64,000 nt of DNA from Amycolatopsis rubida. Lineage in GTDB: Bacteria > Actinomycetota > Actinomycetes > Mycobacteriales > Pseudonocardiaceae. Position numbers and translations under genes: made by a program. A model generated the notes under the pieces. It was given only the letters and a program-made list of their open reading frames with translations. It searched no databases and had not been told where the DNA came from. The stretch lies in the NCBI RefSeq assembly GCF_900115345.1, contig NZ_FOWC01000003.1:62001-126000 (forward strand), read 5' to 3'. How positions within the stretch are numbered: position 1 is the first letter of the stretch; each line of letters opens with the position of its first letter. Shown one piece after another: positions 1-64,000 of the stretch.

Positions 1-1193
1 TCCCGGAGCACCGGTTCGGGCTCAAAGACCGGACGTCCTGGTGGGACGATCCGCCGGCGCGCCCGGGACGCGGTCCGCACAAGATCGGCTGGCCGCTCTT
101 CTCCGCGGCGTTCCTGCTGCCGTTCCTGATCCCGGCGACCCGCGGCCTCGTCGTGGACCCCGGTCCGCTGTGGCTCCGGATCTTCCTCGGCGTGCTGATC
201 TACGCCTACAGCGCCTGTTACGCGGTGTTCCCCGCGGTCTTCGGCAAGTCCCGGCGCGTGAAGCTCTGGTTCGGCGGCGGCATGTTGGTGCTGGGCTTGC
301 TGTGCGCGCTGATCACCGACGCCAACCCGTACGTTCTGCTCTACGCCACCGCCACGCTGGCCTTCCTGTTCCCGGCCGCCTGGTCGTTGATCTTCAACGG
401 GACGGCGCTGGGCCTGCTGGTGCTGGCCCTGCACCTGCGGGGGGATCTGCCGGAGCACCTCGCGGACGTGATCACGGTCGCCTCGGTCACGTCGGCGATG
501 TTCTTCATGTCCAATCTGATCCGGGTGATCCGCAGGCTGGAGCTGGCGAACCAGGAGATCGGGACGCTCGCGGTCGCCAGCGAACGCGAGCGGGTCGCCC
601 GCGATCTGCACGATCTGCTCGGGCACAGCCTCACCACGATCACCGTCAAAGCCGGGTTGGCGCGGCGGGTGCTGGAAAGCTCCGGCGACATCGACCGGGC
701 GGTGCGGGAGATCCGCGAGGTCGAGGGGCTCACGCGTTCGGCGCTGTCGGACGTGCGGGCGACGGTGTCGGAGTATCGCGAGGTGTCGCTGCCCGCGGAA
801 ATCGCCGGGGCGAGGGCCGCGTTGCGCGCGGCGGAGGTCGACGCCGACCTGCCGCACGCCGTGGACAACGTCCGGGCTGAGTTGCAGAGCACGTTCGGCT
901 ACGTGCTGCGCGAGGCGATCACCAACGTGTTGCGGCATTCCGGCGCGAAACAGGTGAAAGTGCGGCTGGGGCGCGACTGGCTGGAGGTCGAGGACAACGG
1001 CCGTGCCACAGGCGACGCCGTCCCGGGCAACGGGTTGCGCGGACTGTCCGAACGCTTGGCCGCGATCGGGGGCACGGTGACGGCGCGGGCGCGGCCCGGG
1101 GGAGGATGGGTCGTCCGGGCCAAGGTCCCGGAGCCGAGCCCGGACGGATCCGCCGTCGCGGTGCGGGCCGAACCCGCTGGAGGACTGGCGTGA
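1..1193 (+). CDS. Two-component sensor histidine kinase, DesK/NarX-type (5' partial)
   Basis: Membrane sensor kinase that phosphorylates the response regulator encoded immediately downstream. The reading frame is open from base 3 with no stop, and the residues before the GTG at 153 (GRGPHKIGWPLFSAAF) read as normal kinase N-terminus, so the true start lies left of the window. Four to five hydrophobic segments (about bases 95-520) precede a HisKA_3 dimerisation box at about 585-660 with ERERVARDLHDLLGH, where the His before Asp-Leu-Leu is the phosphorylation site. A short HATPase_c domain follows, with an N-box (EAITNVLRHS), DNG and a GLRGLSER G-box. The stop overlaps the GTG of the regulator (GTGA). 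The signal sensed is not evident; only the paralogous DesK architecture is. Confidence 0.9.
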   Translation, partial: PEHRFGLKDRTSWWDDPPARPGRGPHKIGWPLFSAAFLLPFLIPATRGLVVDPGPLWLRIFLGVLIYAYSACYAVFPAVFGKSRRVKLWFGGGMLVLGLLCALITDANPYVLLYATATLAFLFPAAWSLIFNGTALGLLVLALHLRGDLPEHLADVITVASVTSAMFFMSNLIRVIRRLELANQEIGTLAVASERERVARDLHDLLGHSLTTITVKAGLARRVLESSGDIDRAVREIREVEGLTRSALSDVRATVSEYREVSLPAEIAGARAALRAAEVDADLPHAVDNVRAELQSTFGYVLREAITNVLRHSGAKQVKVRLGRDWLEVEDNGRATGDAVPGNGLRGLSERLAAIGGTVTARARPGGGWVVRAKVPEPSPDGSAVAVRAEPAGGLA

Positions 1194-1795
1194 TCCGGGT
1201 GCTGCTGGCCGACGACCAGGCGATGGTGCGCGGAGCGCTGGCCACCGTGCTCGGCCTGGAAGCCGACATCGAAGTGGTGGCCCAGGTCGGCACCGGCGAC
1301 GAGGTGGTGGCCGCGGCGAAGGAAGCGGCGCCGGACGTCGCGCTGCTCGACGTGCAGATGCCCGGCATGGACGGGCTCACCGCGGCGGCCGAGCTGAAAA
1401 CCGCGCTTCCGGCGTGCCGGGTGATCATCTGCACGACCTTCGGCCGCCCTGGTTACCTGGCCAGGGCCATGGCCGCGGGCGCGGCCGGGTTCGTGGTGAA
1501 GGACGCGCCGCCGGAACAACTCGTGGAGGCGGTGCGCCGAGTCCACAGTGGACTTCGGGTGGTGGATCCGGCGCTGGCCGCGGAGTCGCTCGCGACGGGC
1601 ACCAGTCCGCTGACCGCCCGGGAACGCGACGTGCTCAGCGCGGCCAAGGACGGCAGTACGGTCGCGGATATCGCGAAGTCTCTTTTCCTGTCCGACGGAA
1701 CTGTGCGGAACCACCTGTCGTCGGCGATCGGGAAGACGGGTGCGCGCACGCGCGCGGAGGCGGTGCGGTTGTCGGAGGAGCGGGGCTGGCTTTAG
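1190..1795 (+). CDS. Response regulator, NarL/DesR family
   Basis: DNA-binding partner of the upstream sensor kinase. The start is the GTG that overlaps the kinase stop; an in-frame upstream extension to 1106 would run through kinase coding sequence and is rejected. The 201-residue protein has a receiver domain (residues 1-120) with acidic pocket ADD near residues 7-9, phosphoacceptor Asp54 in LLDVQMPGMDG and conserved Lys in the VVKDAPPEQL segment. A GerE/LuxR helix-turn-helix follows at about 137-201 (LTARERDVLSAAKDGSTVAD). The translational coupling strongly implies one transcript with the kinase. Targets cannot be read from the window. Confidence 0.93.
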   Translation: MIRVLLADDQAMVRGALATVLGLEADIEVVAQVGTGDEVVAAAKEAAPDVALLDVQMPGMDGLTAAAELKTALPACRVIICTTFGRPGYLARAMAAGAAGFVVKDAPPEQLVEAVRRVHSGLRVVDPALAAESLATGTSPLTARERDVLSAAKDGSTVADIAKSLFLSDGTVRNHLSSAIGKTGARTRAEAVRLSEERGWL

Positions 1796-2007
1796 CGCTG
1801 GACTTCGCGCCGAAGGTTCTCGGTAGCTGTTGTGTGCGGCCTCACTACGGTGATGCGCAGCACCGGCCTGCCTGCGTGGCTTTGTCCGCCCACGTACTCC
1901 TGCACCGGTCGCGCCCATCGACACCGGGGTGAGTGCCGGCGGCCTGCCCTGGGTGGCATCGGGGTGTCTTTCCGGCACCGGACAGCGGCTCTGCGAGGAT
2001 GGCCGCC

Positions 2008-2655
2008 ATGGAGGCGCGGACAGGTCCTACGGCGGGAAACTGGGTGCGCCGCATCGTTTTCGGTGTGGTGCTGGCCCTCGTCGCGGTCGTCGGGGGCACC
2101 GCGTTCCGCGTGTGGCAGGTCGCGCGCGAGAACGACCGGACGCCTGCCGACGCGATCGTCGTGCTGGGCGCCGCTCAGTACAACGGCAAGCCCTCGGAGA
2201 TCTTCACCGCCCGGCTGGAGAAGGCGCGGCAGCTCTACGCCGACGGCGTGTCGAAGACCGTCATCACGGCCGGCGGCAAGAAAACCCGCGACAACTACAC
2301 CGAGGCGACCGCGGGGGCGCGCTGGCTGACCAGGCACGGGGTGCCCGAAGCCGCGACGCTGCCGGTCGGCGAGGGCAACGACACCCTGCGCAGCCTCCGC
2401 GCGGTCGCCGATCAGGTGAAGGCGCGCGGGTGGCGGTCGGTGGTGCTGGTCAGCGATCCGTGGCATTCCTACCGGTCGCGGACGATGTCCGAGGACCTCG
2501 GGCTGGAGGCGTGGACCGCGCCGACGCACAGCGGGCCGATCGTGCAGGAGCGCTCGACGCAGGTCCGCTACATCTTCCGCGAAACCGGCGCGCTGTTGTT
2601 CTACGAGCTGACCAAGTCGCCCGCGGACGACCTGTTCGGCACGACGATGGGCTGA
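2008..2655 (+). CDS. YdcF/SanA-like (DUF218) membrane-anchored protein
   Basis: A 215-residue protein with one N-terminal transmembrane helix (about residues 14-34, RIVFGVVLALVAVVGG) and an extracytoplasmic DUF218 domain. Family hallmarks are the VVLGAAQYNGKPSEIFTARL block, VITAGGK and the VVLVSDPWHSYRS segment. DUF218 proteins (ElyC, SanA, YdcF) act at the cell envelope; SanA/ElyC influence envelope polymer metabolism, but no reaction is established for this member. The frame is open from 1933. ATG 2008 was chosen because GAGG at 1995-1998 has better spacing to it than to ATG 1999. It lies 30 bases before dgt on the same strand and could be cotranscribed. Confidence 0.8.
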   Translation: MEARTGPTAGNWVRRIVFGVVLALVAVVGGTAFRVWQVARENDRTPADAIVVLGAAQYNGKPSEIFTARLEKARQLYADGVSKTVITAGGKKTRDNYTEATAGARWLTRHGVPEAATLPVGEGNDTLRSLRAVADQVKARGWRSVVLVSDPWHSYRSRTMSEDLGLEAWTAPTHSGPIVQERSTQVRYIFRETGALLFYELTKSPADDLFGTTMG

Positions 2656-2685
2656 ATTGCCGGTCCCCGCGCCTAAGCTGACGGG

Positions 2686-3984
2686 GTGAGTGACGGCTAC
2701 CGCGAGCACGACCGCGCCCGCGTGCTGGCCGAGGAACCCAAGGGCGCGGCGCTGGCCGGTGCGCGGCCGGACGGGCGCAGCGCGTTCGCCCGCGACCGCG
2801 CGCGGGTGCTGCATTCCGCCGCGCTGCGCAGGCTGGCGGGCAAAACGCAGGTGGTCGGGCCGGGCGAGGGCGCGGAGGTCAGCGGCGCGCCGCGGACCCG
2901 GCTCACGCATTCGCTGGAGGTCGCGCAGATCGGTCGCGGCATCGCCGAGGAGCTGGGCGCGGATCCGGACCTGGTCGACACCGCGGGGCTGGCGCACGAC
3001 ATCGGGCATCCGCCGTTCGGCCACAACGGCGAACGCGCGCTCGACCAGGCGGCCCAGGCATGCGGCGGCTTCGAGGGCAACGCGCAGACGCTGCGCATCC
3101 TCACGCGGCTGGAGCCCAAGGCGGTCGGCCCGGACGGCGCGACGGCGGGGCTCAACCTCACCCGGGCGTGTCTCGACGCCACCACGAAATATCCGTGGCC
3201 GCGCCGGTCGGGAGAGCCGAAATACGGCGTGTACCCGGACGACACCCCCGTGTTCGGCTGGGTCCGCGAGGGCGCGCCGGGCCTGCGCCGGTGCCTGGAA
3301 GCGCAGATCATGGACTGGTCGGATGACGTGGCGTACTCGGTGCACGACGTCGAGGACGGGGTGCTGGCCGGGCGGATCCGGTTGCGGCTGCTGGCCGACC
3401 CGGAGGAACGCGCGGCGGTCGCCGAGGCCGCGGCCCGGCATTTCTCCACGCTGTCGGTGTCCACTTTGGAGGGTGCGGCGAAAGAGCTGCTCGACCTGCC
3501 GGTGGTCGCCGAGCTGGTGCGCGCGGAGCCGGACGGTTCGCTGCGCGCCCAGGTCGCGCTGAAGCGGCTCACCAGCGAACTCGTCGGCCGGTTCGCGTCG
3601 GCCGCGGTGACCGGCACTCGCGCGGGCTACGGCGAGGGCCCGCTCACCCGGTACGCGGCGCGGCTGGCAGTGCCGGAGCAGGTCGGAGCGGAGGTGGCGC
3701 TGCTCAAGGCGCTGGCGCTGCGGTACGTGATGAGCGATCGCCGTCGGCTGGCGATGCAGGACGGGCAGCGGGAGGCGATCACCGAGCTGGTGGCGGCACT
3801 GTGCCGGCGAGCGCCCGAGGCACTGGATCCGCTGCTGGTGCCCGCGTGGAACGTGGCAGCGGATGATGCGGCGCGGTTGCGGGTCGTAGTGGACCAGGTG
3901 GCATCGCTCACTGACGCGCAGGCGTACGAATGGCATCGATGGCACACCGGACGGCACGGAACGGCGCCGCCTGCCGAACTGTGA
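2686..3984 (+). CDS. dgt: Deoxyguanosinetriphosphate triphosphohydrolase-like protein
   Basis: HD-superfamily dNTPase of 432 residues, expected to hydrolyse dGTP or related dNTPs to the nucleoside and triphosphate. Metal ligands of the HD fold are visible: His75 in [15 protein letters not shown], His104-Asp105 in [16 protein letters not shown] and the late Asp in [16 protein letters not shown]. The GTG start gives the typical actinobacterial N-terminus ([13 protein letters not shown]). In many actinobacteria dgt lies just upstream of dnaG; here a serpin, a membrane protein, a CMD gene and an ECF factor intervene. Whether it is a strict dGTPase or the broader cyanobacterial/actinobacterial type cannot be decided by eye. 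Confidence 0.93.
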
Positions 3985-4018
3985 GCCGCGGAACCACCCG
4001 TTCCGGTACGGTCGCCGC

Positions 4019-5092
4019 ATGGCCCTGGACAGCCACCTCACTTTCACCCTGGCGCTGCACGGTGCGACCGCGCCTCCCGGAAGCGACGCGTGTCTCTCGC
4101 CGTACTCGGCGGCGAGCGCGCTCGGCCTCGCCCGTCTGGCCGCTCGCGGCCGCACCGCGGACGAACTCGGCGCGGTACTGGGCGACGACCAGGGCGGGCT
4201 GCTGCGCGCCGCGGCTGAGCTGGGCGACGACGTCCAGCTGGCCGTCGCGAACACGCTCTGGGCCGCGGACCGGATCACCGTCGAGGACAGCTTCCAAGCC
4301 GAACTCGTGCGCTGGCCCGGCGGCAAAGCCGAGACCGCGCCGTTCGAGACCGACCCCGAGGGCGCTCGCCTGCGGATCAACGCGGATGTGGACCAGACCA
4401 CTCACGGGCTGATTCCGGAGCTGCTGCCCGAGGGCGCGATCCATTCATACACGCGCGCCAGCCTGGTCAACGCGCTCTACCTGAAGACCGCCTGGCGGCA
4501 CCCGTTCCCCGAGGGGGCCACCGCGGACGCGGACTTCCACACGCCCGACGGCGTGCGCCCGGTGCCGACGATGCACCTGGACGAATCCGTCGGCTACGCG
4601 CACGAAAACGGCTGGCAGGTCGTCCGGCTGGCGGCCGAGGGCGGCGTCGAGACGGTGATCCTGCTCCCGGACGGCGACCTTGAGAGCGCCGAATCCGCGC
4701 TCGACGGACAGTCGCTGCGCGCGCTCGTGGAAAGCCCGAAGCAGCGCAAGATCCAGCTGTCACTGCCCAAGATCTCTCTCGATGTGCGTGCTGATCTCGA
4801 ACGGGCGTTGCAGGGTCTCGGCGTGCGCGAGCTGTTCACCGACGCCGCGGATCTGACCGGTCTCACGCCGGACCGTCCGCTGTGGGTGGACAGCATCCTG
4901 CACCAGGCTGTGCTCCGGCTGGACGAACAGGGCCTCGAAGGCGCGGCCGCCACCGCGGTCCAGATGCGCACGATGTCGCTCATCTCCGGCGAGCCGCTCA
5001 AGGTCCGGGTCGACCGGCCGTTCCTGCTGCTGGTGCGCCACGCCGAAACCGGCGCGGTGTACTTCTTCGCCCGGGTGGTGCGCCCCGCGTGA
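4019..5092 (+). CDS. Serpin-family protease inhibitor
   Basis: A 357-residue serpin without an obvious signal peptide, so probably cytoplasmic. Conserved serpin blocks are present: the N-terminal SPYSAASALGLARLAARG helix, SLVNALYLKTAWRHPF (breach region) and the C-terminal PFLLLVRHAETGAVYFFARV. The reactive-centre hinge reads EQGLEGAAATA: Gly at P15, small residues P12-P9 and Thr at P8 are the inhibitory pattern. Counting from the P17 Glu puts Met-Ser at P1-P1', as in alpha-1-antitrypsin, suggesting a subtilisin- or elastase-like target (inference). Its stop overlaps the next gene's GTG, so it is translationally coupled to a membrane protein, an unusual partnership. Confidence 0.9.
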   Translation: MALDSHLTFTLALHGATAPPGSDACLSPYSAASALGLARLAARGRTADELGAVLGDDQGGLLRAAAELGDDVQLAVANTLWAADRITVEDSFQAELVRWPGGKAETAPFETDPEGARLRINADVDQTTHGLIPELLPEGAIHSYTRASLVNALYLKTAWRHPFPEGATADADFHTPDGVRPVPTMHLDESVGYAHENGWQVVRLAAEGGVETVILLPDGDLESAESALDGQSLRALVESPKQRKIQLSLPKISLDVRADLERALQGLGVRELFTDAADLTGLTPDRPLWVDSILHQAVLRLDEQGLEGAAATAVQMRTMSLISGEPLKVRVDRPFLLLVRHAETGAVYFFARVVRPA

Positions 5093-6918
5093 GCGTGTTC
5101 CGGCCCGAAGCAAACCCCGAAGCGAAACCCGAAGCACCGCCTCGCGAACCCGGCGCGATCGCGGTCGCCGCCGCCGAACCGCGGATGCGCCGGTCTTGGG
5201 CGGACGCCGGGATCATCGGCGCGTACCTGGCGTTCTCCGTGCTCCTGTTCGGCGGCTTGTGGGCCGACCTCGGCCAGGGCTACCTGTGGAACAGCGCGTC
5301 GGACCAGAACCTGTGGGAATGGTTCTTCGCGGTCACCGCGAAATCGGTGCAGCACCTGGAAAACCCGCTCACCAGCGGCCTGCAGAACTACCCGCTCGGC
5401 GTGAACATGATGGCCAACACGGCCATGCTGGGCGTCGGCGTCCCGCTCACCCCGATCACGCTCGCCTTCGGCCCGACCCTCACCTGGGCGATCGTGCTCA
5501 CCGGCAGCCTCGCCGGCAGTGCCGCGGCCTGGTACTGGGTGCTGTCGCGGCACCTCGTGCGGCACCGGGTGGCCGCGGCGATCGGCGGCGCGTTCGCCGG
5601 TTTCGCGCCGCCGATGATCTCGCACGCCAACGCCCATCCGAACTTCGTCGCGTGGTTCCTGCTGCCGTTCATCGCGCTCAAGGTGATCCAGCTGGCGCAG
5701 GGCAAGCGCCCGGTGCGCAGCGGGATCTGGCTCGGCGTGCTCACCGCGTACCAGATCTTCCTCGGCGAAGAGCCGTTGCTGATCTTCGCGCTCGGTTTCC
5801 TGATCTTCGCGGTCTCCTACTGCGTTTCGCGGCGTCGCGAGGTCAAGGCGATGGTGCGGCCGGTGCTGCTCGGCGGCGGCATCGCGGTGGTGCTGACGCT
5901 GGTGGTCGTCGCGTTCCCGTTGTGGTGGCAGTTCTTCGGCCCGGACAGCTACACCGGGCTGGAGCACGGCCAGGTCGGCAATGACACCGCCGCGATGACC
6001 CGGTTCGCGACCCAGTCGGTGTCCGGGCAGCCGGAGGCGGCGGCCGCGGTGTCGCTGAACCGCACCGAGGAGAACGCGTTCTTCGGCTGGCCGCTGATCG
6101 TGCTGATGGTCGTGGTCACGGCGTGGCTGTGGCGCGAGGTCGTGGCCCGTTCGCTGGCGATCTCGATGTTCCTGATGGCGTGGCTTTCGCTCGGTTCCGA
6201 GATCACCGTGCTGCACGAGAACACCGGCGTGCCCGGTCCGTGGAAACTGCTCGCGGACCTGCCGTTGTTCGAATCGCTGCTGGAATCGCGGCTGGCGATG
6301 GCGTGCGTGCCCGCGATCGGCGCGCTGCTGGCGATCGCGACCGATCGGGTGTTCCGTGCCGCGAGGAAGGGCGAACTGCAGCTGCCGGTGCGGCTGATCT
6401 GGCTCGGCGCGGTCGCGGCCGTCCTGCTGCCGATCGCGCCGACCCAGCTGCTCGTGCAGAAACGCCCGCCGACGCCCGCTTTCTTCGCCGACGGCACCTG
6501 GCAGACCTACGTCGCGCCCGGCGGCACCGTCGTGCCCGTGCCGCTGCCGAGTTCGGGGGAGTCGGAGCCGCTGCACTGGCAGATGGACGCCGGCCTGCGG
6601 TACGCGATGCCCGAGGGCTACTTCGTCGGACCGCAGGGCCCGGACGACAAACGCGGTCGCTACGGCTCCTACCAGCGGCCGACCTCGACGCTGTTCGACC
6701 GGGTCCGCGACTCCAAGCAAGCGCAGGAGATCACCGACGCCGACCGGGACCAGGCGATCGAGGACCTGCGCTACTGGAACGCCAGCGTGCTCGTGCTGAT
6801 CCCGCGCGAGCACAGCGACGCCTACCGCGCCACCGTCGACCTCCTGCTGCGCAAACCCGCGCAGTTCGTGGACGGGGTGTGGATCTGGGATGTGCGCCCG
6901 ATCACGGGACGCCGCTGA
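5089..6918 (+). CDS. Large polytopic membrane protein, GT-C glycosyltransferase-like
   Basis: A 609-residue protein with a soluble ~35-residue Pro/Glu-rich N-terminus, about 10-11 transmembrane helices and a C-terminal extracytoplasmic domain (about 450-609). Acidic residues in the first loop (WADLGQG...SASDQNLWEWFF) and the overall layout resemble the GT-C fold, whose members move sugars from polyprenyl-phosphate donors to envelope substrates; similar actinobacterial genes are annotated only as membrane proteins. The GTG at 5089 overlaps the serpin stop. Upstream in-frame codons back to 4882 fall inside the serpin and are rejected. The acceptor is unknown. Confidence 0.75.
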   Translation: MSVFRPEANPEAKPEAPPREPGAIAVAAAEPRMRRSWADAGIIGAYLAFSVLLFGGLWADLGQGYLWNSASDQNLWEWFFAVTAKSVQHLENPLTSGLQNYPLGVNMMANTAMLGVGVPLTPITLAFGPTLTWAIVLTGSLAGSAAAWYWVLSRHLVRHRVAAAIGGAFAGFAPPMISHANAHPNFVAWFLLPFIALKVIQLAQGKRPVRSGIWLGVLTAYQIFLGEEPLLIFALGFLIFAVSYCVSRRREVKAMVRPVLLGGGIAVVLTLVVVAFPLWWQFFGPDSYTGLEHGQVGNDTAAMTRFATQSVSGQPEAAAAVSLNRTEENAFFGWPLIVLMVVVTAWLWREVVARSLAISMFLMAWLSLGSEITVLHENTGVPGPWKLLADLPLFESLLESRLAMACVPAIGALLAIATDRVFRAARKGELQLPVRLIWLGAVAAVLLPIAPTQLLVQKRPPTPAFFADGTWQTYVAPGGTVVPVPLPSSGESEPLHWQMDAGLRYAMPEGYFVGPQGPDDKRGRYGSYQRPTSTLFDRVRDSKQAQEITDADRDQAIEDLRYWNASVLVLIPREHSDAYRATVDLLLRKPAQFVDGVWIWDVRPITGRR

Positions 6919-6921
6919 CGC

Positions 6922-6948
6922 TGTCACATCTCGCGCGGCTGTCCCGTT
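6922..6948 (+). promoter_or_regulatory. Candidate ECF41-type promoter of the CMD-like gene
   Basis: TGTCACA at 6922-6928 and CGTT at 6945-6948 are separated by exactly 16 bases, 34 bases before the ATG of the CMD-like gene. The ECF41 signature I recall is TGTCACA-N16-CGTC, so the match is complete in the -35 and spacing and 3 of 4 in the -10. The ECF41 sigma factor itself is encoded next door on the opposite strand. Confidence 0.65.
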
Positions 6949-6981
6949 CCTCCTCCGAACCACTCAGAAGGAGGACCCGAC

Positions 6982-7548
6982 ATGCCTCGTATCCCGGTCA
7001 AACGAGCCGCGGACGGCGGCCCGGTGCTCAAGCTGTTCTACCGGATCGCCGGCAAGCGGTACGGCGCGGTGCCGGAGCCGATGGCCGTCGCGGCGCACCA
7101 CCGCGGGCTGCTGCGGACCAGCATGGTGCACGAGCTGATGGCGGAGAAGGCGTCCAAACACCTGCCCGCCAACGTGCGGGAACTCGCGGTCTACCGCGTC
7201 GCCACGCAGATCGGCTGCTCGTGGTGCGTCGACTTCGGCACCATGCTGCAGCGGCACGACGGCCTCGACATCGACCGGCTCAAGCACATCGACGAGTACG
7301 CGACGTCGCCGCTGTTCACCCGGCAGGAGCGGCTGGCGCTCGCGCTCGCGGACGCGATGTCCGGGCCGGCCGTCACGGTCACCGACGAGCAGATCGCCGA
7401 GCTGGCGGCCGAATTCGGCGAGAAGGGCGTCGTCGAGCTGACCTACCAGATCGGCCTGGAGAACTCGCGGGCGCGGATGAACAGCGCGCTCGGCATCCTC
7501 GACCAGGGCTTCACCTCGGGAGACGCCTGCCGGGTGCCGATCCCGTAA
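6982..7548 (+). CDS. Carboxymuconolactone decarboxylase/AhpD-like protein
   Basis: A 188-residue all-helical CMD-superfamily protein. The AhpD-type redox centre is visible as GCSWCVDFG (CxxC) with His downstream (MLQRHDG), which favours an alkylhydroperoxidase or thiol-disulfide role over a true lactone decarboxylase. A strong AGAAGGAGG Shine-Dalgarno sits 7-10 bases before the ATG. It lies tail-to-tail with an ECF41 sigma factor; CMD genes are one of the three classes (carboxymuconolactone decarboxylase, oxidoreductase, epimerase) typically linked to and controlled by ECF41 factors, and an ECF41-like promoter precedes it. Confidence 0.88.
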   Translation: MPRIPVKRAADGGPVLKLFYRIAGKRYGAVPEPMAVAAHHRGLLRTSMVHELMAEKASKHLPANVRELAVYRVATQIGCSWCVDFGTMLQRHDGLDIDRLKHIDEYATSPLFTRQERLALALADAMSGPAVTVTDEQIAELAAEFGEKGVVELTYQIGLENSRARMNSALGILDQGFTSGDACRVPIP

Positions 7549-7554
7549 CCCCTC

Positions 7555-7594
7555 GTGAGTGGCGATCACGGTTCTCACCGTGATCGCCACTCAC
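7555..7594. terminator. Bidirectional terminator hairpin between convergent genes
   Basis: Arms 7555-7572 (GTGAGTGGCGATCACGGT) and 7577-7594 are perfect complements around the 4-base loop TCTC, an 18 bp stem. The 3' arm includes the stop codon of the ECF41 gene (7591-7593). The hairpin can stop transcription arriving from both sides. Confidence 0.85.
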
Positions 7595-8532
7595 GACTCC
7601 GGCCGGGTGATGCGGGTGAGCTTCTCCGGGTTGACCTGGTCGTAGACGCCGGCGATGCGCCCGTCGCGCACGCTGAACGTCTGCACACGCTCGTCCAGCG
7701 CGAGGTACCCGTCGACCGCCGGCAGCTGCGGCAGCCACAGGCCGAGGTCGCCGTTGACGAGCACCGGCCGCCCGTTCGCCATCGTGCCCGGCGCGTACTT
7801 CGCCAGCACCCCGAGCACGAAGCGCGCGACCTTGTCCGGCCCGGCGATCATCCGGCGGCTGGTGCGCGAGCGGCCGTTGGAATCGCCGATCATGACCACG
7901 TCCGGGTGCAGCAGTTCGGTGACCGCGCGGATGTCGCCGGCCAGCAGCGCGGTCACGAACTTCTCCAGCACCGGCTGCTGCCGCGCGAGGTCGAGCCGGG
8001 CGGGCGGGTCGGAGTCCTCGACCGCGCGGCGGCCGCGGGAGGCGTGCTGGCGGGCCGCCGCCGGGCCGCAGCCCAGGACGCCGGCGATCTCGGCGAACGG
8101 CACCGCGAAGGCGTCGTGCAGCACGAACGCCACGCGCTGCTCGGGCGTGAGCCGGTCGAGCACGACCATCGCGGCCATGCGCAGCCCGTCGTCGCGCACC
8201 GCGGCCTCAAGCGGATCCTCGCTCGCCGGCGCGCCGAGCGGCGTGACGATCGGCTCGGGCAGCCATTCGCCCACGTACTTCTCGCGCTGCACGGCCGCCG
8301 ACCGCAGCCGGTCGAGGCAGATCCGGCCGACCACGGCGGTCAGCCAGCCGCGCAGGTCGCGGATCCCGGCGCGGCCCGCGTCGTCGAGCCCGGACAGCCG
8401 CAGCCAGGCCTCCTGCGTCGCGTCTTCGGCGTCCGCGCGGGTGCCGGTGAGCCGGTAGGCCGCTCTGATCAGGTGCGGCCGGTGAACGTCGAACTCGGCG
8501 GCGAACTCCTCCAGCGCGGTCGTGGTGCCCAT
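7591..8532 (-). CDS. ECF41-family RNA polymerase sigma factor with SnoaL-like C-terminal domain (SigJ-like)
   Basis: A 313-residue sigma factor. Region 2 (about 10-80: HLIRAAYRLTGTRADAEDATQEAWLR) and region 4 (about 115-175: LTPEQRVAFVLHDAFAVPFAEIAGVLG) are followed by a ~120-residue SnoaL/NTF2-like domain, the ECF41 hallmark. The terminal regulatory motif NPEKL (YDQVNPEKLTRI) is intact; the usual DGGG motif appears changed (GDSNGRSR). In this group the C-terminal domain, rather than an anti-sigma factor, modulates activity. ATG 8532 was chosen because sequence beyond it is the divergent dnaG start region. The convergent CMD gene with its matching promoter is the likely target. Confidence 0.92.
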   Translation of the reverse strand: MGTTTALEEFAAEFDVHRPHLIRAAYRLTGTRADAEDATQEAWLRLSGLDDAGRAGIRDLRGWLTAVVGRICLDRLRSAAVQREKYVGEWLPEPIVTPLGAPASEDPLEAAVRDDGLRMAAMVVLDRLTPEQRVAFVLHDAFAVPFAEIAGVLGCGPAAARQHASRGRRAVEDSDPPARLDLARQQPVLEKFVTALLAGDIRAVTELLHPDVVMIGDSNGRSRTSRRMIAGPDKVARFVLGVLAKYAPGTMANGRPVLVNGDLGLWLPQLPAVDGYLALDERVQTFSVRDGRIAGVYDQVNPEKLTRITRPES

Positions 8533-8574
8533 GTCCCGAGTGTGCCGCACGGCGCGGCGGGAGGGAGAACTATT

Positions 8575-10497
8575 GTGGTCACCGTGGCTGGACTGATTCG
8601 GGAGAGCGATATCGCGGAGGTGCGTGAGCGCAACCGGATCGACGAGGTTGTGGGGGAGTACGTCGCGCTGCGCCGCGCTGGCGGGGGCAGCCTGAAGGGC
8701 CTGTGCCCGTTCCACAACGAGAAGACCCCGTCGTTCAACGTGCGCCCCACTCACGGGACTTTCCACTGCTTCGGCTGTGGCGAGGGCGGCGACGTCATCA
8801 AGTTCATTCAGAAGATCGACCTCGTGTCGTTCGTGGAGGCGGTCGAGCGGCTCGCCGACCGGGTCGGGATCCGGCTGACCTACGAGGGCGGCGGCGCGTC
8901 GGTGCAGCGCGACCGGGGCACCCGTGCCCGGCTGATCGAAGCGCACCGCGCGGCGGCCGAGTTCTACATCGAGCAGCTGGTCACCGACGAGGCGCGGGCG
9001 GCGCGGGACTTCCTGTCCGAGCGCGGTTTCGACGCCGCGGCGGCCAAGCAGTTCGGCTGCGGGTTCGCGCCCGGCGGCTGGGACAAGCTCACCAAGCACC
9101 TGCTCAACCGCGGGTTCGAGGTGAAGGAGCTGATCGCGTCCGGCCTGGCGAAGGAGGGCCAGCGCGGCCCGATGGACCGGTTCCACCGGCGGCTGGTGTG
9201 GCCGATCCGCGACGTCGGCAACGACGTGGTCGGCTTCGGCGCGCGGCGGCTGTTCGACGACGACCGGATCTCGGCGAAGTACCTCAACACCTCCGAAACG
9301 CAGATCTACAAGAAGTCGCAGGTCATGTTCGGCCTCGACCAGGCCAAACGGGAGATCGCGAAACGGCACCAGGTCGTGGTGGTCGAGGGCTACACCGACG
9401 TGATGGCGATGCACGCGGCGGGCGTGCCGACGGCGGTCGCGTCCTCGGGCACCGCGTTCGGCGAGGACCACATGAAGGTCCTGCGGCGGCTGATGATGGA
9501 CGACGACGCCTTCCGCGGCGAAGTGATCTTCACCTTCGACGGCGACGAGGCGGGGCAGAAGGCGGCGCTCAAGGCGTTCGAGGGCGACCAGACGTTCGCC
9601 GGGCAGACCTACATCGCGGTCGCGCCGGACGGGATGGACCCGTGCGAGCTGCGGATCGCGAAGGGCGACGCCGCGGTGCGCGACCTGGTGGCCCGGCGCA
9701 CGCCGCTGTTCGAGTTCGTGATCAAGAGCATGCTGAAGCAGTTCGACCTGGATTCGGTCGACGGGCAGGTCTCCGCGCTGCAGAAGACGGTGCCGATGGT
9801 CGCCGCGATCAAGGACCGGGCGAGCCGGGACGGGTACGCGTCGAAGCTCGCGTGGTGGGTCGGCTGGCAGGACGTCGCGCAGGTGGTCAACCGGGTGCGC
9901 GGCGCGGCCGGAGCGGCGGCCCGGCGCGGACCGGCCGAACCTCAGCCGCGGCGCGGCGCGGCGCGGCGGGAAACCCCCGCACCCGAACCGGAGAAGCAGG
10001 ATCTGCCGCGTCCCGCGCCGAACGACCCCAGGTTCGCCGGGCAGCGCGAAGCGCTCAAGGCCGCGCTGCAGCAGCCCGCGATCGCCGGTCCGGAGTACGA
10101 CTCGCTGCCGGAAGAGGCGTTCACGCATCCGGTGTACGTCGCGGTGCACCTGGCCGTGCTGAAGGCGGGCGGGGCGGCGTCCGGGCTCACCGGGCCCGCG
10201 CTGCTGGACGCCGCTTCGGCGCACTGCCCGGCTGGGACGGTCCGCCGCGTGCTCAGCGAACTGGCGGTGGAACCGTTGCGCGCCTTGGGAGAAGTGGACT
10301 CGCGCTACATCTCCGGCGTGCTCGCGGGCGTGCAGGAGAACCTGGTCGGCAGGCAGATCGGCGAGATCAAATCGAAGCTGCAGCGGCTGTCGCCGGTCGA
10401 GGCCCCGGACGACTACCGGGCCCTGTTCGGCGACCTGGTCGCGCTGGAGCAGTACCGGAAGTCGCTGCGCGAGCAGGCGGCGAGCGGGTGGGAGTGA
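8575..10497 (+). CDS. dnaG: DNA primase
   Basis: Replicative primase of 640 residues. The N-terminal CHC2 zinc ribbon has Cys44, His47, Cys65 and Cys68 (GLCPFHNEKTPSF, HCFGCGEGGDV). The RNA polymerase core includes the TOPRIM acidic motif VVVEGYTDVMAMHAAG and the FTFDGDEAG metal motif. A low-complexity Pro/Arg linker (about 440-480) leads to the C-terminal DnaB-binding region. GTG 8575 was preferred to GTG 8584 because GGGAG at 8562-8566 is well spaced for it; the open frame further left to 7555 is the antisense of the ECF41 gene. It is divergent from the ECF41 gene by only 42 bases. Confidence 0.96.
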   Translation: MVTVAGLIRESDIAEVRERNRIDEVVGEYVALRRAGGGSLKGLCPFHNEKTPSFNVRPTHGTFHCFGCGEGGDVIKFIQKIDLVSFVEAVERLADRVGIRLTYEGGGASVQRDRGTRARLIEAHRAAAEFYIEQLVTDEARAARDFLSERGFDAAAAKQFGCGFAPGGWDKLTKHLLNRGFEVKELIASGLAKEGQRGPMDRFHRRLVWPIRDVGNDVVGFGARRLFDDDRISAKYLNTSETQIYKKSQVMFGLDQAKREIAKRHQVVVVEGYTDVMAMHAAGVPTAVASSGTAFGEDHMKVLRRLMMDDDAFRGEVIFTFDGDEAGQKAALKAFEGDQTFAGQTYIAVAPDGMDPCELRIAKGDAAVRDLVARRTPLFEFVIKSMLKQFDLDSVDGQVSALQKTVPMVAAIKDRASRDGYASKLAWWVGWQDVAQVVNRVRGAAGAAARRGPAEPQPRRGAARRETPAPEPEKQDLPRPAPNDPRFAGQREALKAALQQPAIAGPEYDSLPEEAFTHPVYVAVHLAVLKAGGAASGLTGPALLDAASAHCPAGTVRRVLSELAVEPLRALGEVDSRYISGVLAGVQENLVGRQIGEIKSKLQRLSPVEAPDDYRALFGDLVALEQYRKSLREQAASGWE

Positions 10498-10498
10498 C

Positions 10499-11023
10499 GT
10501 GGGACTGCTGAACCGGTTCTTCGGCGGCGGCCTGCCCCCGGGATTCCCCGGCAAGCTGGCCGAGGGCGAGGATCCGGTGGCCGCGGCCGCCGTCGAGGGC
10601 GGCGGGCACCTGGTCGTGACGTCGCTGGGCCTGTGGATCCCGTCCGGCGACGGCACGACGCGGCGGGTCGGCTGGCACTTGGTGGGCAAGGCGACCTGGG
10701 GCGAGGGTGTGTTCGCGCTGACCGAATCGGAGGAGACCGGGCGGGCCGGCGCGGTCGCGGTGCTGGCCGACCGCGAGCCGGTGCGGTTCCGGCTGCCGCA
10801 GCCGGGGAAAGTGCCGCAGCAGGTGCGCCTGCGGGTCGACGGCTCGGTGCGGGGAAGGCACCGGCACGAGTTCCCCGAGGGCGGCGCGTGGTTCGTCCAG
10901 CGCAAGGTCCCCGGCCGCGACGGCGTGGAACTGCAGGTCCGTCCCGATCCGGGCACCGACCCGGCGCTGGTCGAGGCGGTCGCGGCGGAGGTCGCGGAGA
11001 AGCTGGCCAACCGCGGCGAGTAG
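10499..11023 (+). CDS. Conserved hypothetical protein downstream of dnaG
   Basis: A 174-residue soluble protein of unknown function that begins one base after the dnaG stop, so it is almost certainly cotranscribed. It opens with [20 protein letters not shown] and contains a beta-rich middle ([31 protein letters not shown]) and a C-terminal helix ([17 protein letters not shown]). No catalytic motif or membrane segment is visible. I recognise the general context (a small protein paired with dnaG in actinobacteria) but assign no role. Confidence 0.8.
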
Positions 11024-11024
11024 C

Positions 11025-11053
11025 AGTACGCTCGTACTCAGTACGTCTGTACT
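11025..11053. promoter_or_regulatory. Two tandem AGTAC-N4-GTACT palindromes (candidate operators)
   Basis: AGTAC at 11025-11029 pairs with GTACT at 11034-11038, and the same arrangement recurs at 11040-11044 and 11049-11053, exactly 15 bases later. Each unit is a 14 bp inverted repeat with a 4-base spacer. They lie directly upstream of the Shine-Dalgarno (GGGAGG, 11064-11069) of the tam-like gene, the right place for a repressor dimer pair. Confidence 0.7.
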
Positions 11054-11075
11054 GTTTACTGGCGGGAGGCTGCTC

Positions 11076-11843
11076 GTGTGGGACCCGGCGAAGTACCTCG
11101 ACTACTCCGACCTGCGCGGCCGGCCGTTCTACGACCTGATCGGGCGAATCTCGGCGACTTCGCCCCGCCGGGTGGCCGACCTGGGCTGCGGCCCCGGCAC
11201 CCTGACCCTCGACCTGGCTCTCCGCTGGCCCGACGCGGTCCTGGAGGCGATGGACAGCTCGCCGGAGATGGTCGCCGCCGCCCGGGAACGCGGGGTGGCC
11301 GCCGAGGTCGGCGACGTCCGGACGTGGACGCCGAAACCGGACACCGACGTGGTCGTCTCGAACGCGGTCCTGCAGTGGGTGCCCGGACACGAGGACCTGC
11401 TGCGCCGCTGGGCCTCGGAACTGCCCGCCGGAGCTGTGCTGGCGGTGCAGGTACCCGGCAATTTCTCGGCCCCTTCGCACGCCCTCACGCGTGCGCTGGC
11501 GGCCTCCCCGGCCTGGGCCTCGCGTCTCTCGCCGGTGTCCTTGCGGGCCGAAGACGCAGTCGGCGAACCCCGCGACTACGCGAACCTCCTCGCCGACGCC
11601 GGATGCCTGGTCGACGCGTGGGAAACGACGTACGTGCAACAACTTTCCGGCCCGCGCGCAGTCCTGGAGTGGATCACCGGAACCGCACTCCGTCCCGTCC
11701 GCGCCGCCCTGGGCGACGAGGACTGGGCCGCCTTCCAAGACGACCTCGCCCCGCTGCTGGACGAGGCCTACCCGCCACGCCCGGACGGCACCACCTGGTT
11801 CGCATTCCGGCGCATCTTCTTCGTCGCCAAGGTCCCGGGCTGA
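11076..11843 (+). CDS. tam: Trans-aconitate 2-methyltransferase
   Basis: Class I SAM-dependent methyltransferase of 255 residues, expected to methylate trans-aconitate and so dispose of this aconitase inhibitor. The N-terminus [24 protein letters not shown] is the Tam signature; motif I is [15 protein letters not shown], followed by MDSSPEMV and [20 protein letters not shown]. Length matches the family. The start is GTG with a GGGAGG ribosome-binding site. The stop overlaps the ATG of the next methyltransferase by one base. Two tandem palindromes just upstream suggest a dedicated repressor, but no regulator gene is adjacent. Confidence 0.9.
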
Positions 11844-12418
11844 TGTCGTACTGGACCACGAACGTCGCCCGCCATCCGGGCATCCTCCGCGCCGTTCCCC
11901 GCGGCTGCTCGACCGCGCTCGACGTCGGCTGCGGAGACGGCCTGCTGGTGCGGAAACTGGCTCTCGTGGTGCCCGAGGTCAGCGGCATCGACAAGTCTGC
12001 GGAGATGGTCACGCAGGCTCGTTCGCGGTCCGGCGACACCTTCGTCGAGGGAGACTTTCTCTCCGCTGACCTCGGTACCTACGACTTCATCTGCTCAGCG
12101 GCCGCCATCCACCACCTGGATTTCGAAGCCGCCCTCACCCGGATGCGGGATATGCTGCGCCCAGGCGGCGCACTGGTGGTCGTCGGCCTGGCCCGCGACG
12201 CGAGCGCGACGGACTGGGCAGCGACGATCGCGGCCGCACCGATCGTGCGAACCGTGAAGACGGTCCGCCGCGCACACGGCCCGGAGGGCATGCCGACGGT
12301 GCAGCCGCGGATGAGCTACCGCGAGGTGCGCACCGCAGCGCGGCGGCTGCTGCCCGGGGTGCGCTACCGCCGACACGTGCTGCGCCGGTACTCGCTCACC
12401 TGGCAAAAACCGTCCTGA
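11843..12418 (+). CDS. SAM-dependent methyltransferase (class I)
   Basis: A 191-residue methyltransferase coupled to tam by a TGATG stop/start overlap. Motif I reads ALDVGCGDGLLVRKL, with the acidic ribose-binding residue in VSGIDKSAEM and a motif IV-like FICSAAAIHHLDFEAAL. The N-terminus SYWTTNVARHPGILRAVPRG and the C-terminal RRHVLRRYSLTWQKP are typical of small-molecule methyltransferases of the UbiE/Methyltransf_11 group. The frame is also open upstream, but that region is antiphase to tam. Substrate unknown. Confidence 0.88.
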   Translation: MSYWTTNVARHPGILRAVPRGCSTALDVGCGDGLLVRKLALVVPEVSGIDKSAEMVTQARSRSGDTFVEGDFLSADLGTYDFICSAAAIHHLDFEAALTRMRDMLRPGGALVVVGLARDASATDWAATIAAAPIVRTVKTVRRAHGPEGMPTVQPRMSYREVRTAARRLLPGVRYRRHVLRRYSLTWQKPS

Positions 12419-12429
12419 GCTGGGCTTGC

Positions 12430-12609
12430 TCAGCCGTTCCCGCGCCCGAACTTCTCGCCGAGCTTCGCCCGAGCCACCCCGGCGGCCCCCTGGACCATCG
12501 GATGGTCGGCCAGTTTGCGGTAGGTGCGCACGATCTGCTCGTACCGTCCCCGGCCGGCCTTGGTGCCCAGCACGTATCCCAGGCCCACGCCCAGCAGGAA
12601 CTTCTTCAT
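12430..12609 (-). CDS. Small YtxH-like protein (59 residues)
   Basis: A short basic protein starting MKKFLLGVGLGYVLGTKAGR, a Gly-zipper membrane-associating helix found in small actinobacterial YtxH-like proteins, followed by an amphipathic helix (EQIVRTYRKLADHPMVQG). ATG 12609 was preferred over the longer frame to 12774 because an AGAGGTG ribosome-binding site precedes it and the extension would run into tRNA upstream sequence. It is convergent with the methyltransferase. Role unknown; membrane or stress association is inference. Confidence 0.7.
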   Translation of the reverse strand: MKKFLLGVGLGYVLGTKAGRGRYEQIVRTYRKLADHPMVQGAAGVARAKLGEKFGRGNG

Positions 12610-12776
12610 CAGCGGCCACACCTCTTTCTCACCAGGACTTCCGACTGTCCATTGTCCAACACAACCGGCTTCCGCGCGGGGCCGCCGCAAACCCACCCCC
12701 CCCTGTGCGGGGCGGGGACGGCATGGGCTAAAGTTCTTCCCGTCAGCCCGGAGAGATCCGGACCGGCGAAGCACGA

Positions 12777-12849
12777 TCCCCTGTAGCTCAACTGGCAGAG
12801 CATTCGGCTGTTAACCGGAGGGTTCTTGGTTCGAGTCCAAGCGGGGGAG
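12777..12849 (+). tRNA. tRNA-Asn (GUU)
   Basis: Acceptor 5' arm TCCCCTG (12777-12783) pairs with CGGGGGA (12842-12848) with one wobble; the discriminator is G at 12849. The D arm contains AGCTCAACTGGCAGAGC, the anticodon loop CTGTTAA gives anticodon GTT, and the T arm is TTGGTTCGAGTCCAA. The CCA end is not encoded. It marks the border between core genes on the left and accessory sequence on the right. Confidence 0.97.
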
Positions 12850-12851
12850 CA

Positions 12852-12878
12852 AAGCCCAGGTCAGCGACCTGGGCTTTT
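12852..12878 (+). terminator. Rho-independent terminator after tRNA-Asn
   Basis: Arms AAGCCCAGGTC (12852-12862) and GACCTGGGCTT (12866-12876) form an 11 bp perfect stem with loop AGC, followed by a short T run (to 12878). It begins three bases after the tRNA. Confidence 0.92.
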
Positions 12879-12879
12879 G

Positions 12880-13870
12880 TGTTACCTGTGAGTAGGGGCG
12901 ATTTAGTGTCGATTTTGACAGTCGTCCAAGCGGTCGGCTGTCGGGTCGTCGGTGGTTCGCTGAGCCCGTGGCCAGTTCGGAGCGGCGTCGCCGCGTTGGC
13001 CGCTGTCGATCCTGGTGTGGTCGGCCCTCGCTCGACATGTCGATTCGTCGCTTGACGCGCGCATGCAATGCCTGTGGCAGCCGTGTTCTGGGCGCATCGC
13101 CGCGCTTCGGGCCGCGCGGCCGCCGAGTTCGTTTCGGTTGAGTCGATCAACGTAGCTGCCGACGAAACGTCGCAGGGCTAAAGAGAGCCATCGGCAGAGA
13201 CGCGATGAAGCAGCGGATGTTGCGTCGTCCGGGGATCCTGCGCTCGGACGTCAATCGTGTGGTGAACCGCGATCGGGTGCCGACTTGTGCCTTGCGGCTT
13301 CGATGATCGAGCTAAGGATGCGAGAGTTCAACTTAATTGCCCTCGGAGCCTTCTTTTCCTGCGCTGATAGGAATGGCGAAGGGGCGGAGCATAATCTGCT
13401 GGACTGCATTCTTCGAAGAACCGCCAGAAGCAGTTCGAGGTGGCGCTTCCGGCGAGTTGTTGTTCAGCAGGTCGCACGTGTTGTGGCGCTGCTCTGTGCC
13501 GCAGAGATCGTGTTAACTAGACGTTCCTGACCTGCGGGAACAGCATCGTTGACCTCCTCACTGCCAGTCTGGTCTAAATTGGCCTCTGACCTGCGGTTTT
13601 AGGGAAACTGCTGGAGGGGTGGGGCAGTGGGCTGCCGTTGAGTGCGGTTCACTGCTGGTCGTTGCCGTTGGGAGTACGGCACTGCTCCAGTTTTGCTCCA
13701 GGTCTGTTTGCGTGAATGTTTTTGGTGCGAGTGTGTTCGGTGCGTTCGTCGTCGGGCGAAGGCAGGGGTGAGCGCGGCGTTGCCATGTGCTTTGTGACAC
13801 ATGTCAGTGTTGTGGCGCGTGGATGGGAAGTCGGTCTCCGTCTAGGCGGGCGGCTGCGAGGTCGACTGGC
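12880..13870. other. Non-coding or decayed accessory sequence after tRNA-Asn
   Basis: Nearly 1 kb with lower GC, no reading frame with convincing codon bias or start signals. It contains one member of a diverged repeat pair (about 12931-13150) and a ~45-base sequence shared with 36941-36986. Short frames here (for example 13285-13530) have no recognisable domain and are not called. Confidence 0.6.
12931..13150. repeat. Diverged repeat, copy A
   Basis: Matches 26598-26840 in order over several blocks: GCGGTCGGCTG, GGTTCGCTG, CAGTTCGG, TGTCGATTCGTCG, AATGCCTGTGG, TGTTCT, GCGGCCGCCG and GAGTTCG. Minus-strand readings of both copies contain TNRHVER. It may be a decayed coding element or a non-coding repeat; function unknown. 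Confidence 0.5.
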
Positions 13871-13878
13871 TCCGGCGA

Positions 13879-13964
13879 GGACCCCCCGCATGCGAGGGAA
13901 AGACAAGTCACAGACGCCGATCACATCATCCCCTGGGGGCCACCCCCGCTCGCGCGGGGAGACC
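13879..13964. CRISPR. Isolated, degenerate CRISPR repeat pair
   Basis: A degenerate unit at 13879-13904 (GGACC...CGAGGGAAAGAC) and a near-consensus unit at 13937-13964 (GGGCCACCCCCGCTCGCG then CGGGGAGACC) are 58 bases apart. They match the repeats of the main array at 15178-15692 in sequence and orientation but are separated from it by a coding gene (14114-14854), suggesting a split array. Confidence 0.65.
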
Positions 13965-14113
13965 GTCGAGACAGCGGTCCGGCGGACGGCCTGAGCTGAG
14001 CGGTGCTGCTCGACGAGGTGGAGGTCGAGGTACGGCAGGTCGTCGATTTCGACGAGATCCCGAGGCATGACGCCATCGGAACGGTCGGCATCCATGCGGA
14101 CCAGCCCATGTCG

Positions 14114-14854
14114 TCATGGCGGTGGGAGGACATCCGCGACATCGGCGACCTGCTTGAGGAACGTGTCGGAGGGGCGGCCGTTGATCGGGTCTGTTTCGGC
14201 GATGACAACTAGCTTGCCGTCCAGCCGCGATCGGTAGTGCTTTCCGGTGAAACGAAAGCCTTCTGCTTCGAGAATCTCTGTTCCGAATGGGGTGACGTCG
14301 CCGGATCCGTACGTGTCTTCCAGGCTGCGGAGCTGTGCTGCTGATTCGGCCGACGGCATCTTCACCCAGGCGACCGATCCTGCGATTGTGTTTCCGTTCT
14401 CGGCTTGCACGACGAACAGCAGCTGGTCGAGCTTCTTGCATGGGTGGCGAAGGAAGAACTGCTGAACCTGGCCATACGATTGCACGGCGCAGTGCAGGCC
14501 TTTCTCGATCTTCTTCCTGACTTCCTTGAGAGCCAGCCGTCGCCATGCCTCGGCGCGATCTCCCTTCTGCGCTGCCTTCTTGCTGTTGGCTGTGTCCGCG
14601 TCGGACACGCTCTTGGTCGTCGCAGCGTCGAGTCCGTCTCCGACCGAAGTGACTGCGTCTCCGCCGCTTGCCGCCGCCACGACTGTCGCCAAGGCTGCCG
14701 CGGCGAAAACGCCGCCTGTTTTGATCCATTTGCCATCGGGGCCTCTGGGCTGGTTCGGGTCGAAAGGCACGCGCTGCGCTCCTGAGTCGAGTCGGGCGAC
14801 GGCTCGACTTTGCCGGAACAGGAGCTGGCCGAAAACTGTGAGGATGAGAATCAC
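14114..14854 (-). CDS. Hypothetical protein, mobile-element-like N-terminus
   Basis: A 246-residue protein I do not recognise as a whole. The segment FDPNQPRGPDGKWIKTGG (about residues 31-48) is a motif seen in phage head-morphogenesis and conjugative-element proteins. A hydrophobic Ala/Val stretch (about 49-62) may anchor it. The rest is mixed alpha/beta (FFLRHPCKKLDQLLFVVQ, FRFTGKHYRSRLDGKLVVIAETD). Codon use is clearly coding on this strand, and the antisense frames are shadows. It lies between two fragments of the CRISPR array, so it was probably inserted there or the array was rearranged around it. Confidence 0.65.
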   Translation of the reverse strand: MILILTVFGQLLFRQSRAVARLDSGAQRVPFDPNQPRGPDGKWIKTGGVFAAAALATVVAAASGGDAVTSVGDGLDAATTKSVSDADTANSKKAAQKGDRAEAWRRLALKEVRKKIEKGLHCAVQSYGQVQQFFLRHPCKKLDQLLFVVQAENGNTIAGSVAWVKMPSAESAAQLRSLEDTYGSGDVTPFGTEILEAEGFRFTGKHYRSRLDGKLVVIAETDPINGRPSDTFLKQVADVADVLPPP

Positions 14855-15177
14855 CTGATCGTCTCAATGCCCGCAGTCCTGTCGTGCCGCGTTTGATGCT
14901 CCCTTGCGGGATCGACATCGTTTCAACGGCTTCGCGACGCTATCCGCGTATGGAAGGGCTCGTCGACTGGCGAGATTACGCGCGGAACGCGACTCGAGGA
15001 CGTGGTCCCGGCCCGGTCTGGCTGGGCCAGCCACGACAGGATGTGGAGGAATGCACAAAGCCACCGGACACGATCTCGGCCCACGTGCCCATCCTGGACC
15101 GGCACGTCATCCCCGGTGTTGGCGCGCTGCGGGCGCGGGAAGCATTTCAGCGTCGCCGTGCGCTATAAGAGACGACG
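14855..15177. other. Intergenic stretch between hypothetical gene and CRISPR array
   Basis: I see no gene, repeat or hairpin of note here. A cas operon or leader is absent on this side; the nearest array units (15178 and 15240) are the most degenerate ones, as expected of a trailer end. Confidence 0.5.
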
Positions 15178-15692
15178 GAGCCAGTCTCCGCATGCGAGGA
15201 GAAGAGACCGCTGCCGATGATGGCCCTGCGGTCGAGCCTGGACTGCTCCTGCACCGTCGCGAAGATGAACCATCCGGCTCAGACCCGGATGGTTCAGAGG
15301 ACCAACCCCCGCTCGCGCGGGGAGAACGTGTCGCGGACCGCGATGCCGTAATTGACCTGGGGACCACCTCCGCTCGCGCGGGGAGAACGCCGCGTCGTGG
15401 CCGTGGTTCATCCACTACAACGGACCACCCCCCGCTCGCGCGGCGTGAACAAAACCGCAGATCAGCGGACGTCGTAACCGCGTGGACCACCCCCGCTCGC
15501 GCAGGGAAGAGGACCAGGTTCTCCGCCGCCTGAGTCGGGGTGACCGGACCACCCCACTCGCACGGGGAGAACGTCGACGTAGGCAGTGCTGGGGTCGCTC
15601 TCGAAGGACCAGCCCCGCTCGCGCGGGGAAACAAAGACGACGCGGGCGGCTGGTCGATCCTCCAGGGACCACCCCCGCTCGCGCGGGGAAGG
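15178..15692 (-). CRISPR. Orphan, partly degenerate type I-E CRISPR array
   Basis: Nine repeat units start at 15178, 15240, 15299, 15361, 15422, 15484, 15546, 15606 and 15666. The plus-strand repeat begins GGACCACCCCCGCTCGCG and ends CGGGGAGAAC (28-29 nt); its complement GTTCTCCCCGCGCGAGCGGG is the actinobacterial type I-E form. Spacers between clear repeats are 33-34 nt. The first two units are heavily eroded, and 15422, 15484 and 15546 carry point changes in the stem. Erosion at the low-coordinate end and the repeat orientation suggest transcription leftward with a leader beyond 15692. No cas1, cas2, cas3 or Cascade gene lies in the window. Confidence 0.88.
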
Positions 15693-15894
15693 CATTCCAG
15701 CGACCAGGTCTATACCAGTCGAGTGTCTGTCTGGGCGGTTTCGTCGGCTCCGACGAGATGGTCTGCTTCGGGGCTGGTTCCGTGTCGGCCGTGAGCTTGG
15801 CTTGGGTATGCGGGGTACTGGCTTTGCTGGGCTGTTCGCAGCGGGCCGGGTGCCGCGTTGTGGCTGTGGCGGCACCCGGCCCGCTGCGGTGTGG

Positions 15895-17457
15895 TCAGGT
15901 CGTGAGGCGGCAGGAGTCGGGGGTGGCGGTCATGCCGTAGAGGCCGTGCCAGCCGGTGCCGATGAGTTTGCCGTTGGCGCGTCCGGTGTCGGACCAGGTG
16001 TCGCTGGCGGGGAGGTAGCGGTACCAGAGGAGGCCGCCGCCTTCGGCGGGGTAGGAGCCGTAGAGGACGTCGGCTCCGGGGGAGGTGATGGTTTTGAAGC
16101 CGTTCCAGCCGGTGCCGGAGGGTTTGGCCCATTGGGTCCATTCGCCGGTGGCGGCGTCGTAGGTGTGGCGGAACAGGTCGCCTTTGGGGGTGCGGGCGTA
16201 GAGGACGCCGTCGCCGGCGGCGGTGATGAGGTCGTATTTGCCCCAGCCGTCTTTGAGGACGCGGTGGTCCCATTTTTTGGCGGTGGGGTCGTAGGTGCGC
16301 CAGTGGAGGTTGCCGTCGGGTTCGATGGTGTAGATGTGTCCGCGGGTGTCGACGGTGATGCGGTTGTTGTATTCGGCGGTGGCGTAGCGGGCCCAGCCGT
16401 TGTCGATGACTTCGTAGTAGGGGGTGGGGCTGGTGTTGAGGTCCCAGCCGGTGCCGTTCCAGCGGAATTTGCGCAGTTGGCCGTTGCTGTTGGCCTGGTA
16501 GACGAGGCCGTCGGGGCCTGCGGTGGTGCGGGCGGACTGCCATCCGCTGCCGATCTGCTGGCCGTTGCCGTTGATCCAGGAGAAGGCGCCGTTGCGGGGG
16601 TCGGTGTGCTGGTAGAGCCAGAGGGTTCCGTCGCCGCGGGTGGTGAAGATGGGGGCGGCGGGTTTGCAGGTGATGGCGAGGTCGGGCACGTTCTGCCGGA
16701 TCCAGCCGCCGAGGTCGTCGGTCCGGGTGGCGGTCACTCCGGTGCCGGTGGCGGTTTCGGCGAGGCATCCGTGCTGGTCCGATCCTGTGACCACGCCTGC
16801 GATCCGGCCGTCGCCGGTCAGCACCGGGGCGCCCGCGTCGCCCCGGCACACGCCGGTGGTGCCGGAGGCGGTGAACGTCATCTCGTTGCCGGTGGCCCCG
16901 GTGACGGCGAGGGCTGCGGTCTGCGGCTTGTCCGGGACCCATTCGGTGCCGGTCCGGCCGAACCCGGCCACGGTCATCTGCCCGCTCGCCGGCGGCGGTG
17001 TGGTGGCGAACTCCGCGGTGCGGATGCCGGGAACCGGTGTGGCGAGCCGTACGAGGGCGAAGTCGCGGTCGGTGCGCGGCGCGACCAGATCGACCGGTGC
17101 CTGCCGCGCCGGGCCTCCGGCCACCGGTGCCTGCGCGGTGACCGGAACGGCGGGAGGCTGGCCGCCGACGAGCCCGTCCGCCGCCCGCGCGCCGGCCTTC
17201 CCGGTCAGGCATGACGCGCTGGTGGCGATCCATTGCGGGGAAACGAAAATGCCGGTGCAGGCGTGTCCGCCGCCGCGCGGGTCGCCGTCGACCGCCAGCA
17301 CGGCCAGCGCGTCGCCCGGGCTTCCGGTCGCGGCGGTGCCGCCGGCTACCGCTGCCGCAGGCGGCGCGCCGGCCAGCGCCAGTCCGGCGACGGCGGCGCA
17401 GGCGGCGTAGCCGGTCCGGCGCGCCATGGTGCGCGCGGCCACACGGTTGAGCCTCAT
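15895..17457 (-). CDS. Secreted trypsin-fold pseudoprotease with tachylectin-like propeller
   Basis: A 520-residue exported protein. A twin-Arg/hydrophobic signal (RRTGYAACAAVAGLALAGAPPAAA, cleavage near 36) leads into an S1-type domain (about 38-255). The catalytic His position reads WIATSASC instead of WxxTAAHC, and the nucleophile block reads CRGDAGAPV instead of GDSGGP, so His and Ser are replaced while the Asp (DRDFALVRL) remains: proteolysis is not expected. Residues ~270-515 carry about five tachylectin/PliI-like repeats (GDGTLWLYQHTD, DGLVYQANSNGQLRKFRW, GHIYTIEPDGNLHWRTY, DGVLYARTPKGDLFRHTY), predicted to bind carbohydrate. The start has GAAAGG upstream. Probably expressed with the exported gene at 17544-18062. 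Confidence 0.87.
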   Translation of the reverse strand: MRLNRVAARTMARRTGYAACAAVAGLALAGAPPAAAVAGGTAATGSPGDALAVLAVDGDPRGGGHACTGIFVSPQWIATSASCLTGKAGARAADGLVGGQPPAVPVTAQAPVAGGPARQAPVDLVAPRTDRDFALVRLATPVPGIRTAEFATTPPPASGQMTVAGFGRTGTEWVPDKPQTAALAVTGATGNEMTFTASGTTGVCRGDAGAPVLTGDGRIAGVVTGSDQHGCLAETATGTGVTATRTDDLGGWIRQNVPDLAITCKPAAPIFTTRGDGTLWLYQHTDPRNGAFSWINGNGQQIGSGWQSARTTAGPDGLVYQANSNGQLRKFRWNGTGWDLNTSPTPYYEVIDNGWARYATAEYNNRITVDTRGHIYTIEPDGNLHWRTYDPTAKKWDHRVLKDGWGKYDLITAAGDGVLYARTPKGDLFRHTYDAATGEWTQWAKPSGTGWNGFKTITSPGADVLYGSYPAEGGGLLWYRYLPASDTWSDTGRANGKLIGTGWHGLYGMTATPDSCRLTT

Positions 17458-17543
17458 CAGGAAACCTTTCGAACAGCACGACGACGCGCCCCTTTGGGCG
17501 CGGTCGTGTTCACCGAGGACAGCCCGGCAAGGCCGGGAAAGGG

Positions 17544-18062
17544 TCAGGATTGAGTGGTGATTTCCACCAGCGTGGTGGGCGCGTGCTGCGGATCGACGCC
17601 TTCCCCGAACGGGGCGTACGCCTTCGGTTCGAGGGTGTGGTCTTCGGACTGGCCGTTGCTGGTCAGCCGCATTCCGACCTTGTGGGAGTCGGCTTTGCCG
17701 AGGTACACCTTGGGGATCTCCACGGTCAGCCAGCCGCCCGGCGCCGTGGAGCGGAAGCAGGTGGTGCCGATCTCGCGCGAGCGGACTTCGATCACGTCCC
17801 CGCCGCAGTCCGCGAGCATGATTTTCCCGTCGCCCTTGAGCAGTTTCACGTGCTTGTCGGCGAGGATCGCGTCCCGCCCGGGATAGTTGTAGTCCTCGAC
17901 CAGCGCAGCCTGGCCGGTGTCCCCGGAGTCCGCGGCCGACGCGGCAGCCTTGCCGCTGGCTACGCCCGCACCGGCGATCACGAGCCCGGCGGCCGCCGCG
18001 CCCGCCGCAACCCACGCCGCGATTCTCCTCGCGCCTCGCGGGCGCGCCACTGACATCCCCAT
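17544..18062 (-). CDS. Small secreted protein of unknown function
   Basis: A 172-residue exported protein with a Tat-like signal (ARPRGARRIAAWVAAGAAAAGLVIAG). The mature part has two Cys (ADCGG and TTCFRS, likely a disulfide) and a beta-rich pattern (KIMLADCGGDVIEVRSR, GGWLTVEIPKVYLGK). ATG 18062 has a GAGGGGA ribosome-binding site; a second ATG at 18056 is possible. It lies 86 bases upstream of the pseudoprotease/tachylectin gene on the same strand, so the two are probably one unit. No family recognised. Confidence 0.7.
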   Translation of the reverse strand: MGMSVARPRGARRIAAWVAAGAAAAGLVIAGAGVASGKAAASAADSGDTGQAALVEDYNYPGRDAILADKHVKLLKGDGKIMLADCGGDVIEVRSREIGTTCFRSTAPGGWLTVEIPKVYLGKADSHKVGMRLTSNGQSEDHTLEPKAYAPFGEGVDPQHAPTTLVEITTQS

Positions 18063-18402
18063 TTCATCCCCTCGTTAATCCGACCTGATGCGAGATTCGC
18101 AATTCCCAAAAACAGGTTCTGTTTCGACGCGCTTCAGTCGACCCCTGTCGGATTCGTCAACCCTATCCACCGGCCGAGATTCGGGTCAATGCGACACGGG
18201 ACACATCGCCGTATGCGCACGATCGCCGTTACACAATCCCGTGGCTGTTATGAAATCTTTGCCAAGGTTGCACCGTTCGGCGCATCGCGCCTGGCGGAGA
18301 AGCCATCCGGGTTTGGCTGTTCGCGTTTCCCGGGTGTAGGTTCGGCGAACCGAATAGTCTTCGCGGGCTTCTTCCGCGACATTTTCCGGTCTCTATGTTG
18401 GG

Positions 18403-18429
18403 GCTCCGTTTCCGGTTCGGAAACGGAGC
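18403..18429 (+). promoter_or_regulatory. Perfect 12 bp hairpin in the toxin gene leader
   Basis: GCTCCGTTTCCG (18403-18414) is the exact complement of 18418-18429 around loop GTT, ending 42 bases before the GTG of the polymorphic toxin gene. There is no T tract, so an operator or leader structure is more likely than a terminator. Confidence 0.55.
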
Positions 18430-18471
18430 GGGGGTGCGCACGGCCTGTGCGCTGGACACGAGGAGGGGCGA

Positions 18472-21400
18472 GTGCGCGCCTGGGGAGACGCAACGGGGAA
18501 CACGCGCGGCCGGAGACGCTTCCGGCCGCTCGCGGCTGCCGCGCTCGCAGCGGCGGCGGTGATCGGCGGGGTCCAAGTCCCCGCCGAAGCCGCCGTACCG
18601 CACGCGGCAGCAGCCGCGCGGACGAGCGCGCAGACCGCAGGAACTTCTGCGGGTGCCACGGATCCGGCGGATGGGCCGGTGTCGGACCGGGAGAAGCTGG
18701 CCCGCGCCTGGAACGCCGGCGGGGAGCAGGTCCGCGAGCGCGCCGGACGAGTTCTGGTCGGCAGCGACGCGGACGTGTCGGCGTTTCTCGCGAAAGATCT
18801 CGCTGCCGCGCAGCAGATCGACGACGAGCTGCGGGTCTCGCGGATGCTGGCCGGCGGTGGCCCGGCGGTCAAGGAGGCCGCGGCCAAGGCACTGGACGGC
18901 GGGCCGGACGCGGTGCGTGCGTACCTTTCGTCCGGATGGGTGACGCCGTCCCAGTCGGACGCGGAGATCGAGGCGTCCCGGCTGCTCGCGTCCGGCGGGC
19001 CCGGAGTGAAGGAAGCCGCGGCCAAGGCGCTGGACGCGCACACCTACCGGGCGCTGGAGGACTTCCTGCGGCGCGGGCAGTTCGCGGCCCGCGAGGACGA
19101 CGACCGGGTCCGGGCCACGCAGATCATGACCGCCGGCGGTCCGGAGGTGAAGGCCGCCGCGCAGCGCGCCTTCGACGACGGGTCCTACACCGCGATCACC
19201 GAATTCCTCGCCCGCGACCAGTTCGTCGCTGCGGAGCGGGACAAGGAGACCCAGACCGTCGCCGGCCTGGCCGCAGTCGCGAAACGCGCCCAGCAGCAGG
19301 CTGCCGTGGAGACCGCCGCGGCGAAGACCGCGTCCGAGCGTGCCGTGCAGGCCGCCGCGATGGCCAAGGAAGCCGCCGAGCGCGCCGCGCGGGAAGCCGA
19401 GGCCGCGCACGGCGACGCGGGCCGGGCGGCCGGCGCGGCGTCGCGGGCCGCGGACGCGGCGGACGGAGCCGCATCCGCCTCCGCGCAAGCGGTCTCGGCG
19501 GCCCGGACCGCGCACACCGCGGCCATGACCGCCGTCGCCGCCGCGCAGCGCGCCGCGTCCGCCGCAGCGATGGCCGGGAACGCGGCATCGGCGGCCTACC
19601 GGGCCGCGAACGCGGCCCGTGCCGACGCGGGCAAAGCAGCCGAAGCCCGCCAGGCAGCAGAAGGTGCCCGGACCGCGGCCCAGGGCGCGCGGACTGCGGC
19701 CGAAGCGGCGTGGGACGCGGTAGCGGCCATTCAGGGCGCGCTCGGCGCCGCCCGCTCCGCCGCCTCGGCAGCGGGCAACGCCGCAGCAGCCGCCGACGCC
19801 GCCGCCCGCGCCGGCCGGGCCGCCGGGGCCGCTGCCAGCGAGTCCGCCCGGGCCAAGGCCGCCGCGGACAACGCGCGCGCCGCGGCGGCGCGGGCGAACC
19901 GGGCGGCGAACTCCGCCCAGCGGCTGGCCAACGCAGCCGCAGACAACGCCGCAGAGGCGCGATCGGCGGCGAACAGCGCCGCAGACCATGCCGATGCCGC
20001 CGCACGAGCCGCGGACGAAGCCGCCCAGCACGCCGGAGAAGCTGAGCACGCCGCCGAAGACGCGACCCGGCACGCGGCGGGAGCGAAAACCGCCGCAGAC
20101 GCCGCCTCCGCCGCGGTCGAACAGGCGAAGAAAGTCGTGGCCCTCGCCCGCCAGACCGAGGACGAGCAGCTCGTGATCCGCGCCGAGCAGGACCGTGCCG
20201 ACGCGCAGAAGGCCGCCGACGACCTGCGCGCCCACCCCCGGCCCGACCCCGGAACCGAAGACGCGATCCCGGCCGAGTCCACCCGCGACGCCGACGTCCG
20301 AAACTGGCTTGCCGCGGCCCGCGACACCGCCACACCTGCCGGGGAAGCGGCGACTGCGGCGCGCAAGGCCGCACTGCGGCTGGCCGAGCAGAGCAGCCCG
20401 TGGACGAAACGCTCCGCGCTGACCGCACTCGGCGGCGCTGACGCGGAAGTCGTCGCCTGGGCCCGGGCCGGCGTCGACACCGCCGCGGACCAGGACGACC
20501 GCGCCACTGTGGTGGCGATGGCGACCCGGGGCCCGGCTCCGCTCACCACCGCCGCACAAGAAGCGCTCAACGGCGACCACGCCGCCGTCGTCGGCTTCCT
20601 GGCCAACCCGGACTACCCGGGCCGCCAGCAGGACGACGAGATCCAGGTCGCCCGCCTGCTGAACAACGCGCGCCCGGCCATGAAGGACGCCGCGAGCAAA
20701 GCTCTCGACGGCGGACAGGCCGCAGTGACGGAATTCCTCCGGCACGGCCAGTTCCGCGCTCGCGAGCGCGACGACGACCTGCAGACCACGCAGGTCATGT
20801 CCGCCGGCGGCGCGGAAGTCAAAACCGACGCGCAGACCGCGCTCGAGGGCACCCCGCAGATGCGCCACGACTTCCTCGCCACCGGACAGCACCGCGCCCG
20901 CCTGCGCGACCAGGCCCGAGACGCCCACCGCGCGGGCATCGACCGGCTCGTCGCCGACGCGGCCCAGTCCGCCGCGCTCGCGCAACAACAGGCCGGCGAA
21001 GCCGCCCAAGCCGCCGCGATCGCCCGCAACGCCGCCCAGGAAGCCGCCGGATACGCCGAACAAGCACGCCAGGCAGCCGACCGGGCACGCGGCTACGCCA
21101 ACGACGCCGCCCGTTCCGCCGACGCCGCCGCCGCATCAGCCGCAGCGGCCGCCGAATCCGCCCGCGTCGCACGCAACGCCGCCAACCAAGCCGCAGCCGA
21201 CGCCAAAACCGCCGCGAACGCCGCCCGGCAAGCCGCAGCCTCCGCCGCGCAAGCACGCGCTTCGGCCAACGCTGCGGCAGCCGACGCCGCCCGTGCCCGC
21301 CGTGCCGCGCTCGACGCCGGAAAAGACGCCGCAGCGGCCATGCGAGCCGCCGGCGAAGCGCTCCAAGCGTTCCTCGGCAAATACCGAGCCGAACAGATCG

Positions 21401-22200
21401 CCCGCGCCGCCCAAGGCAACACGAACACCAGCGGCCTGCCCGAGAACCTCGGCGGCAAAGGCGGCCAAGCCACCTACCCCAACGGAACCCGCCTCGTCGT
21501 CATCGGCACCACCTGCTACATCAACGGCTTCCAGCTGCCCGCACACATCGGCACCGGAAACTGCGACAGCCTCGCCATCGACCTCGACCACTGGCTCGCC
21601 GGCCGGCAGATCATCTGGGAATTCCTTGAGCAGCTGCCCGACGGAAGCACGGCAGGCGCGGCCCTTCTGTGGGACTACTGCGGTAACAACCCGGAGGCCT
21701 GCGGCCCGGAACTGCTCGCGCTGCTGCCCAAATTCAGCGTCCCGATCTTCACCGGCCCCATCCCCCTCCTCGACGAGCTCGAGTCCAACCTGCACCGCGT
21801 CATCTTCAACGACGACAACGGCCTCGCCAAAGACATCGGCGACCTCCTCGACGGCGCCGCCGACCTCAGCAACGTCGCCCGCACCCGCATCGACCAGGTC
21901 TACAACCTCGTCACCAAGGACGGGAAGTTCCTCGGAGAAAAAGGATCGTCTGAGGAGATCCGGATCGTCACCCCGGACGACATCAACCGGCTACGGGGAC
22001 AGTTGACCGCCCAACTCGGGCAGCCCCAGCGACGGGAAATTCCCGGAAAGGGCCAGATCGAGCTGTGGTACATCGGTGACGGCAAGAAAAACGTGACCTG
22101 GCGCGACTACTCTAAATCCGGCGGTGCGACGATCGACTTCAACGACTTCGAACCAGGCGACAAACTTGACAAATTGAAGCGTTGGCACTACGAGAGCTAG
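18472..22200 (+). CDS. Secreted ALF-repeat polymorphic toxin
   Basis: A 1242-residue exported protein. Signal peptide about 1-42 (RRRFRPLAAAALAAAAVIGG). Two blocks of ALF helical repeats (about 65-265 and 640-815), with recurrent RxLAxGGPxVKEAAxKALDG and FLxxGQFxARExDD. Each is followed by a long Ala-rich coiled coil (about 265-580 and 820-965). A Cys-containing module (YPNGTRLVVIGTTCYING, NNPEACGPELLALLPKF; about 1000-1100) precedes a distinct C-terminal tip (about 1150-1242; ELWYIGDGKKNVTWRDYSK, GGATIDFNDF), the expected toxin domain. This architecture is that of actinobacterial contact/secreted polymorphic toxins; the tip's activity is not identifiable. GTG start with GAGGAGGGG upstream. 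The next gene is the candidate immunity. Confidence 0.85.
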   Translation: MRAWGDATGNTRGRRRFRPLAAAALAAAAVIGGVQVPAEAAVPHAAAAARTSAQTAGTSAGATDPADGPVSDREKLARAWNAGGEQVRERAGRVLVGSDADVSAFLAKDLAAAQQIDDELRVSRMLAGGGPAVKEAAAKALDGGPDAVRAYLSSGWVTPSQSDAEIEASRLLASGGPGVKEAAAKALDAHTYRALEDFLRRGQFAAREDDDRVRATQIMTAGGPEVKAAAQRAFDDGSYTAITEFLARDQFVAAERDKETQTVAGLAAVAKRAQQQAAVETAAAKTASERAVQAAAMAKEAAERAAREAEAAHGDAGRAAGAASRAADAADGAASASAQAVSAARTAHTAAMTAVAAAQRAASAAAMAGNAASAAYRAANAARADAGKAAEARQAAEGARTAAQGARTAAEAAWDAVAAIQGALGAARSAASAAGNAAAAADAAARAGRAAGAAASESARAKAAADNARAAAARANRAANSAQRLANAAADNAAEARSAANSAADHADAAARAADEAAQHAGEAEHAAEDATRHAAGAKTAADAASAAVEQAKKVVALARQTEDEQLVIRAEQDRADAQKAADDLRAHPRPDPGTEDAIPAESTRDADVRNWLAAARDTATPAGEAATAARKAALRLAEQSSPWTKRSALTALGGADAEVVAWARAGVDTAADQDDRATVVAMATRGPAPLTTAAQEALNGDHAAVVGFLANPDYPGRQQDDEIQVARLLNNARPAMKDAASKALDGGQAAVTEFLRHGQFRARERDDDLQTTQVMSAGGAEVKTDAQTALEGTPQMRHDFLATGQHRARLRDQARDAHRAGIDRLVADAAQSAALAQQQAGEAAQAAAIARNAAQEAAGYAEQARQAADRARGYANDAARSADAAAASAAAAAESARVARNAANQAAADAKTAANAARQAAASAAQARASANAAAADAARARRAALDAGKDAAAAMRAAGEALQAFLGKYRAEQIARAAQGNTNTSGLPENLGGKGGQATYPNGTRLVVIGTTCYINGFQLPAHIGTGNCDSLAIDLDHWLAGRQIIWEFLEQLPDGSTAGAALLWDYCGNNPEACGPELLALLPKFSVPIFTGPIPLLDELESNLHRVIFNDDNGLAKDIGDLLDGAADLSNVARTRIDQVYNLVTKDGKFLGEKGSSEEIRIVTPDDINRLRGQLTAQLGQPQRREIPGKGQIELWYIGDGKKNVTWRDYSKSGGATIDFNDFEPGDKLDKLKRWHYES

Positions 22201-22218
22201 CTAGGAGCGAGAAACCGA

Positions 22219-22896
22219 ATGTCCATTGCAGACATGACTCCGGACGCATGGGAGGAACTGGCCTGGCTGCAGCAGATCTTCGCCGCGGAGTACAGCGGGC
22301 CAGGACACGTCGTCCGCGAAATCCTGCCCGTCGACTACCCGGCGTACGTGCGGATCCTGCACTCGTTCGCCCGCGCCAGCGACACGGGGTCCCTGCGCAG
22401 CTGGGCCAGTATGGCCGCCGAGATCGGGTTCGAACTCCACGCGGAGACATCGCATCAGACCCTGATGAAAGCCGAACTCGCCACGGGGCCTCGGCAGTGG
22501 GTGACCCAACACGGTCGTCTCCGGGCTTCCGAGCAGCGCGCGCTGAGCGGCATCCTGGCTGGAGTGTCGGGTGCTTCGGAGGTCTACTTCGGCTACCTCA
22601 CTTCGGCGGACGCGGCGGGCGGGCTGCCTGAGTTCACTACTGCCGCCCCCCTGGATCAGCTCGATGACGTGCGGAAACAGGTCGGCGAAGAAGTCGGGAT
22701 CCGAAATGGTCCGGATTACTGGTGTCCCCGGGGCCACGCCTGGGTCGTGTGCTCCGACCACGATCTCGCGTCCACTTACGTAGCCTGCAGCGAAGAGGTC
22801 GCGAAGGCGATCGTCGCGCACCCAGATCTCGAAGCCCTCGACGTGACGCCGGATACGCGTATCGATTTCGCGTCGGACCAACCGCGGCCTGCATAA
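22219..22896 (+). CDS. Candidate immunity protein of the ALF-repeat toxin
   Basis: A 225-residue soluble acidic protein starting 18 bases after the toxin stop, with AGGAGCGAG upstream of ATG 22219. Features: DAWEELAWLQQIFAAEYSGPGHVVREILPVDYPAYVRILHSF at the N-terminus and a Trp/Cys-containing C-terminal part (PDYWCPRGHAWVVCSDHDLAS). It has no export signal, as expected for a cytoplasmic immunity protein. A damaged paralogue of its N-terminal half follows directly (22912-23136), and the module is repeated along with a second toxin tip, which is the usual structure of polymorphic toxin loci. Immunity function is inferred from position. Confidence 0.65.
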   Translation: MSIADMTPDAWEELAWLQQIFAAEYSGPGHVVREILPVDYPAYVRILHSFARASDTGSLRSWASMAAEIGFELHAETSHQTLMKAELATGPRQWVTQHGRLRASEQRALSGILAGVSGASEVYFGYLTSADAAGGLPEFTTAAPLDQLDDVRKQVGEEVGIRNGPDYWCPRGHAWVVCSDHDLASTYVACSEEVAKAIVAHPDLEALDVTPDTRIDFASDQPRPA

Positions 22897-22911
22897 GAAG
22901 GGCAGGAAACG

Positions 22912-23136
22912 GTGCCGATCGCCGAGACCATCGCGGAAATGCGGGCCGAGTTCGCGTGACTGCAGAAGCGCATCAAGTGGGGTTACCCAGGATCTGGTCA
23001 CATCGTCCGGGAGTTCCTGCCCGAGGGCTGCCCGGCCTCCGTACGGATCCCGCAACCATTCGCCAACACCCGCAACGAGAAGGACCTGCGCAGCTGGGCC
23101 AGAATGGCCGACCAGATCGGACTCACCCTCTGGGAG
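22912..23136 (+). pseudogene. Broken second copy of the immunity gene (N-terminal part)
   Basis: From GTG 22912 the frame reads PIAETIAEMRAEFA, hits TGA at 22957-22959, and then continues in frame with sequence parallel to the intact gene: GSGHIVREFLPEGCPASVRI versus GPGHVVREILPVDYPAYVRI, and DLRSWARMADQIGLTLWE versus SLRSWASMAAEIGFELHA. Homology stops at about 23136, where IS110-like sequence begins. It is truncated and carries a premature stop. Confidence 0.8.
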
Positions 23137-23411
23137 GTCCCTATGGCGGTTGTCAAGCGTTCGGCGGCTCGGGATGCTGACAGAGGGCTTGGTGGCGGAG
23201 CATGGCGAGAGCACGTCGCAGCGTCGGCGGGCGAGGCAGGTGAGGGCGGCGTTGTGTTTTCTTGCCTTCGGCTCTCTTGCGGTCGTAGTAGGCCCTGCTG
23301 GTCGGGTCGGACAGGGCGGCGAACGCGGCGAGGAAGAACGCGCGTTTGAGTTCGCGGCTGCCGGTGTGGGCGGGGTGTTCGCCTTTGATCGATGTTCCGG
23401 AGTCGCGGGTT
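23137..23411 (-). mobile_element. IS110-family transposase remnant (3' end)
   Basis: Read on the minus strand, 23411 down gives PRDSGTSIKGEHPAHTGS, then RELKRAFFLAAFAALSDP and TSRAYYDRKRAEGKK, the conserved C-terminal block of IS110/IS116/IS902 transposases. An extra A shifts the frame just after GKK; the correct continuation HNAALTCLARRRCDVL is in another frame, with a further shift before the stop. Low-coordinate sequence GGTCCCTATGGCGGTTGTCAAG looks like an IS110 end. The N-terminal two-thirds is absent, so it is a dead scar between the immunity remnant and toxin remnant. Confidence 0.8.
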
Positions 23412-24114
23412 CAAGCAGCAACAGGCGAGTCCCGCCCCGCCATATCCGGACACCGACCTCGGTGTCGGCCTGACCCAGTGGGAGACCGGCAGCTACCTGC
23501 TGATGGTCGGTGACGTCTGCTTCCTCAACGGCGTCCGACTGCCGAGCAAAGACCAGCTCGGCACCAAATCCTGCGACGGCCTCGGCCTCGACATCTGGCT
23601 GTCCGGGGTCAATGTCATGAGGGAATCGCTGCCCGACGGTCCGGAAGGCGCGAGGAGGCCGCTGAACGAGTACGGTCCCTCTCGCCCAGAGGCATGCGGC
23701 CCAGCCCTGATCAGCATGCTCCTTTCTGGCTACTACTACGCCATCACCCATCAGGAGGCGGGATTCGGGAACTTCCTGGGGAAGATCTTCCGCGTTTCGA
23801 GCGAGCCGATCGTCCGAGGAGCACTGCCCGAGGCACTCGGCCCGGCCAACCGGGGCGCTCTGCATGACCGAGATCCTCGGCACCGAAATGGCCAAACCCC
23901 ACGTGACCACCCCCCGCCTCAAGATGCTGATCAGCCAGATCTGGAAACTTCCGGACAGGGGCCAGGGATTCGGGAGCGGCAGCGTCACCGCGGCCGCACG
24001 GACGGAGAAAGCCTTTGCGAAATGGGGGTCAAGCTCAACGGAGCCGACCACGTTGAGAAGATCCGGACCTTGATCCCCGCTGCCGTGGACGGGCTGGCCA
24101 AACCGGCCAGGTGA
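23412..24114 (+). pseudogene. Orphan, frameshifted polymorphic-toxin C-terminal cassette
   Basis: Begins abruptly after the IS scar with GSYLLMVGDVCFLNGVRLPS and SRPEACGPALISMLLSGYY, homologous to the Cys module of the intact toxin (TRLVVIGTTCYINGFQLPA, NPEACGPELLALL). The frame then shifts at about 23850 to MTEILGTEMAKPHVTTPRLK and FGSGSVTAAARTEKA, and returns at about 24025 for HVEKIRTLIPAAVDGLAKP, ending at 24114. The tip therefore differs from that of the full toxin: a second toxin type carried as an orphan cassette, inactivated by at least two frameshifts and lacking export and ALF regions. Confidence 0.75.
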
Positions 24115-24824
24115 TCCACCGCAATGCCCGGGTGGCAGAGAACATCGTGACAACCGACCACGACGACGCGTCGGAGACGTCGGCGGACCTCGAGCCCGAA
24201 TGGCTGGCCAGGCTCCTCACGCTCGCCCCGGAATTCGCCGAGGCAGACCGGGACCTCCTGGCTTACTGGGACGAGCCGCCCTGCCGCGACCCTACCTGGG
24301 AACCGCTCGACGAGGACACCGCGCAACGTCGTCGCCGTCCGGGCCTGCCTCCCCGCACCCGGCTGTCCCAGCGGGTTGCCACGATCGCCCACACGATCGT
24401 GCGGACGTGGGACCAGTTCGACGAGGACATCCGCCATCGGACGTTCGACTGCGTCGAGCACGTCCTCTGCACGGCGAAAGAGACCGGCGACGAGGAATCT
24501 CGCTTCCAGATGAAAATGTTCCTGCTCGACAACGTGCAGAACATGGCCGGAGCTGAGCGCGAGGACATGCTCCGCGAGATGTGGCCTTACCTGGGACCCG
24601 AGTCGAAGAAGGACTGCCTCGAACTGGACCGGGCACAAGGGATCGGGAAGGTGCCGGAGTGGAAACTGCGGTCACCGCAGCCCCAGCGCACTGCGATGGG
24701 AATGAAGGCAACGATGTCCGCGGAACACTGCCGGACGCCCGGCACATCAGCGGGATCCGATTCGTCAGCCAAGTCCGCCGGAAGCCGAGGCGTCGGACGT
24801 CGCTGCGGAAAGCGCGGCATGTGA
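24111..24824 (+). CDS. Candidate immunity protein of the orphan toxin cassette
   Basis: A 237-residue protein whose GTG overlaps the stop of the toxin remnant (GTGA), the arrangement expected for a toxin/immunity pair. The central part is helical and acidic (FDEDIRHRTFDCVEHVLCTA, FQMKMFLLDNVQNMAGAERE, MLREMWPYLGPESKKDCLEL). The last ~50 residues are basic, Ser/Gly-rich and low complexity, possibly read-through beyond an eroded stop. No family recognised. If the toxin partner is dead, retention would protect against kin carrying the active form (inference). Confidence 0.6.
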   Translation: MIHRNARVAENIVTTDHDDASETSADLEPEWLARLLTLAPEFAEADRDLLAYWDEPPCRDPTWEPLDEDTAQRRRRPGLPPRTRLSQRVATIAHTIVRTWDQFDEDIRHRTFDCVEHVLCTAKETGDEESRFQMKMFLLDNVQNMAGAEREDMLREMWPYLGPESKKDCLELDRAQGIGKVPEWKLRSPQPQRTAMGMKATMSAEHCRTPGTSAGSDSSAKSAGSRGVGRRCGKRGM

Positions 24825-24873
24825 CCGCATCTGGGACCCAATTCGGGGACGATGAGGATCGGAGTCTCCGAGA

Positions 24874-24894
24874 ATGCTGACGGCGCGTCAGCAT
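24874..24894. terminator. Short palindromic hairpin after the toxin/immunity locus
   Basis: ATGCTGACG (24874-24882) and its exact complement at 24886-24894 enclose loop GCG. It lies 50 bases after the last immunity-like gene; it could be a weak terminator or an operator. The rest of 24825-25225 shows nothing else recognisable. Confidence 0.45.
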
Positions 24895-25225
24895 GGAAAC
24901 AACGGGAGCCGTCCGCAATCGTAGCGCCTCGTTGTGGCTGCGCTCGACGTCCTGGTCGAGCGAGACATTCGACGGCAGAAGCGGAGTTTCAGACACGATC
25001 CCGGATCCCCGTGTCGAGGTGGCCGTCAGCCTCTGGTCCCAGGCCGACCCGTGAATGCTGAACGCATCTCGGAATACCTTCTCCACCCGCTCCTTATGGT
25101 TGGATGATTGCGTGAGTTTGGGCGACTACCGGCGTGCTGCACCCGACGGCCGGCGATACCGGAGCTTCGGGGTCCGGGATCCACTGAACATTCCCTGCGA
25201 CACTGAGGTATGGGGGACGGCCGGG

Positions 25226-26200
25226 ATGTGTTGTCAAAACGGTGATGGGCACTTCGAGCCGATGAACGAGGGCGTCCATTCCGGAGAGCTGCTAGCCGAG
25301 GTCCTGGACGACGTGGCCAGGGTGGTCGGGGCGGAGGTCACTCGTCTCGATCGCCTGCCCGGCGGCGTTAACGCGGGTGCCATGCGGGTTCAGTTGGCCG
25401 GAAGGGCAAATGCGGTTCTCAAAGCAGTGCCCCGGGCGCATCCTGGCCACCTCGATGAGATGTTGCGAGCCCGCAGAGTGGTCGAGCACATGCGCGGGCG
25501 TGGCTATCCGACTCCGGCCTGGCTCGGAGTGGGGGCCACCGCCACTCAGGTATGGCATTTGACGGACTTCGTTGACGCGGCTCCCGCTCCGGAGCTGACC
25601 TCGTCCCTCGTTGAACAGTCGATGGAGATCATCGAAATCCAGGCCGGCCAAGCCGCTGAGCCCTACGACCACTGGTCGTTCGCCTGGCGGGTCGCCACCG
25701 GTCGGGAATCGGCTGTTGCCGGGCTGGATTTCCCCGAGACGCCGGAGCAGTCCCTTCTGCGCCGGTCCGCGGCGAAGCTCTCGGGGTATTCCTCGGCGGT
25801 GTCGGCTTTGGTCGAACGCGTGCGGCTCGTGTGTGCCGACATCGCACCACCGGAAGCGGCGCCTGATATGGTTCATGCCGATTTCAACCCCAGTAACGTC
25901 CTGGTCGGTGACGGAGTGGTGGTGGCGGTCGTGGATATCGCGAACGCGGGTAGCGGCACGCGGGCGACTGATCTCATGACCCTCCAGTGGCACACCTTTG
26001 AGGATCCGCTGGACGACGCCCGCAGGAAGCTGTGGAAGAGAATCCTCTCCGTGGTCGGCTGGGAGGGCGCCGCGGTGCTGGCGGCGACACAGATCCTCAT
26101 GCAGCTTGAGTGGCCCATCCGTCTTGGGCGCCACGATATCGTCCCGGGGGTGGTTGAGCGCGGCCATCGCGCTTTCGACGAGTTGAGCGCGCTTCGTTAA
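25226..26200 (+). CDS. Aminoglycoside phosphotransferase/choline kinase-fold protein
   Basis: A 324-residue small-molecule kinase-fold protein. The catalytic loop is PDMVHADFNPSNVLVGDG (H-x-D-x4-N) and the metal-binding Asp is in VAVVDIANAGSGTRATDL, both intact. An N-terminal lobe lysine candidate lies in ANAVLKAVPRAHPG. ATG 25226 was chosen for the GGGGGAC upstream; ATG 25262 is an alternative, and the frame back to 25055 lacks a good site. The phosphorylated substrate is unknown: the family includes antibiotic, homoserine, choline and macrolide kinases. It stands alone in the accessory region. Confidence 0.8.
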   Translation: MCCQNGDGHFEPMNEGVHSGELLAEVLDDVARVVGAEVTRLDRLPGGVNAGAMRVQLAGRANAVLKAVPRAHPGHLDEMLRARRVVEHMRGRGYPTPAWLGVGATATQVWHLTDFVDAAPAPELTSSLVEQSMEIIEIQAGQAAEPYDHWSFAWRVATGRESAVAGLDFPETPEQSLLRRSAAKLSGYSSAVSALVERVRLVCADIAPPEAAPDMVHADFNPSNVLVGDGVVVAVVDIANAGSGTRATDLMTLQWHTFEDPLDDARRKLWKRILSVVGWEGAAVLAATQILMQLEWPIRLGRHDIVPGVVERGHRAFDELSALR

Positions 26201-27225
26201 GTGTCGCCCAGCGGAGATGACGCGGGAAACGGGTCGTTGCTGTCGTTGGCACTCGCGACGGAAGCGCTGACGACTCCTGTTCGATTTCCAGGGGATTGCA
26301 GCGCCCGTTCTGGCCATTGTTTAACGCTCGTCTCAACTCCGAAGGGAGGCGTCAGCCGCGCGAGAAATGGAGGTATTTCTGTCAGGGGAGGCGATCTCAT
26401 TCGTTGCCTGAACTCCGAGGTGATGGTGGCGGTGCTGGATGCTAATCCTGATGTGTCGGTTACGAGGATCGGAACTAGTGAATCGATATTGGTAAGCGGG
26501 GACACTTGATGAACAAAGTCCAACGGCCTCTGCTGAACTGCCGATCTAATGCTGACGGACGGCTCGCGCGAGCGCTTCCGTGCGATTTGGGGCTCGGCGG
26601 TCGGCTGCCGGGGCCGTCGCGGTTCGCTGCGCCGGTGGCAGTTCGGGCGGTAGGGCCGTCCTCTCGACGTGTCGATTCGTCGGTCGAGGCGTGCGGGGAA
26701 TGCCTGTGGTGGCTTGGGTTGGCGGTCGGTCCTTGGAGCCGCGCCCGGTGTGGCGGGCAGGTTGCTGCCGCGTGCGTGTTCTCGACGCATGGCTGCGGGG
26801 TACGGGCAGAGCGGCCGCCGCGAGTTCGGTGCGAACGGGATCACGGCCGCGGAACTTACGCATTGATGGTCACCTCGGTAAACGCGCTGGAATTGCAGCA
26901 AGTGTGGGGCCGCCCGCCGCGGACCGGCGTGGTCAGGGCGCGTGCCTTCCGGGAGCCGGATGCGCTTCAGGTCCGGCCCCCTGGCGAACCATGGTGTGAA
27001 AGCAAGTCCGCCGATCTTTCGCCAGGACCTGTGCGTTCCCGCGCGGCAGCAGGTGACCAGTCGTCTTGCCGCAGATGAGTCCTGTCCGCTGATCGGGGTA
27101 CCTCTCGCTCCGCAAGAGTCCTCCGGACGCCGGTAGTTCGCTCCGCCCCCGATTTCACCGGATCGAGATCGGGCTTTGTGCGGTGGTGAACGGAACTTTC
27201 GAGCTGGGCCTGTTCTGGTGGCGGG
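26201..27225. other. Long stretch without a supported gene
   Basis: About 1 kb containing copy B of the diverged repeat. Several overlapping open frames exist on both strands (26201-26509, 26506-27078, 26197-27342) but none has a recognisable domain, a clear ribosome-binding site or a codon pattern better than its competitors. Confidence 0.5.
26598..26840. repeat. Diverged repeat, copy B
   Basis: Collinear with 12931-13150, with shared blocks GCGGTCGGCTG, GGTTCGCTG, CAGTTCGG, TGTCGATTCGTCG, AATGCCTGTGG, GTGTTCT and GCGGCCGCCG. About 13.7 kb separates the copies, and the segment between them is the decayed accessory region. Confidence 0.5.
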
Positions 27226-27849
27226 ATGGGTTTCGCGAGACGGTCGGTCGGCGGTGAGGAGCGGGTGGCGGTGTGGGTGCGGCATCGGTTCACGTTGGGC
27301 GAGGCGGTGGAGGCGGTGCTGGATTCGCACGCGGCTGCCCATGGCGGCACGTTAAGCGTCGCTGTCGGGGAGTTGTCGGTGCTGGGTGTCCGGGTGGATT
27401 TGAAGCGCGCCGGGCGCGGACGGCAGTCTGCCGGAACGCGTGTGCCGCCGGTTGACCCGGACTGTGTCGTTCGGCGTTGTCAGGTCGCGCGGGTACGGGG
27501 TCAGCTGGTTCGGCTGGGGATGTTCCCGGCCACGGCGGGCAGCCGGGGCGATTGCGCGGCGCAGGAAGTTGTCGTGGAGCATCAGTTCACCTTCGCCGAG
27601 GCGGTGGCGGCGGTGATGGGGGTGAAGTCGATGGTGCGGCCGGCGCCTGGCCGCCGGATTGTGCCGCTGACCGCGGGGGAGGTCCGCAGTGCGTTGTGGT
27701 GGTCTGCCGAGCACGGTCCCGACAGGGTGCTGCTGGAACGGTGGCGGGCGGAGCCGGAGGACGGGCCGTTGAACCGGCTGGCGGGCTGGGTTCGCGGCGA
27801 ACTGACGCGGCTGCGGGTGTTCACCGGTCCGCCTGCTGAGCGCGGGTGA
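27226..27849 (+). CDS. Protein of unknown function with an internally duplicated domain
   Basis: A 207-residue protein made of two related halves. The first opens WVRHRFTLGEAVEAVLD and closes QVARVRGQLVRLGMFPATAG (about 15-105); the second opens VEHQFTFAEAVAAVMG and closes WVRGELTRLRVFTGPP (about 117-205). The second half also has LTAGEVRSALWWSAEHGP. No export signal, membrane helix or catalytic motif is visible. It is followed after 35 bases by a Crp/Fnr regulator on the same strand, so it may belong to that signalling unit. Family not recognised. Confidence 0.65.
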   Translation: MGFARRSVGGEERVAVWVRHRFTLGEAVEAVLDSHAAAHGGTLSVAVGELSVLGVRVDLKRAGRGRQSAGTRVPPVDPDCVVRRCQVARVRGQLVRLGMFPATAGSRGDCAAQEVVVEHQFTFAEAVAAVMGVKSMVRPAPGRRIVPLTAGEVRSALWWSAEHGPDRVLLERWRAEPEDGPLNRLAGWVRGELTRLRVFTGPPAERG

Positions 27850-27884
27850 TCGTCCGCGCTTAGGCTCCCTGCTCGGGGGACGGC

Positions 27885-28592
27885 ATGCGGAGCGGAGGGT
27901 GCGTGGAGCGGGGAACAGGGGGCGGGCGGAAGCCGTCCTTTCTGAACCGGTTGCCGGAACGGGACAAGACGCGGTTGACCGCCTTGGGCAGCCGGCAGGG
28001 GCTGCGGCCGCGGGCACCGGTCCTGGCGGTGGGCAAGCCGGGCGTCGACGTGGTCGTGCTGGAGAAGGGGCACGTGAAGGTGACCTCGACCGATCACGAG
28101 GCGCGGCAGGTCATTCTGGATGTCGGCGGCCCGGGCGACATTTACGGCGAGGCCGCCGTGATGACCCGGCTGCCGCGCATGGCCGACGTGGTCGCGCTGG
28201 ACGAGGTGGTGCTGCGGCGGATCGACGCGGAGACGTTCCGCCGGTTCCTGCACGAGAATCCGGAAACCATGTACCAGATCAGTGTCCTGCAGAGCGAGCG
28301 GCTGTGGAACGCGCAGCGGGAACGCACCAACACCCGTACGCCGGACATGGCCGTGCAGATCGCGCGGCGCCTGCTGTACCTGGTGGACGTCTGTGCGAGC
28401 GAGCGGGACGGGGGATGGTCGGTGGACGCGCCGCTGACCCAGGAGGAGCAGGCGGCGTTCATCCCCGTCTCCCGCGGCACCCTCGCGAAAGCGCTGAAGC
28501 AGTTGCGGAGCGAGAACGTGATCGCGACGGGGCGGCGATCGCTGACCGTGATCGACCTCCCCCGGTTGCAGTCCCTCGCTGAGATGACCTAG
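27885..28592 (+). CDS. Crp/Fnr-family transcriptional regulator
   Basis: A 235-residue cyclic-nucleotide-binding-type regulator. The beta-roll domain (about 20-140) contains VVLEKGHVKVTSTDHEARQV and the phosphate-binding-cassette region GGPGDIYGEAAVMTRLPRMADV. The long dimer helix (ETMYQISVLQSERLWNAQRE) leads to a Crp-type winged helix (EQAAFIPVSRGTLAKALKQL). The next gene is a nucleotidyl cyclase, so the ligand may be made locally. A 24 bp palindrome lies between the two genes. ATG 27885 is used; the GTG at 27900 is an alternative start. Confidence 0.87.
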   Translation: MRSGGCVERGTGGGRKPSFLNRLPERDKTRLTALGSRQGLRPRAPVLAVGKPGVDVVVLEKGHVKVTSTDHEARQVILDVGGPGDIYGEAAVMTRLPRMADVVALDEVVLRRIDAETFRRFLHENPETMYQISVLQSERLWNAQRERTNTRTPDMAVQIARRLLYLVDVCASERDGGWSVDAPLTQEEQAAFIPVSRGTLAKALKQLRSENVIATGRRSLTVIDLPRLQSLAEMT

Positions 28593-28621
28593 ATCACCCG
28601 TCCGGGAGCGATTGGTGGTCG

Positions 28622-28645
28622 GTTCTGTGCACCGGTGAACAGAAC
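28622..28645. promoter_or_regulatory. 24 bp palindrome upstream of the cyclase (candidate Crp/Fnr operator)
   Basis: Outer arms GTTCTGT (28622-28628) and ACAGAAC (28639-28645) and the inner palindrome CACCGGTG (28630-28637) share one centre; only the pair 28629/28638 fails to match. The layout TGTGC-N6-GAACA follows Crp-type half-site spacing. It is 30 bases after the Crp/Fnr stop and 67 bases before the cyclase ATG. Confidence 0.7.
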
Positions 28646-28712
28646 TTGATGCCGGGTAGTCGTGACACTCCTGCCTGTTACCAATTGATGACAGCGCAGG
28701 GGGAGAACACCG

Positions 28713-29483
28713 ATGAGCGCGTTCACGTCGAGTCACTACGCCGCGCGCACCCGGGCGGTCATCGTGGTCGACATCGTCGGGTCGTCGCGGGCCAGCGACG
28801 ACCTGCTCGACCCGATGAAATCCGAGATGGAGTCCTTGCTCGCGCAGGCGCTGGCCACGGCGGGACTGTCCTGGGACGAGGCCGGGCATCCGCGGGAGAC
28901 CGGCGACGGGGCGATGCTCGCCTTTCCCGATCACGAGGCCGGACGGCTGGTGGAGGTCGTGTTCCACCTCGACCACCTGCTGCGGTCGCGCAACCGCTAC
29001 CACCGGTTCCCGATGCGGGCGCGGGTCGCGGTGCACCTGGGGCCGATGGCGGACGACCGGCGGTACCACCGCACGTACATCACCTTGACCCGGTTGCTCA
29101 ATTCGGCCGCGTTCGGCGAGGTCGTGCGGCACTGGTGCCACGCCGATCCGGCCGGCGAGCGGTTCGGGGCCGCGCTGGTGATGTCCGAGGCGATCTGGCG
29201 GGCGGTGGTCGAACCGTTCACCGTCGGACTGGTCCCGCCCGCCCGCTGCGCCCCGATCCACGTCAGCACCGCTGATTTCACCGGCGACGCCTGGATCCAC
29301 CTGCCCGGCCTCGACACCTCCGGCACCGTCATCAGCCTGCAGGACCCTCCTGCCGCGACGCCCCTTCCGCCGCTCCCGCCGCAGGGACTCCGGCTCACGC
29401 TCCTGAGCCCTGGCGACGCCGCCGGCCCCGGCAGGCCGAGCAGCAACGGCCGCGCCGACAACGGGCTGGCCCACGGTGCCTAG
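28713..29483 (+). CDS. Class III nucleotidyl cyclase
   Basis: A 256-residue protein dominated by one class III cyclase domain (about 12-190). The first metal Asp is in VIVVDIVGSSRASDD, the second in ETGDGAMLAFPD; RARVAVHLGPM matches the conserved R-x-G-I-H-x-G strand. The segment corresponding to NxxAARL reads YITLTRLLNSAAF, retaining Arg but not Asn, so the base specificity or activity may differ from a standard adenylate cyclase. The C-terminal ~60 residues are Pro-rich. GGGGGAG precedes ATG 28713. It overlaps the next gene by 8 bases and follows a Crp/Fnr gene, implying a dedicated second-messenger circuit. Confidence 0.83.
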   Translation: MSAFTSSHYAARTRAVIVVDIVGSSRASDDLLDPMKSEMESLLAQALATAGLSWDEAGHPRETGDGAMLAFPDHEAGRLVEVVFHLDHLLRSRNRYHRFPMRARVAVHLGPMADDRRYHRTYITLTRLLNSAAFGEVVRHWCHADPAGERFGAALVMSEAIWRAVVEPFTVGLVPPARCAPIHVSTADFTGDAWIHLPGLDTSGTVISLQDPPAATPLPPLPPQGLRLTLLSPGDAAGPGRPSSNGRADNGLAHGA

Positions 29484-30048
29484 TTTCGGCTCCGGCGCTC
29501 GCCCTGTCTTCGGCTACAGCACCAGCAGCGCGATCGCGCGCACCCGGGCCAGACTGCGCGGCAGACACGTCGCCGTCGTCGCTCACCGGGCGGCCACCGC
29601 CGGGCTGAGCGTCAACTCCGGCGAACGCTTCTATCTCATCGACCGGCGACTGCAGACCGACAGTTTCCGGATCGCTTTGCCCGCCAGAAGAACAGAACGG
29701 CGCTGGCTGACAGTAAAAGCCGATTGGTGGATCCATGATCCGTACCTGCTCCTGTCCACCGCGCCCAGCGACGCACACCAGCAGCTGCACCACGACGTCA
29801 CGCGGACGGTCGGCGCGCTCGCGCGCACCAGCCCGAGCCCGGAACTGCTCGCTGTCCGTCGCCACGTCGAAGAACTCCTTCGCGGCACGACCACCCACAC
29901 CTCAGCCGGATGCGCCTGGAAACTCACCGCGATCCGCGCCAGCGCTGCTCCTGCCGGAAAATCCTGGCGAGCCGACGTCGACACGTGGCTGCACCGCCAT
30001 CTGCGCGAGCTGCCCGACGAGGATCCGCCGCGACAGCATGCGGAGTGA
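29476..30048 (+). CDS. Unknown protein coupled to the nucleotidyl cyclase
   Basis: A 190-residue soluble protein overlapping the cyclase by 8 bases. Recognisable stretches are VNSGERFYLIDRRLQTDSFR, WLTVKADWWIHDPYLLLSTA and HQQLHHDVTRTVGALART; no membrane helix, nuclease, TIR or patatin motif is visible. The overlap implies coexpression with the cyclase, so it may be an effector, modulator or target of the nucleotide signal. It could also be an unrelated passenger. The stop is at 30048 and the region beyond is non-coding. Confidence 0.65.
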   Translation: MPSFGSGARPVFGYSTSSAIARTRARLRGRHVAVVAHRAATAGLSVNSGERFYLIDRRLQTDSFRIALPARRTERRWLTVKADWWIHDPYLLLSTAPSDAHQQLHHDVTRTVGALARTSPSPELLAVRRHVEELLRGTTTHTSAGCAWKLTAIRASAAPAGKSWRADVDTWLHRHLRELPDEDPPRQHAE

Positions 30049-30128
30049 CCGACGGCGCGCGTCTCTCGCCGGTCGGTTTCCCCGCGGAGTTCGGCTGGAC
30101 GAGTGCGCCTGGCGTGCTGTCGCCGCCG

Positions 30129-30386
30129 GAAAACGCCGCTCGCGGCGAGCCAGGCGTAGAACGGCAGGTCGGCGACCGGACCGAACTGGAGGTACGCGCC
30201 GGTGCTTTTCTTCGTGAGCCAGCGGAAGCAGGCCTTGCGGTCGTGCGGCTGGCCGGATTTCGGCGGGTTGGCCGAGACTGGCCAGCCGGTCGCGCCGAAC
30301 GCGGCCACCGAGCGGAAATAGGTGTCGGTGGTGCGGTTTTCCTGGACCAGGACGACGACGTGGTCGATCGGGCCGGTGGCGGCCAT
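30129..30386 (-). pseudogene. Phosphoesterase/phospholipase C-family fragment
   Basis: The minus frame from 30386 reads PIDHVVVLVQENRTTDTYFR, the N-terminal signature of the phosphoesterase (phospholipase C/acid phosphatase) family, where ENR is usually followed by SFDNYF. It continues to VADLPFYAWLAASGVF, matching the family's DIPFYxWLA block, then runs into unrelated sequence. The typical protein is over 400 residues; this is about 86. There is no visible signal peptide. It is a truncated relic. The remaining sequence 30387-30821 holds nothing I recognise. Confidence 0.7.
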
Positions 30387-30821
30387 GGCGATCTGTGCGG
30401 TGCTCCGGCTCGGCTGAATGATCGCCTGCCGCGGCCATCGGAAGACCCGATGGGAGCAACCGGATTTCCTTGCGCTGCCCGGGATGCGGCGGGGTTGCGC
30501 GGAAGGATCGGTTCGCGGCGGGCGTCTGGGCTGGCCGGGTCAGTGCTCGGCGGCGACCGCGTAGCGGCGCAGCTGCTCCTGGCCGGGACCCGGCGACGGC
30601 GGCTGCTGCCCGCCGTGCCGTATCGCATTCGATGCCACAGCCGTCGTTTCCCGATCACGCCCTCGACCCTGAACGGGCCTCAGCAATGCGATCAGGAAGT
30701 GGCTCGCGGCCGCCGTCCCCGCACCGACGACTGGTGTCCAGCGAACCGAACTTTATCCGCACGGCCGCCCGCGGGCCACGACCGAGTGCGGGAACGCCCG
30801 CTGCTCGCCGGCGGAGCGCGG

Positions 30822-31031
30822 TCACGCCGGGTGGATCGCTTCCGGGCGGTGCACCGCGGTCTTCCCGGACTTGCCGCTCCTGACCAGGTACTGCGGATCG
30901 TCCGGAGCCGCTTTGACCTCGCGTCCGCCCGCCGCCGTGTCGCTGGTGAGCTTCCGCTCGGCCACGCCGGTGGGGCTCTCGCCGCCCGCGTCCCACTTCA
31001 CCTGGTCGCCCTTGCGGAATTCCTTCGTCAT
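30822..31031 (-). CDS. HVA1/DUF2945 small protein
   Basis: A 69-residue protein. The opening TKEFRKGDQVKWDAGGESPTG and the later DDPQYLVRSGKSGKTAVHRP are the signature of the hypervirulence-associated TUDOR-like domain (HVA1, DUF2945), a small beta-barrel whose biochemical role is not established. Its length equals that of the family, so the gene is intact. It lies 41 bases downstream of the four-gene operon and on the same strand, and could be read through from it. Confidence 0.85.
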   Translation of the reverse strand: MTKEFRKGDQVKWDAGGESPTGVAERKLTSDTAAGGREVKAAPDDPQYLVRSGKSGKTAVHRPEAIHPA

Positions 31032-31071
31032 ACCACCGGGTTGCCCTTTTCCCGGATGATTACCCGTCCGG

Positions 31072-31743
31072 TCACCCGTCTAAGGCGAGCCGGCGGAGCA
31101 ACGACGACAGGCCTTCGGGGGCGCGGCCGGCCAGCCGGGCGCTGGTGTGCACGACGGTGCCCGGGTCCGTGCCGACCCGGTATCCGGCTTCCCTGAGCCG
31201 CCGCCACAGCGAGTGGTCCTCGCCGGTGGACACTGGGCCGAACCCGCCGACGGCGGCGTACGCGTCGGCTCGGACGGCGAGGTTGGCGCCGTAGACGTTC
31301 TCCTTCGTGTTCACGATCTCGCGGTACCGCGCCGCCGCGCCCGGGCCGCCCGGCACCGTGCCGGCGAGGTGCGCCGGGCCGGTCGTGGCATGCCAGCCGT
31401 GCCGGGCGCGGGCGAGGTGCCGGGCCGCCCAGCGCGGGTCCACTTCGGTGTCGGCATCGGTGTTGAGCAGCAGTACTTCCCGCGCGGAAAGCCGGGAGAG
31501 GGCCGTGCTGCAGCCCAGATCGCGGATCTCGCCGATGGTGCGCGGCGCGTTCGTCGCCACGACCTCGGCCAGCGACCGGGCGCGGGCGGCGGTGTCGTCG
31601 GTGCAGCGGTCGGCGACCACGACCACGACGCGTTCCATCGAAACCGGCAGCCGCAGCAGCGACCGCCGGACGGCGTGCAGGCACTGGGACACCGACGAGG
31701 CCTCGTCGCGCGCGGGCACGACGACTCCGACGGCGGCGATCAT
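31072..31743 (-). CDS. Family 2 glycosyltransferase
   Basis: A 223-residue GT-A fold transferase. VGVVVPARDEASSVSQCL is the N-terminal nucleotide-binding strand, VVVVVADRCTDDT and VLLLNTDADTEVD supply the acidic DxD-like motifs, and STGEDHSLWRRLREAGYRVG is the catalytic ED-x6-RLR/W region of GT2 enzymes. ATG 31743 overlaps the stop of the PIG-L/methyltransferase gene by 4 bases, and the frame further upstream is antiphase to that gene. No membrane helix is present. It is the last gene of a four-gene operon and probably glycosylates the product of the other three. Confidence 0.87.
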   Translation of the reverse strand: MIAAVGVVVPARDEASSVSQCLHAVRRSLLRLPVSMERVVVVVADRCTDDTAARARSLAEVVATNAPRTIGEIRDLGCSTALSRLSAREVLLLNTDADTEVDPRWAARHLARARHGWHATTGPAHLAGTVPGGPGAAARYREIVNTKENVYGANLAVRADAYAAVGGFGPVSTGEDHSLWRRLREAGYRVGTDPGTVVHTSARLAGRAPEGLSSLLRRLALDG

Positions 31744-33005
31744 CGCCGCCTCAGCACATCCAGGCGGAACTGCTCGTCGACGTGGGTGACCAGCGTTTCC
31801 AGCGCGGGGTGCCCGGCGAGCCGCTCGTGGACGGCGGTGCCGTCGTGCGGTGCCTCGGGCGCCCACGGCAGCCAGTGCACGGCCACCAGGTCACCGCCGG
31901 GTCGCAGCGCGGCGACGGACGCTTCGATCGTCTTCCCGAGGTCCGCTTCGCCGAGGTAGTAGAGCAATTCGCTGTACACGAACAGATCCACCGGCCCGGA
32001 CGGCAACGCGTGCGGAACGAGACCCTCGTGGACCTCCGCTCCCGGCACCGCCGCCCGCGCCCGCTCCGCTGCTTCCGGGACCGGGTCGAACGCGATCAGC
32101 CGATCGCACCGTCCGGTCAGTTCCCGGGTGAGCACCCCGGTCCCGCAGCCCGGTTCCACGACGGTGCCGTAGCGCTCGCGCGGCAACGACCCCAGCAGCA
32201 GCGACCGTTTCCGCCGCTCGTACCAGCTGGTCTCGACCTGCCACGGGTCCGTGTCGTCCTGGTACAGCGCGGCGAACCGCTCGACCGGGGCCGAGGTTTC
32301 GGGCGGCTGCCGGAAGAACGTCTCGACCGGACGGTCGAAGTGCGCCAGGACCTCGCGGGGGAGGATGGGGTCTTCGCCGCGAGGTCCTGGCCGCAGCTGC
32401 GTGGCGAACTCGCCGACGGCCGCCGCTTTCGCGGCGCGCTCGGCGGAGGTCAGCCGGTAGGAACACGCCTGCTGCCACGGGATGTCCGGTGCGTCCGGCG
32501 CCCGCCAGTGCCACATCCAGATCGGATACGACCAGCGGTGCGCGGAAGCAGGCGCCGCGGCCAGCGCCGCTCGTCCGGCGGCCTGGTGGTCCGGATGCGG
32601 GTCGCCGGGCCACGGCAGCAGGCACAGATCGCGGCCCGCGGCGTGCTCGCGGAGAACGCCGGTCAGCTCCCCGGTGTGTGCGGTGAGCCCGGAATCGGGC
32701 AGGCCCAGCCAGATCGGCTCGACGTCGAGTCCTTGCGCGGCAAGGGAACGTTCCAGCTCTCCGCGTCGCGCACGGCCAAGCTCGGCGCGTTCGGCGGCAC
32801 CGGAATCAGGGAAAGCGGCTTCGCCGTCGGTGGCGACGACCAGCGTCACCTCGGTGCCCGCCGCGTGCAGATGCTGGAGGAGCCCGCTCGCGCCGAGCGT
32901 TTCGTCGTCGGGGTGTGCGGCCACGACCAGCGCCCGCCGGAACCCCTGCTCCGGCCAGTCGGGGAAAGCGCGCGTCCACTCGTCCTCGGGCACGAACGGC
33001 CTCAT
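31740..33005 (-). CDS. Bifunctional PIG-L deacetylase / SAM methyltransferase
   Basis: A 421-residue fusion. Residues ~20-220 are a PIG-L (LmbE) zinc deacetylase: VVAAHPDDETLGASGLLQHL gives the AHPDDE metal motif, with the second ligand block LPWPGDPHPDHQAAG. Residues ~225-421 are a NodS-like class I methyltransferase: YGTVVEPGCGTGVLTRELTG (motif I), IAFDPVPEAA, VDLFVYSELLYYLG. PIG-L enzymes remove acetyl groups from N-acetylglucosamine conjugates. Start ATG 33005 overlaps the preceding stop; the frame beyond is a shadow. Deacetylation plus N- or O-methylation of one sugar-like substrate is a reasonable inference. Confidence 0.9.
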   Translation of the reverse strand: MRPFVPEDEWTRAFPDWPEQGFRRALVVAAHPDDETLGASGLLQHLHAAGTEVTLVVATDGEAAFPDSGAAERAELGRARRGELERSLAAQGLDVEPIWLGLPDSGLTAHTGELTGVLREHAAGRDLCLLPWPGDPHPDHQAAGRAALAAAPASAHRWSYPIWMWHWRAPDAPDIPWQQACSYRLTSAERAAKAAAVGEFATQLRPGPRGEDPILPREVLAHFDRPVETFFRQPPETSAPVERFAALYQDDTDPWQVETSWYERRKRSLLLGSLPRERYGTVVEPGCGTGVLTRELTGRCDRLIAFDPVPEAAERARAAVPGAEVHEGLVPHALPSGPVDLFVYSELLYYLGEADLGKTIEASVAALRPGGDLVAVHWLPWAPEAPHDGTAVHERLAGHPALETLVTHVDEQFRLDVLRRR

Positions 33006-33961
33006 GCGCGTCCCTCCGCGAGCACGGCGCGGCCCAGCGCCGCCAAGTCCCGTTCGCCGTGATGCTGGCGGATGAACACCTGCAGATCCGCCACCTGCTG
33101 CGCGAACCGCCGGTCCCGGCACAGCGGCCCGGGCCCGGTGATGCGGGGTGCCAGGTCGACCACCTCGCGTGCGGTCCGTTCGACGCTCGCGCGGCACGTG
33201 TCGTTCTGCGACCCGGGGTCCGCAGCCCGTTCGATCGCGCTCGCGGTCGCGGTGAGCAGTTCCTCCGAACCTCGCAGCGCGACGTGCAGCGCGCCGAGGT
33301 GTGCGAGCTGGTGCTCGTCCGCCTTGCCGCGCAGGCTCACGCACACGCTGTCGACCACCCCCGCCGCCCCGCCCAGCCATACCGCCGCGACGCCGGTCCC
33401 GCCGAGCACGAACCCGCGCCTCGCGACGTACCAGCCGGGCGGCCCGACTTCACGCAGCACCGGGACGTCCTCGAACACCACGTCGCCGCTGTCGGAGGCG
33501 TCCATGCCGAGCGATTGCCACGCGCCGGGATGCCGCCGGACGCCGCGCGCGGACAGGTCGACCTCCACGAGCTGGTCACCGGCCGCGACGAGAGCGCGGT
33601 CCAGCGTCGTGAGCCCGGAACAGAACCGGGTGACGCCCGACAACCGTCCATTGTGGAGTTCGGAGCCGGTGCCGCTGGATTTCGACGCCCACACGCCGTA
33701 CAGCGCCAGAGGTTCCGCCGCGAGACCCGCTTCGGCGAGGATCGCGATCGCGTCGGTGTGGCCCTCGGCGAGCCGGCCGAGAGCGAGGTCGCGGCGGCCG
33801 AACCCGGCGAGCGCGCGCCACCGTTGCCGCAGCGCCCCACGTCCCGGCACTGGCAGGTCCAGCGCGCCGTTCGGGAGCATCCTCCGCAGTTCCTCGTCCA
33901 GCGTTTCCGGAGTGCGGGGGAGCGGGAGCGGCTTGGGCGGAGCATCCTCCAGCAAGGTCAT
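33002..33961 (-). CDS. Acyl-CoA dehydrogenase-like flavoprotein
   Basis: A 319-residue member of the acyl-CoA dehydrogenase superfamily, shorter than the usual 370-400. LALYGVWASKSSGTGSELHN and GVTRFCSGLTTLDRALVAA correspond to the substrate/FAD-contact middle domain, followed by an all-helical C-terminal half (LGALHVALRGSEELLTATAS). The order and sequence suggest a desaturase/oxidase acting on a non-CoA substrate, as in secondary metabolism, but no catalytic base can be assigned safely. Start and stop both overlap neighbours by 4 bases (ATGA). Confidence 0.78.
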   Translation of the reverse strand: MTLLEDAPPKPLPLPRTPETLDEELRRMLPNGALDLPVPGRGALRQRWRALAGFGRRDLALGRLAEGHTDAIAILAEAGLAAEPLALYGVWASKSSGTGSELHNGRLSGVTRFCSGLTTLDRALVAAGDQLVEVDLSARGVRRHPGAWQSLGMDASDSGDVVFEDVPVLREVGPPGWYVARRGFVLGGTGVAAVWLGGAAGVVDSVCVSLRGKADEHQLAHLGALHVALRGSEELLTATASAIERAADPGSQNDTCRASVERTAREVVDLAPRITGPGPLCRDRRFAQQVADLQVFIRQHHGERDLAALGRAVLAEGRA

Positions 33962-35124
33962 CGTGCGTCCTCCGGGTGACGGTGCTCGCGAATCACGGCG
34001 CTGCCTCGTTCGTAGTCTTCGTCGGCCTCGTGAGTGAGCACGCCCACCACGACCCCGTCGCGCTCGTACCACACGGTGAGCGCGCCGCTGTCGCGCGAAA
34101 CGGGCCGCGTGCGGTCGTATCCGTCGCCCCACGCGGCGTATTTGAGCGTCCGATCGCCTATCTCCGACCAGAACCCCGGCACGGCGTCCCACGCCGCGTC
34201 AGTGCCCGCGGCCGTGCGGCCGGCGACTTCTCCCATGGCCAGCCCCTCTCCCCAGTGTTCGACGGGCAATGCCCGTCCGGCAGCCGCGTTGTGCGCGAGC
34301 GCCACGTCGCCCGCCGCGTAGATCCCCGGACGGCTGGTGCGCATGTGTTCGTCGGTTCGGATCCGGCCTTGCCCGAGCGCCAGTCCGGCCTTTTCCGCCA
34401 GCTCGACGCGCGGGCGGACGCCAGTGGCCAGAAGCACCAGGTCGGTGTCGAGTTCCTCGCCGGTGTCGGTGCGCAGATGCCGTCCGTCGGCGATGGCCGC
34501 CAGGCTGGTTTCGCGCAGCAGCTGGATGTTCTCCGCGTCGAGCCAGTTCGCGATCAGCTCGCCCGCGTCCTCGCCGAGACGTTGCCGCTGCGGCACGGTC
34601 TCCGGGCACAGCACCGTGACGCGCAACCCGAGCCGGGACAGGGAAACCGCCGCCTCACAGCCGATGAACCCGGCGCCGACGACGATCGCCTCCTCCGCGT
34701 CCGTCGCCGCGTCGCGGAGTTCGGAGGAACTGCGCCGCGATCGGAGCGTCCGCACGGTTTCATGCTCCGTGCCGGGCACATCCGGCCGCACGGGTTCGGC
34801 ACCGGTGGCGAGTACGCACTGCGTGAACGGGCGGCGAAGGCCTGCCGCCGTGCGCACTTCGCCGTCGCCGAGTTCCACGACCGGATCCCCGAGTACGAGC
34901 CCGATGTCGAGGTCGCGGCAGACCTCGTTGTCCGCGAGAGAGATCTGGTCCAGCGTCGTCTCCCCGCGCAGGAAGTCCTTCGACAGCGGAGGCCGTTCGT
35001 AGGGCAGGTCGGGGTCGGCGCTGAGGAGCCGGACTTCGCCGGTCCCGCCGGCTTCGCGGTAAGAACGGGCGGCCGAAACCCCGGCCGGCCCGCTGCCGAT
35101 CACGACGAGCTGCTCTGTGCTCAT
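33958..35124 (-). CDS. FAD-dependent NAD(P)H:ferredoxin reductase-type oxidoreductase
   Basis: A 388-residue pyridine-nucleotide-disulfide-fold reductase. The FAD motif is VVIGSGPAGVSAARSYREAG, the NAD(P) motif AIVVGAGFIGCEAAVSLSRL, and the second FAD motif GIYAAGDVALAHNAAAGR. YERPPLSKDFLRG is the block of putidaredoxin-reductase-like enzymes. It is the first gene of a four-gene minus-strand operon and could reduce a ferredoxin or act directly on the operon's metabolite; no ferredoxin is encoded alongside. It is a paralogue of the reductase in the monooxygenase cluster. Confidence 0.9.
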   Translation of the reverse strand: MSTEQLVVIGSGPAGVSAARSYREAGGTGEVRLLSADPDLPYERPPLSKDFLRGETTLDQISLADNEVCRDLDIGLVLGDPVVELGDGEVRTAAGLRRPFTQCVLATGAEPVRPDVPGTEHETVRTLRSRRSSSELRDAATDAEEAIVVGAGFIGCEAAVSLSRLGLRVTVLCPETVPQRQRLGEDAGELIANWLDAENIQLLRETSLAAIADGRHLRTDTGEELDTDLVLLATGVRPRVELAEKAGLALGQGRIRTDEHMRTSRPGIYAAGDVALAHNAAAGRALPVEHWGEGLAMGEVAGRTAAGTDAAWDAVPGFWSEIGDRTLKYAAWGDGYDRTRPVSRDSGALTVWYERDGVVVGVLTHEADEDYERGSAVIREHRHPEDAR

Positions 35125-35534
35125 ACGCGCCGGTTACCCGTTTCAGGCGCGAGAACACCCCGGAAGCACCAGAAGATCGACGCTGGAGCACGTGCGCGGT
35201 GCGGCCGGCCGTCCTCGGTCGTGGTTCGGATCGTGGCGGTGCCGGTCCGGGCGTCGCCACGGAAATGTCTCCGGCTCGTTCCGTTTCGGCCAGCTGGGGC
35301 GCGGGAAGGAGCCGGGGCCGCCTTCGACAGAGGGCGAGTTCCGGCGACGCGCCGTTCTTGTCGTCTTCGGCTACCAGTGCGTCGGTCCGGACGGTCGGAC
35401 CTTCGGGAGAAGACGGCCTGGAGCAAGGCCCAGTCGTATGAGGGCTGCCGCGCCGGGCAGACCGAAGCTGTGGGTTACCTTAAGGAAGTCCCCAGCTGCT
35501 GGCCATGCGACCCGGGTGTCCCGAGGATCGGGGC
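35125..35534. other. Intergenic region upstream of the four-gene operon
   Basis: About 400 bases that must contain the operon promoter (reading left from 35124). I see no palindrome or recognisable sigma-factor site strong enough to call, and no coding frame. Confidence 0.5.
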
Positions 35535-36445
35535 ATGGCGGTCATTTCCGAGCGCGCGGTGGTGCGCCGGCCGCACGATCGGCTGGGCCCCGGCCGGGCG
35601 ATCTCGCCGCCGGGCCGGCCGCGGGTGCGCAGGCGACCCTCGCTTCCGGACGTCGGAGCGCCGCCCGCGCGACCCGCGAAAGCGGACAAGCCACGCACCA
35701 GCTTCAGAGCCAGGTCACGCATGCCGTGCTGTGGTGGCTGGACCGGATCGCGGCAGCCGACCTTCCGGCGGTCGAATGGCTGATCTGGTTTTCGCGACCA
35801 GCGAGCAAAAGGTGCGCAGCCCGCGCCTGATGCTCGCGCAGAACCAGACCCTGCGCACGCTCGGCATGGGCAGCTTCACCCAGCTGGCCCACGCGATGAT
35901 CGTCGACCCCGCCATGCTGCTGTGGCTCGACGGCAACAGCAACAAAGCCGGCAAGCCGAACGAGAACCTCGCGCGCGAGTCCATGGAGCTGTTCACCCCC
36001 GGCGTCGGGAACTACACCGAGACCGATGTCCGCGAGGCCGCGCGCCCTCACTGGCCGGACCGCGACCCGCGAGAACCCGGCCGCCCGCCGCCACGACTCG
36101 ACGCCGAAGACCGTTCTCGGCCAGACCGCGAACTTCGACGCCGGCTCGTTCGTCGACCTCGTGCTGTCCCGGCCGTCCTCGGCGCCGTTCGTGGCCGGAC
36201 GGCTTTGGTTCCGGCTCGTCTCCGCGACGCCGCAGACGGCGGTATACGGACCAGGCCGCGACATCCGGTCTCTGCTGACCGCGCTGGTCAACGAGGACGC
36301 GTTCCACGACTCGGCGACGTCGTTGGTCAAACAGCCGGTGGAATGGCTCGGCGGCCTGCTGCGCGCGCTCCGCGTCCGTCCGTCCGCGCTCGACGCCAAG
36401 TCCGGCGCCCAGCTGCTGACCCGGCTGCGGGGGATGGGGCAAGTG
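35535..36445 (+). pseudogene. DUF1800 family protein, multiply frameshifted
   Basis: Pieces of one DUF1800 protein appear in order but in different frames: MAVISERAVVRRPHDRLGPG from 35535, then HAVLWWLDRIAAADLP near 35720, KVRSPRLMLAQNQTLRTLGM and MLLWLDGNSNKAGKPNENLA (35800-35970), and finally FDAGSFVDLVLSRPSSAPFV and LRALRVRPSALDAKSG in another frame to about 36440. At least three frameshifts and missing internal sequence are needed to join them. Intact relatives exceed 400 residues and are usually exported. The homology ends abruptly at an inverted response-regulator fragment. Confidence 0.8.
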
Positions 36446-36457
36446 CCCTTCCCGCGC

Positions 36458-36710
36458 GGTGAGCATCACGACCCCCGCCGCGCAGTGCCGCCGGACGACC
36501 CGCAGCAGCGCGAACCCGTCGCGTCCGGGCAACAGCACGTCGAGCACGACCAGATCGGGCCGGAAACGGGCCAGCTCCGCTTCGAGCTGTTCGCCGTCGG
36601 GGCAACGCCCGCCCCGCGAACCCCGCCGCCCGCGACGCGACCTCCACCGAAAGCCGGATCGCTGCGGCGTCCTCGACGACGAGGATGCGCGGTCCGCCTG
36701 GCCATGGCCG
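36458..36710 (-). pseudogene. Response-regulator receiver fragment
   Basis: On the minus strand RILVVEDAAAIRLSVEVASR (about 36700-36630) is the start of an OmpR-type receiver domain. After a frameshift it continues as GEQLEAELARFRPDLVVLDV, then LLPGRDGFALLRVVRRH and GVVMLTARE, containing the phosphoacceptor Asp, and stops at about 36458. The C-terminal DNA-binding domain and the end of the receiver are absent, and the fragment abuts the DUF1800 relic in the opposite direction. 36711-36982 holds nothing else recognisable. Confidence 0.75.
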
Positions 36711-36982
36711 AAGTCCAGGCGGACCGGCGGCACCGCAGCACTGCGCCGAAACGCCATTCGTGAGGCCAGGCAAGAAGAGCTCACGCTGTGCGGAGCGCAC
36801 ACCCCCGACGAGCCACCGGCTGTGGCTGCCCACGGAGCGCTGATGCCAGCAGACACGACCAGCAACCGCGTTGGCGCTTTCGTGCGACCGAGGTTTTCGC
36901 TGAACTGAACACGCGGATTCAACTGGTCGTGGTGCGGCACTTTCCTGATCTGCGGGAACAGCGCCGCTGACCCCTTCGCTGC

Positions 36983-37948
36983 TCAGATCGGGTTCGCGGT
37001 GTGCTGCGCGCCCAGCTGGGAACGCAGCGTGTTCAGGTCGCAGTACGCCCGCGGCGGCAGCCCGAAGCGGCGGCGGAACTCGTTGATGAAATGCGACGCG
37101 CTCGGGTAGCCGACCGCCCGGGACACCGACACGACGGTCCCGTTTCCCCGCACCAGCAGGTCCCGCGCCCTGGTCAACCGCATCTCCTTGACGAACTGGT
37201 ACGGCGACTTCCCGGTGGACTGCCGGAACAGCGCGGTCAGCGCGGACGGGCTCATCGCCACCTGCTCCGCCATGTCGGTGACGGTCAGCGGCTCGGCCAG
37301 GTTGTCCTGGATGAACGTGACGACCCGTGCGACCGGATCGTGGTTCTGCTGCGCCGCGGCGATTTCCAGCAGCCGCTCGTACTGCTCGGCCTGCAGCACG
37401 CGATAGACCATCTCCTGCAGGTACGCCGGCGCCAGGATCCGCCGGTCCGGTCCGGTGGACAGCGCCCGCAGAAACCGGATGACCGAACTCATCAGCCCGG
37501 AGTCCAGCGCCGAGACGAACGCCTTCGACGGGTCCGGCGGGCTGTCGGCCAGCATTTCCGCCCGCCGCTGCTCCAGCATTTCCACCGACACCCGCCGGAC
37601 CACCGCGGGGTCGATCTGCAGCACGAAGGAGAGGAAGGGCTTCGTGAAGGTGGCCTCGAGAATCTCGGCCTGGAAGTGCAGGTGGCTGTTCAGAACCAGG
37701 TAGTTGAACGGGTCGTACCGGTAGGGCTGCCCGTCCACCGTCACGCACTTGCGGCCCTGGCCGACCACGCACAGCGACAGCGACTGGACCTCTTCCCAGC
37801 TCGGCGCGGTCGGCTCGGAGAAGCGGTAGATCGTCAGCCCCGGCCACAGGCCGGTGTTGCCGCCGGCCTCCGGTGCGCGCCTCGCCAGCTCGGCGATCAG
37901 GTCGCCGGGTGTCATCCGGTCTTCCAGCGGCGGAACGGACCGCACCAT
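36983..37948 (-). CDS. AraC-family regulator A flanking the monooxygenase operon
   Basis: A 321-residue regulator with an AraC_N (PF06719-like) sensor domain (about 20-190; EEVQSLSLCVVGQGRKCVTV, YDPFNYLVLNSHLHFQAEIL) and a C-terminal double helix-turn-helix (about 215-310; MAEQVAMSPSALTALFRQST, SVSRAVGYPSASHFINEFRR). ATG 37948 is preceded by GGAGGCAGGC; the frame opens earlier at 37984. It shares obvious similarity with the AraC gene at 46880-47833, so the operon is bracketed by paralogues. It lies at the 3' end of the operon on the same strand, 108 bases after the ABM gene. Likely controls aromatic/alkene oxidation genes. Confidence 0.9.
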   Translation of the reverse strand: MVRSVPPLEDRMTPGDLIAELARRAPEAGGNTGLWPGLTIYRFSEPTAPSWEEVQSLSLCVVGQGRKCVTVDGQPYRYDPFNYLVLNSHLHFQAEILEATFTKPFLSFVLQIDPAVVRRVSVEMLEQRRAEMLADSPPDPSKAFVSALDSGLMSSVIRFLRALSTGPDRRILAPAYLQEMVYRVLQAEQYERLLEIAAAQQNHDPVARVVTFIQDNLAEPLTVTDMAEQVAMSPSALTALFRQSTGKSPYQFVKEMRLTRARDLLVRGNGTVVSVSRAVGYPSASHFINEFRRRFGLPPRAYCDLNTLRSQLGAQHTANPI

Positions 37949-38056
37949 GCCTGCCTCCGACGTCACGGAGCCGCCCCGCCGCACCGGCGACTCTGCCGTT
38001 TGGACCTGGGAGTTTACCCTCTTCGGACGAGCGAAGCGAGGCTCGTTCGAGTCCGC

Positions 38057-38347
38057 TCACCCGATGGTCTCGAACTCCCGCACGCTCCGCTCGGCCAGGT
38101 TCGGGATCGCTTCGCCGAGCACATGCTTCCGGAACGCGTCGGTAGCGCGGTGGTCGGCGTACCCGGAGGCGTCGACGTACTTCTCGTACAGCACAAAGGT
38201 GTCCGGGTCGTCCCGGCTGACGTGTGCCTGGAACTCCAGCATCTTCTCTTCGGCCCGGTTGCCGGGCGTGACCGTTTCCAGGATCTGCCGGATTTTCTCC
38301 GCCTGCCCCGGCTTCGCGACCCAGGTGGCGACGACGACGTAAGCCAT
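38057..38347 (-). CDS. Antibiotic biosynthesis monooxygenase (ABM)-domain protein
   Basis: A 96-residue single-domain ABM-fold protein: YVVVATWVAKPGQAEKIRQI, NRAEEKMLEFQAHVSRDDPD and FVLYEKYVDASGYADHRATD are the family pattern (ferredoxin-like barrel, dimeric). Family members oxidise quinols or bind aromatic or haem ligands without cofactors; no specific activity is readable. It is 35 bases downstream of the uL22-like/DUF59 gene and is the last member of the monooxygenase operon, where it could process a dihydroxylated product. Confidence 0.85.
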   Translation of the reverse strand: MAYVVVATWVAKPGQAEKIRQILETVTPGNRAEEKMLEFQAHVSRDDPDTFVLYEKYVDASGYADHRATDAFRKHVLGEAIPNLAERSVREFETIG

Positions 38348-38382
38348 GAACCCTCCGAACTGCGCAGAATTGTCAGAACTGC

Positions 38383-39117
38383 TCACAAGGTGCTGAACCC
38401 GATGGCGCGCAACTGTTCGCGGCCGTCGTCGCTGATGTCCGAGGGCCGCCACGACGGGGACCAGACCCACACCACGCGGAAGTCCGCGACGATCCCGGGG
38501 TCTTCCAGCAGCGCCGTCCGGATCTGGTCTTCCATGATCCCCGTCAGCGGGCAGGCGGGCGAGGTCAGCGTCATGGTCAGGGTGGCGATGTCGTGCTCGT
38601 CCACGGTCACGCCCCGCACGAAACCCAGGTCGACGACGTTGACCCCCAGGTCGGGGTCTAGCACGTCGTAAAGCGCCTCCCGCACCGGAACCGACCGCGC
38701 GTCCGCCGGCGCACTGTCGAGGGCGGGTTCGTCCGCCGCCTCGACGGGCGCCGGTACGGCGGCGGCCTCGTACGCACCTGCCGGTTGCAGTTCGACCCGC
38801 ACGTCGGCTGTCTCGCTGCTGATCCAGTCTGCCTTGCCGTGTGCCTTCCGCCGCACCCGCACGATCGGCTCCGCAGGCGTGGCGGAACCGCCGGCCACGA
38901 TCAGGTGCCCGGGCGAAAGCCCGGCTCGGGCGGCGTTCGCCAGTGCCCGGTCGAGCACCCTGGCGACCGGCTCGCACGTACGACCAGGCCCCAGTCGCAG
39001 CTTCGCGACCGCGTCCACCACGCTCAGCCCACGCACTCGCGCCAGCGCCGCCCGGGCGTCGGCGACTGTCACCCTCGTCTGGGACGCGAGCGTTTCCAGC
39101 ACTGCAAGGGTCGTCAC
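38383..39117 (-). CDS. uL22-like domain fused to a DUF59 (MIP18/PaaD-like) iron-sulfur assembly domain
   Basis: A 244-residue fusion. Residues ~10-112 look like ribosomal protein uL22: VADARAALARVRGLSVVDAV, VARVLDRALANAARAGLSPG, RVRRKAHGKADWISSETADV match the L22 landmarks (K/R-x-VxxLIRGxxVxxAL, SAIANAEHN, PRAKGRADxIxKRTSHIxVxV). A Pro/Ala linker (about 115-140) leads to a DUF59 domain (about 140-244): VREALYDVLDPDLGVNVVDL, TLTSPACPLTGIMEDQI (conserved Cys) and VVWVWSPSWRPSDISDDGRE. DUF59 proteins mature iron-sulfur or diiron enzymes. Its place in the monooxygenase operon suggests a maturation or assembly factor for the Rieske or diiron protein; why an L22-like fold is attached is unknown. 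Confidence 0.83.
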   Translation of the reverse strand: MTTLAVLETLASQTRVTVADARAALARVRGLSVVDAVAKLRLGPGRTCEPVARVLDRALANAARAGLSPGHLIVAGGSATPAEPIVRVRRKAHGKADWISSETADVRVELQPAGAYEAAAVPAPVEAADEPALDSAPADARSVPVREALYDVLDPDLGVNVVDLGFVRGVTVDEHDIATLTMTLTSPACPLTGIMEDQIRTALLEDPGIVADFRVVWVWSPSWRPSDISDDGREQLRAIGFSTL

Positions 39118-39147
39118 GGCAGTTCCTCCTCGGTGAACTCAGCGGGC

Positions 39148-40383
39148 TCAGGCCCGGGATGCTGTCTTGGTGCGCGGCATCAGCCGTTTCAGCGGCAGCG
39201 ACTCGTCGGCGAGCTGCTCGGCCGTCACCTCGTGCGGTGCGAACAGCATCCGGCGGGCGGCGAGCACGTCACCGGGCCGGTTGAGCGAGATGACACCCTG
39301 AATCCGGCCGTCGGCCAGCGAGAACGCCGAGAAGCTGCGATCGGCCAGCCGGCCGCGCAGCACCACCGAATCGAAGGCGCCCATACGGCCGGTCGACTGC
39401 AGACTGTGCTCGTACTGGTCGGACCAGAACCAGTGCGGCTCCTCGAACGGCGTCGCCTCGCCGGCCAGGTTGGCGGCGACGTTCGCGCCCTGGCGCACGG
39501 CCGTGTCGTGGTGCTCGACCCGGATCCGCGTGCCGTAGCGCGGGTGGTGCTGGGCCGCGACGTCACCGGCCGCGTACACGTGCGGTGCCGACGTCCGCCC
39601 GTACTCGTCGACCGCGAGCCCGCCGTTCGCCACGGCGAGCCCGGCGTCCCGTCCCAGCTCGCCGTTCGGCAGCGAGCCGATGCCGACCACCACCAGATCG
39701 GACTCCACGCGGTCGCCGCGACTGGTGGTCAGCACGAAGCCGTGCCGGCCGCGGTCGACAGCCGTGACGTGCTCGCCCGCGCGGATTTCCACGCCGCGTT
39801 CGCGATGGATGTCCATCAGTATCGCGCCGATCGCCGCGCCGAGCACCCGCGCGAGCGGAGCGGGCTCCGGCTCGAACAGGGTGACTTTGGCGCCGAGCGC
39901 GGTGGCGGACGCGGCCACCTCGCACCCGATGAACCCGGCGCCCAGGATCGCGATCCGTTGCGCCGTCGCCAGTTCGGCACGCAGCCGTCCGGCGTCGGCG
40001 GCCGTGCGCAGGTAGTGGATGCCCTCGCCGTCGAACCCGGGAAGCCGCCGCGGCCGCACGCCGGTGGCCAGCACCAGGTCGTCGTAGCCGAGACGTTCCC
40101 CTGTGGACAGTCCTACGCTTTGGCCGGCCACGTCGAGGGACACAGCGCGCACGCCGAGCCTCAGCTCGACGTCGTTGGCCGCGTACCAGCCGGGTTCCTG
40201 CGGCCGCACCAGCTCGGGCGGTCCGGTCAGGAACTCCTTCGACAGCGGCGGCCGCTCGTACGGCACCCCCGGCTCCTCCCCGATGAGCACGACGTCGCCG
40301 TCGAAGCCCTTTTTGCGCAGGTGGGCGGCGGCCGACGCGACCGCGACACCGCCGCCCACGAGCACACAACGCCGGGTCGTCAT
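39148..40383 (-). CDS. NADH:Rieske-ferredoxin reductase (putidaredoxin-reductase type)
   Basis: A 411-residue FAD enzyme predicted to pass electrons from NAD(P)H to the Rieske protein encoded upstream. FAD motif CVLVGGGVAVASAAAHLRKK (second Gly of GxGxxG is altered to GGGVAVA), NAD motif RIAILGAGFIGCEVAASATA, second FAD motif PHVYAAGDVAAQHHPR, plus YERPPLSKEFLTG. Unlike TmoF/IsoF-type reductases it has no N-terminal plant-type 2Fe-2S domain. ATG 40383 overlaps the Rieske stop. Residues near the C-terminus (FEEPHWFWSDQYEHSLQSTG) match the oxygenase-coupled reductase family. Confidence 0.9.
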   Translation of the reverse strand: MTTRRCVLVGGGVAVASAAAHLRKKGFDGDVVLIGEEPGVPYERPPLSKEFLTGPPELVRPQEPGWYAANDVELRLGVRAVSLDVAGQSVGLSTGERLGYDDLVLATGVRPRRLPGFDGEGIHYLRTAADAGRLRAELATAQRIAILGAGFIGCEVAASATALGAKVTLFEPEPAPLARVLGAAIGAILMDIHRERGVEIRAGEHVTAVDRGRHGFVLTTSRGDRVESDLVVVGIGSLPNGELGRDAGLAVANGGLAVDEYGRTSAPHVYAAGDVAAQHHPRYGTRIRVEHHDTAVRQGANVAANLAGEATPFEEPHWFWSDQYEHSLQSTGRMGAFDSVVLRGRLADRSFSAFSLADGRIQGVISLNRPGDVLAARRMLFAPHEVTAEQLADESLPLKRLMPRTKTASRA

Positions 40384-40706
40384 CCGAGGTCCACCCGGAT
40401 CGTGCCGTCCTCGTCCACCCGGCAGGGGAACGAGGCGAGCCGGCAGTTGTCCGGGTTCACGCCGGAGCCACTGCGGGCGTCGAACACCCACATGTGCCGG
40501 GAGCAGGTGAGCGTCTCGCCGTCGAAGTCGCCCTCGTCGAGCGCCCAGGCCTGGTGCGGGCAGCGGTTCCGGTACGCCCGCACGTCGCCGTCGATGTTCA
40601 TCAGCAGGACCTTCTCGCCGCCGACCTCGACGCCCGCCATCTCGCCTTCCCACAGCTCGTCGAGCCGCATGGCCTCCCGCCACTGCCCGGTCACCGCTCC
40701 GCTCAC
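40380..40706 (-). CDS. Rieske [2Fe-2S] ferredoxin of the monooxygenase (TmoC-like)
   Basis: A 108-residue electron carrier between reductase and hydroxylase. The cluster ligands are in RCPHQAWALDEGDF (C-x-H) and LTCSRHMWVFDARSG (C-x2-H), with T4moC-like flanks (DELWEGEMAGVEVGGEKVLL, GSGVNPDNCRLASFP). Start GTG 40706 overlaps the beta-subunit stop (GTGA); a Met 13 codons later is a weaker choice. Length and spacing match toluene-4-monooxygenase Rieske proteins rather than dioxygenase ferredoxins. Confidence 0.93.
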   Translation of the reverse strand: MSGAVTGQWREAMRLDELWEGEMAGVEVGGEKVLLMNIDGDVRAYRNRCPHQAWALDEGDFDGETLTCSRHMWVFDARSGSGVNPDNCRLASFPCRVDEDGTIRVDLG

Positions 40707-41734
40707 CGCGCCGCACGCATCCCTTCCGGCTCGAAGATCGGCTCGTGGAACGCCTCGCGGGCGGCCTTCGCGCCGGCGGCCACCTCGCTCGCCGGGCGGC
40801 CGCGCTCCGGCCGGGTCGCGAGCAATTCGCCCAGCCCGGCCGCCGCCGCGTCCGCGATCGGCGACCAGCGCTCGATCCAGCGGCGCAGCACGTCGGCGTT
40901 CGACGGCCGCTGTTCGACGGCGAACCGCGCCAGCGCCGAACTCCACCGGTTGCGCCGGTTGTTGTCCTCCTGCAGGAACGACAGCAGCAGCCAGGACTCT
41001 TCGTCGCGGTTCTCGCGCGAGACCTCTTTGAACTGCCTCACCAGCACGTCGTCGAACGTCGGCGCCAGCACCAGGTTCAGCGCGGCAAACGCCTCGCCCC
41101 AGTCGTAGCTGACGAGCGCCTTCTCTACCGCGCGCCGGGCCGGCTGCCAGGCTTCGAGCGTTTCCCACAGCCGCCGCTCGGCAGTGCCGGCTCCGCTGTC
41201 CGGGTGCGCGATCTGCAGCTCGCGGGTGCGGTAGGCGGTCAGCGTGACCCGGCGCAGGTAGTCGGCCGTGGCGAAGCCCGCCGTGTTGGTCACATACGAG
41301 GTCGGGGCCAGGTAACCGAGATACGCCTGGATCTGCTGACAGCCGTGCAGGAGGTAGCGCGACGGCGTGAACAGCGAGGTCAGCAGGGCCAGCTGCCCGG
41401 GCGCGAGCGCGGCGTCCGAGCCCGCGTACTCGTCGAGCACGCCACCGGTCTTCGCCTCGGCTTCGGCCTGGGTCGTGACGTATGTCTTGTAGGTCAAGGC
41501 ATCCGGGTCGCGGAAGGCGTCCCAGTCGTCGACCTGCAACGGCGATTTGTCGCGGTAGGTCAGAAACCACAGGTTCGCCGGCGAGGACGGGTTCTGCTCG
41601 AACGCGCCCGTGCGGTTCTTGCGCAGCGTCCAGTTCTGGGCGTGCGTGACGATCTCGTAGTCGCTCGGCATCCGGCGGATGTCGCCGAACGCGCTGAACG
41701 TCTTGCGCGGCCTTGTCTTTTTCGGCTGTGTCAT
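40703..41734 (-). CDS. Diiron monooxygenase hydroxylase beta subunit (TmoE-like)
   Basis: A 343-residue all-helical subunit of the (alpha-beta-gamma)2 hydroxylase. It has the ferritin-like fold of the alpha subunit without the metal ligands. Typical TmoE features: RKTFSAFGDIRRMPSDYEIV at the N-terminus, NLWFLTYRDKSPLQVDDWDA, and the helical core YLGYLAPTSYVTNTAGFATA, ALVSYDWGEAFAALNLVLAP. Start overlaps the effector stop by 4 bases. Gene order alpha, gamma, effector, beta, Rieske, reductase differs from tmoABCDEF. Confidence 0.93.
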   Translation of the reverse strand: MTQPKKTRPRKTFSAFGDIRRMPSDYEIVTHAQNWTLRKNRTGAFEQNPSSPANLWFLTYRDKSPLQVDDWDAFRDPDALTYKTYVTTQAEAEAKTGGVLDEYAGSDAALAPGQLALLTSLFTPSRYLLHGCQQIQAYLGYLAPTSYVTNTAGFATADYLRRVTLTAYRTRELQIAHPDSGAGTAERRLWETLEAWQPARRAVEKALVSYDWGEAFAALNLVLAPTFDDVLVRQFKEVSRENRDEESWLLLSFLQEDNNRRNRWSSALARFAVEQRPSNADVLRRWIERWSPIADAAAAGLGELLATRPERGRPASEVAAGAKAAREAFHEPIFEPEGMRAAR

Positions 41735-42048
41735 GCCCGCACTCCTTTACCGGCCGCCGCGGCTTTCCGTGCCGAGATCCGTTCCCAGACGATCGCGCCG
41801 CTCGTGGTGATGGCGCGCCCGGCGAAGGAGGACATCATGGTTTCGAGCGAGCGGATCTCGAACTCGCTGCCGAGGTAACGCCGCAGCGTCTCCTCGGTCA
41901 GCACCACCCGGTCCTCGCCCTGGACGCGAACGTAGGCGCCCCGGTCGACGACCTCGATCTCCTTGTCCGGGTTGTCGTCCTCGATCGCCGCGATCACCTG
42001 TTCCACCTCGTCGCCCATCCGCAGGATCGGGCCCACTGGGTTCTTCAC
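41731..42048 (-). CDS. Monooxygenase effector/coupling protein (TmoD/MmoB family)
   Basis: A 105-residue small effector that binds the hydroxylase and gates oxygen and substrate access. NPVGPILRMGDEVEQVIAAI and the N-terminal DNPDKEIEVVDRGAYVRVQG, LRRYLGSEFEIRSLETMMSS follow the MmoB/DmpM/TmoD pattern. The start is GTG 42048, overlapping the gamma-subunit stop (GTGA); the same frame upstream is antiphase to the alpha gene. It has no cofactor. Confidence 0.92.
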   Translation of the reverse strand: MKNPVGPILRMGDEVEQVIAAIEDDNPDKEIEVVDRGAYVRVQGEDRVVLTEETLRRYLGSEFEIRSLETMMSSFAGRAITTSGAIVWERISARKAAAAGKGVRA

Positions 42049-42347
42049 CGTGCTCCCTCCCGCAGGTCGTACTCGACCCGGACATGGTCGAGCGGGCCGA
42101 TGCCCGCCTCGGCCACGGTCAGCTCCGGAGCCAGCCGCCGTCCTTGGTGGAACACGACCTTTTCCGCGTCCTGGGCCCGCACCCGCTTGCCCTCGACGTG
42201 GTGGGCGACCGCGGCCGCCACTTCCCGGATCGTGTCCGCGGTGGTGACCGGAACCAGGATCTGCACGAAGTCGTCCGCGAAGATGGCGTTGAGCGGCACC
42301 AGCTGCGGCGCCTGGTCCTGCGGGTCCGGCTCGACGGTTTCGGCCAT
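42045..42347 (-). CDS. Hydroxylase gamma subunit (TmoB-like, ubiquitin fold)
   Basis: A 100-residue subunit of the hydroxylase with the ubiquitin-like fold of TmoB. PLNAIFADDFVQILVPVTTA, VAAAVAHHVEGKRVRAQDAE and LAPELTVAEAGIGPLDHVRV parallel TmoB (entry strand, VAYH helix, terminal MTIAESGLNP block). It lies 3 bases downstream of the alpha gene and overlaps the effector gene by 4, so subunit synthesis is coupled. Confidence 0.9.
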   Translation of the reverse strand: MAETVEPDPQDQAPQLVPLNAIFADDFVQILVPVTTADTIREVAAAVAHHVEGKRVRAQDAEKVVFHQGRRLAPELTVAEAGIGPLDHVRVEYDLREGAR

Positions 42348-42350
42348 GGC

Positions 42351-43880
42351 TCAGCCCTCCCCGGCGCCGGCGGCCAGCGCCAGGCCCTTCGCGGGGCGGC
42401 CGACGTAGTCCCTGGTCCAGGCCTCGTAGTCCGGGTCGTCGCCCATCACCTCGGGCGTGAGTCCCATGTGGGCGAGGATGCCGCCGACGTCCATCGGCTG
42501 GATCTGCCCGGCGAGGAACCGGTCGATCAGCGTCTCGTGGTTGACGTTGTCCCGGTCCTTCCACCAGATCTGGCGGCAGGCGTTGGTGCAGAAGTGGTGC
42601 GTCTTCCCGTCGTAGTCCAGCTGCCAGGACGGGACGCGCCAGCGGCCGGACCGGGTCGGCACGGCATTGCAGCAGGGCAGGTTGCACATGCTGCACAGCC
42701 ACGGCAGCGTCTCGGGGAGCGTGGCCTCGACGTTGTTGGCGTTGATGTTGTCGATGATCACGTCCCACTTGTCGCCGTAGACCTGCTCCCAGTTCGGGTA
42801 CTTCTCGCGCAGCCAGTCGCGCTCGTCCTTGCTGACCGCGGCCTTCGGGCGCCACCACAGCGTCGGGCGCCAGAACCACAGGCCCATGTGCAGCCCGTGG
42901 TGCCAGGTGTCGAGGCCGCGCATGAACTCGTCCCAGAACCACGGCTTCTTCAGCCCGTAGTCCTCGATCGTGTGCACGAACTGGTCGACGATCCACTCCT
43001 CCATGAACTCCCGGTAGGACTGCTTCCGGTGCTCCAGCGGGGTGTAGTAGTCCATCGCCGGGCCGGTCAGCGCGGCGAACGCGCGGGCCGAGCCCCAGAA
43101 GTTCTTGTCGATGATCCACTGGGCGCGCACCGGGTCGTGCTCGACGAGGATCTCCATCGTGGGGCCGCCCTGCTGCGAGTGGCGGGCCTCGTCGGTCTGG
43201 ATCGAGGAGATCATGTTGGCGAAGTTCACGTCGCCCGCTTCCAGCGCGTCGGCCGAGAGCGCGACGAACTGCAGGTTGGTGAACCCGGTCTCGAAGGTGA
43301 ACGGCAGCGCGATCGCCAGGTCCACCACGTTCGGGGCGATCATCATGCCGTCGAACAGGTTCCGCAGCGAGATCGGCACCCAGTTGTCCATGTGGAAGGT
43401 CTTCTGGGTCCAGTCGTACTGCGGGTCCTTCTTGATGAACTCGTGCCCGAAGAACGTGGTGATCTGCGCGTGCCGCAGCTCGTCCAGCTGGCCGAAGGCG
43501 GCCATGTTGCGCCAGGCCGCGTTGAGCCCGAACCGCGCCATCTTCAGTTCGCCGAGCACCGCGGCGTACTCGACCAGCGCGACGCCGCCGAAGTGCATCT
43601 TGGTCGAGGACTTCCAGCCCTCGTCGAGGTGATCGAAGGTGGTCGACCGCTGGAGCGCGGCCTTGACCGCGTACGCGGACTGCTCCTTGTCGCGCTGGGT
43701 CGTCACGTAGTCGGGGTAGCTGACCTTGTAGTCCTCTTCCCAGTCCAGCCAGGCCTCCCGCGGCACCTTGCCGGTGCCGCTGTGCCATTCGGGGAACACG
43801 GCCTCGTCGTCGACGTAGCTGTAGGTCCAGTCGACGTCGCGGACGAACCCCTGCCACTCTTCCCGCTTCAGCAGCGTCAT
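42351..43880 (-). CDS. Diiron monooxygenase hydroxylase alpha subunit (TmoA-like)
   Basis: Catalytic subunit, 509 residues, expected to hydroxylate an aromatic ring or epoxidise an alkene. The six diiron ligands fall at exactly the TmoA positions: Glu104 (ALVEYAA), Glu134 and His137 (QLDELRH), Glu197 (TFETGF), Glu231 and His234 (TDEARH). Thr201, Phe176, Phe196 and Phe205 of the toluene-4-monooxygenase pocket are conserved; positions 100 and 103 are both Val (Ile and Gly in T4MO), which should change pocket shape and regiochemistry. A C-terminal Cys-rich segment (LCSMCNLPCCNAVP, HHFCTNACRQIWWKD) resembles the YHS-like tail of the family. ATG 43880; AGAAGGGAAGC lies upstream. Confidence 0.95.
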   Translation of the reverse strand: MTLLKREEWQGFVRDVDWTYSYVDDEAVFPEWHSGTGKVPREAWLDWEEDYKVSYPDYVTTQRDKEQSAYAVKAALQRSTTFDHLDEGWKSSTKMHFGGVALVEYAAVLGELKMARFGLNAAWRNMAAFGQLDELRHAQITTFFGHEFIKKDPQYDWTQKTFHMDNWVPISLRNLFDGMMIAPNVVDLAIALPFTFETGFTNLQFVALSADALEAGDVNFANMISSIQTDEARHSQQGGPTMEILVEHDPVRAQWIIDKNFWGSARAFAALTGPAMDYYTPLEHRKQSYREFMEEWIVDQFVHTIEDYGLKKPWFWDEFMRGLDTWHHGLHMGLWFWRPTLWWRPKAAVSKDERDWLREKYPNWEQVYGDKWDVIIDNINANNVEATLPETLPWLCSMCNLPCCNAVPTRSGRWRVPSWQLDYDGKTHHFCTNACRQIWWKDRDNVNHETLIDRFLAGQIQPMDVGGILAHMGLTPEVMGDDPDYEAWTRDYVGRPAKGLALAAGAGEG

Positions 43881-43894
43881 CGGTGCTTCCCTTC

Positions 43895-44368
43895 TCAGTC
43901 GACTTCGAGGTGGCCGAGCTGGCGGTTGATGCCGGCCCCGTCCCAGTAGGCGGAGATCCGGTCGATGAGCCCGTCGCCATCGACGTGGAAGATGAACAGG
44001 TGGGGCTCGCTGAACTTCTGTCCCCGGGGCTCCGCGGCACCCCAGGCGAGCTGCTGGCTGCCGCCGATGTCGCACCGCACCACCACATCGCCGTTGTCGT
44101 TCGCGTCGACGCTGTGCACGTCGGCGAACAGGTCGGGGAACGAGGCGATCAGCCCGACCCAGATGGTCTTGCCGACCGTCTTCACCTTGCCGTCGCCACG
44201 CAGCACACGCTGCTTTCCCCACACCTCGAAGGGCACGTAGAAGAAGTCGGCGTTGTCGGCGCACAGATCGGTCATCGCGTCGACGTCGTGGCGCCGGTAG
44301 GCGTCGAAGAAGGCGGTGACCTGTCCGGCGGCTTCCCGGCTCCGGCTCCGCGGTTCGGTTGTTGTCAT
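43895..44368 (-). CDS. NTF2/SnoaL-like protein 1 of the monooxygenase operon
   Basis: A 157-residue single-domain cone-fold (SnoaL/NTF2) protein: VTAFFDAYRRHDVDAMTDLC, FYVPFEVWGKQRVLRGDGKV, HLFIFHVDGDGLIDRISAYW. Such domains act as small isomerases/hydrolases or ligand binders; a pocket Asp/His pair is suggested by YRRHDVDAM and AYWDGAG but not provable here. It lies 14 bases upstream of the alpha gene and 10 bases after a second NTF2-like gene. A role on the oxidised product (for example an epoxide) is inference. Confidence 0.85.
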   Translation of the reverse strand: MTTTEPRSRSREAAGQVTAFFDAYRRHDVDAMTDLCADNADFFYVPFEVWGKQRVLRGDGKVKTVGKTIWVGLIASFPDLFADVHSVDANDNGDVVVRCDIGGSQQLAWGAAEPRGQKFSEPHLFIFHVDGDGLIDRISAYWDGAGINRQLGHLEVD

Positions 44369-44378
44369 CGGATTCCCC

Positions 44379-44861
44379 TCACACGAGCGAGATCTGGTCG
44401 AGGCGCTTCACCGCGAGCCGCCGGTAGAGCTGGTTCTGGCACCAGTACGCGTCGACGCCGGTGATGCGGTCACCGGCGACGGTGAACCGCCAGGCCTGGT
44501 CCACGTCGAGGTGCTTCTCCTGGTTGATCGCGCCGAGGTAACCCGCCGCCTGGGTGCCCTCGACCTTCAGCTCCGCGGTGACCACGGACCCGGTCTCGAT
44601 GAGGTTCTTCACCGTCACGAGCAGGTCCGGGAACGCCGTGGCGGTTTCGGTGAGGAACGCCCGCAGTTCGGCCGCACCGCCTTCGCTCAGCCCGGTCGGA
44701 TGGATGTCCACGCGCACCGAATCGTCCACAACGGACAGTGCGGCCCCGGCGTCACGATTGCCGAACGCGGTCAGGAAAGCCGACACGATCTGCGTGGGGG
44801 TCGCCTCCGGGGCGGTCTCGGCCCGGTCTTCGGACTGGTCCCCGCGGGTGAAGAGTTTCAT
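44379..44861 (-). CDS. NTF2/SnoaL-like protein 2 of the monooxygenase operon
   Basis: A 160-residue cone-fold protein distantly paralogous to its neighbour: PTQIVSAFLTAFGNRDAGAA, LRAFLTETATAFPDLLVTVK, WRFTVAGDRITGVDAYWCQN. The first ~20 residues are charged and low complexity. ATG 44861 overlaps the DJ-1/PfpI stop. Two consecutive NTF2-like genes in a diiron monooxygenase operon may encode a heterodimer or two steps on the same product (inference). Confidence 0.83.
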   Translation of the reverse strand: MKLFTRGDQSEDRAETAPEATPTQIVSAFLTAFGNRDAGAALSVVDDSVRVDIHPTGLSEGGAAELRAFLTETATAFPDLLVTVKNLIETGSVVTAELKVEGTQAAGYLGAINQEKHLDVDQAWRFTVAGDRITGVDAYWCQNQLYRRLAVKRLDQISLV

Positions 44862-45877
44862 CGCTGTCCCACCGCCTTCAGCAGGGCGTCGGCCGTCGCC
44901 TCGGTGGAGGCGGGGTTCTGGCCGGTGATCAGGTTCCGGTCCACGACCACGTGCGAGACCCACGCCGACGGCCCGTCGTCGAACACCGCACCCGCGTTCT
45001 TCAGCGCCGTGTCGACGTACCACGGCAGGCCGAGCTTGCCCGGCTCCGTCTGGTCTTCCTCTTCGTCGGTGAAGCAGGTGAGGCGGTAGCCGTCGAAGAG
45101 CCATTGCCCGTCTTCGCGTTCGGGGGCCGACAGCAGCAGCGCGGGACCGTGGCACAGCGAAGCGATCGGGGCCTGCTTGTCATGCAGCACCTTCAGCAGC
45201 CTGGCCACGTCGGGGTTGTCGGAGAGGTCGACCATCGGCCCGTGGCCGCCCGGGGCGAAAACGGCGTCGAACTCGGCGAGCTGCTCGTCGCTCAGGTCCG
45301 CCAACGAGGCGGGCTGCCGGAAACCCGGGATGGCGTCCAGCTTCGCCTTCCGGTCGGCGGCCAGCTGCCGGCTCGCGGCGTCCAGTTCGGCGACCGCGGC
45401 CCGGATCTCCTCCGCGGGCAGACCGCCGTCGAGACCGTCGTCCGTCATCACGTCGGCGAGCTGCCGGTCCTCGCGCCAGGCGATCCGGGCGGCCTTGCTG
45501 ACCAGCGCGTGGGCCTCGACCGGCGAGAACCCGCGGGTCTTGAGCCGCTCGGCGAGCCGCCGCGCGGCGACCAGGCCCAGCTCGGTGTTCTGGTGCAGCG
45601 TGATCCGGATGTCGTCCGGGTCGCGGTGGAACGTGCGGGTCACGGACGCGAAGAAGTCCTGATCCGGTTCGGGGTAGTGGAAAAACGGCTCCAGCCCGTA
45701 GGGGTCGGCGAACGGCGGCTCCCCGTCGGGCGTCAGCACCACCACCTCGGCTCCGGCGTCGACGAACCGCTCGTACGGTTTGACGGCTTCTTCGGCGAAG
45801 TAGCCAGTAGTGTGCCGGCTGCCGTCGGCGAGTTCGATCTCCTTCGCACTCGAGACGAGGTAGGCGATGCGCGCCAT
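44858..45877 (-). CDS. DJ-1/PfpI-superfamily protein with large insertion, first gene of the monooxygenase operon
   Basis: A 339-residue type 1 glutamine amidotransferase-like protein. The nucleophile elbow ASLCHGPALLLSAP holds the conserved Cys, with FDAVFAPGGHGPMVDLSDN before it. A ~100-residue insertion (about 80-185; TELGLVAARRLAERLKTRGF, DDGLDGGLPAEEIRAAVAEL) separates the first strand from the core, making it much longer than usual (~200-240). Possible roles are glyoxalase-like detoxification, hydratase or chaperone activity. It is divergent from a second DJ-1 gene across a 245-base promoter region. Confidence 0.87.
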   Translation of the reverse strand: MARIAYLVSSAKEIELADGSRHTTGYFAEEAVKPYERFVDAGAEVVVLTPDGEPPFADPYGLEPFFHYPEPDQDFFASVTRTFHRDPDDIRITLHQNTELGLVAARRLAERLKTRGFSPVEAHALVSKAARIAWREDRQLADVMTDDGLDGGLPAEEIRAAVAELDAASRQLAADRKAKLDAIPGFRQPASLADLSDEQLAEFDAVFAPGGHGPMVDLSDNPDVARLLKVLHDKQAPIASLCHGPALLLSAPEREDGQWLFDGYRLTCFTDEEEDQTEPGKLGLPWYVDTALKNAGAVFDDGPSAWVSHVVVDRNLITGQNPASTEATADALLKAVGQR

Positions 45878-45959
45878 GTGACCTCCAGATGAACGTGCGG
45901 TTTCGGTTGGCGTGCCGAAACGCTAGCCGCCGGATGATCCCGGCCGCATCGAAGATTCC

Positions 45960-46020
45960 TGCGGAAGATGTGCGGATTCCGGCAACCGGTGCGGGTTCCG
46001 GTCGAGGTCTGCAAGATTCG
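45960..46020. promoter_or_regulatory. Direct repeats in the divergent monooxygenase promoter (candidate AraC sites)
   Basis: TGCGGAAGAT (45960-45969), TGCGGATTCC (45971-45980), TGCGGGTTCC (45990-45999) and TGCAAGATTCG (46010-46020) recur at 19-20 base steps, the spacing of AraC/XylS direct-repeat sites. They lie between the divergent DJ-1 genes and match the pair upstream of AraC gene B. Confidence 0.65.
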
Positions 46021-46122
46021 TGCACGAACCAGCTCGCGCCGCGGCCGCGGCGGTTACTTTCGGGACGGTCTTTCCGGCCGGCGGCGCCGGAGTCGTCTCT
46101 TTTCGAGAGCGAGGTTTTCCCC

Positions 46123-46845
46123 ATGACACGCGTACTGTTCGCGGTGTCCGGCTCGGCCCACTGGACACTGGCCGACGGCACCCGGCACCCGTGCGGCTTC
46201 TGGCCGGAGGAACTGGCGGTGCCGCACAAGATCTTCCGCGACCACGGTTTCGATCTCGTGATCGCCACCCCGGGCGCGGTGGTCCCCACCGCCGACGAGG
46301 CCGGTTTCAGCCCCGAGATGAACGGCGGCTCGGCCGAGCCGGGACAACGGTTCCGCGCCTACCTCGAAAGCATCGCGAGCGAACTCGGCGCACCCGCCGA
46401 CCTGAACGAGGCCGACCCCGCCGAGTTCGACTTCGTGTTCGTCCCAGGCGGACACGGGCCGATGGAAGATCTGGCTGCCAGCAAGGAATTCGGCAGGCTG
46501 ATCGCGGAGTTCGACGCCGCGGGCAAACCCGTGGCCGCGGTCTGCCACGGGCCGGCGGCTCTGCTGCCGGCGACGGACGCCGACGGCCGGTGGCTGTTCG
46601 CGGGCCGCCGGTTGACCGGCTTCAGCAACGTCGAGGAAGGTCAGGTCGGCTTCGCCGACAAGGCGCCGTGGCTGCTGGAGGACCGCCTTGGTGACGGAGG
46701 CGGGCAGTTCGAGAAGAGCGCCAGCGCTTGGGAGCCCCACGTGGTGGTGTGCGGAAACCTTTACACCGGACAGAATCCGGCCTCGTCGGCCCCGTTGGCC
46801 GAGCGGCTCGCCGGGGCGCTGAAACCGGTCGAGACCGTTCACTGA
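46123..46845 (+). CDS. DJ-1/PfpI-superfamily protein, divergent from the operon
   Basis: A 240-residue protein close to Hsp31/YajL-like DJ-1 members: TRVLFAVSGSAHWTLADGTR, FVFVPGGHGPMEDLAASKEF and the Cys nucleophile in VAAVCHGPAALLPATD. CGFWPEELAVPHKIFRDHGF is the lid region. It resembles the first operon gene (both have the GHGPM block and end with GQNPAS) but lacks the insertion. GAGCGAGG precedes ATG 46123. Probably coregulated with the operon through the shared promoter region; glyoxalase III-type or hydratase activity is possible. Confidence 0.88.
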   Translation: MTRVLFAVSGSAHWTLADGTRHPCGFWPEELAVPHKIFRDHGFDLVIATPGAVVPTADEAGFSPEMNGGSAEPGQRFRAYLESIASELGAPADLNEADPAEFDFVFVPGGHGPMEDLAASKEFGRLIAEFDAAGKPVAAVCHGPAALLPATDADGRWLFAGRRLTGFSNVEEGQVGFADKAPWLLEDRLGDGGGQFEKSASAWEPHVVVCGNLYTGQNPASSAPLAERLAGALKPVETVH

Positions 46846-46853
46846 GCCGTGCC

Positions 46854-46878
46854 GGGGGTGCCCGCAGGGGGCACCCCC
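46854..46878. terminator. Hairpin terminator between convergent DJ-1 and AraC genes
   Basis: GGGGGTGCCC (46854-46863) and GGGCACCCCC (46869-46878) form a perfect 10 bp stem with a 5-base loop, in the 34-base gap between the two stop codons. It can serve both strands. Confidence 0.85.
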
Positions 46879-46879
46879 G

Positions 46880-47833
46880 TCACCCGTTGCGGACGCCGAA
46901 CTCCGCGCGAAGCGCGCGAAGATCGGAATACGCGCGCGGGGTCGCCCCGAACCGCCCGCGGAACTCGTTGATGAAATGCGACGCGCTCGCGTAGCCGACC
47001 GCCTTCGACACCTGAGTGACACTCAGCCTTTCTTCGATCAACAGATCGCGCGCGCGGTTGAGCCGCATCTCCTTCACGAACTGGTACGGCGATTTCCCCG
47101 TCACCTCACGGAAGAGGTGCGAGAACGCCGATGGGCCGAGCGAAACCCGTTCCGCCAGGTCGCTTACCGTCAGCGGCTCGGACATGTTGTCCCGCACGTA
47201 GGAGACGACCTCGCTCACCGGGTTGCGCGCCACCTCGGACGCCGCGATCTCCAGCAGCCGCGAGTACTGCTCGGCTTGCAGGATCCGGTACACCATCTCG
47301 GCCAGGTAGATCGGCGCCAGCACCCGGCGGTCCGCGCCGGTGCCCGTCGCACGGAGGAACCGCAGGGTGGCCGACATCAGCGTGCAGTCCAGCGGGGTGA
47401 CGAACGCCCGCTCGGACTGATTGCGGGCCATCCGGTCGAACGTCGTGGCCCGCCGGTCGAGGACGTCGGCCGACACCCGCCGCACCAGCGCGGGGTCCAC
47501 CTGCAGCACCAGCGAAAGGAACGGCCTGGCCGGGGTGGCTTCGAGAATCTCCGCGGTGAAGTGCTGGCGGTCGCTCAGCACCAGGTAGTTGAACGGGTCG
47601 TACGCGTGTGCGCGCCCGTCGGCGACCACGCGCTTGCGCCCCTGCGCGATGATGCACAGCGACAGGGACCGCACCTCTTCCCACTGCGGGGCGACGGGCC
47701 GGGTGTAGCGGTAGAAGGTCAGTCCCGGCCAGCCACCGGAGTTGCCGCCGAGCGCGGGCGCGCGGTCCGCGATTTCGGCGAGCAGGTCGCCTGCCGTATG
47801 GCGTTCTTCGAGGGGCCGGAGCAGGTCCGTCAC
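46880..47833 (-). CDS. AraC-family regulator B of the monooxygenase locus
   Basis: A 317-residue paralogue of the regulator at 36983-37948. Sensor domain AraC_N with EEVRSLSLCIIAQGRKRVVA and YDPFNYLVLSDRQHFTAEIL; DNA-binding part with LAERVSLGPSAFSHLFREVT and QVSKAVGYASASHFINEFRG. GTG 47833 has GGGAGG eight bases upstream; the open frame to 48076 lacks support. Two TGCGGATTC repeats 21 bases apart lie 74-104 bases before the start and match the array in the operon promoter, so autoregulation and operon control by this protein are likely. Confidence 0.9.
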   Translation of the reverse strand: MTDLLRPLEERHTAGDLLAEIADRAPALGGNSGGWPGLTFYRYTRPVAPQWEEVRSLSLCIIAQGRKRVVADGRAHAYDPFNYLVLSDRQHFTAEILEATPARPFLSLVLQVDPALVRRVSADVLDRRATTFDRMARNQSERAFVTPLDCTLMSATLRFLRATGTGADRRVLAPIYLAEMVYRILQAEQYSRLLEIAASEVARNPVSEVVSYVRDNMSEPLTVSDLAERVSLGPSAFSHLFREVTGKSPYQFVKEMRLNRARDLLIEERLSVTQVSKAVGYASASHFINEFRGRFGATPRAYSDLRALRAEFGVRNG

Positions 47834-47906
47834 GTCGTTCGCCTCCCGTCTGCGGGCCCTCGTCGGCCCAGAACCCCACGGTAGGCCGCAGCCGATCCTG
47901 CGGGAC

Positions 47907-47937
47907 TGCGGATTCCGGGTGGCTGTCTGCGGATTCG
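47907..47937. promoter_or_regulatory. Two TGCGGATTC direct repeats upstream of AraC gene B
   Basis: TGCGGATTCC at 47907-47916 and TGCGGATTCG at 47928-47937 are 21 bases apart, two helical turns. The same decamer is at 45971-45980 in the operon promoter. The rest of 47834-48322 shows no other feature. Confidence 0.65.
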
Positions 47938-48322
47938 CGTGCCGCCGGCGCAGGCGGTCCGGCCCGGGGATGGTCCCGCAGGGCACGATGCTCGCGGCCG
48001 TCGGCCTCGGCATCCGCCGCAGCGGCTGTTCACCCGCCATCAGGTCGGCCGCGAGCACCGGCAGGCCCAGGACCACGAGATCGCGGTGTGCGGGATGCCG
48101 CTGGGCTCCCGGCTCGGGTGCTCCGGGTCAACCAGCTGAGGACTGCCCCGGAATCGGTGTCGGCCTTCGCGCAGGTCATCGGACTCAAGGAGCCGGGGCG
48201 GGGATTGATATCCGCCGCGTTGCTGCTGGTCCGGCGTCCGCGCCTTACACTTTCGTGCGAGCAGGGAGCCGACGGAGCTGAGCTGGCGTCGCGCTCGCTA
48301 CTTCGCACCGAAGCGAGGCAGT

Positions 48323-49015
48323 ATGGGCCAGGAGTACGCACTGACGTGCGAAGCGATCGATATTGTCCTCTCGGACACCCCGCCCAAGACGAAGCGCCTT
48401 CTGCTGGGTGATGCCCTGCGTCGCATCCTGGGGGCGGACGTCTTCGCCTCCTTTGTCTGTGATTCGTCCGGGCCCTACGCCGACCCGGTTCAGCTCGACC
48501 TCGGCGACGACGCGCTTCGTGCTTATCACCGGCATTTTCGGCACGTCGACGACCTGACCCCGAGCCTTTTCGCGCGGCGGAGCGCTTCGCGGGTCACGCC
48601 GGCCGCCGGTGTCTCCGCCGAGTTCGTCCGCGATTTCCTGCACCGCGGCGGGATGTACCACGGCATGAACTACTTCCCGGCCGACGCCGGTCCCGGTTCC
48701 GTGGACCTGCGGCTGTGGCGCGGACGCGGCGGCCGCGCGTTCACGGAGGCGGACGCGCGGGTCTTGCGGTCGTTCGGGGACCTGGTCGCCCGGGTCTGGC
48801 CCCGGCAGACCCCGGTCGGCGGCAGGCCGCTGTCCAGGCGCGAAACCCAGATCGCGGAGCTGGTCGCGGCCGGGTACAGCGACCGGCAGATCGCCGCGGC
48901 CCTCGGCATCGCGCCGCCGACGTTGCGGACCCACCTGAGCAACGCGTTCGCCAAGGCCGGCGCCGCCAACCGCGCGGCCCTGGCGGCGCACCACCTGCGC
49001 CATCGTCAGAAATGA
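48323..49015 (+). CDS. LuxR-type transcriptional regulator
   Basis: A 230-residue single-component regulator. The N-terminal ~150 residues form a GAF/autoinducer-like sensory domain I cannot classify (VDDLTPSLFARRSASRVTPA, FLHRGGMYHGMNYFPADAGP). The C-terminal GerE helix-turn-helix is clear: LSRRETQIAELVAAGYSDRQ and IAPPTLRTHLSNAFAKAGAA. It is 68 bases upstream of an amidase and FAD oxidase on the same strand and may control them. No synthase for an acyl-homoserine lactone is present. Confidence 0.88.
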   Translation: MGQEYALTCEAIDIVLSDTPPKTKRLLLGDALRRILGADVFASFVCDSSGPYADPVQLDLGDDALRAYHRHFRHVDDLTPSLFARRSASRVTPAAGVSAEFVRDFLHRGGMYHGMNYFPADAGPGSVDLRLWRGRGGRAFTEADARVLRSFGDLVARVWPRQTPVGGRPLSRRETQIAELVAAGYSDRQIAAALGIAPPTLRTHLSNAFAKAGAANRAALAAHHLRHRQK

Positions 49016-49083
49016 CGATGGCGGTTACCGCGCGGCATGCCGAGACTCCCGGATAAGCCTCATTCGCTGCAAAGGAGCCCCGG

Positions 49084-50409
49084 ATGCCGCTTTCCCCGGC
49101 GGGCGTCGCCGCCCTCGCCCACGTCTTCATCCCGGCCGCGGTCGAACGACCGGAACCAGGAGAGTGGACGCAAATCTGTACGGCCGGCGAGATCGCGGCC
49201 CAAGTGCCCTCGGCGGGCGGGCAGCCGTATCCGCTCGCGGTGAAAGCGAACATCTCGGTGCGCGGACTGCGCCGATCCGCGGGATGCGCACTCCTGGACC
49301 TCGCGCCGGAGGAGGCCGACGCCCCGGTTGTCGCGCTGCTGCGCCGTTCCGGCGCGGTGGTCGTGGGCATGGCGAACATGCACGAACTCGCCTTCGGGAT
49401 CACTTCCCGAAACGCGAGCTACGGCGCGGTGCGCTTGCCCGGCCGTCCGGACCGCTCGGCAGGGGGATCGTCGGGCGGCAGCGCCGCGGTCGTCGCGCGC
49501 GGCCACGCCGAGGTCGCGCTGGGCACGGACACCGGCGGCTCGATCTCGATCCCCGCCAGTCTGTGCGGGGTCGCCGGGTTCCGCCCCAGCACCGGCCGCT
49601 GGCCGACCGCGGGCACCGTCGGCTTGTCGTGGACCCGGGACACTCCCGGGATCTTCGGGCGATCGGTGCGCCGCCTCGCCGAGATCGACCTGGCGATGCT
49701 CGGCGGAACACCCGGCCAGGACCTCCCGCGCCCGCGGATCGGCGTGCCCGCCGAACTGTTCCGCGAGTTGCACGCCAGTACGCGAGCGGCGGTCGAACCG
49801 GCCCTGGCCGTTCTGGCGGGTGCGGCCGAGCTGGTGCCGGTGCGGCTCGCGGAGGTCTGGGAGCTGACCCGCGCGGCGGCGATGCCCGTCGTCCGATGGG
49901 AAGCCCGTCGTCTGCTCGGCGACGTCGCCGCCCGCGCACTGGGCATGAACTCCGAGCAAGCGTTCGCCAGGCTGGTCGCGGAGGTGCGCAGCCCTGACGT
50001 CCGGCAGATCCTGGAAGCGGAGATGTCGTCCCCGGTATCGCCCGGCGAGTACGCGATCGCCCAGCGGCAAACCGAGCAAGCGAGAGCGTGCTACACGGAA
50101 CTGCTGCACAAGCACGCGCTCGACGCGCTCGCGTTTCCCGCCACGCCCGCACCAGCTCCGCCAGCCTGCTGCGACGGGCCGGTGGAGCATCGGGGAAGCC
50201 GCGTCGACGCTTTCGAGCTCTATACCCGGAACACGACACCGGGCGCGATGCTCGGGGCGCCCATGGTCACCTTCCCGCTGGCCACCCCCGCGACGGGTCT
50301 CCCGGTCGGGCTGACCGTCCAAGGAGCACGGTTCGACGACCGCCGGGCGCTGCGCCTCGCCGAACGAATGGCGGCGGGGCTGTCGGACACCGCCGAGCAG
50401 GCCGGTTGA
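49084..50409 (+). CDS. Amidase-signature hydrolase
   Basis: A 441-residue amidase, expected to hydrolyse a small amide or act like AtzF/glutamyl amidotransferase A relatives. The Ser-cisSer-Lys triad is complete: Lys54 (YPLAVKANISVRG), cis-Ser129 (AGGSSGGSAA) and Ser153 (GTDTGGSISIPAS). The C-terminal ~40 residues (GAMLGAPMVTFPLATPATGL) match the family. It is followed after 159 bases by an FAD-dependent amine/amino-acid oxidase gene, suggesting sequential breakdown of an N-acylated or amide compound (inference). Confidence 0.92.
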   Translation: MPLSPAGVAALAHVFIPAAVERPEPGEWTQICTAGEIAAQVPSAGGQPYPLAVKANISVRGLRRSAGCALLDLAPEEADAPVVALLRRSGAVVVGMANMHELAFGITSRNASYGAVRLPGRPDRSAGGSSGGSAAVVARGHAEVALGTDTGGSISIPASLCGVAGFRPSTGRWPTAGTVGLSWTRDTPGIFGRSVRRLAEIDLAMLGGTPGQDLPRPRIGVPAELFRELHASTRAAVEPALAVLAGAAELVPVRLAEVWELTRAAAMPVVRWEARRLLGDVAARALGMNSEQAFARLVAEVRSPDVRQILEAEMSSPVSPGEYAIAQRQTEQARACYTELLHKHALDALAFPATPAPAPPACCDGPVEHRGSRVDAFELYTRNTTPGAMLGAPMVTFPLATPATGLPVGLTVQGARFDDRRALRLAERMAAGLSDTAEQAG

Positions 50410-50568
50410 CTGAGCGAGAGCGGCGTCAGCCAGCGCCACCGCCCGTTGCCGGCCGGCGTGATCGGGGCGACAGATGTCGTCGCGGCCGTGCGGAAGCGGC
50501 GACAGTTGCCTGCTGCCGAAGGGGCGGTCAGCCGGAAAACTGGGGACCACACGGGAGAAAGGCAGCAC

Positions 50569-51852
50569 ATGGGCACGGAGATCGTGGTGGTCGGCGCCGG
50601 GGTGATCGGGTCGTCGGTGGCGCTGGAGCTGGCCCGCGCGGGGCACCGGGTGACCGTGCTGGACCGCGCCGCCGGACCCGGCCAGGGCTCGACCTCGGCG
50701 TCGAGCGCGGTGGTCCGCTACAACTTCTCGACCGCCGCCGGCGTCGCGGCCGCGTGGGAGGCGCATTTCGGCTGGCTGGACTGGGCCGGGCATCTCGGCC
50801 GCGACGTCGGGGAACTCGCGCGGTTCGAGAAGAGCGGACTGGTGATGCTCGACGTCGCCGCGGCTCCGCGTGCCGCGTGGCTGCCCCTGTTCGACGAAGC
50901 CGGGGTGCCGTACGAGGAATGGGACAGCGCGACGCTCGCCGCGCGCGTGCCCGGCATCGACACCGGCCGCTATTGGCCGCCGAAACCGATTGCCGACAGC
51001 CGTTTCTGGGACGACGCCGAAACAACGCTCGGCGGGGTGTACACGCCAGATGCCGGGTACGTCACCGATCCGGCGCTCGCCGCGGTCAACCTCGCGACAG
51101 CGGCGGCGGCGCACGGCGCGGAGTTCCGGTTCCGCAGCCAGGTGACGTCGGTGCCGGCGAAGGGCGGGCGCGTCGCGGAGGTGGGGCTGGCCGACGGCAC
51201 GAGGCTGGCCTGCGACGTGGTGGTGAACGCGGCCGGTCCGTGGTCCGGCGCGCTGAACCGGCTGGCGGGCGCGGGCGCGGACTTCGCGGTGAACGTGCGG
51301 CCGATGCGCCAGGAAGTCGCGCACGTGGCCGCGCCGGAGGGCTACGCGGGGCCGGCGATCGCCGACCTGGATCTCGGCGTCTACTTCCGCGGCGAGGTCG
51401 GCGGCGGCCTGCTGATCGGCGGCACGGAACCGGAATGCGACCCGTTCCCGTGGCTCGACGATCCGGACGACGCACTCCCGCATCCGACGATGGCGGTGTT
51501 CGAAACCCAGGTGACCCGCGCCGCCCGGCGGCTGCCGGAGCTGGCCGTGCCGAACCGGGCCCGCGGCGTGGCCGGGGTGTACGACGTCGCGGACGACTGG
51601 ACCCCGATCTACGACCGCACCGGCCTGCCGGGCTTCTACGTGGCGATCGGCACGAGCGGCAACCAGTTCAAGAACGCGCCGGTGGTCGGCCGGTTCCTGA
51701 CCGCGCTGATCGAACAGGTCGAGAACGGAGCCGACCACGACGCGAATCCGGTGCAGTTTCGCGCTCCGCACACCGGCGCGAAGATCGACCTCGGCGCGTT
51801 CTCTCGCCGGCGCAGCCCGAATAGGGGCAGTTCCGGCACCGTCATGGGATGA
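50569..51852 (+). CDS. FAD-dependent amine/amino-acid oxidase (DAO family)
   Basis: A 427-residue DAO-family flavoenzyme, closest in pattern to sarcosine oxidase/glycine oxidase-like proteins. EIVVVGAGVIGSSVALELAR is the dinucleotide-binding fold; GSTSASSAVVRYNF is the FAD-contact segment; the C-terminal GLPGFYVAIGTSGNQFKNAP is the FAD-capping strand. ATG 50569 follows GGGAGAAAGG; upstream in-frame codons to 50446 are not favoured. Substrate: an N-methyl or alpha-amino acid. Probably part of the same catabolic set as the amidase. Confidence 0.9.
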   Translation: MGTEIVVVGAGVIGSSVALELARAGHRVTVLDRAAGPGQGSTSASSAVVRYNFSTAAGVAAAWEAHFGWLDWAGHLGRDVGELARFEKSGLVMLDVAAAPRAAWLPLFDEAGVPYEEWDSATLAARVPGIDTGRYWPPKPIADSRFWDDAETTLGGVYTPDAGYVTDPALAAVNLATAAAAHGAEFRFRSQVTSVPAKGGRVAEVGLADGTRLACDVVVNAAGPWSGALNRLAGAGADFAVNVRPMRQEVAHVAAPEGYAGPAIADLDLGVYFRGEVGGGLLIGGTEPECDPFPWLDDPDDALPHPTMAVFETQVTRAARRLPELAVPNRARGVAGVYDVADDWTPIYDRTGLPGFYVAIGTSGNQFKNAPVVGRFLTALIEQVENGADHDANPVQFRAPHTGAKIDLGAFSRRRSPNRGSSGTVMG

Positions 51853-51943
51853 ATCCGAAGACGGGATCCGCGGGCCGCCCGAGTCCGGACCGCGCCGGAC
51901 GGCCAGGAGACCACGGCCGCTGACGAATTCCCGGGTATCCCCT

Positions 51944-53218
51944 TCACGGACCTCGTAAGAGTTCTCGCCGCCGGGTACGCACTTGCCGGTCGGCTTCGTC
52001 ACCCGCGAGATGCTCGCGCAGCGCGGCCGACAGCGTCCGGAGCTTCAGCCCTAAGTGGAGGGTCAGCCGGTCGTCCCCGTTGCCGAGGGTGCGGCCGGTG
52101 ACCTGCTCGACCCGCTTCAACCTCTGGTACAGGGTGGCTCGGTGGATCTTCAGCGCCTCGGCCGTACGGCGGATGTTGCCGCCGTGGTCGAAGAACGTCT
52201 CCAGGGTCCGCACGAGGACCTGGTGGTTGTCCTCCTGCTCCAGCGCGGCGAGCGCGGGCACTTCGGCCGCGTCGGCGAGGTCGTCGGCGGAAAGCTTGAG
52301 CAGCAAACCGTACGGCCCGAGCTCGTTCCAGCAGGCGACGTCGCCGACGCTCGGGACGAGCAGCGCCGCGCGGGCGGCCAGCGACGCGTGCCGGTAGGAG
52401 CCGGCGACCTCGTCGAGCCGTTCGACGGTGGTGCCGATGCCGAACACCGGGTCCGGCCCGGTCGGCGCGATCCGGGCGAACCTGCCGCGAATCCGGTCGG
52501 TGACAGCGGAGATCTGCAACCGCGTCGGCGGCCGGCGTCGCGCGAGCAGGATCCACGCCCGCGCGCGGTTCGCCGCCATCAGCGCGACGTCGGGCGAAAC
52601 CGCGCGCAGGCCTTCCTCGACCGCTGCCCCGAGCGCGACCTCCTGCGGCGGGGGAGTGGCGCCGCCGGTGCGGCAATGCACCGCCACCACGGTGAATCGC
52701 GTGGCCGCCTCCGGGAACAACTCCTCGGCCCGCAGGTCTTCGACGGCCTGCGCCCGGATCAGCGCGTCCGGCGACACCAGCTCCCGCAGGATCGCTTCGT
52801 GCCGGGCAAGCGATCGCTGGTGCAGCAACAGCCGCCGGTACAGGATCGTGCCCACCTGGCGCGCTGCCTCCGCGGCCGCGGCGAATTCCGCCTCGCGGAA
52901 CGCGCCTTGCCCGTCGATCAGCCACAGGTAGCCGAGCAGCAGCCCGTCGCATCGCACCGGCGCGCACAGCCGGGGCAGCGCGCCGTCGAGGTCGACCACT
53001 CCCGGCTCCGTCCAGCTCGCGATCCCCCTGGCGAAAAGCGGATCGGAGACTTCGGCCGGGATCGAGCGGTTCAGCACCGAGCTCACCCGCAGCGGGTCCT
53101 CGTCGCCGAAGTGCCTGCTGGCGGCGAGCAGCCGGATCGCCGGGTCGTCGATCGCGACCGACTGCTCCAGCCGTTCGGCGAGTTCGTCCACGATGGACTG
53201 CAGATCGTCGTCGGACAC
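51944..53218 (-). CDS. PucR/CdaR-family transcriptional regulator
   Basis: A 424-residue regulator with an N-terminal GAF-like region (about 20-160; DDPAIRLLAASRHFGDEDPL, VRCDGLLLGYLWLIDGQGAF), a central GGDEF-like degenerate domain (about 170-300; VFGIGTTVERLDEVAGSYRH) and the C-terminal PucR helix-turn-helix (TLETFFDHGGNIRRTAEALK, IHRATLYQRLKRVEQVTGRT). GTG 53218 has GGGAGCGGAC at the right distance and is preferred to the GTG at 53242. It is convergent with the FAD oxidase. PucR proteins usually control nitrogen or catabolic genes, fitting the adjacent amidase/oxidase pair. Confidence 0.9.
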   Translation of the reverse strand: MSDDDLQSIVDELAERLEQSVAIDDPAIRLLAASRHFGDEDPLRVSSVLNRSIPAEVSDPLFARGIASWTEPGVVDLDGALPRLCAPVRCDGLLLGYLWLIDGQGAFREAEFAAAAEAARQVGTILYRRLLLHQRSLARHEAILRELVSPDALIRAQAVEDLRAEELFPEAATRFTVVAVHCRTGGATPPPQEVALGAAVEEGLRAVSPDVALMAANRARAWILLARRRPPTRLQISAVTDRIRGRFARIAPTGPDPVFGIGTTVERLDEVAGSYRHASLAARAALLVPSVGDVACWNELGPYGLLLKLSADDLADAAEVPALAALEQEDNHQVLVRTLETFFDHGGNIRRTAEALKIHRATLYQRLKRVEQVTGRTLGNGDDRLTLHLGLKLRTLSAALREHLAGDEADRQVRTRRRELLRGP

Positions 53219-53552
53219 CGTCCGCTCCCTTTCGCCGGCCACCCGGCTCTAGGCGTCGAGGGGTCTCCGACACGAAACCATCAGACCGTTGCCGAGGACA
53301 ATACGCAGGCACCGCCGGCCGCCGGGGCAGGCTCCGGCGTGCGCGGAGTGACTACCCTTGGGATCGAATCGACCGCGGGAGATGGGGCGAGACCCTGGGT
53401 GGCCACCCGAGCATCCCGCGCGGCTTCCGCCGTCTGAACACTCGCCTCCCGACCGGCAGAACCGCCCTGCCCCGCCGATGGAGAACGGTCATCGCAGGCA
53501 GGCGCCGCGGTGGCCTCCGGTCCGGTCGTGGCGTCAGGAGCGCGCGCGGAAC
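53219..53552. other. Intergenic stretch before the MurJ relic
   Basis: No supported gene. Overlapping short frames on both strands have no domain or ribosome-binding site. It must contain the PucR gene promoter (reading left). Confidence 0.5.
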
Positions 53553-54185
53553 AGCATGCCGTTCGGTGCGCCGCCGCTGGTGCCGGACGATCCCGACGCG
53601 ACGGTGTTCATCCCGCGGATCGGCGGAGTGCCGGCGAGTGCGAAGTGGCCGGTCGCCGACGCGGATGCGTTGCGCCCCTACCATTCGCTCGCCACCCGGA
53701 TGCTGCCGCGGCCGCCGTCCGGCCGGGACGCGCGGCCGCCGATTGCCCGCCGCGCGTCGAGCCGAAGGCGGCGGCACCGTCGATCGCCTCGCTGGTCAGC
53801 CGGGTCACCGGCTTCCTGGGGAAGATCATGCTCGTGTGGGCAGTCGGCACCGGCGTGGAAAACGACTCGTTCACGATCGCCAACACCTTGCCGAACAGCG
53901 TCTTCGAGCTGCTGCTCGGCGGCGTGCTCACCAGTGTCGTGATGCCGCTGATCGTGCGGTCGCAGGACGATCCCGACGGCGGCGCAGCGAATGCTCACGA
54001 TGGGCCTGACGGTTCTGGGCGCGGGCACCGTACTCGCCGTGGCAGCGGCGCCCGCGCTGACCTCGCTGTATCTGGAGCAGGGCGGAAACGCCGACTCCGA
54101 ACTGACCAACGCGTTCGCCCGGCTGCTGCTGCCCGAGATCTTCTTCTACGGCGTGTTCGCGCTGCTGTCGGCGATCCTTGCGCGT
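53553..54185 (+). pseudogene. MurJ/MviN lipid II flippase, truncated and frameshifted
   Basis: An N-terminal cytoplasmic extension (PDDPDATVFIPRIGGVPASA) starts at ATG 53553; a frameshift near 53760 then gives SIASLVSRVTGFLGKIMLVW and FTIANTLPNSVFELLLGGVL, followed by SVVMPLIVRSQDDPDGG, the first MurJ helices. A second shift near 53985 gives LTVLGAGTVLAVAAAPALTS and LTNAFARLLLPEIFFYGVFA, and homology stops at about 54180. Intact MurJ has 14 helices and over 500 residues. Since MurJ is normally essential, another copy must exist elsewhere; this is a relic duplicate. Confidence 0.8.
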
Positions 54186-54390
54186 CAATCGAGAAGTGCG
54201 CGTCCCAGCCGGACACTTTGGCCTGCCAGATCAGCAGCACGTCGTTCAGCGAGCCGTGGTGGAACAGCTGTATGCAACAGATTTTCCTGAGTTCGGTGTT
54301 CGCGTCGAACCCGGCCTGCGTCTCCGTCGCGAGAAATGCCGCGGATCTCGTCCAGCCGGCCGCCGGCGGGATGCAACCCGTATCGCTCAA
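54186..54390 (-). pseudogene. Fragment of an unidentified protein abutting the MurJ relic
   Basis: On the minus strand from 54390 the sequence SAAFLATETQAGFDANTELR, KICCIQLFHHGSLNDVLLIW and AKVSGWDAHFSIDAQ has the composition of a real folded protein and good codon bias, but ends at the MurJ junction without a stop of its own. I do not recognise the family. It is a broken end joined to another broken gene. Confidence 0.5.
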
Positions 54391-54541
54391 GAAGCCGGAA
54401 TCAGCATTAGATACCTACCTTGACGACGGTCTAGCCTGTCGAGTTCGGGACGAGAGCGGGAATCCTGCGGCAAGACGGCGATTTCCTATTCCGTACCTGT
54501 GGGGGTGTGCTCGCCCGGCCGTGCTCGGCCAAGCTGGGCTG

Positions 54542-55750
54542 GTGGCGACGTATCGGCGGGTGTTCGGCAGACCGGAGTTCCGGGCGCTGTTCGCGAGCAT
54601 GGTGGTTTCGGTCGCGGGCGATCAGTTCGCCCGGGTGGCGTTGTCGTTGCTGGTCTTCGACCGGACGCGGTCGGCGGGCTGGACCGCCGGTGTCTACGCC
54701 TTGACCTACGTGCCCTCGATTTTCGCCGGTCCGTTGCTGTCGGGCCTGGCGGACCGGTGGCCGCGGCGGCGGGTCATGGTGGCGGCGGACCTCCTGCGCG
54801 CGGGGCTGGTCACGGTGATGGCGATTCCCGCGCTGCCGTTGCCGGCGGTCGCGGCGCTGCTGGTGGCGGTCCAGGCGGCCGGTGCGCCGGGCAACGCCGC
54901 TCGTGCGGCGACGGCCGCGGCGGTTCTGCCGGGGGAAGAGTTCGTGCTGGGCAAAGGCCTGCTGGACATGGTGGTCCAGGTGGCGCAAGTGGTGGGGTTC
55001 GCGACCGGCGGGACGCTCGTCGCGTTCCTCGGCCCGGGGCAGGCGCTCGTCGCGGACGGGGTGACGTTCGTGGCGTCGGCTGTGCTGGTGCGGTTCGGGA
55101 TCCGGGCGCGGCCGGCGCCAGCAGCGGTGGACTCCGGGGCGCGGCTGGGGCGGTGGTGGGCTGATCTGCGGGCCGGGACGGTGCTCGTCGTGCGGACGCC
55201 GCGGTTGCGTTCGCTGGTCGGGTTGGCTTGTGTGGCCGGGTTTTACGTCACGGTCGAGGGGCTGGCGGCGCCGTACGCGGAGTCGATCGGCGGATCCGCC
55301 CAGGCGGTGGGGGTACTGCTCGCGGCGAGTCCGGCGGGGACGGTGCTCGGGATGGTGATCGTGGCGCGGCTGCCGTCGCCGGTGCGGATGCGGTTGCTCG
55401 GGCCGCTCGCCGTGGCTGCCAGCGTTCCGCTGGTGGTGTGCGCGATCCAGCCGGGGCTGGTCGTGACGGCGGTCTTGTGGGGGCTGTCGGGCATGGCCAG
55501 CGCTTACCATCTGCCCGCGTCGGCGGCGTTCACCTTGGCGGTTCCCGATCATCGGCGGGCGCAGGCCTACGGGCTGGCCGCGACCGCGTTGACGACCAGC
55601 CAGGGCGCCGGGATCGCGCTGGCCGGACTCGCGGCGACCGCGGCGGGCGCGAGCACGGTCCTCGCGGTCGCCGGGTTGTTCGGCGTGCTGACGGCGCTCG
55701 CGGCGGGAGCGGCATGGAACCGCGCCCGCCGCGCTGCCGAACCGGGGTAG
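54542..55750 (+). CDS. MFS transporter
   Basis: A 402-residue major facilitator with about 12 predicted helices. FARVALSLLVFDRTRSAGWT, the loop-2 motif GLADRWPRRRVMVAADLLRA (motif A-like D-R-x2-RR) and the later GLSGMASAYHLPASAAFTLA are typical of actinobacterial MFS exporters (MFS_1/MdfA- or enterobactin-exporter-like). GTG 54542 gives the usual N-terminus ATYRRVFGRPEFRALFASMV; a GTG at 54521 is possible. It ends 4 bases from the stop of the convergent GNEW-repeat gene. Substrate unknown. Confidence 0.88.
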   Translation: MATYRRVFGRPEFRALFASMVVSVAGDQFARVALSLLVFDRTRSAGWTAGVYALTYVPSIFAGPLLSGLADRWPRRRVMVAADLLRAGLVTVMAIPALPLPAVAALLVAVQAAGAPGNAARAATAAAVLPGEEFVLGKGLLDMVVQVAQVVGFATGGTLVAFLGPGQALVADGVTFVASAVLVRFGIRARPAPAAVDSGARLGRWWADLRAGTVLVVRTPRLRSLVGLACVAGFYVTVEGLAAPYAESIGGSAQAVGVLLAASPAGTVLGMVIVARLPSPVRMRLLGPLAVAASVPLVVCAIQPGLVVTAVLWGLSGMASAYHLPASAAFTLAVPDHRRAQAYGLAATALTTSQGAGIALAGLAATAAGASTVLAVAGLFGVLTALAAGAAWNRARRAAEPG

Positions 55751-55754
55751 CGGG

Positions 55755-55886
55755 TCAGCGGGTCCACTCGTTTCCGCGACGGCGGTCCCACTCGTTGCCT
55801 CGCCGGATCCATTCGTTGCCCTGGCAGCGGGTCCACTCGTTGCCGCGGCCGAAACGGGTCCATTCGTTGCCGGGTGCGTAGGTCAT
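55755..55886 (-). CDS. 43-residue GNEW-repeat peptide
   Basis: A very short gene with a good ribosome-binding site (GAGAAAGG, seven bases before ATG 55886). The peptide after MTYAP is five copies of a Gly-Asn-Glu-Trp unit: GNEWTR, GNEWTR, GNEWIR, GNEWDR, GNEWTR, separated by 1-3 residues (FGR, CQ, R, RR) and containing a single Cys. The longer frame reaching 56879 is antiphase to the diguanylate cyclase. The repeat at DNA level is an 18-27 base tandem. It could be a multi-core peptide precursor or a small structural peptide; no maturation enzyme is adjacent. Confidence 0.65.
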   Translation of the reverse strand: MTYAPGNEWTRFGRGNEWTRCQGNEWIRRGNEWDRRRGNEWTR

Positions 55887-55988
55887 GGTGATGCCTTTCT
55901 CGCGGGTGGTTGGTCCGACCGGCGTATCGACGGCCGGTGACATGGCGATTATGGTGATTAATCTTCGTTGACAGGGGCGGATACCAGC

Positions 55989-57275
55989 GTGACTGGTGAG
56001 AGTGGCAGCCGCATAACAACGTGGGGATTGTGGTCCCTGCCGCGCCCCGCGCTGTGCTTGGTGCTCGCGGTCGACGCGGTCGCGGTCGCGATCACGGTGT
56101 TTTCGTCGGTGTCCGTCGCCGTCACCCGGACGCAGTGGCTGTGGTTCGCCGTCCTCGTCGCGGCGGCGGTGGCGCATCTTGAGGCGGTCCGCACGATCGA
56201 GCGGCGCCGCGAGCAGGCGTCGAAGAAAGCGCCGTACACCAATCTCAAGAGCCTGTGGGTGTTCGCCGCGCTGCTGGTGCTGCCGCTGCCGCTCGTCATC
56301 GGCTTGACCGCGGTGTCGTATTTGTATTGCTGGTACCGGGTTTACGGACCGGCGATCTTGTTCCGGAAGTTCTACTCGGCCGCCACGTTCGTGCTCGCGT
56401 CGGCCTTCGCCTCCACTGTCCTGGACGGTCCCCGGCTGCCGCACGACGTGTGGTCGCTGCTGCTCGTGGCCGCCGCGGCCGGCGGGTGGTGGCTGGTCAA
56501 CTACGCCCTGGTCGTCGTCGCGATCGGATTGTCGTCGCAGGAGAAAGTGCCGGTCCGGCAGGCCCTGGGGCATCCGGGCGACCAGCTGGTCGTCGCCTCG
56601 GCGCTGGGGCTCGGCGCGACCATGGCGGTCCTGCTGGTCCACGAGCCGTGGGCGTTGCCGGCCCCGATGGTCGCCGTGCTGTGCGTGCACCGCGATCTCT
56701 TGCTGCCCCAGTACTTGCGAGCCTCCCGGACTGATCAGAAAACGGGCCTGGCGACGCCGGTGTACTGGGCCGGCGTCGTCACCGCCGCCCTCGACCGCGC
56801 GAAACTCAGCCAGACCGGTCTCGGGGTGCTTTTCCTGGACGTCGACAAGTTCAAAGCCATCAACGACACCTACGGGCACCCGGCGGGCGACCAGGCCATC
56901 CGCGCTGTCGCCGACCTGGTGCGGGCCGAAGTCCGGGCTCAGGACCTCGTCGCCCGCTACGGCGGAGACGAGCTGGCGATTCTGCTGCCGGGTCTCGAAC
57001 CGGGTCAGGTGCTGGCTGTCGCCGAGCGGATCCGCTTCCGTGTGGCACGTACTCCGGTCGTGCTCACCGCCACTACGGACGGTCAGCCTCGCACGCTGTC
57101 CGGGGTGAGTACCTCGATGGGTGTGGCGTCTTATCCCGACGACGGCGTTTCGGTTGAGCAGCTGCTCACCTCCGCGGACGGTGCGTTGCTGCAGGCCAAG
57201 CGGAACGGCCGCAATCAGATCTGGGTGGCGGGCGCGGGTGGGTGCCGGGGTGCTGGCGCGGGCACGTCCGCGTGA
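55989..57275 (+). CDS. Membrane-bound diguanylate cyclase (GGDEF)
   Basis: A 428-residue protein with about six or seven N-terminal transmembrane helices (15-235; ALCLVLAVDAVAVAITVFSS to MAVLLVHEPWALPAPMVAVL) and a C-terminal GGDEF domain (about 245-410). The catalytic loop is RYGGDELAILLPG (GGDEx, active type) and an inhibitory I-site RAQD lies five residues before it, so both synthesis of c-di-GMP and product inhibition are expected. VLFLDVDKFKAINDTYGHPA is the metal/GTP motif. GTG 55989 is preceded by AGGGGCGG; a TTG at 55968 is an alternative. No EAL domain. Confidence 0.92.
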   Translation: MTGESGSRITTWGLWSLPRPALCLVLAVDAVAVAITVFSSVSVAVTRTQWLWFAVLVAAAVAHLEAVRTIERRREQASKKAPYTNLKSLWVFAALLVLPLPLVIGLTAVSYLYCWYRVYGPAILFRKFYSAATFVLASAFASTVLDGPRLPHDVWSLLLVAAAAGGWWLVNYALVVVAIGLSSQEKVPVRQALGHPGDQLVVASALGLGATMAVLLVHEPWALPAPMVAVLCVHRDLLLPQYLRASRTDQKTGLATPVYWAGVVTAALDRAKLSQTGLGVLFLDVDKFKAINDTYGHPAGDQAIRAVADLVRAEVRAQDLVARYGGDELAILLPGLEPGQVLAVAERIRFRVARTPVVLTATTDGQPRTLSGVSTSMGVASYPDDGVSVEQLLTSADGALLQAKRNGRNQIWVAGAGGCRGAGAGTSA

Positions 57276-57580
57276 CGTCCGGCCGCCCGGCTGAGTCTTT
57301 CTCCGGTGTCCGAGGCTTCTGGCCTGGTGCGTGAAGCTGAGATGCGCGCCCCCGGCGAGGAACCAGGTTCGCTAGAGATTCACGGTGTCCCTGGAATGGT
57401 GCGTGCGGCTTCACTGACCCGGTGCACCGGCAAGGCGCGCTGCCGGTTTGCTCCCGGTTCGCTGGCTGGTCCGCGGCTCGCCGCGGCCGCATGGTGGTCG
57501 GGCGGTGCCCCGGTCTCCGCACCGTCCGTCGCGGTTTGACCTGCGCGGACGGGGATTGTCACGCAGAAGGGAATCTTGTG
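57276..57580. other. Intergenic stretch after the diguanylate cyclase
   Basis: About 300 bases with no supported gene; the upstream in-frame extension of the prim-pol-like gene to 57422 has no ribosome-binding site. Nothing else is recognised. Confidence 0.5.
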
Positions 57581-58177
57581 ATGACCGCTGTTGCGCGCGG
57601 TAGCCGTTCACGGTGCTTGGCTGGGGACCACCGGGTCGCGCTGCGTGCGCTGCGCGCGGCGGCCGAGAACTACGCCGCACGGGGCTGGCCGGTGCTGCCG
57701 GGGCCGGTGTGCGACGGGCTGACGACCTGGGATCCGGTCAGTTTCGAACTGCTCGGCGGCCGCGAGTCGTCGGCATCCCGGTCCGAGGCCACGGTCGATC
57801 GCCGTATTGTCTCGGAATGGTGGGCGGTGCATCGGCAGGCGATTCTCGCGCCGGTCGGAGAGCACTTTGACGTCGTGCGCGCGCCGACCCACCTTGGCTG
57901 GCGGGCGCTCGCCGCGTTCGACGGCGGGCGGCCGCTCGGCCCGATGGCGTTGTCGCCGCACGGGGCGTTCTTCTTTGTCGAGCCCGGGACCTGCGGGGAG
58001 CATGAGCTGGCGTCCGGGGTGGAGGTCTTTTCGCCGGGCGACCTCGTGGTTCTCCCGCCCAGCAGGGTCGTCGGCGGGGTTGTGTGGTGGCGGATATCGC
58101 CGGTGGATCGCGAGGCGTTGGGCGATGGGGCCGGGATTGTGGGCAAGCTTGCCGAGCTTTCCGCCGGATCCGCGTAG
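57581..58177 (+). CDS. Small prim-pol (AEP)-like domain protein
   Basis: A 198-residue protein resembling the N-terminal bifunctional primase/polymerase domains of actinobacteria. LRALRAAAENYAARGWPVLP is the usual opening; VDRRIVSEWWAVHRQAILAP, FDVVRAPTHLGWRALAAFDG and VFSPGDLVVLPPSRVVGGVV follow the order of that family. The acidic metal motif (DxD) is not obvious, only FDVVRAP, so polymerase activity is doubtful. AGAAGGG precedes ATG 57581. These small stand-alone versions are common in Amycolatopsis/Streptomyces-type genomes, without known role. Confidence 0.65.
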   Translation: MTAVARGSRSRCLAGDHRVALRALRAAAENYAARGWPVLPGPVCDGLTTWDPVSFELLGGRESSASRSEATVDRRIVSEWWAVHRQAILAPVGEHFDVVRAPTHLGWRALAAFDGGRPLGPMALSPHGAFFFVEPGTCGEHELASGVEVFSPGDLVVLPPSRVVGGVVWWRISPVDREALGDGAGIVGKLAELSAGSA

Positions 58178-58354
58178 GTTTCGCGGACAGCCTGCTGAGT
58201 GCGGGCATGCTCAGCGGGGGCAGCGGTGTTTGCCTCCGTCCCAGGTTCCGCCGATGTCCCGGCAGTCAGCGAATTCTTGCTGCCCGTCGACCCACGCTTT
58301 GCGGCCTGCGCATACGTCGTATTTCACCTCGTCTCCGTCCCGGCATTCGCAGCC

Positions 58355-59112
58355 GGGCCGGCCATGGTCAATCGCGGCGTGCTCGACGGCGCCCACGCGG
58401 CCATGATGGTGCACCCGACGCTCAAGGACGCCGTGGTCCCGACGCTGCGTGCGTCGCGTTCCTGGCAGGTGGTCTACACCGGGGTCGGCGGGCATGCTTC
58501 GCCGCAGTGAACGCGGCGGTCGTTGCTCGGACCGCGATTGGCTTGCTGCGCCAGCAGTTACGCGATGGCATCAGGGCGCACCACGTGGTTCAGAAGGCTG
58601 GGGAGACGGTCAATGTCATTCCTGCCTACGCGGTTGTCGACTGCATGATTCGCGCTGACACCCATCGCCGAAGTCGACGAGGTGTGGGAGCGAGTGCGTC
58701 GCTGTTCGACGCGGGGGCGGTGGCGACTGACACCAGTATCGAGCACACCACGTTGCCGTCGATCTACCGGGAATTCCGGCATGATCCCGATTTGGCTCCG
58801 CTGTCCGAGAAACACGCGAAGGCGGTCGGCCGGGCTTTTCCGGATTGTCCGGACACGATGTTCGGCTCGGCCGGCCTGGGGAATGTGTCGCCGCGGATCC
58901 CGGCGATCCATCCCCTGCGGTCGTTCGATCTTCCGGCCGAGGGAGGCGACCATACCGCCGCTCTCGCGGTGACGGCGGGAGGTCCGGAGGGAGATCGGTT
59001 CGTCCGGGACGCTGGGTTGGCGATGGCTCGCACGGTCGCCGAGGTGCGCGGGCCGGGGGAGGCGCCGGGAGCGCTGAGTTCGGGGACGCTCGTCCAGGTG
59101 ATCTCGCGGTGA
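58355..59112 (+). pseudogene. M20-family amidohydrolase/peptidase, decayed
   Basis: Ordered pieces of one AbgA-like M20 protein: GVLDGAHAAMMVHPTLKDAV and TGVGGHASPQ in one frame ending at TGA 58508; NAAVVARTAIGLLRQQLRDG, VVQKAGETVNVIPAYAVVDC and MIRADT in another; a double shift near 58660-58720 (PIAEVDEVWERVRR lies in the third frame); then DLAPLSEKHAKAVGRAFPDC and GLGNVSPRIPAIHPLRSFDL to the stop at 59112. The N-terminal catalytic third is missing. Non-functional. Confidence 0.78.
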
Positions 59113-59952
59113 TCGGTGACGCACGGGAAACGAGGATCGCCATGACTGCCTGGTGGGCCGGACTGTCCGGCATCGCCGGGGCCAGTTCACCCGCATCCTT
59201 CGAACGGGGGATCCCCGATGAACTCCCGCGTACGCCGCCAAGCCTGCGCTCTCGTTGCCGAGGCGGTAACCCGCTGGCCGGGTCCGTCGATGCGGCCGTC
59301 GTGGTGCCTGGATCCGCGCAACCGCGGAACACCCACGACGACAACGGATTGCGGAGCTTGCTCGGGCTGTCCGGCCTTCTCGGTCTCGCGGGCCCGGTGC
59401 GTGCGCCGAGGGCTCAAGCCGGGCGGGATGCCCCGGCTGCTCCGGACCGGCGGCCGCCGCCTCCCGACGGTCTCGGACGAACGGCTCGGCTGCTCGGGCC
59501 TTCTCCTGGACCAGGACGGCGATTCGTCGAAAGCCGCTGTCCGGCACAGTGATTCCCGCACCGGAATCCGGCGACCGCGGCTTCCGGCGGTGGGTTCGGC
59601 CGGGCGCGATGCGGGCCGGGGAAATGCGGGGCAGGGCACCAGCGTGCGCGGAACGGCCGCCGCCGGAAACGGAGTGCCCCGCACGAAAACCGCCGTCCCG
59701 GGCATCAGTCGCCGGGACGGCGGAAGTGGGTTACGGTGTCGAGCACGCCGGGTGGGACCGGCAGGTATCCAGGCCAGGTCACCGGTCCCACCCGCGCCGA
59801 CGTCGCTGGGCGTCGGATGCACCCGGGGCACGGAGCAGGAGTGTGCAGCTCTCTCCGTGCTCCGGGTACACCTCAGGACGCTGACGCGAACCGTCGGACT
59901 CCGTGCCTCAGCCAGCTTTCCGCACACACAGCGGGCGGCTTCGGCAGGAGAC
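59113..59952. other. Long intergenic region with strong hairpins
   Basis: 840 bases with no supported coding frame. The right-hand part is rich in inverted repeats (listed separately). Long overlapping frames here (59187-60035 minus, 59218-60483 plus) are low-complexity Arg/Pro/Ala readings without domains. Confidence 0.55.
59690..59867. other. Cluster of three large inverted repeats
   Basis: Hairpin 1: CCGCCGTCCCGG (59690-59701) with 59712-59723, perfect. Hairpin 2: GGGTGGGACCGG (59750-59761) with 59782-59793, perfect. Hairpin 3: ACCCGGGGCACGGAG (59821-59835) with 59853-59867, one G-U. They lie 86-263 bases downstream of the rodlin-like gene's stop (transcribed leftward); some may be terminators, but three successive long stems are unusual. 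Confidence 0.6.
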
Positions 59953-60309
59953 TCAGCCGCCCTGGACGCTGCCGCCGTCGACGACGGCGCCCGAGGCGCA
60001 GTTGTACGGGGACTCGCCGGCCGCGGTGTTCTCACCCGGCGACAGGATCGGCACGCCGATGCCGTTCAGCGAGTTGCGGACCGGGACCTGGACGCCGAGC
60101 ACGTTCACGTCGTTGCCGCACAGGCCGAGGGTGCCGTTGACGTTGTGCAGCACGTCGGTGTTGTTCAGGTTCACCAAGCCGACCTGGCCGGGTCCGCCGT
60201 GGTGGTGGCCGTGGTGGTGGCCGTCGGTCGTGTCGGCGGCGGCGATGCCGCCGAACAGGAACGCGCCGGCCGCCATCGTGGCGGACACGAGACCGATCTT
60301 CTTCAGCAT
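59953..60309 (-). CDS. Small secreted rodlin/chaplin-like surface protein
   Basis: A 118-residue exported protein. Signal peptide about 1-25 (KKIGLVSATMAAGAFLFGGI), then a His/Gly run (HHHGHHHGGPG) that could bind metal, then a hydrophobic Asn-rich domain GLVNLNNTDVLHNVNGTLGL, NDVNVLGVQVPVRNSLNGIG, VPILSPGENTAAGESPYNCA. The N-G-x-G-V-P-I-x-S-P-G pattern and two Cys recall rodlin/chaplin-type aerial surface proteins of filamentous actinomycetes; exact family not certain. AGAGGAG lies before ATG 60309. Confidence 0.72.
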   Translation of the reverse strand: MLKKIGLVSATMAAGAFLFGGIAAADTTDGHHHGHHHGGPGQVGLVNLNNTDVLHNVNGTLGLCGNDVNVLGVQVPVRNSLNGIGVPILSPGENTAAGESPYNCASGAVVDGGSVQGG

Positions 60310-60628
60310 TCAGAACTCCTCTGGGATTTTCGCGACCGGCAATGCCAATCGCGGGCTTTGACGATTGCGTCAGCGGTCGCGGCAATAAAGGTGTGTGCTC
60401 CGCGACCGGATGAGGAAAACGTACTGACAATCCGGGGCTGTTTCCAGCTGGCGACACCATCGTGTCGGCAGCTGGTCCTCTGACCTAGGGGCAAGGTCTC
60501 GTTCGGGTTTACCCGGACCGTTATTGTATTAAGGCCAACAACGCTCGCCTCTTCTCGGATGTGCGGGTGCGGCGGCACGGACCATGCGGATTCCCGAGTA
60601 AACCAGAATATTCCACGCACACTAAAGG
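60310..60628. other. Upstream region of the rodlin-like gene
   Basis: About 320 AT-richer bases with no coding frame, expected to hold the promoter reading left from 60309. No specific sigma-factor motif is called. Confidence 0.5.
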
Positions 60629-60660
60629 GCCCTGCGCCGCCTGGTGCTGCGGCGCAGGGC
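60629..60660 (-). terminator. Terminator of the hypothetical gene at 60677-61021
   Basis: GCCCTGCGCCGC (60629-60640) and GCGGCGCAGGGC (60649-60660) form a perfect 12 bp stem with an 8-base loop; on the minus strand it is followed by CCCTTTAGTG. It begins 16 bases after the stop codon. Confidence 0.8.
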
Positions 60661-60676
60661 TTCCCGGAAAGCGTTG

Positions 60677-61021
60677 CTACCGCGCGGGCCAGGCCTCCGC
60701 TTCCGCCGCGAGGGCCGTGGCGACGTCCAGTTCGTTCGTGCGCACTTGTGCCGCGAGCGTCCCCGGCCGCGGCTGGAGCAGCAGCCAGCCGGTGACGTCC
60801 TGGTCGGTGTAGCGCGGCGCTTCGTCGTCGCCGATGCCGAGGGCCGCGAAGTATTGGCGCGCGGCCCAGGTTTCCGGGACCCACGCCCGTTCCCAGCGCA
60901 GCACGATCCGCGCGAGGTCGTTGCGCGGATCGGCCGGGTGGATGAGCCGGTCGCCGGCGATGGCCACCAGGCGCGGGGTGTACGTGGCGCCCGGGGCGCC
61001 GATCATCAGGTGACTGTCCAT
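60677..61021 (-). CDS. Conserved hypothetical protein
   Basis: A 114-residue protein I do not recognise. IGAPGATYTPRLVAIAGDRL, LARIVLRWERAWVPETWAAR, YTDQDVTGWLLLQPRPGTLA and a C-terminal Ala-rich helix; no signal peptide or membrane helix. GGGGAGGA immediately precedes ATG 61021, and a strong terminator follows, so it is a monocistronic expressed gene. The composition suggests a small regulatory or structural cytoplasmic protein. Confidence 0.7.
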   Translation of the reverse strand: MDSHLMIGAPGATYTPRLVAIAGDRLIHPADPRNDLARIVLRWERAWVPETWAARQYFAALGIGDDEAPRYTDQDVTGWLLLQPRPGTLAAQVRTNELDVATALAAEAEAWPAR

Positions 61022-61618
61022 TCCTCCCCCGAGTCCGCGGGCGGGATCCGTCCGACCGCGCGAAAAAAGCTGGGCATGAGCAGGGAAGGACGGCCGGGGG
61101 CGAGCACACCTCACGGGTGCGTCCTTCCGCGGCTCCTGGCTGAACCGGTGACGATAGTACGGGTGCGCCGGAAGGAGCCGAATCCGGCCCGTCGCAAGGG
61201 AAAACGCCGACAGGGCGGAGCGGGGTCGCTCCGCCCCGCACTGGGCTCGCCGACTGCGAAAAACGCCGAGAAGGGCTGCCGTGGCTACTGGATCCGGCGA
61301 AATAATCTGGCGACTCGCCGCAATCTGAACCACGATCTCCTCTGCGTCTCCGGTGCGGCCGGCGTCGCGTCACCAGTGCCGGGAGCGAAGCGGTTCGGGG
61401 TCGGTTCGCTCCCGGCGAGCACGACAATATCGGATCGATCCCGCGGAAAGCGCTTGTTTCCGGAAGAGCATTCCGAAGAGTGTCTTTTCTCGCGCCAGGA
61501 AATTGTTCTGGTTACCCGGCTCTCCCGGCGTGAAACCTCACGATCGAAGGGTCCCGGCGTCCTGCTGGGGCCGGTGAATAATTACCGTGCGTGAGAACTC
61601 CCGCGATGGATCGACCGC
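61022..61618. other. Intergenic region without a supported gene
   Basis: About 600 bases, lower GC in its right half, expected to contain the promoter of the leftward hypothetical gene. The plus-strand frame to 61594 has no domain or start signal and is not called. Confidence 0.5.
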
Positions 61619-61714
61619 GGCTTCGCCCGTCTGGCGGCAGCGGGCGAAGCCGCCCCGAACTCCGCGAAACACCGGACACGGCAAAGGGCCGGTGCGAGCG
61701 CACCAGCCCTTTGC
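61619..61714 (-). terminator. Two tandem hairpins downstream of the secreted protein gene
   Basis: First in the direction of transcription: GCAAAGGGCCGGTGCG (61681-61696) with 61699-61714, 16 pairs with one mismatch. Second: GGCTTCGCCCG (61619-61629) with CGGGCGAAGCC (61641-61651), perfect. Together they form a double terminator for the gene ending at 61741. Confidence 0.75.
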
Positions 61715-61740
61715 GGTGATGTCCGGTCGTGCTCGCCGGA

Positions 61741-62595
61741 TCAGTCGAGGTCAGGCTCGCGGACATCCGCCGCGGCCCCGGTCGAATGGCTGTAGGCGCC
61801 GGTCGGGCCTGCCCCGACGTCCCACGTCCGGTACCCGGCCGCTCCGGGCACCGCGAGCGCGGCGACCCCGGCCGAGGTGGCTCCGGCCGGGCCCGCAGCG
61901 AGTTCCGAAGCGCTGTACCAGGCGTGGTCGCGTCCCGCGTGGCTGCTCACCTGCGCCGAAGTCGCCCCTTCCGGACCGGCTGAAGTGGCCTCTTCGTGAT
62001 ACGACGAGCCCCGGCCTTCCCGGTGGTGACGGGCCGGAGAGCCCGCCGCGGCGTCGCGGTCAGCCACGGCCGGGGCCGCCTCGCGGATCGTGCGCACCGG
62101 GGCAGTGCCAGCTGTCCGCGCGGCCGCTTTCTTGGTCGGGGAAGAGAGGGCTGCCTTCGCCGGGACAACGGCTTTGGCCGGCTCGGCGGTCGATGCGGAA
62201 GCCGGGGCGGCCGCGTGGCCGGGCGAAGCCGCGACGGGAACCGAGCGCTGGGTGCGCACAGCGTCCTGCGCGGGCCAGAGCGGGCGGCCGGGGTGCCCGC
62301 TCGTTTCCCGCGACCCGTGCAGCACGGCGGCGCCGCCGATGCCCGCGAGGCTGCCGTCGTGCTCGCTCCACCGGTTGCCCCACTCGTCGACGCCGGACTC
62401 GTGGTGCAGCACGCCCGCGCCGCCGATGCCCGCGAACACGGCCGACTCCTCCTCGCTGCTGGACTGATTGGGCCACCAGCCGGTGGTGAGCGGCAGCGTC
62501 TCGCCCGGGCCGGCGGCGGCCGCCGCGGTGCCGGGCAGCGCGAGGCACAGCGGAGCGAGGACCAACCCGGACAGCAACGTCCGTTTCATCGACAT
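61741..62595 (-). CDS. Secreted protein with Gly/Ala repeats
   Basis: A 284-residue exported protein. Signal peptide about 1-27 (RTLLSGLVLAPLCLALPGTA). Two AGIGGAxVLHxxS units (AVFAGIGGAGVLHHESG, SLAGIGGAAVLHGSRE) flank DEWGNRWSEHDG. A long Ala/Pro/Lys linker (about 110-190) leads to C-terminal repeats GPEGATSAQVSSHAG, GPAGATSAGVAALAVPGAAG, GPTGAYSHSTGAA, each with a following His/Tyr-Trp segment (HAWYSASELAA, YRTWDVGA). GGAAAGG lies before ATG 62595; ATG 62589 is an alternative. Family unknown; a cell-surface structural role is inference. Confidence 0.7.
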   Translation of the reverse strand: MSMKRTLLSGLVLAPLCLALPGTAAAAAGPGETLPLTTGWWPNQSSSEEESAVFAGIGGAGVLHHESGVDEWGNRWSEHDGSLAGIGGAAVLHGSRETSGHPGRPLWPAQDAVRTQRSVPVAASPGHAAAPASASTAEPAKAVVPAKAALSSPTKKAAARTAGTAPVRTIREAAPAVADRDAAAGSPARHHREGRGSSYHEEATSAGPEGATSAQVSSHAGRDHAWYSASELAAGPAGATSAGVAALAVPGAAGYRTWDVGAGPTGAYSHSTGAAADVREPDLD

Positions 62596-62952
62596 GGCAG
62601 TTTGTTTCCTTTCCAAGGGGAAAGCGCCCGAAGTGAAAGACTGGTGCCGCGAACGAGCGCTGGGACGACCGGCGTCCTGCCGGCCGGACTGACGTTACCC
62701 CCAGCCTGGCGCGAATTGCCGCCCGAGGAAAGCGATCCGCCCGCCCGGGTGCCGGCGCTTCCGTCCGGCAGCACCGAAAAACCGGCGTACACCTGGGAAT
62801 CCCCTTTACCGGCAAGGTAAACCGCCTTGCACGCCAGGGTGACAGGTTGTCCCGCGCGGTTCACCGGAGCGGAAGGCGCGGCGTACACCCTTCCCAGTGG
62901 CAGCTCCGGGACGAGCGGGCGATGTCGTCAGCGGGCGAAGACAATCGAGGGC
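62596..62952. other. Divergent promoter region
   Basis: About 360 bases between two divergent exported-protein genes. I see no clear operator or sigma site and no coding frame with support. Confidence 0.5.
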
Positions 62953-63894
62953 ATGTGTTCCTTACGCCGGGCCGGCGCCGTGCTCGTCGCCGTTCTCCTC
63001 GGCTGTGCCCACTGTCCGGCCGCGTCCGCGGCCAGTGCGCCGCAGCTCCTGCTGGGACAGGATTTCCCGGACCCCGACGTCGTCAAGACCGGCTCGGGAT
63101 ACCTGGCGTTCTCGACGACCGCCGGGGCCGGGAAAATCCCGGTGGCGAGCGCGCCGGCACCGGAAGGCCCGTGGCGGATCGTCGGCGACGCGCTCGGCTC
63201 CGTGCCGAAGTGGGCGAAGCCGGACGGCGGGTTCTGGGCGCCGGACATCTCCGAGGCGGCGGACGGGACCTTCGTGCTGTACTTCGCCGCGTCCCGCCTC
63301 CCGAACGGGCCGATGTGCGTCGGCACGGCGACTTCTGCGCAACCCGCGGGCCCGTACCAGCCGGATCGCGGCGAGCCGCTCGTCTGCGTGCCCGCGGACG
63401 GCGGCGACATCGATCCGCAGACCTTCCTCGACTCAGACGGCTCCCGGCACCTGCTGTACAAGGCGAACGGGGCGGCCTCCGGTCCGCCGGCGGCGATCTG
63501 GTCGCAGAAGCTGAGCCCGGACGGGCGGACGCTTTCCGGCTCCCGCACGGAACTGCTGCGCGCCGATCTCAGCTCGGAGAAGAACGTGGTCGAGGCGCCC
63601 GCGATGGTGAAGACGTCTTCCCGGTACCTGCTGTTCTACTCCGCCGATACGTTCCAGAGTTCCGGCTACCACACCGGTTACGCCACGGCGCCGACGCTCG
63701 CGGGCCCGTTCGTGAAGGCAGACGCCCCGTTTCTCTCCACCGAGCGGCTCGGCGGCGCCGTCGACGGACCGGGCGGTGCCGATGTGGTCGACGGGAACAT
63801 CTATTTCCACGGGTGGCTCAACGGCGGACGGCAGGCGCGCGGCCTGTACCGGCTGCCGATCAGGTTCCCCGGCGACATCCCGCAGCTCGGCTGA
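62953..63894 (+). CDS. Secreted glycoside hydrolase family 43-like enzyme
   Basis: A 313-residue exported five-bladed propeller hydrolase. Signal peptide about 1-27 with a Cys (LLGCAHCPAASA) that could be a lipobox. Expected GH43 acidic residues are all present: catalytic base Asp in QDFPDPDVVKTGSGYLAF, pKa-modulating Asp in GGDIDPQTFLDSDG, acid Glu in NVVEAPAMVKTSSRYLLFYS. GFWAPDISEAADGTFVLYFA is the family's WAPD block. Likely releases arabinose/xylose units from plant or arabinogalactan-type polymers. The 3' end overlaps the convergent ANTAR gene by 35 bases. Confidence 0.9.
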   Translation: MCSLRRAGAVLVAVLLGCAHCPAASAASAPQLLLGQDFPDPDVVKTGSGYLAFSTTAGAGKIPVASAPAPEGPWRIVGDALGSVPKWAKPDGGFWAPDISEAADGTFVLYFAASRLPNGPMCVGTATSAQPAGPYQPDRGEPLVCVPADGGDIDPQTFLDSDGSRHLLYKANGAASGPPAAIWSQKLSPDGRTLSGSRTELLRADLSSEKNVVEAPAMVKTSSRYLLFYSADTFQSSGYHTGYATAPTLAGPFVKADAPFLSTERLGGAVDGPGGADVVDGNIYFHGWLNGGRQARGLYRLPIRFPGDIPQLG

Positions 63895-64000
63895 GGCCGG
63901 CCGCGGGGACCGCGGTGTCGAGCACCTGCGCGGCGAGGTCGCGGAGCTTGACGTTGGTGTGCTGGGAAAGCTGCCGCAGCAGCTCGAACGCCTCGTCGGG
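63860..64000 (-). CDS. ANTAR-domain protein, C-terminal end (partial)
   Basis: The minus-strand frame runs open from the window edge to TGA at 63860-63862. It reads DEAFELLRQLSQHTNVKLRD then LAAQVLDTAVPAAG, the last helix of an ANTAR RNA-binding antiterminator domain (typical AFxxLRxxSQxxNxKLRDVA). Upstream domains (often GAF or receiver) lie outside the window. The stop lies inside the 3' end of the GH43 gene. Confidence 0.75.
   Translation of the reverse strand, partial: PDEAFELLRQLSQHTNVKLRDLAAQVLDTAVPAAGLSRAAGCRRGT

What the first reader, a model, noticed from the sequence alone, without database searches (positions are those of the whole stretch)
38383..39117. Ribosomal uL22-like domain fused to a DUF59 iron-sulfur assembly domain inside a monooxygenase operon
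The first ~100 residues align by eye with uL22 landmarks (ANAARAGLSPGHLIV against SAIANAEHN...DDLxV; RVRRKAHGKADWISSETADV against PRAKGRADxIxKRTSHI), and the second half is a DUF59/MIP18 domain with its conserved Cys. DUF59 proteins serve Fe-S or diiron maturation, so the operon context fits; a ribosomal-protein fold used as an adaptor would be new. An L22-like duplicate recruited as a nucleic-acid- or partner-binding module for cofactor assembly is a testable idea.
Basis: partly seen in the sequence, partly recalled or inferred. Interest (0 to 1): 0.78.

Follow-up and report, generated by a model that had tools for sequence, protein, structure and literature searches.

The report
L22-like protein of monooxygenase operons
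A gene in a bacterial gene cluster for an oxygen-using enzyme encodes a descendant of the ribosomal protein L22, usually joined to an iron-cofactor assembly domain, which suggests that a part of the ribosome was turned into a helper for building that enzyme.

Summary
The 244-aa protein at 38383-39117 (-) has a true uL22 domain (Pfam E 8e-15, twice the cut-off) and a SufT-like DUF59 domain (8e-16). Its AlphaFold model has the complete uL22 fold with the long hairpin (Z 14.6 to M. tuberculosis uL22).

Thirty loci with L22-like genes were read (some near-identical); all 30 lie beside subunits of one clade of toluene-monooxygenase-type operons in Actinomycetota. Of 8 such operons found through their alpha subunit alone, 8 have it; of 15 with more distant alphas, none was seen (2 cut by contig ends). 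Thirteen of 13 genomes checked also have a normal uL22.

L22 and DUF59 are fused in 23 loci, separate genes in 4, both forms in 1; in 2 related loci L22 stands without DUF59. The fusions form one clade, the other forms branch outside.

Most ribosomal basic residues are lost; a hairpin-tip motif (RVRRxAHGxAxWI) and a new cysteine are conserved under purifying selection.

Most likely it is a dedicated maturation factor: DUF59 links to Fe/Fe-S assembly, the former ribosomal finger docks on a monooxygenase component. Fold, recurrence and selection are shown; client and chemistry are inferred. My open-access searches found no description.

The parts
38383..39117 (-). L22-DUF59 fusion gene (GTG start), 244 aa
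38788..39087 (-). uL22-like domain, residues 11-110
   Evidence: Pfam PF00237; model and fold comparison
38974..38976 (-). codon of Cys48, present in 30 of 30 L22-like domains aligned; the aligned site is Ala or Ser in 33 of 33 uL22 domains compared
38821..38862 (-). hairpin-tip motif VRVRRKAHGKADWI, residues 86-99, the most conserved 14-residue stretch of the fusion
38707..38772 (-). linker, residues 116-137, pLDDT under 50
38494..38685 (-). DUF59 / FeS_assembly_P domain, residues 145-208, with Cys189 at 38551-38553
   Evidence: Cys189 in 19 of 19 fusions listed
39148..40389 (-). FAD-dependent ferredoxin reductase
   Evidence: Pyr_redox_2 and Reductase_C
40380..40703 (-). Rieske [2Fe-2S] ferredoxin
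   Evidence: PF00355
40703..41734 (-). hydroxylase beta subunit (Phenol_Hydrox)
41731..42054 (-). MmoB/DmpM effector protein
42045..42347 (-). TmoB-like gamma subunit
42351..43889 (-). diiron hydroxylase alpha subunit, closest in PDB to toluene/o-xylene monooxygenase (1t0q and variants)
43895..44368 (-). SnoaL-like protein 2
44379..44897 (-). SnoaL-like protein 1
44858..45877 (-). DJ-1/PfpI family protein
46126..46845 (+). second DJ-1/PfpI family protein, divergent
38057..38347 (-). ABM (antibiotic biosynthesis monooxygenase-like) protein after the fusion
36983..37984 (-). AraC-type regulator at the end of the cluster
46880..47968 (-). second AraC-type regulator at the other end

Best explanation
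The gene encodes a dedicated maturation factor of a toluene-monooxygenase-type diiron enzyme system. Shown: a uL22-derived protein is a regular member of this operon family, usually encoded with a SufT-like DUF59 partner, as two genes or as one fused gene, and the trees fit one recruitment and one fusion; the cells checked have a normal uL22 besides; the gene is under purifying selection, most strongly at the hairpin tip. Inferred: the DUF59 half, through Cys189, links the operon to the cell's Fe/Fe-S assembly machinery as SufT and PaaD are thought to do, and the L22 half, through the conserved finger (R87, R89, R90, H93, W98) and the Cys48 patch, docks on a component of the monooxygenase so that cofactor is delivered there. 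The likeliest clients are the Rieske ferredoxin, the only Fe-S protein recognised among the operon's subunits, or the apo-hydroxylase. Cys48 may be the second thiol that SufT lacks.
For: Fold and domains. Recurrence: 13 of 13 loci of the genome scan carry the full fusion with monooxygenase genes, and all 30 loci read lie beside subunits of the same operon. Specificity, without circularity: searches with the alpha subunit alone gave 8 alphas at 73% identity or more, and 8 of 8 operons have the L22 gene (in G024 alpha and fusion lie on two contigs). The other 18 of the 26 alphas at 74% or more were met through L22 searches and are no test. Of 15 operons with alpha at 57% or less, 0 show an L22-like or DUF59 gene, though in L075 and L077 a contig end cuts the downstream side and L072 and L073 hold alphas without other subunits. 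Extra L22 domains are otherwise rare: 2 of 296 genomes of the phylum show more than one match (in some, only the first 15 candidates were scored), and in one of these (G900) both copies score as normal uL22. Selection: dN/dS of the L22 part 0.15-0.30 in 8 of 11 pairs, and no amino-acid change at the tip in 4 of 4 pairs among the window, G009, G662 and A. circi. Evolution: fused rows are one clade at 100/99 on the alpha tree and at 98/97 on the L22 tree. DUF59 beside a diiron monooxygenase has a precedent: PaaD is needed in vivo, not in vitro, for PaaABCE (PMC4498308, passages). SufT binds SufS, SufU and clients through its cysteine, has one conserved cysteine and did not bind Fe (PMC9045647, passages; PMC4982691, passages and section 6). 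In 10 loci the Rieske ferredoxins (net -9 to -16) and alphas (-23 to -28) are acidic, while the finger is basic.
Against: Two related loci (L146, L147; same genus) have the L22 gene but no DUF59 nearby, so the L22 protein must have a use without a neighbouring DUF59, at least there; whether those genomes hold another one was not tested. Related operons with Rieske ferredoxins lack both, so neither is needed for Rieske maturation in general. Cys48 is kept in the two loci without DUF59, so it need not pair with Cys189. No complex was modelled and no contact shown; the relative placing of the two domains is unknown (pTM 0.46). The charge argument is weak, as most bacterial proteins are acidic.
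Confidence: 0.48

Rival explanations
1. RNA-guided maturation: the hairpin finger still binds RNA (23S rRNA near the tunnel, a precursor, or the operon's mRNA), and the protein brings DUF59 to the place where the enzyme is being made.
For: Tip residues shared with uL22 are kept (R87, R89, A92, G94, A96, I99). In B. subtilis the whole tip of the L22 hairpin contacts the 750-loop of 23S helix H35, and position 90 (aligned here with His93 by hand) is R, Q, K or H in many bacteria (PMC4423224, passages). A leader alignment of 10 loci folded slightly better than column shuffles (-0.9 against -0.1, sd 0.3, 60 shuffles), but with a poor alignment.
Against: Of 11 positions basic in at least 97% of 33 uL22 domains, the fusions lose or mostly lose 6 (12, 20, 29, 86, 101, 102; 19 domains). 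In the wider set two tip positions that are Arg in all 33 uL22 vary: K91 is Lys in 22 of 30, K95 in 16 of 30. New invariant residues (R90, W98, Cys48) are not uL22-like. No Rfam match reaches its cut-off in 36500-47000.
Confidence: 0.2
2. Hydroxylase assembly or effector factor of its own: the L22-like protein works like MmoD or DmpK, holding the apo-hydroxylase open or regulating it, and DUF59 serves a separate Fe-S client.
For: L22 without DUF59 in L146 and L147, and L22 as a separate gene in 5 loci. L22 is present in 8 of 8 operons found through alpha. The closest relatives in PDB, ToMO and T4MO, have no such assembly gene, as far as I recall.
Against: The two are fused in 23 of 30 loci and the fusions form one clade, which suggests a joint action. 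No contact shown.
Confidence: 0.2
3. Alternative ribosomal protein: the fusion replaces uL22 in some ribosomes when the operon is on and places DUF59 near the tunnel exit.
For: Complete uL22 fold with full-length hairpin; tip partly conserved.
Against: A normal uL22 is present in 13 of 13 genomes examined. Net charge of the domain falls from a mean of +10.9 (33 uL22) to +3.3 (20 L22-like). Basic residues of the body and hairpin base are lost. It scores 41.9 against the 73.65 cut-off of the rplV equivalog model.
Confidence: 0.05
4. A duplicate without a function in the operon, kept by hitchhiking.
For: One fused copy in G000 (L006:9528-10316) has lost the hairpin tip, and one copy in G714 (L132) is frameshifted.
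Against: Purifying selection and an almost invariant tip; presence in 8 of 8 operons found through alpha. The tip-less copy sits beside an intact separate L22 gene.
Confidence: 0.03

Closest known systems
uL22 (ribosomal protein L22, PF00237)
   Same: Complete fold including the long hairpin, Z 14.6 to 5v7q_S at 34% identity over 112 residues; tip residues R87, R89, A92, G94, A96, I99.
   Different: Lies in a monooxygenase operon, fused to or beside DUF59; fails the rplV equivalog cut-off; lost most body basic residues; has Cys48, R90, W98; its genomes also have a normal uL22 (13 of 13).
SufT (DUF59; M. tuberculosis Rv1466, S. aureus SufT)
   Same: DUF59 fold and conserved cysteine; 53% identity to 5ird in the fold comparison, E 1.1e-33.
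   Different: Apart from 27 housekeeping-type DUF59 proteins of relatives at 100/99; carries or neighbours a uL22 domain; not in a suf operon. The DUF59 module types described in PMC4982691 (section 6) name no L22; the N-terminal motif of its S2 type is left unidentified.
PaaD of phenylacetyl-CoA epoxidase
   Same: A DUF59 protein encoded with a diiron multicomponent monooxygenase and needed for it in vivo (PMC4498308, passages).
   Different: No L22 domain that I know of; the window protein scores under the PaaD equivalog cut-offs (72.9 of 180, 39.9 of 108.15).
Toluene/o-xylene and toluene-4-monooxygenases
   Same: Six-component system; alpha aligns over 493 residues with 1t0q (566 bits).
   Different: Extra genes beside it: two SnoaL, DJ-1/PfpI, ABM, AraC and the L22-DUF59 gene.
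Assembly proteins MmoD and DmpK (recalled, not tested)
   Same: Possible role as operon-encoded assembly factors.
   Different: Not compared here by sequence or fold.

Membership tests
uL22 ribosomal protein | Pfam Ribosomal_L22 above cut-off | tested here: met
   55.3 bits against 28
uL22 ribosomal protein | uL22 fold with long hairpin | tested here: met
   separate L22 protein of L006, (its alignment held one true uL22 among 15 rows)
uL22 ribosomal protein | bacterial rplV equivalog model (TIGR01044) | tested here: not met
   41.9 bits against 73.65
uL22 ribosomal protein | conserved basic residues of uL22 | tested here: not met
   6 of 11 near-universal basic positions lost or mostly lost in 19 L22-like domains
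uL22 ribosomal protein | the genome's only uL22 | tested here: not met
   13 of 13 genomes have another, normal uL22 at 128 bits or more
uL22 ribosomal protein | present in the 50S subunit | not testable with these tools
   needs ribosome proteomics
DUF59 / SufT | Pfam FeS_assembly_P above cut-off | tested here: met
   58.5 bits against 23.5
DUF59 / SufT | motif DPE-X26-31-T-X2/3-C (PMC9045647) | tested here: inconclusive
   DPD in place of DPE at 154-156; T185 and C189 present at fitting spacing (sequence; invariant in 16 rows)
DUF59 / SufT | SUF_assoc equivalog model (TIGR02945) | tested here: not met
   64.1 bits against 143.4
PaaD | PaaD equivalog models | tested here: not met
   72.9 of 180 and 39.9 of 108.15
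PaaD | Paa operon context | tested here: not met
   toluene-monooxygenase-type operon instead
Toluene-monooxygenase-type diiron system | alpha, beta, TmoB, effector, Rieske ferredoxin and reductase genes | tested here: met
Toluene-monooxygenase-type diiron system | diiron-site ligands of alpha | tested here: inconclusive
   candidate His ligands H140 and H237 in 18 of 18 clade and 15 of 15 outgroup alphas; that these are ligands is recalled, Glu ligands not checked
Toluene-monooxygenase-type diiron system | oxidises toluene or a similar substrate | not testable with these tools
   substrate unknown

The most novel reading that the evidence does not exclude
A ribosomal protein left the ribosome to become a standing component of an oxygenase system: a uL22 paralogue, at first encoded by its own gene, was turned into a finger-shaped docking or assembly factor for a diiron monooxygenase, gained a new cysteine, and later fused to a SufT copy, giving a two-thiol Fe or Fe-S delivery protein that travels with the operon between genera.
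Probability: 0.3. Interest if true: 0.88.

Novelty: new variant of a known kind. Interest (0 to 1): 0.72.

Why it matters
Bacterial uL22 is, as far as I know, described only as a ribosomal protein, so a lineage recruited into monooxygenase operons would be a rare case of a ribosomal fold gaining a metabolic job. Separate genes, L22 without DUF59, and fusions give a natural series to compare. How soluble diiron monooxygenases and their Rieske ferredoxins receive their metal in vivo is, to my knowledge, poorly known; an operon-encoded factor tied to one clade makes the question testable and may help the expression of such enzymes in other hosts.

Tried and rejected
Chance similarity: rejected by Pfam, phmmer and fold comparison. 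Extra metal site in the hydroxylase as the reason for the factor: Cys and His columns compared between 18 clade operons and the outgroup sequences found (15 alpha, 13 beta, 12 Rieske, 1 reductase, 12 effector, 13 TmoB); the zinc-finger-like cysteines of alpha are in all 18 and in 11 to 15 of 15 outgroups, the Rieske ligands in all, and distinctive columns (for example alpha C407, Rieske C94) gave no clear new site. RNA partner in the operon: Rfam gave three matches, all under their cut-offs; a leader alignment of 10 loci folded at -0.9 kcal/mol against a column-shuffled mean of -0.1 (sd 0.3, 60 shuffles), a small excess on an alignment too poor to count as structure. Viral contigs: none by pattern scan. 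Plasmids: one record with the window's L22 domain, Rhodococcus koreensis NZ_CP070611.1; none with the separate L22 protein of L131. The genome scan used patterns that miss separate L22 genes; these came from later searches, so 30 loci is a lower bound. In 327 genomes of the family (Pseudonocardiaceae by my reading) 16 have an L22-like match at 64 bits or more, the normal uL22 matches lying at 50.3 bits or less. Papers on P. dioxanivorans with toluene or diiron monooxygenases: none with locus tags (0 papers), and a listing of 12 of 55 whose titles do not concern this operon, none read.

Counting. The 30 loci are window, L006, L039, L041-L054, L089, L090, L096, L131 and L145-L153; L040 is the same contig as L046 and L095 the same as L042. 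Several are near-copies (L045, L046, L090; L041, L048, L049; L044, L053). The 30 domains are not the same set: they hold both L22 domains of L006 and leave out L090 (its sequence, with the Cys and the tip, is). Rows dropped: one uL22 locus (L104) as too short; G000b left out; near-duplicates and G000b left out of the conservation means; L154, from a genome with the same match scores as L151, fetched but not analysed; L132, a decayed copy, not counted. In the listings some genes were hidden by overlap with over-extended ORFs (for example the reductase in L147, found).

Full report
Observation. The ORF at 38383-39117 (minus strand, 244 aa) holds two real domains: Ribosomal_L22 at residues 11-110 (E 8.1e-15, 55.3 bits, cut-off 28) and FeS_assembly_P/DUF59 at 145-208 (E 8.1e-16). 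Sequence search of PDB finds SufT Rv1466 (5ird) and mycobacterial uL22. The AlphaFold model (mean pLDDT 75, pTM 0.46, 14 rows) shows the whole uL22 topology with strands 72-90 and 96-112 as the long hairpin, a linker 116-137 with pLDDT under 50, and DUF59. It matches M. tuberculosis uL22 5v7q_S with Z 14.6, rmsd 4.3, 112 residues, and DUF59 3lno_F with Z 15.2, rmsd 2.5, 105 residues. The separate L22 protein of L006, modelled alone (pLDDT 86, pTM 0.74), gives Z 15.3 to 5v7q_S; one true uL22 was among its 15 alignment rows.

Context. On the minus strand in order: DJ-1/PfpI, two SnoaL proteins, alpha, TmoB, effector, beta, Rieske ferredoxin, FAD reductase, L22-DUF59, ABM protein, AraC regulator. 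Alpha is closest in PDB to toluene/o-xylene monooxygenase (566 bits). The host genome G000 is probably an Amycolatopsis: genomes of its genus (G024, G781) hold contigs with the lengths of the A. echigonensis and A. circi records (8738 and 132601 bases). It has a normal uL22 elsewhere and a second operon of the same kind on contig C23.

Recurrence. A pattern scan of genome contigs with the L22 domain gave 13 loci, all in Actinomycetota by their titles (Amycolatopsis, Streptomyces, Pseudonocardia, Rhodococcus, Nocardia, Arthrobacter and two MAGs), each with a full fusion beside monooxygenase genes. With further searches 30 loci were read: 23 fused, 4 with separate L22 and DUF59 genes (L131, L145, L148, L149), 1 with both forms (L006) and 2 with L22 but no DUF59 nearby (L146, L147; best DUF59 match at chance level; the two genomes share a genus). 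Some of the 30 are near-copies. All 30 lie beside monooxygenase subunits; the alpha was read in 26, all 74-100% identical to the window's.

Linkage test. Searches with alpha alone in 394 genomes of the class, 397 of the order and 80 of the genus (overlapping sets) gave 8 alphas at 73% or more (two in G000, one each in G009, G024, G662, G714, G781, G808), and 8 of 8 operons have the L22 gene (in G024 alpha and fusion lie on two contigs that end inside the operon). The class search also gave 15 alphas at 57% or less; 0 of 15 show an L22-like or DUF59 gene within the stretches fetched, with two (L075, L077) cut by contig ends on the downstream side and two (L072, L073) being alphas without other subunits. 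The other 18 operons with alpha at 74% or more were met through L22 and are no test. In 296 genomes of the phylum only G000 and G900 show more than one L22 match at E 0.001 (in some genomes only 15 candidates were scored), and both copies in G900 score like normal uL22 (129.6 and 131.5 bits). Thirteen of 13 genomes with the operon that were checked also have a normal uL22 at 128 bits or more.

History. L22-like domains form one clade apart from uL22 (100/99; 100/100). On an alpha tree with the 15 outgroup operons, the 26 L22-bearing operons are one clade (100/99); within it all 21 fused rows are one clade (100/99), and the separate and L22-only forms branch outside. The fused rows are also one clade on the L22 tree (98/97). 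The DUF59 of the 19 fusions and of the separate gene in L006 lie apart from 27 housekeeping-type DUF59 proteins of relatives (100/99), with the fusions one group at 97/68. The simplest reading is one recruitment of a separate L22 gene, with a SufT-like partner, and one later fusion; loss of DUF59 in L146/L147 is as possible as its never having been there. Several branches are long, so the order among the separate forms is unsure. The operon moves: 99.9% identity over 8.7 kb between P. dioxanivorans and A. echigonensis, 98% over about 15.5 kb between a R. koreensis plasmid and R. jostii.

What changed in L22. Net charge falls from a mean of +10.9 (33 uL22, 1 dropped) to +3.3 (20 L22-like). Of 11 positions basic in at least 97% of uL22, the fusions and the separate L22 of L006 (19 domains) keep 5 (15, 87, 89, 91, 95) and lose or mostly lose 6. 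In the wider set of 30 domains, C48, R53, R87, R90, G94, W98 and T103 are invariant, H93 and R89 are in 29, but K91 is Lys in only 22 and K95 in 16. None of the 33 uL22 domains has Cys at the site of C48. The tip 86-99 is the most conserved 14-residue stretch of the fusion (mean majority share 0.985, n = 14; best DUF59 stretch 0.959). dN/dS of the L22 part is 0.15-0.30 in 8 of 11 pairs; the others are 0.35 and 0.46 for very close pairs and 0.39 for the pair with the tip-less copy; the tip has no amino-acid change in 4 of 4 pairs among the window, G009, G662 and A. circi. In 9 of 19 fusions, the window's included, C48 and C189 are the only cysteines; the others have one or two more. The copy in G000 that has lost the tip sits beside an intact separate L22 gene, as if one working tip per operon suffices.

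How it may work. SufT of M. tuberculosis binds SufS, SufU, aconitase and SufR through its single reactive cysteine and did not bind iron (PMC9045647, passages); both SufT papers note that carriers usually have two or more cysteines (passages). PaaD, a DUF59 protein, is needed in vivo but not in vitro for the diiron PaaABCE complex (PMC4498308, passages). I infer that this protein is a dedicated maturation factor whose L22 half supplies a docking finger and perhaps a second thiol. The client is not known: the Rieske ferredoxin is the only Fe-S protein recognised among the subunits, and the hydroxylase needs its diiron centre. The L22-only loci show that the L22 half can act without a fused or neighbouring DUF59, which also fits an assembly factor for the hydroxylase. 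RNA binding remains open: in B. subtilis the hairpin tip of L22 contacts the 750-loop of 23S rRNA (PMC4423224, passages), and part of that motif is kept.

Novelty. Searches of the open-access library for L22 with DUF59 and monooxygenase (one unrelated paper), L22 with fused and DUF59 (listing of 15 of 125 papers), DUF59 with diiron monooxygenase (one paper, on the Paa pathway), toluene monooxygenase with L22 (none), L22 paralogue terms (none), toluene monooxygenase with PfpI or DUF59 (one unrelated paper) and SufT with Rieske monooxygenase (none) showed no description of this protein; most subscription journals are not held. The R. koreensis copy is annotated only as an iron-sulfur cluster assembly protein. 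As a DUF59 helper of a diiron monooxygenase it is a variant of the PaaD kind; the uL22 part has no precedent that I know of.

Noticed in passing
L131:8878-9255 and 9286-9615 (Pseudonocardia dioxanivorans CB1190, second operon): Separate L22-like and DUF59 genes directly after the reductase, in a genome that also has a fused copy (L045).
   Followed up: yes
L146:9188-10039 and L147:9280-9906: Monooxygenase operons with an L22-like gene but no DUF59 nearby; these ORF starts run into the reductase gene, so the true L22 start lies further in.
   Followed up: partly
L132:9012-9704 (G714): Decayed second copy of the operon whose fusion is frameshifted within DUF59.
   Followed up: partly
L041:10994-13877; also L048 and L049: In Rhodococcus and Arthrobacter the operon is followed by serine hydroxymethyltransferase and succinate-semialdehyde dehydrogenase genes, possible hints to the substrate.
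   Followed up: no
L072 and L073 (genome G142): Two alpha subunits at 55-57% identity with no other monooxygenase subunit recognised within about 7-9 kb: apparently orphan alphas, the nearest relatives without L22.
   Followed up: no
L085 (G000 contig C19): A third toluene-monooxygenase-type operon in the host genome (alpha 46-47% identity), without L22 or DUF59.
   Followed up: no
window 31072-34003 (-): Cluster of glycosyltransferase 2, a PIG-L deacetylase joined to a methyltransferase, and an acyl-CoA dehydrogenase-like protein.
   Followed up: no
window 33958-35124 (-): Second FAD-dependent ferredoxin-type reductase near the operon.
   Followed up: no
window about 29900-30400 (-) and 35700-36460 (+): Reading frames that look like remnants of a phospholipase C-like and a DUF1800-like protein; names recalled from the look of the sequence, not searched.
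   Followed up: no
L006 about 10374-10589 (-): Short remnant that looks like the start of a CitE-type lyase between the separate DUF59 gene and the second fusion; recalled, not searched.
   Followed up: no
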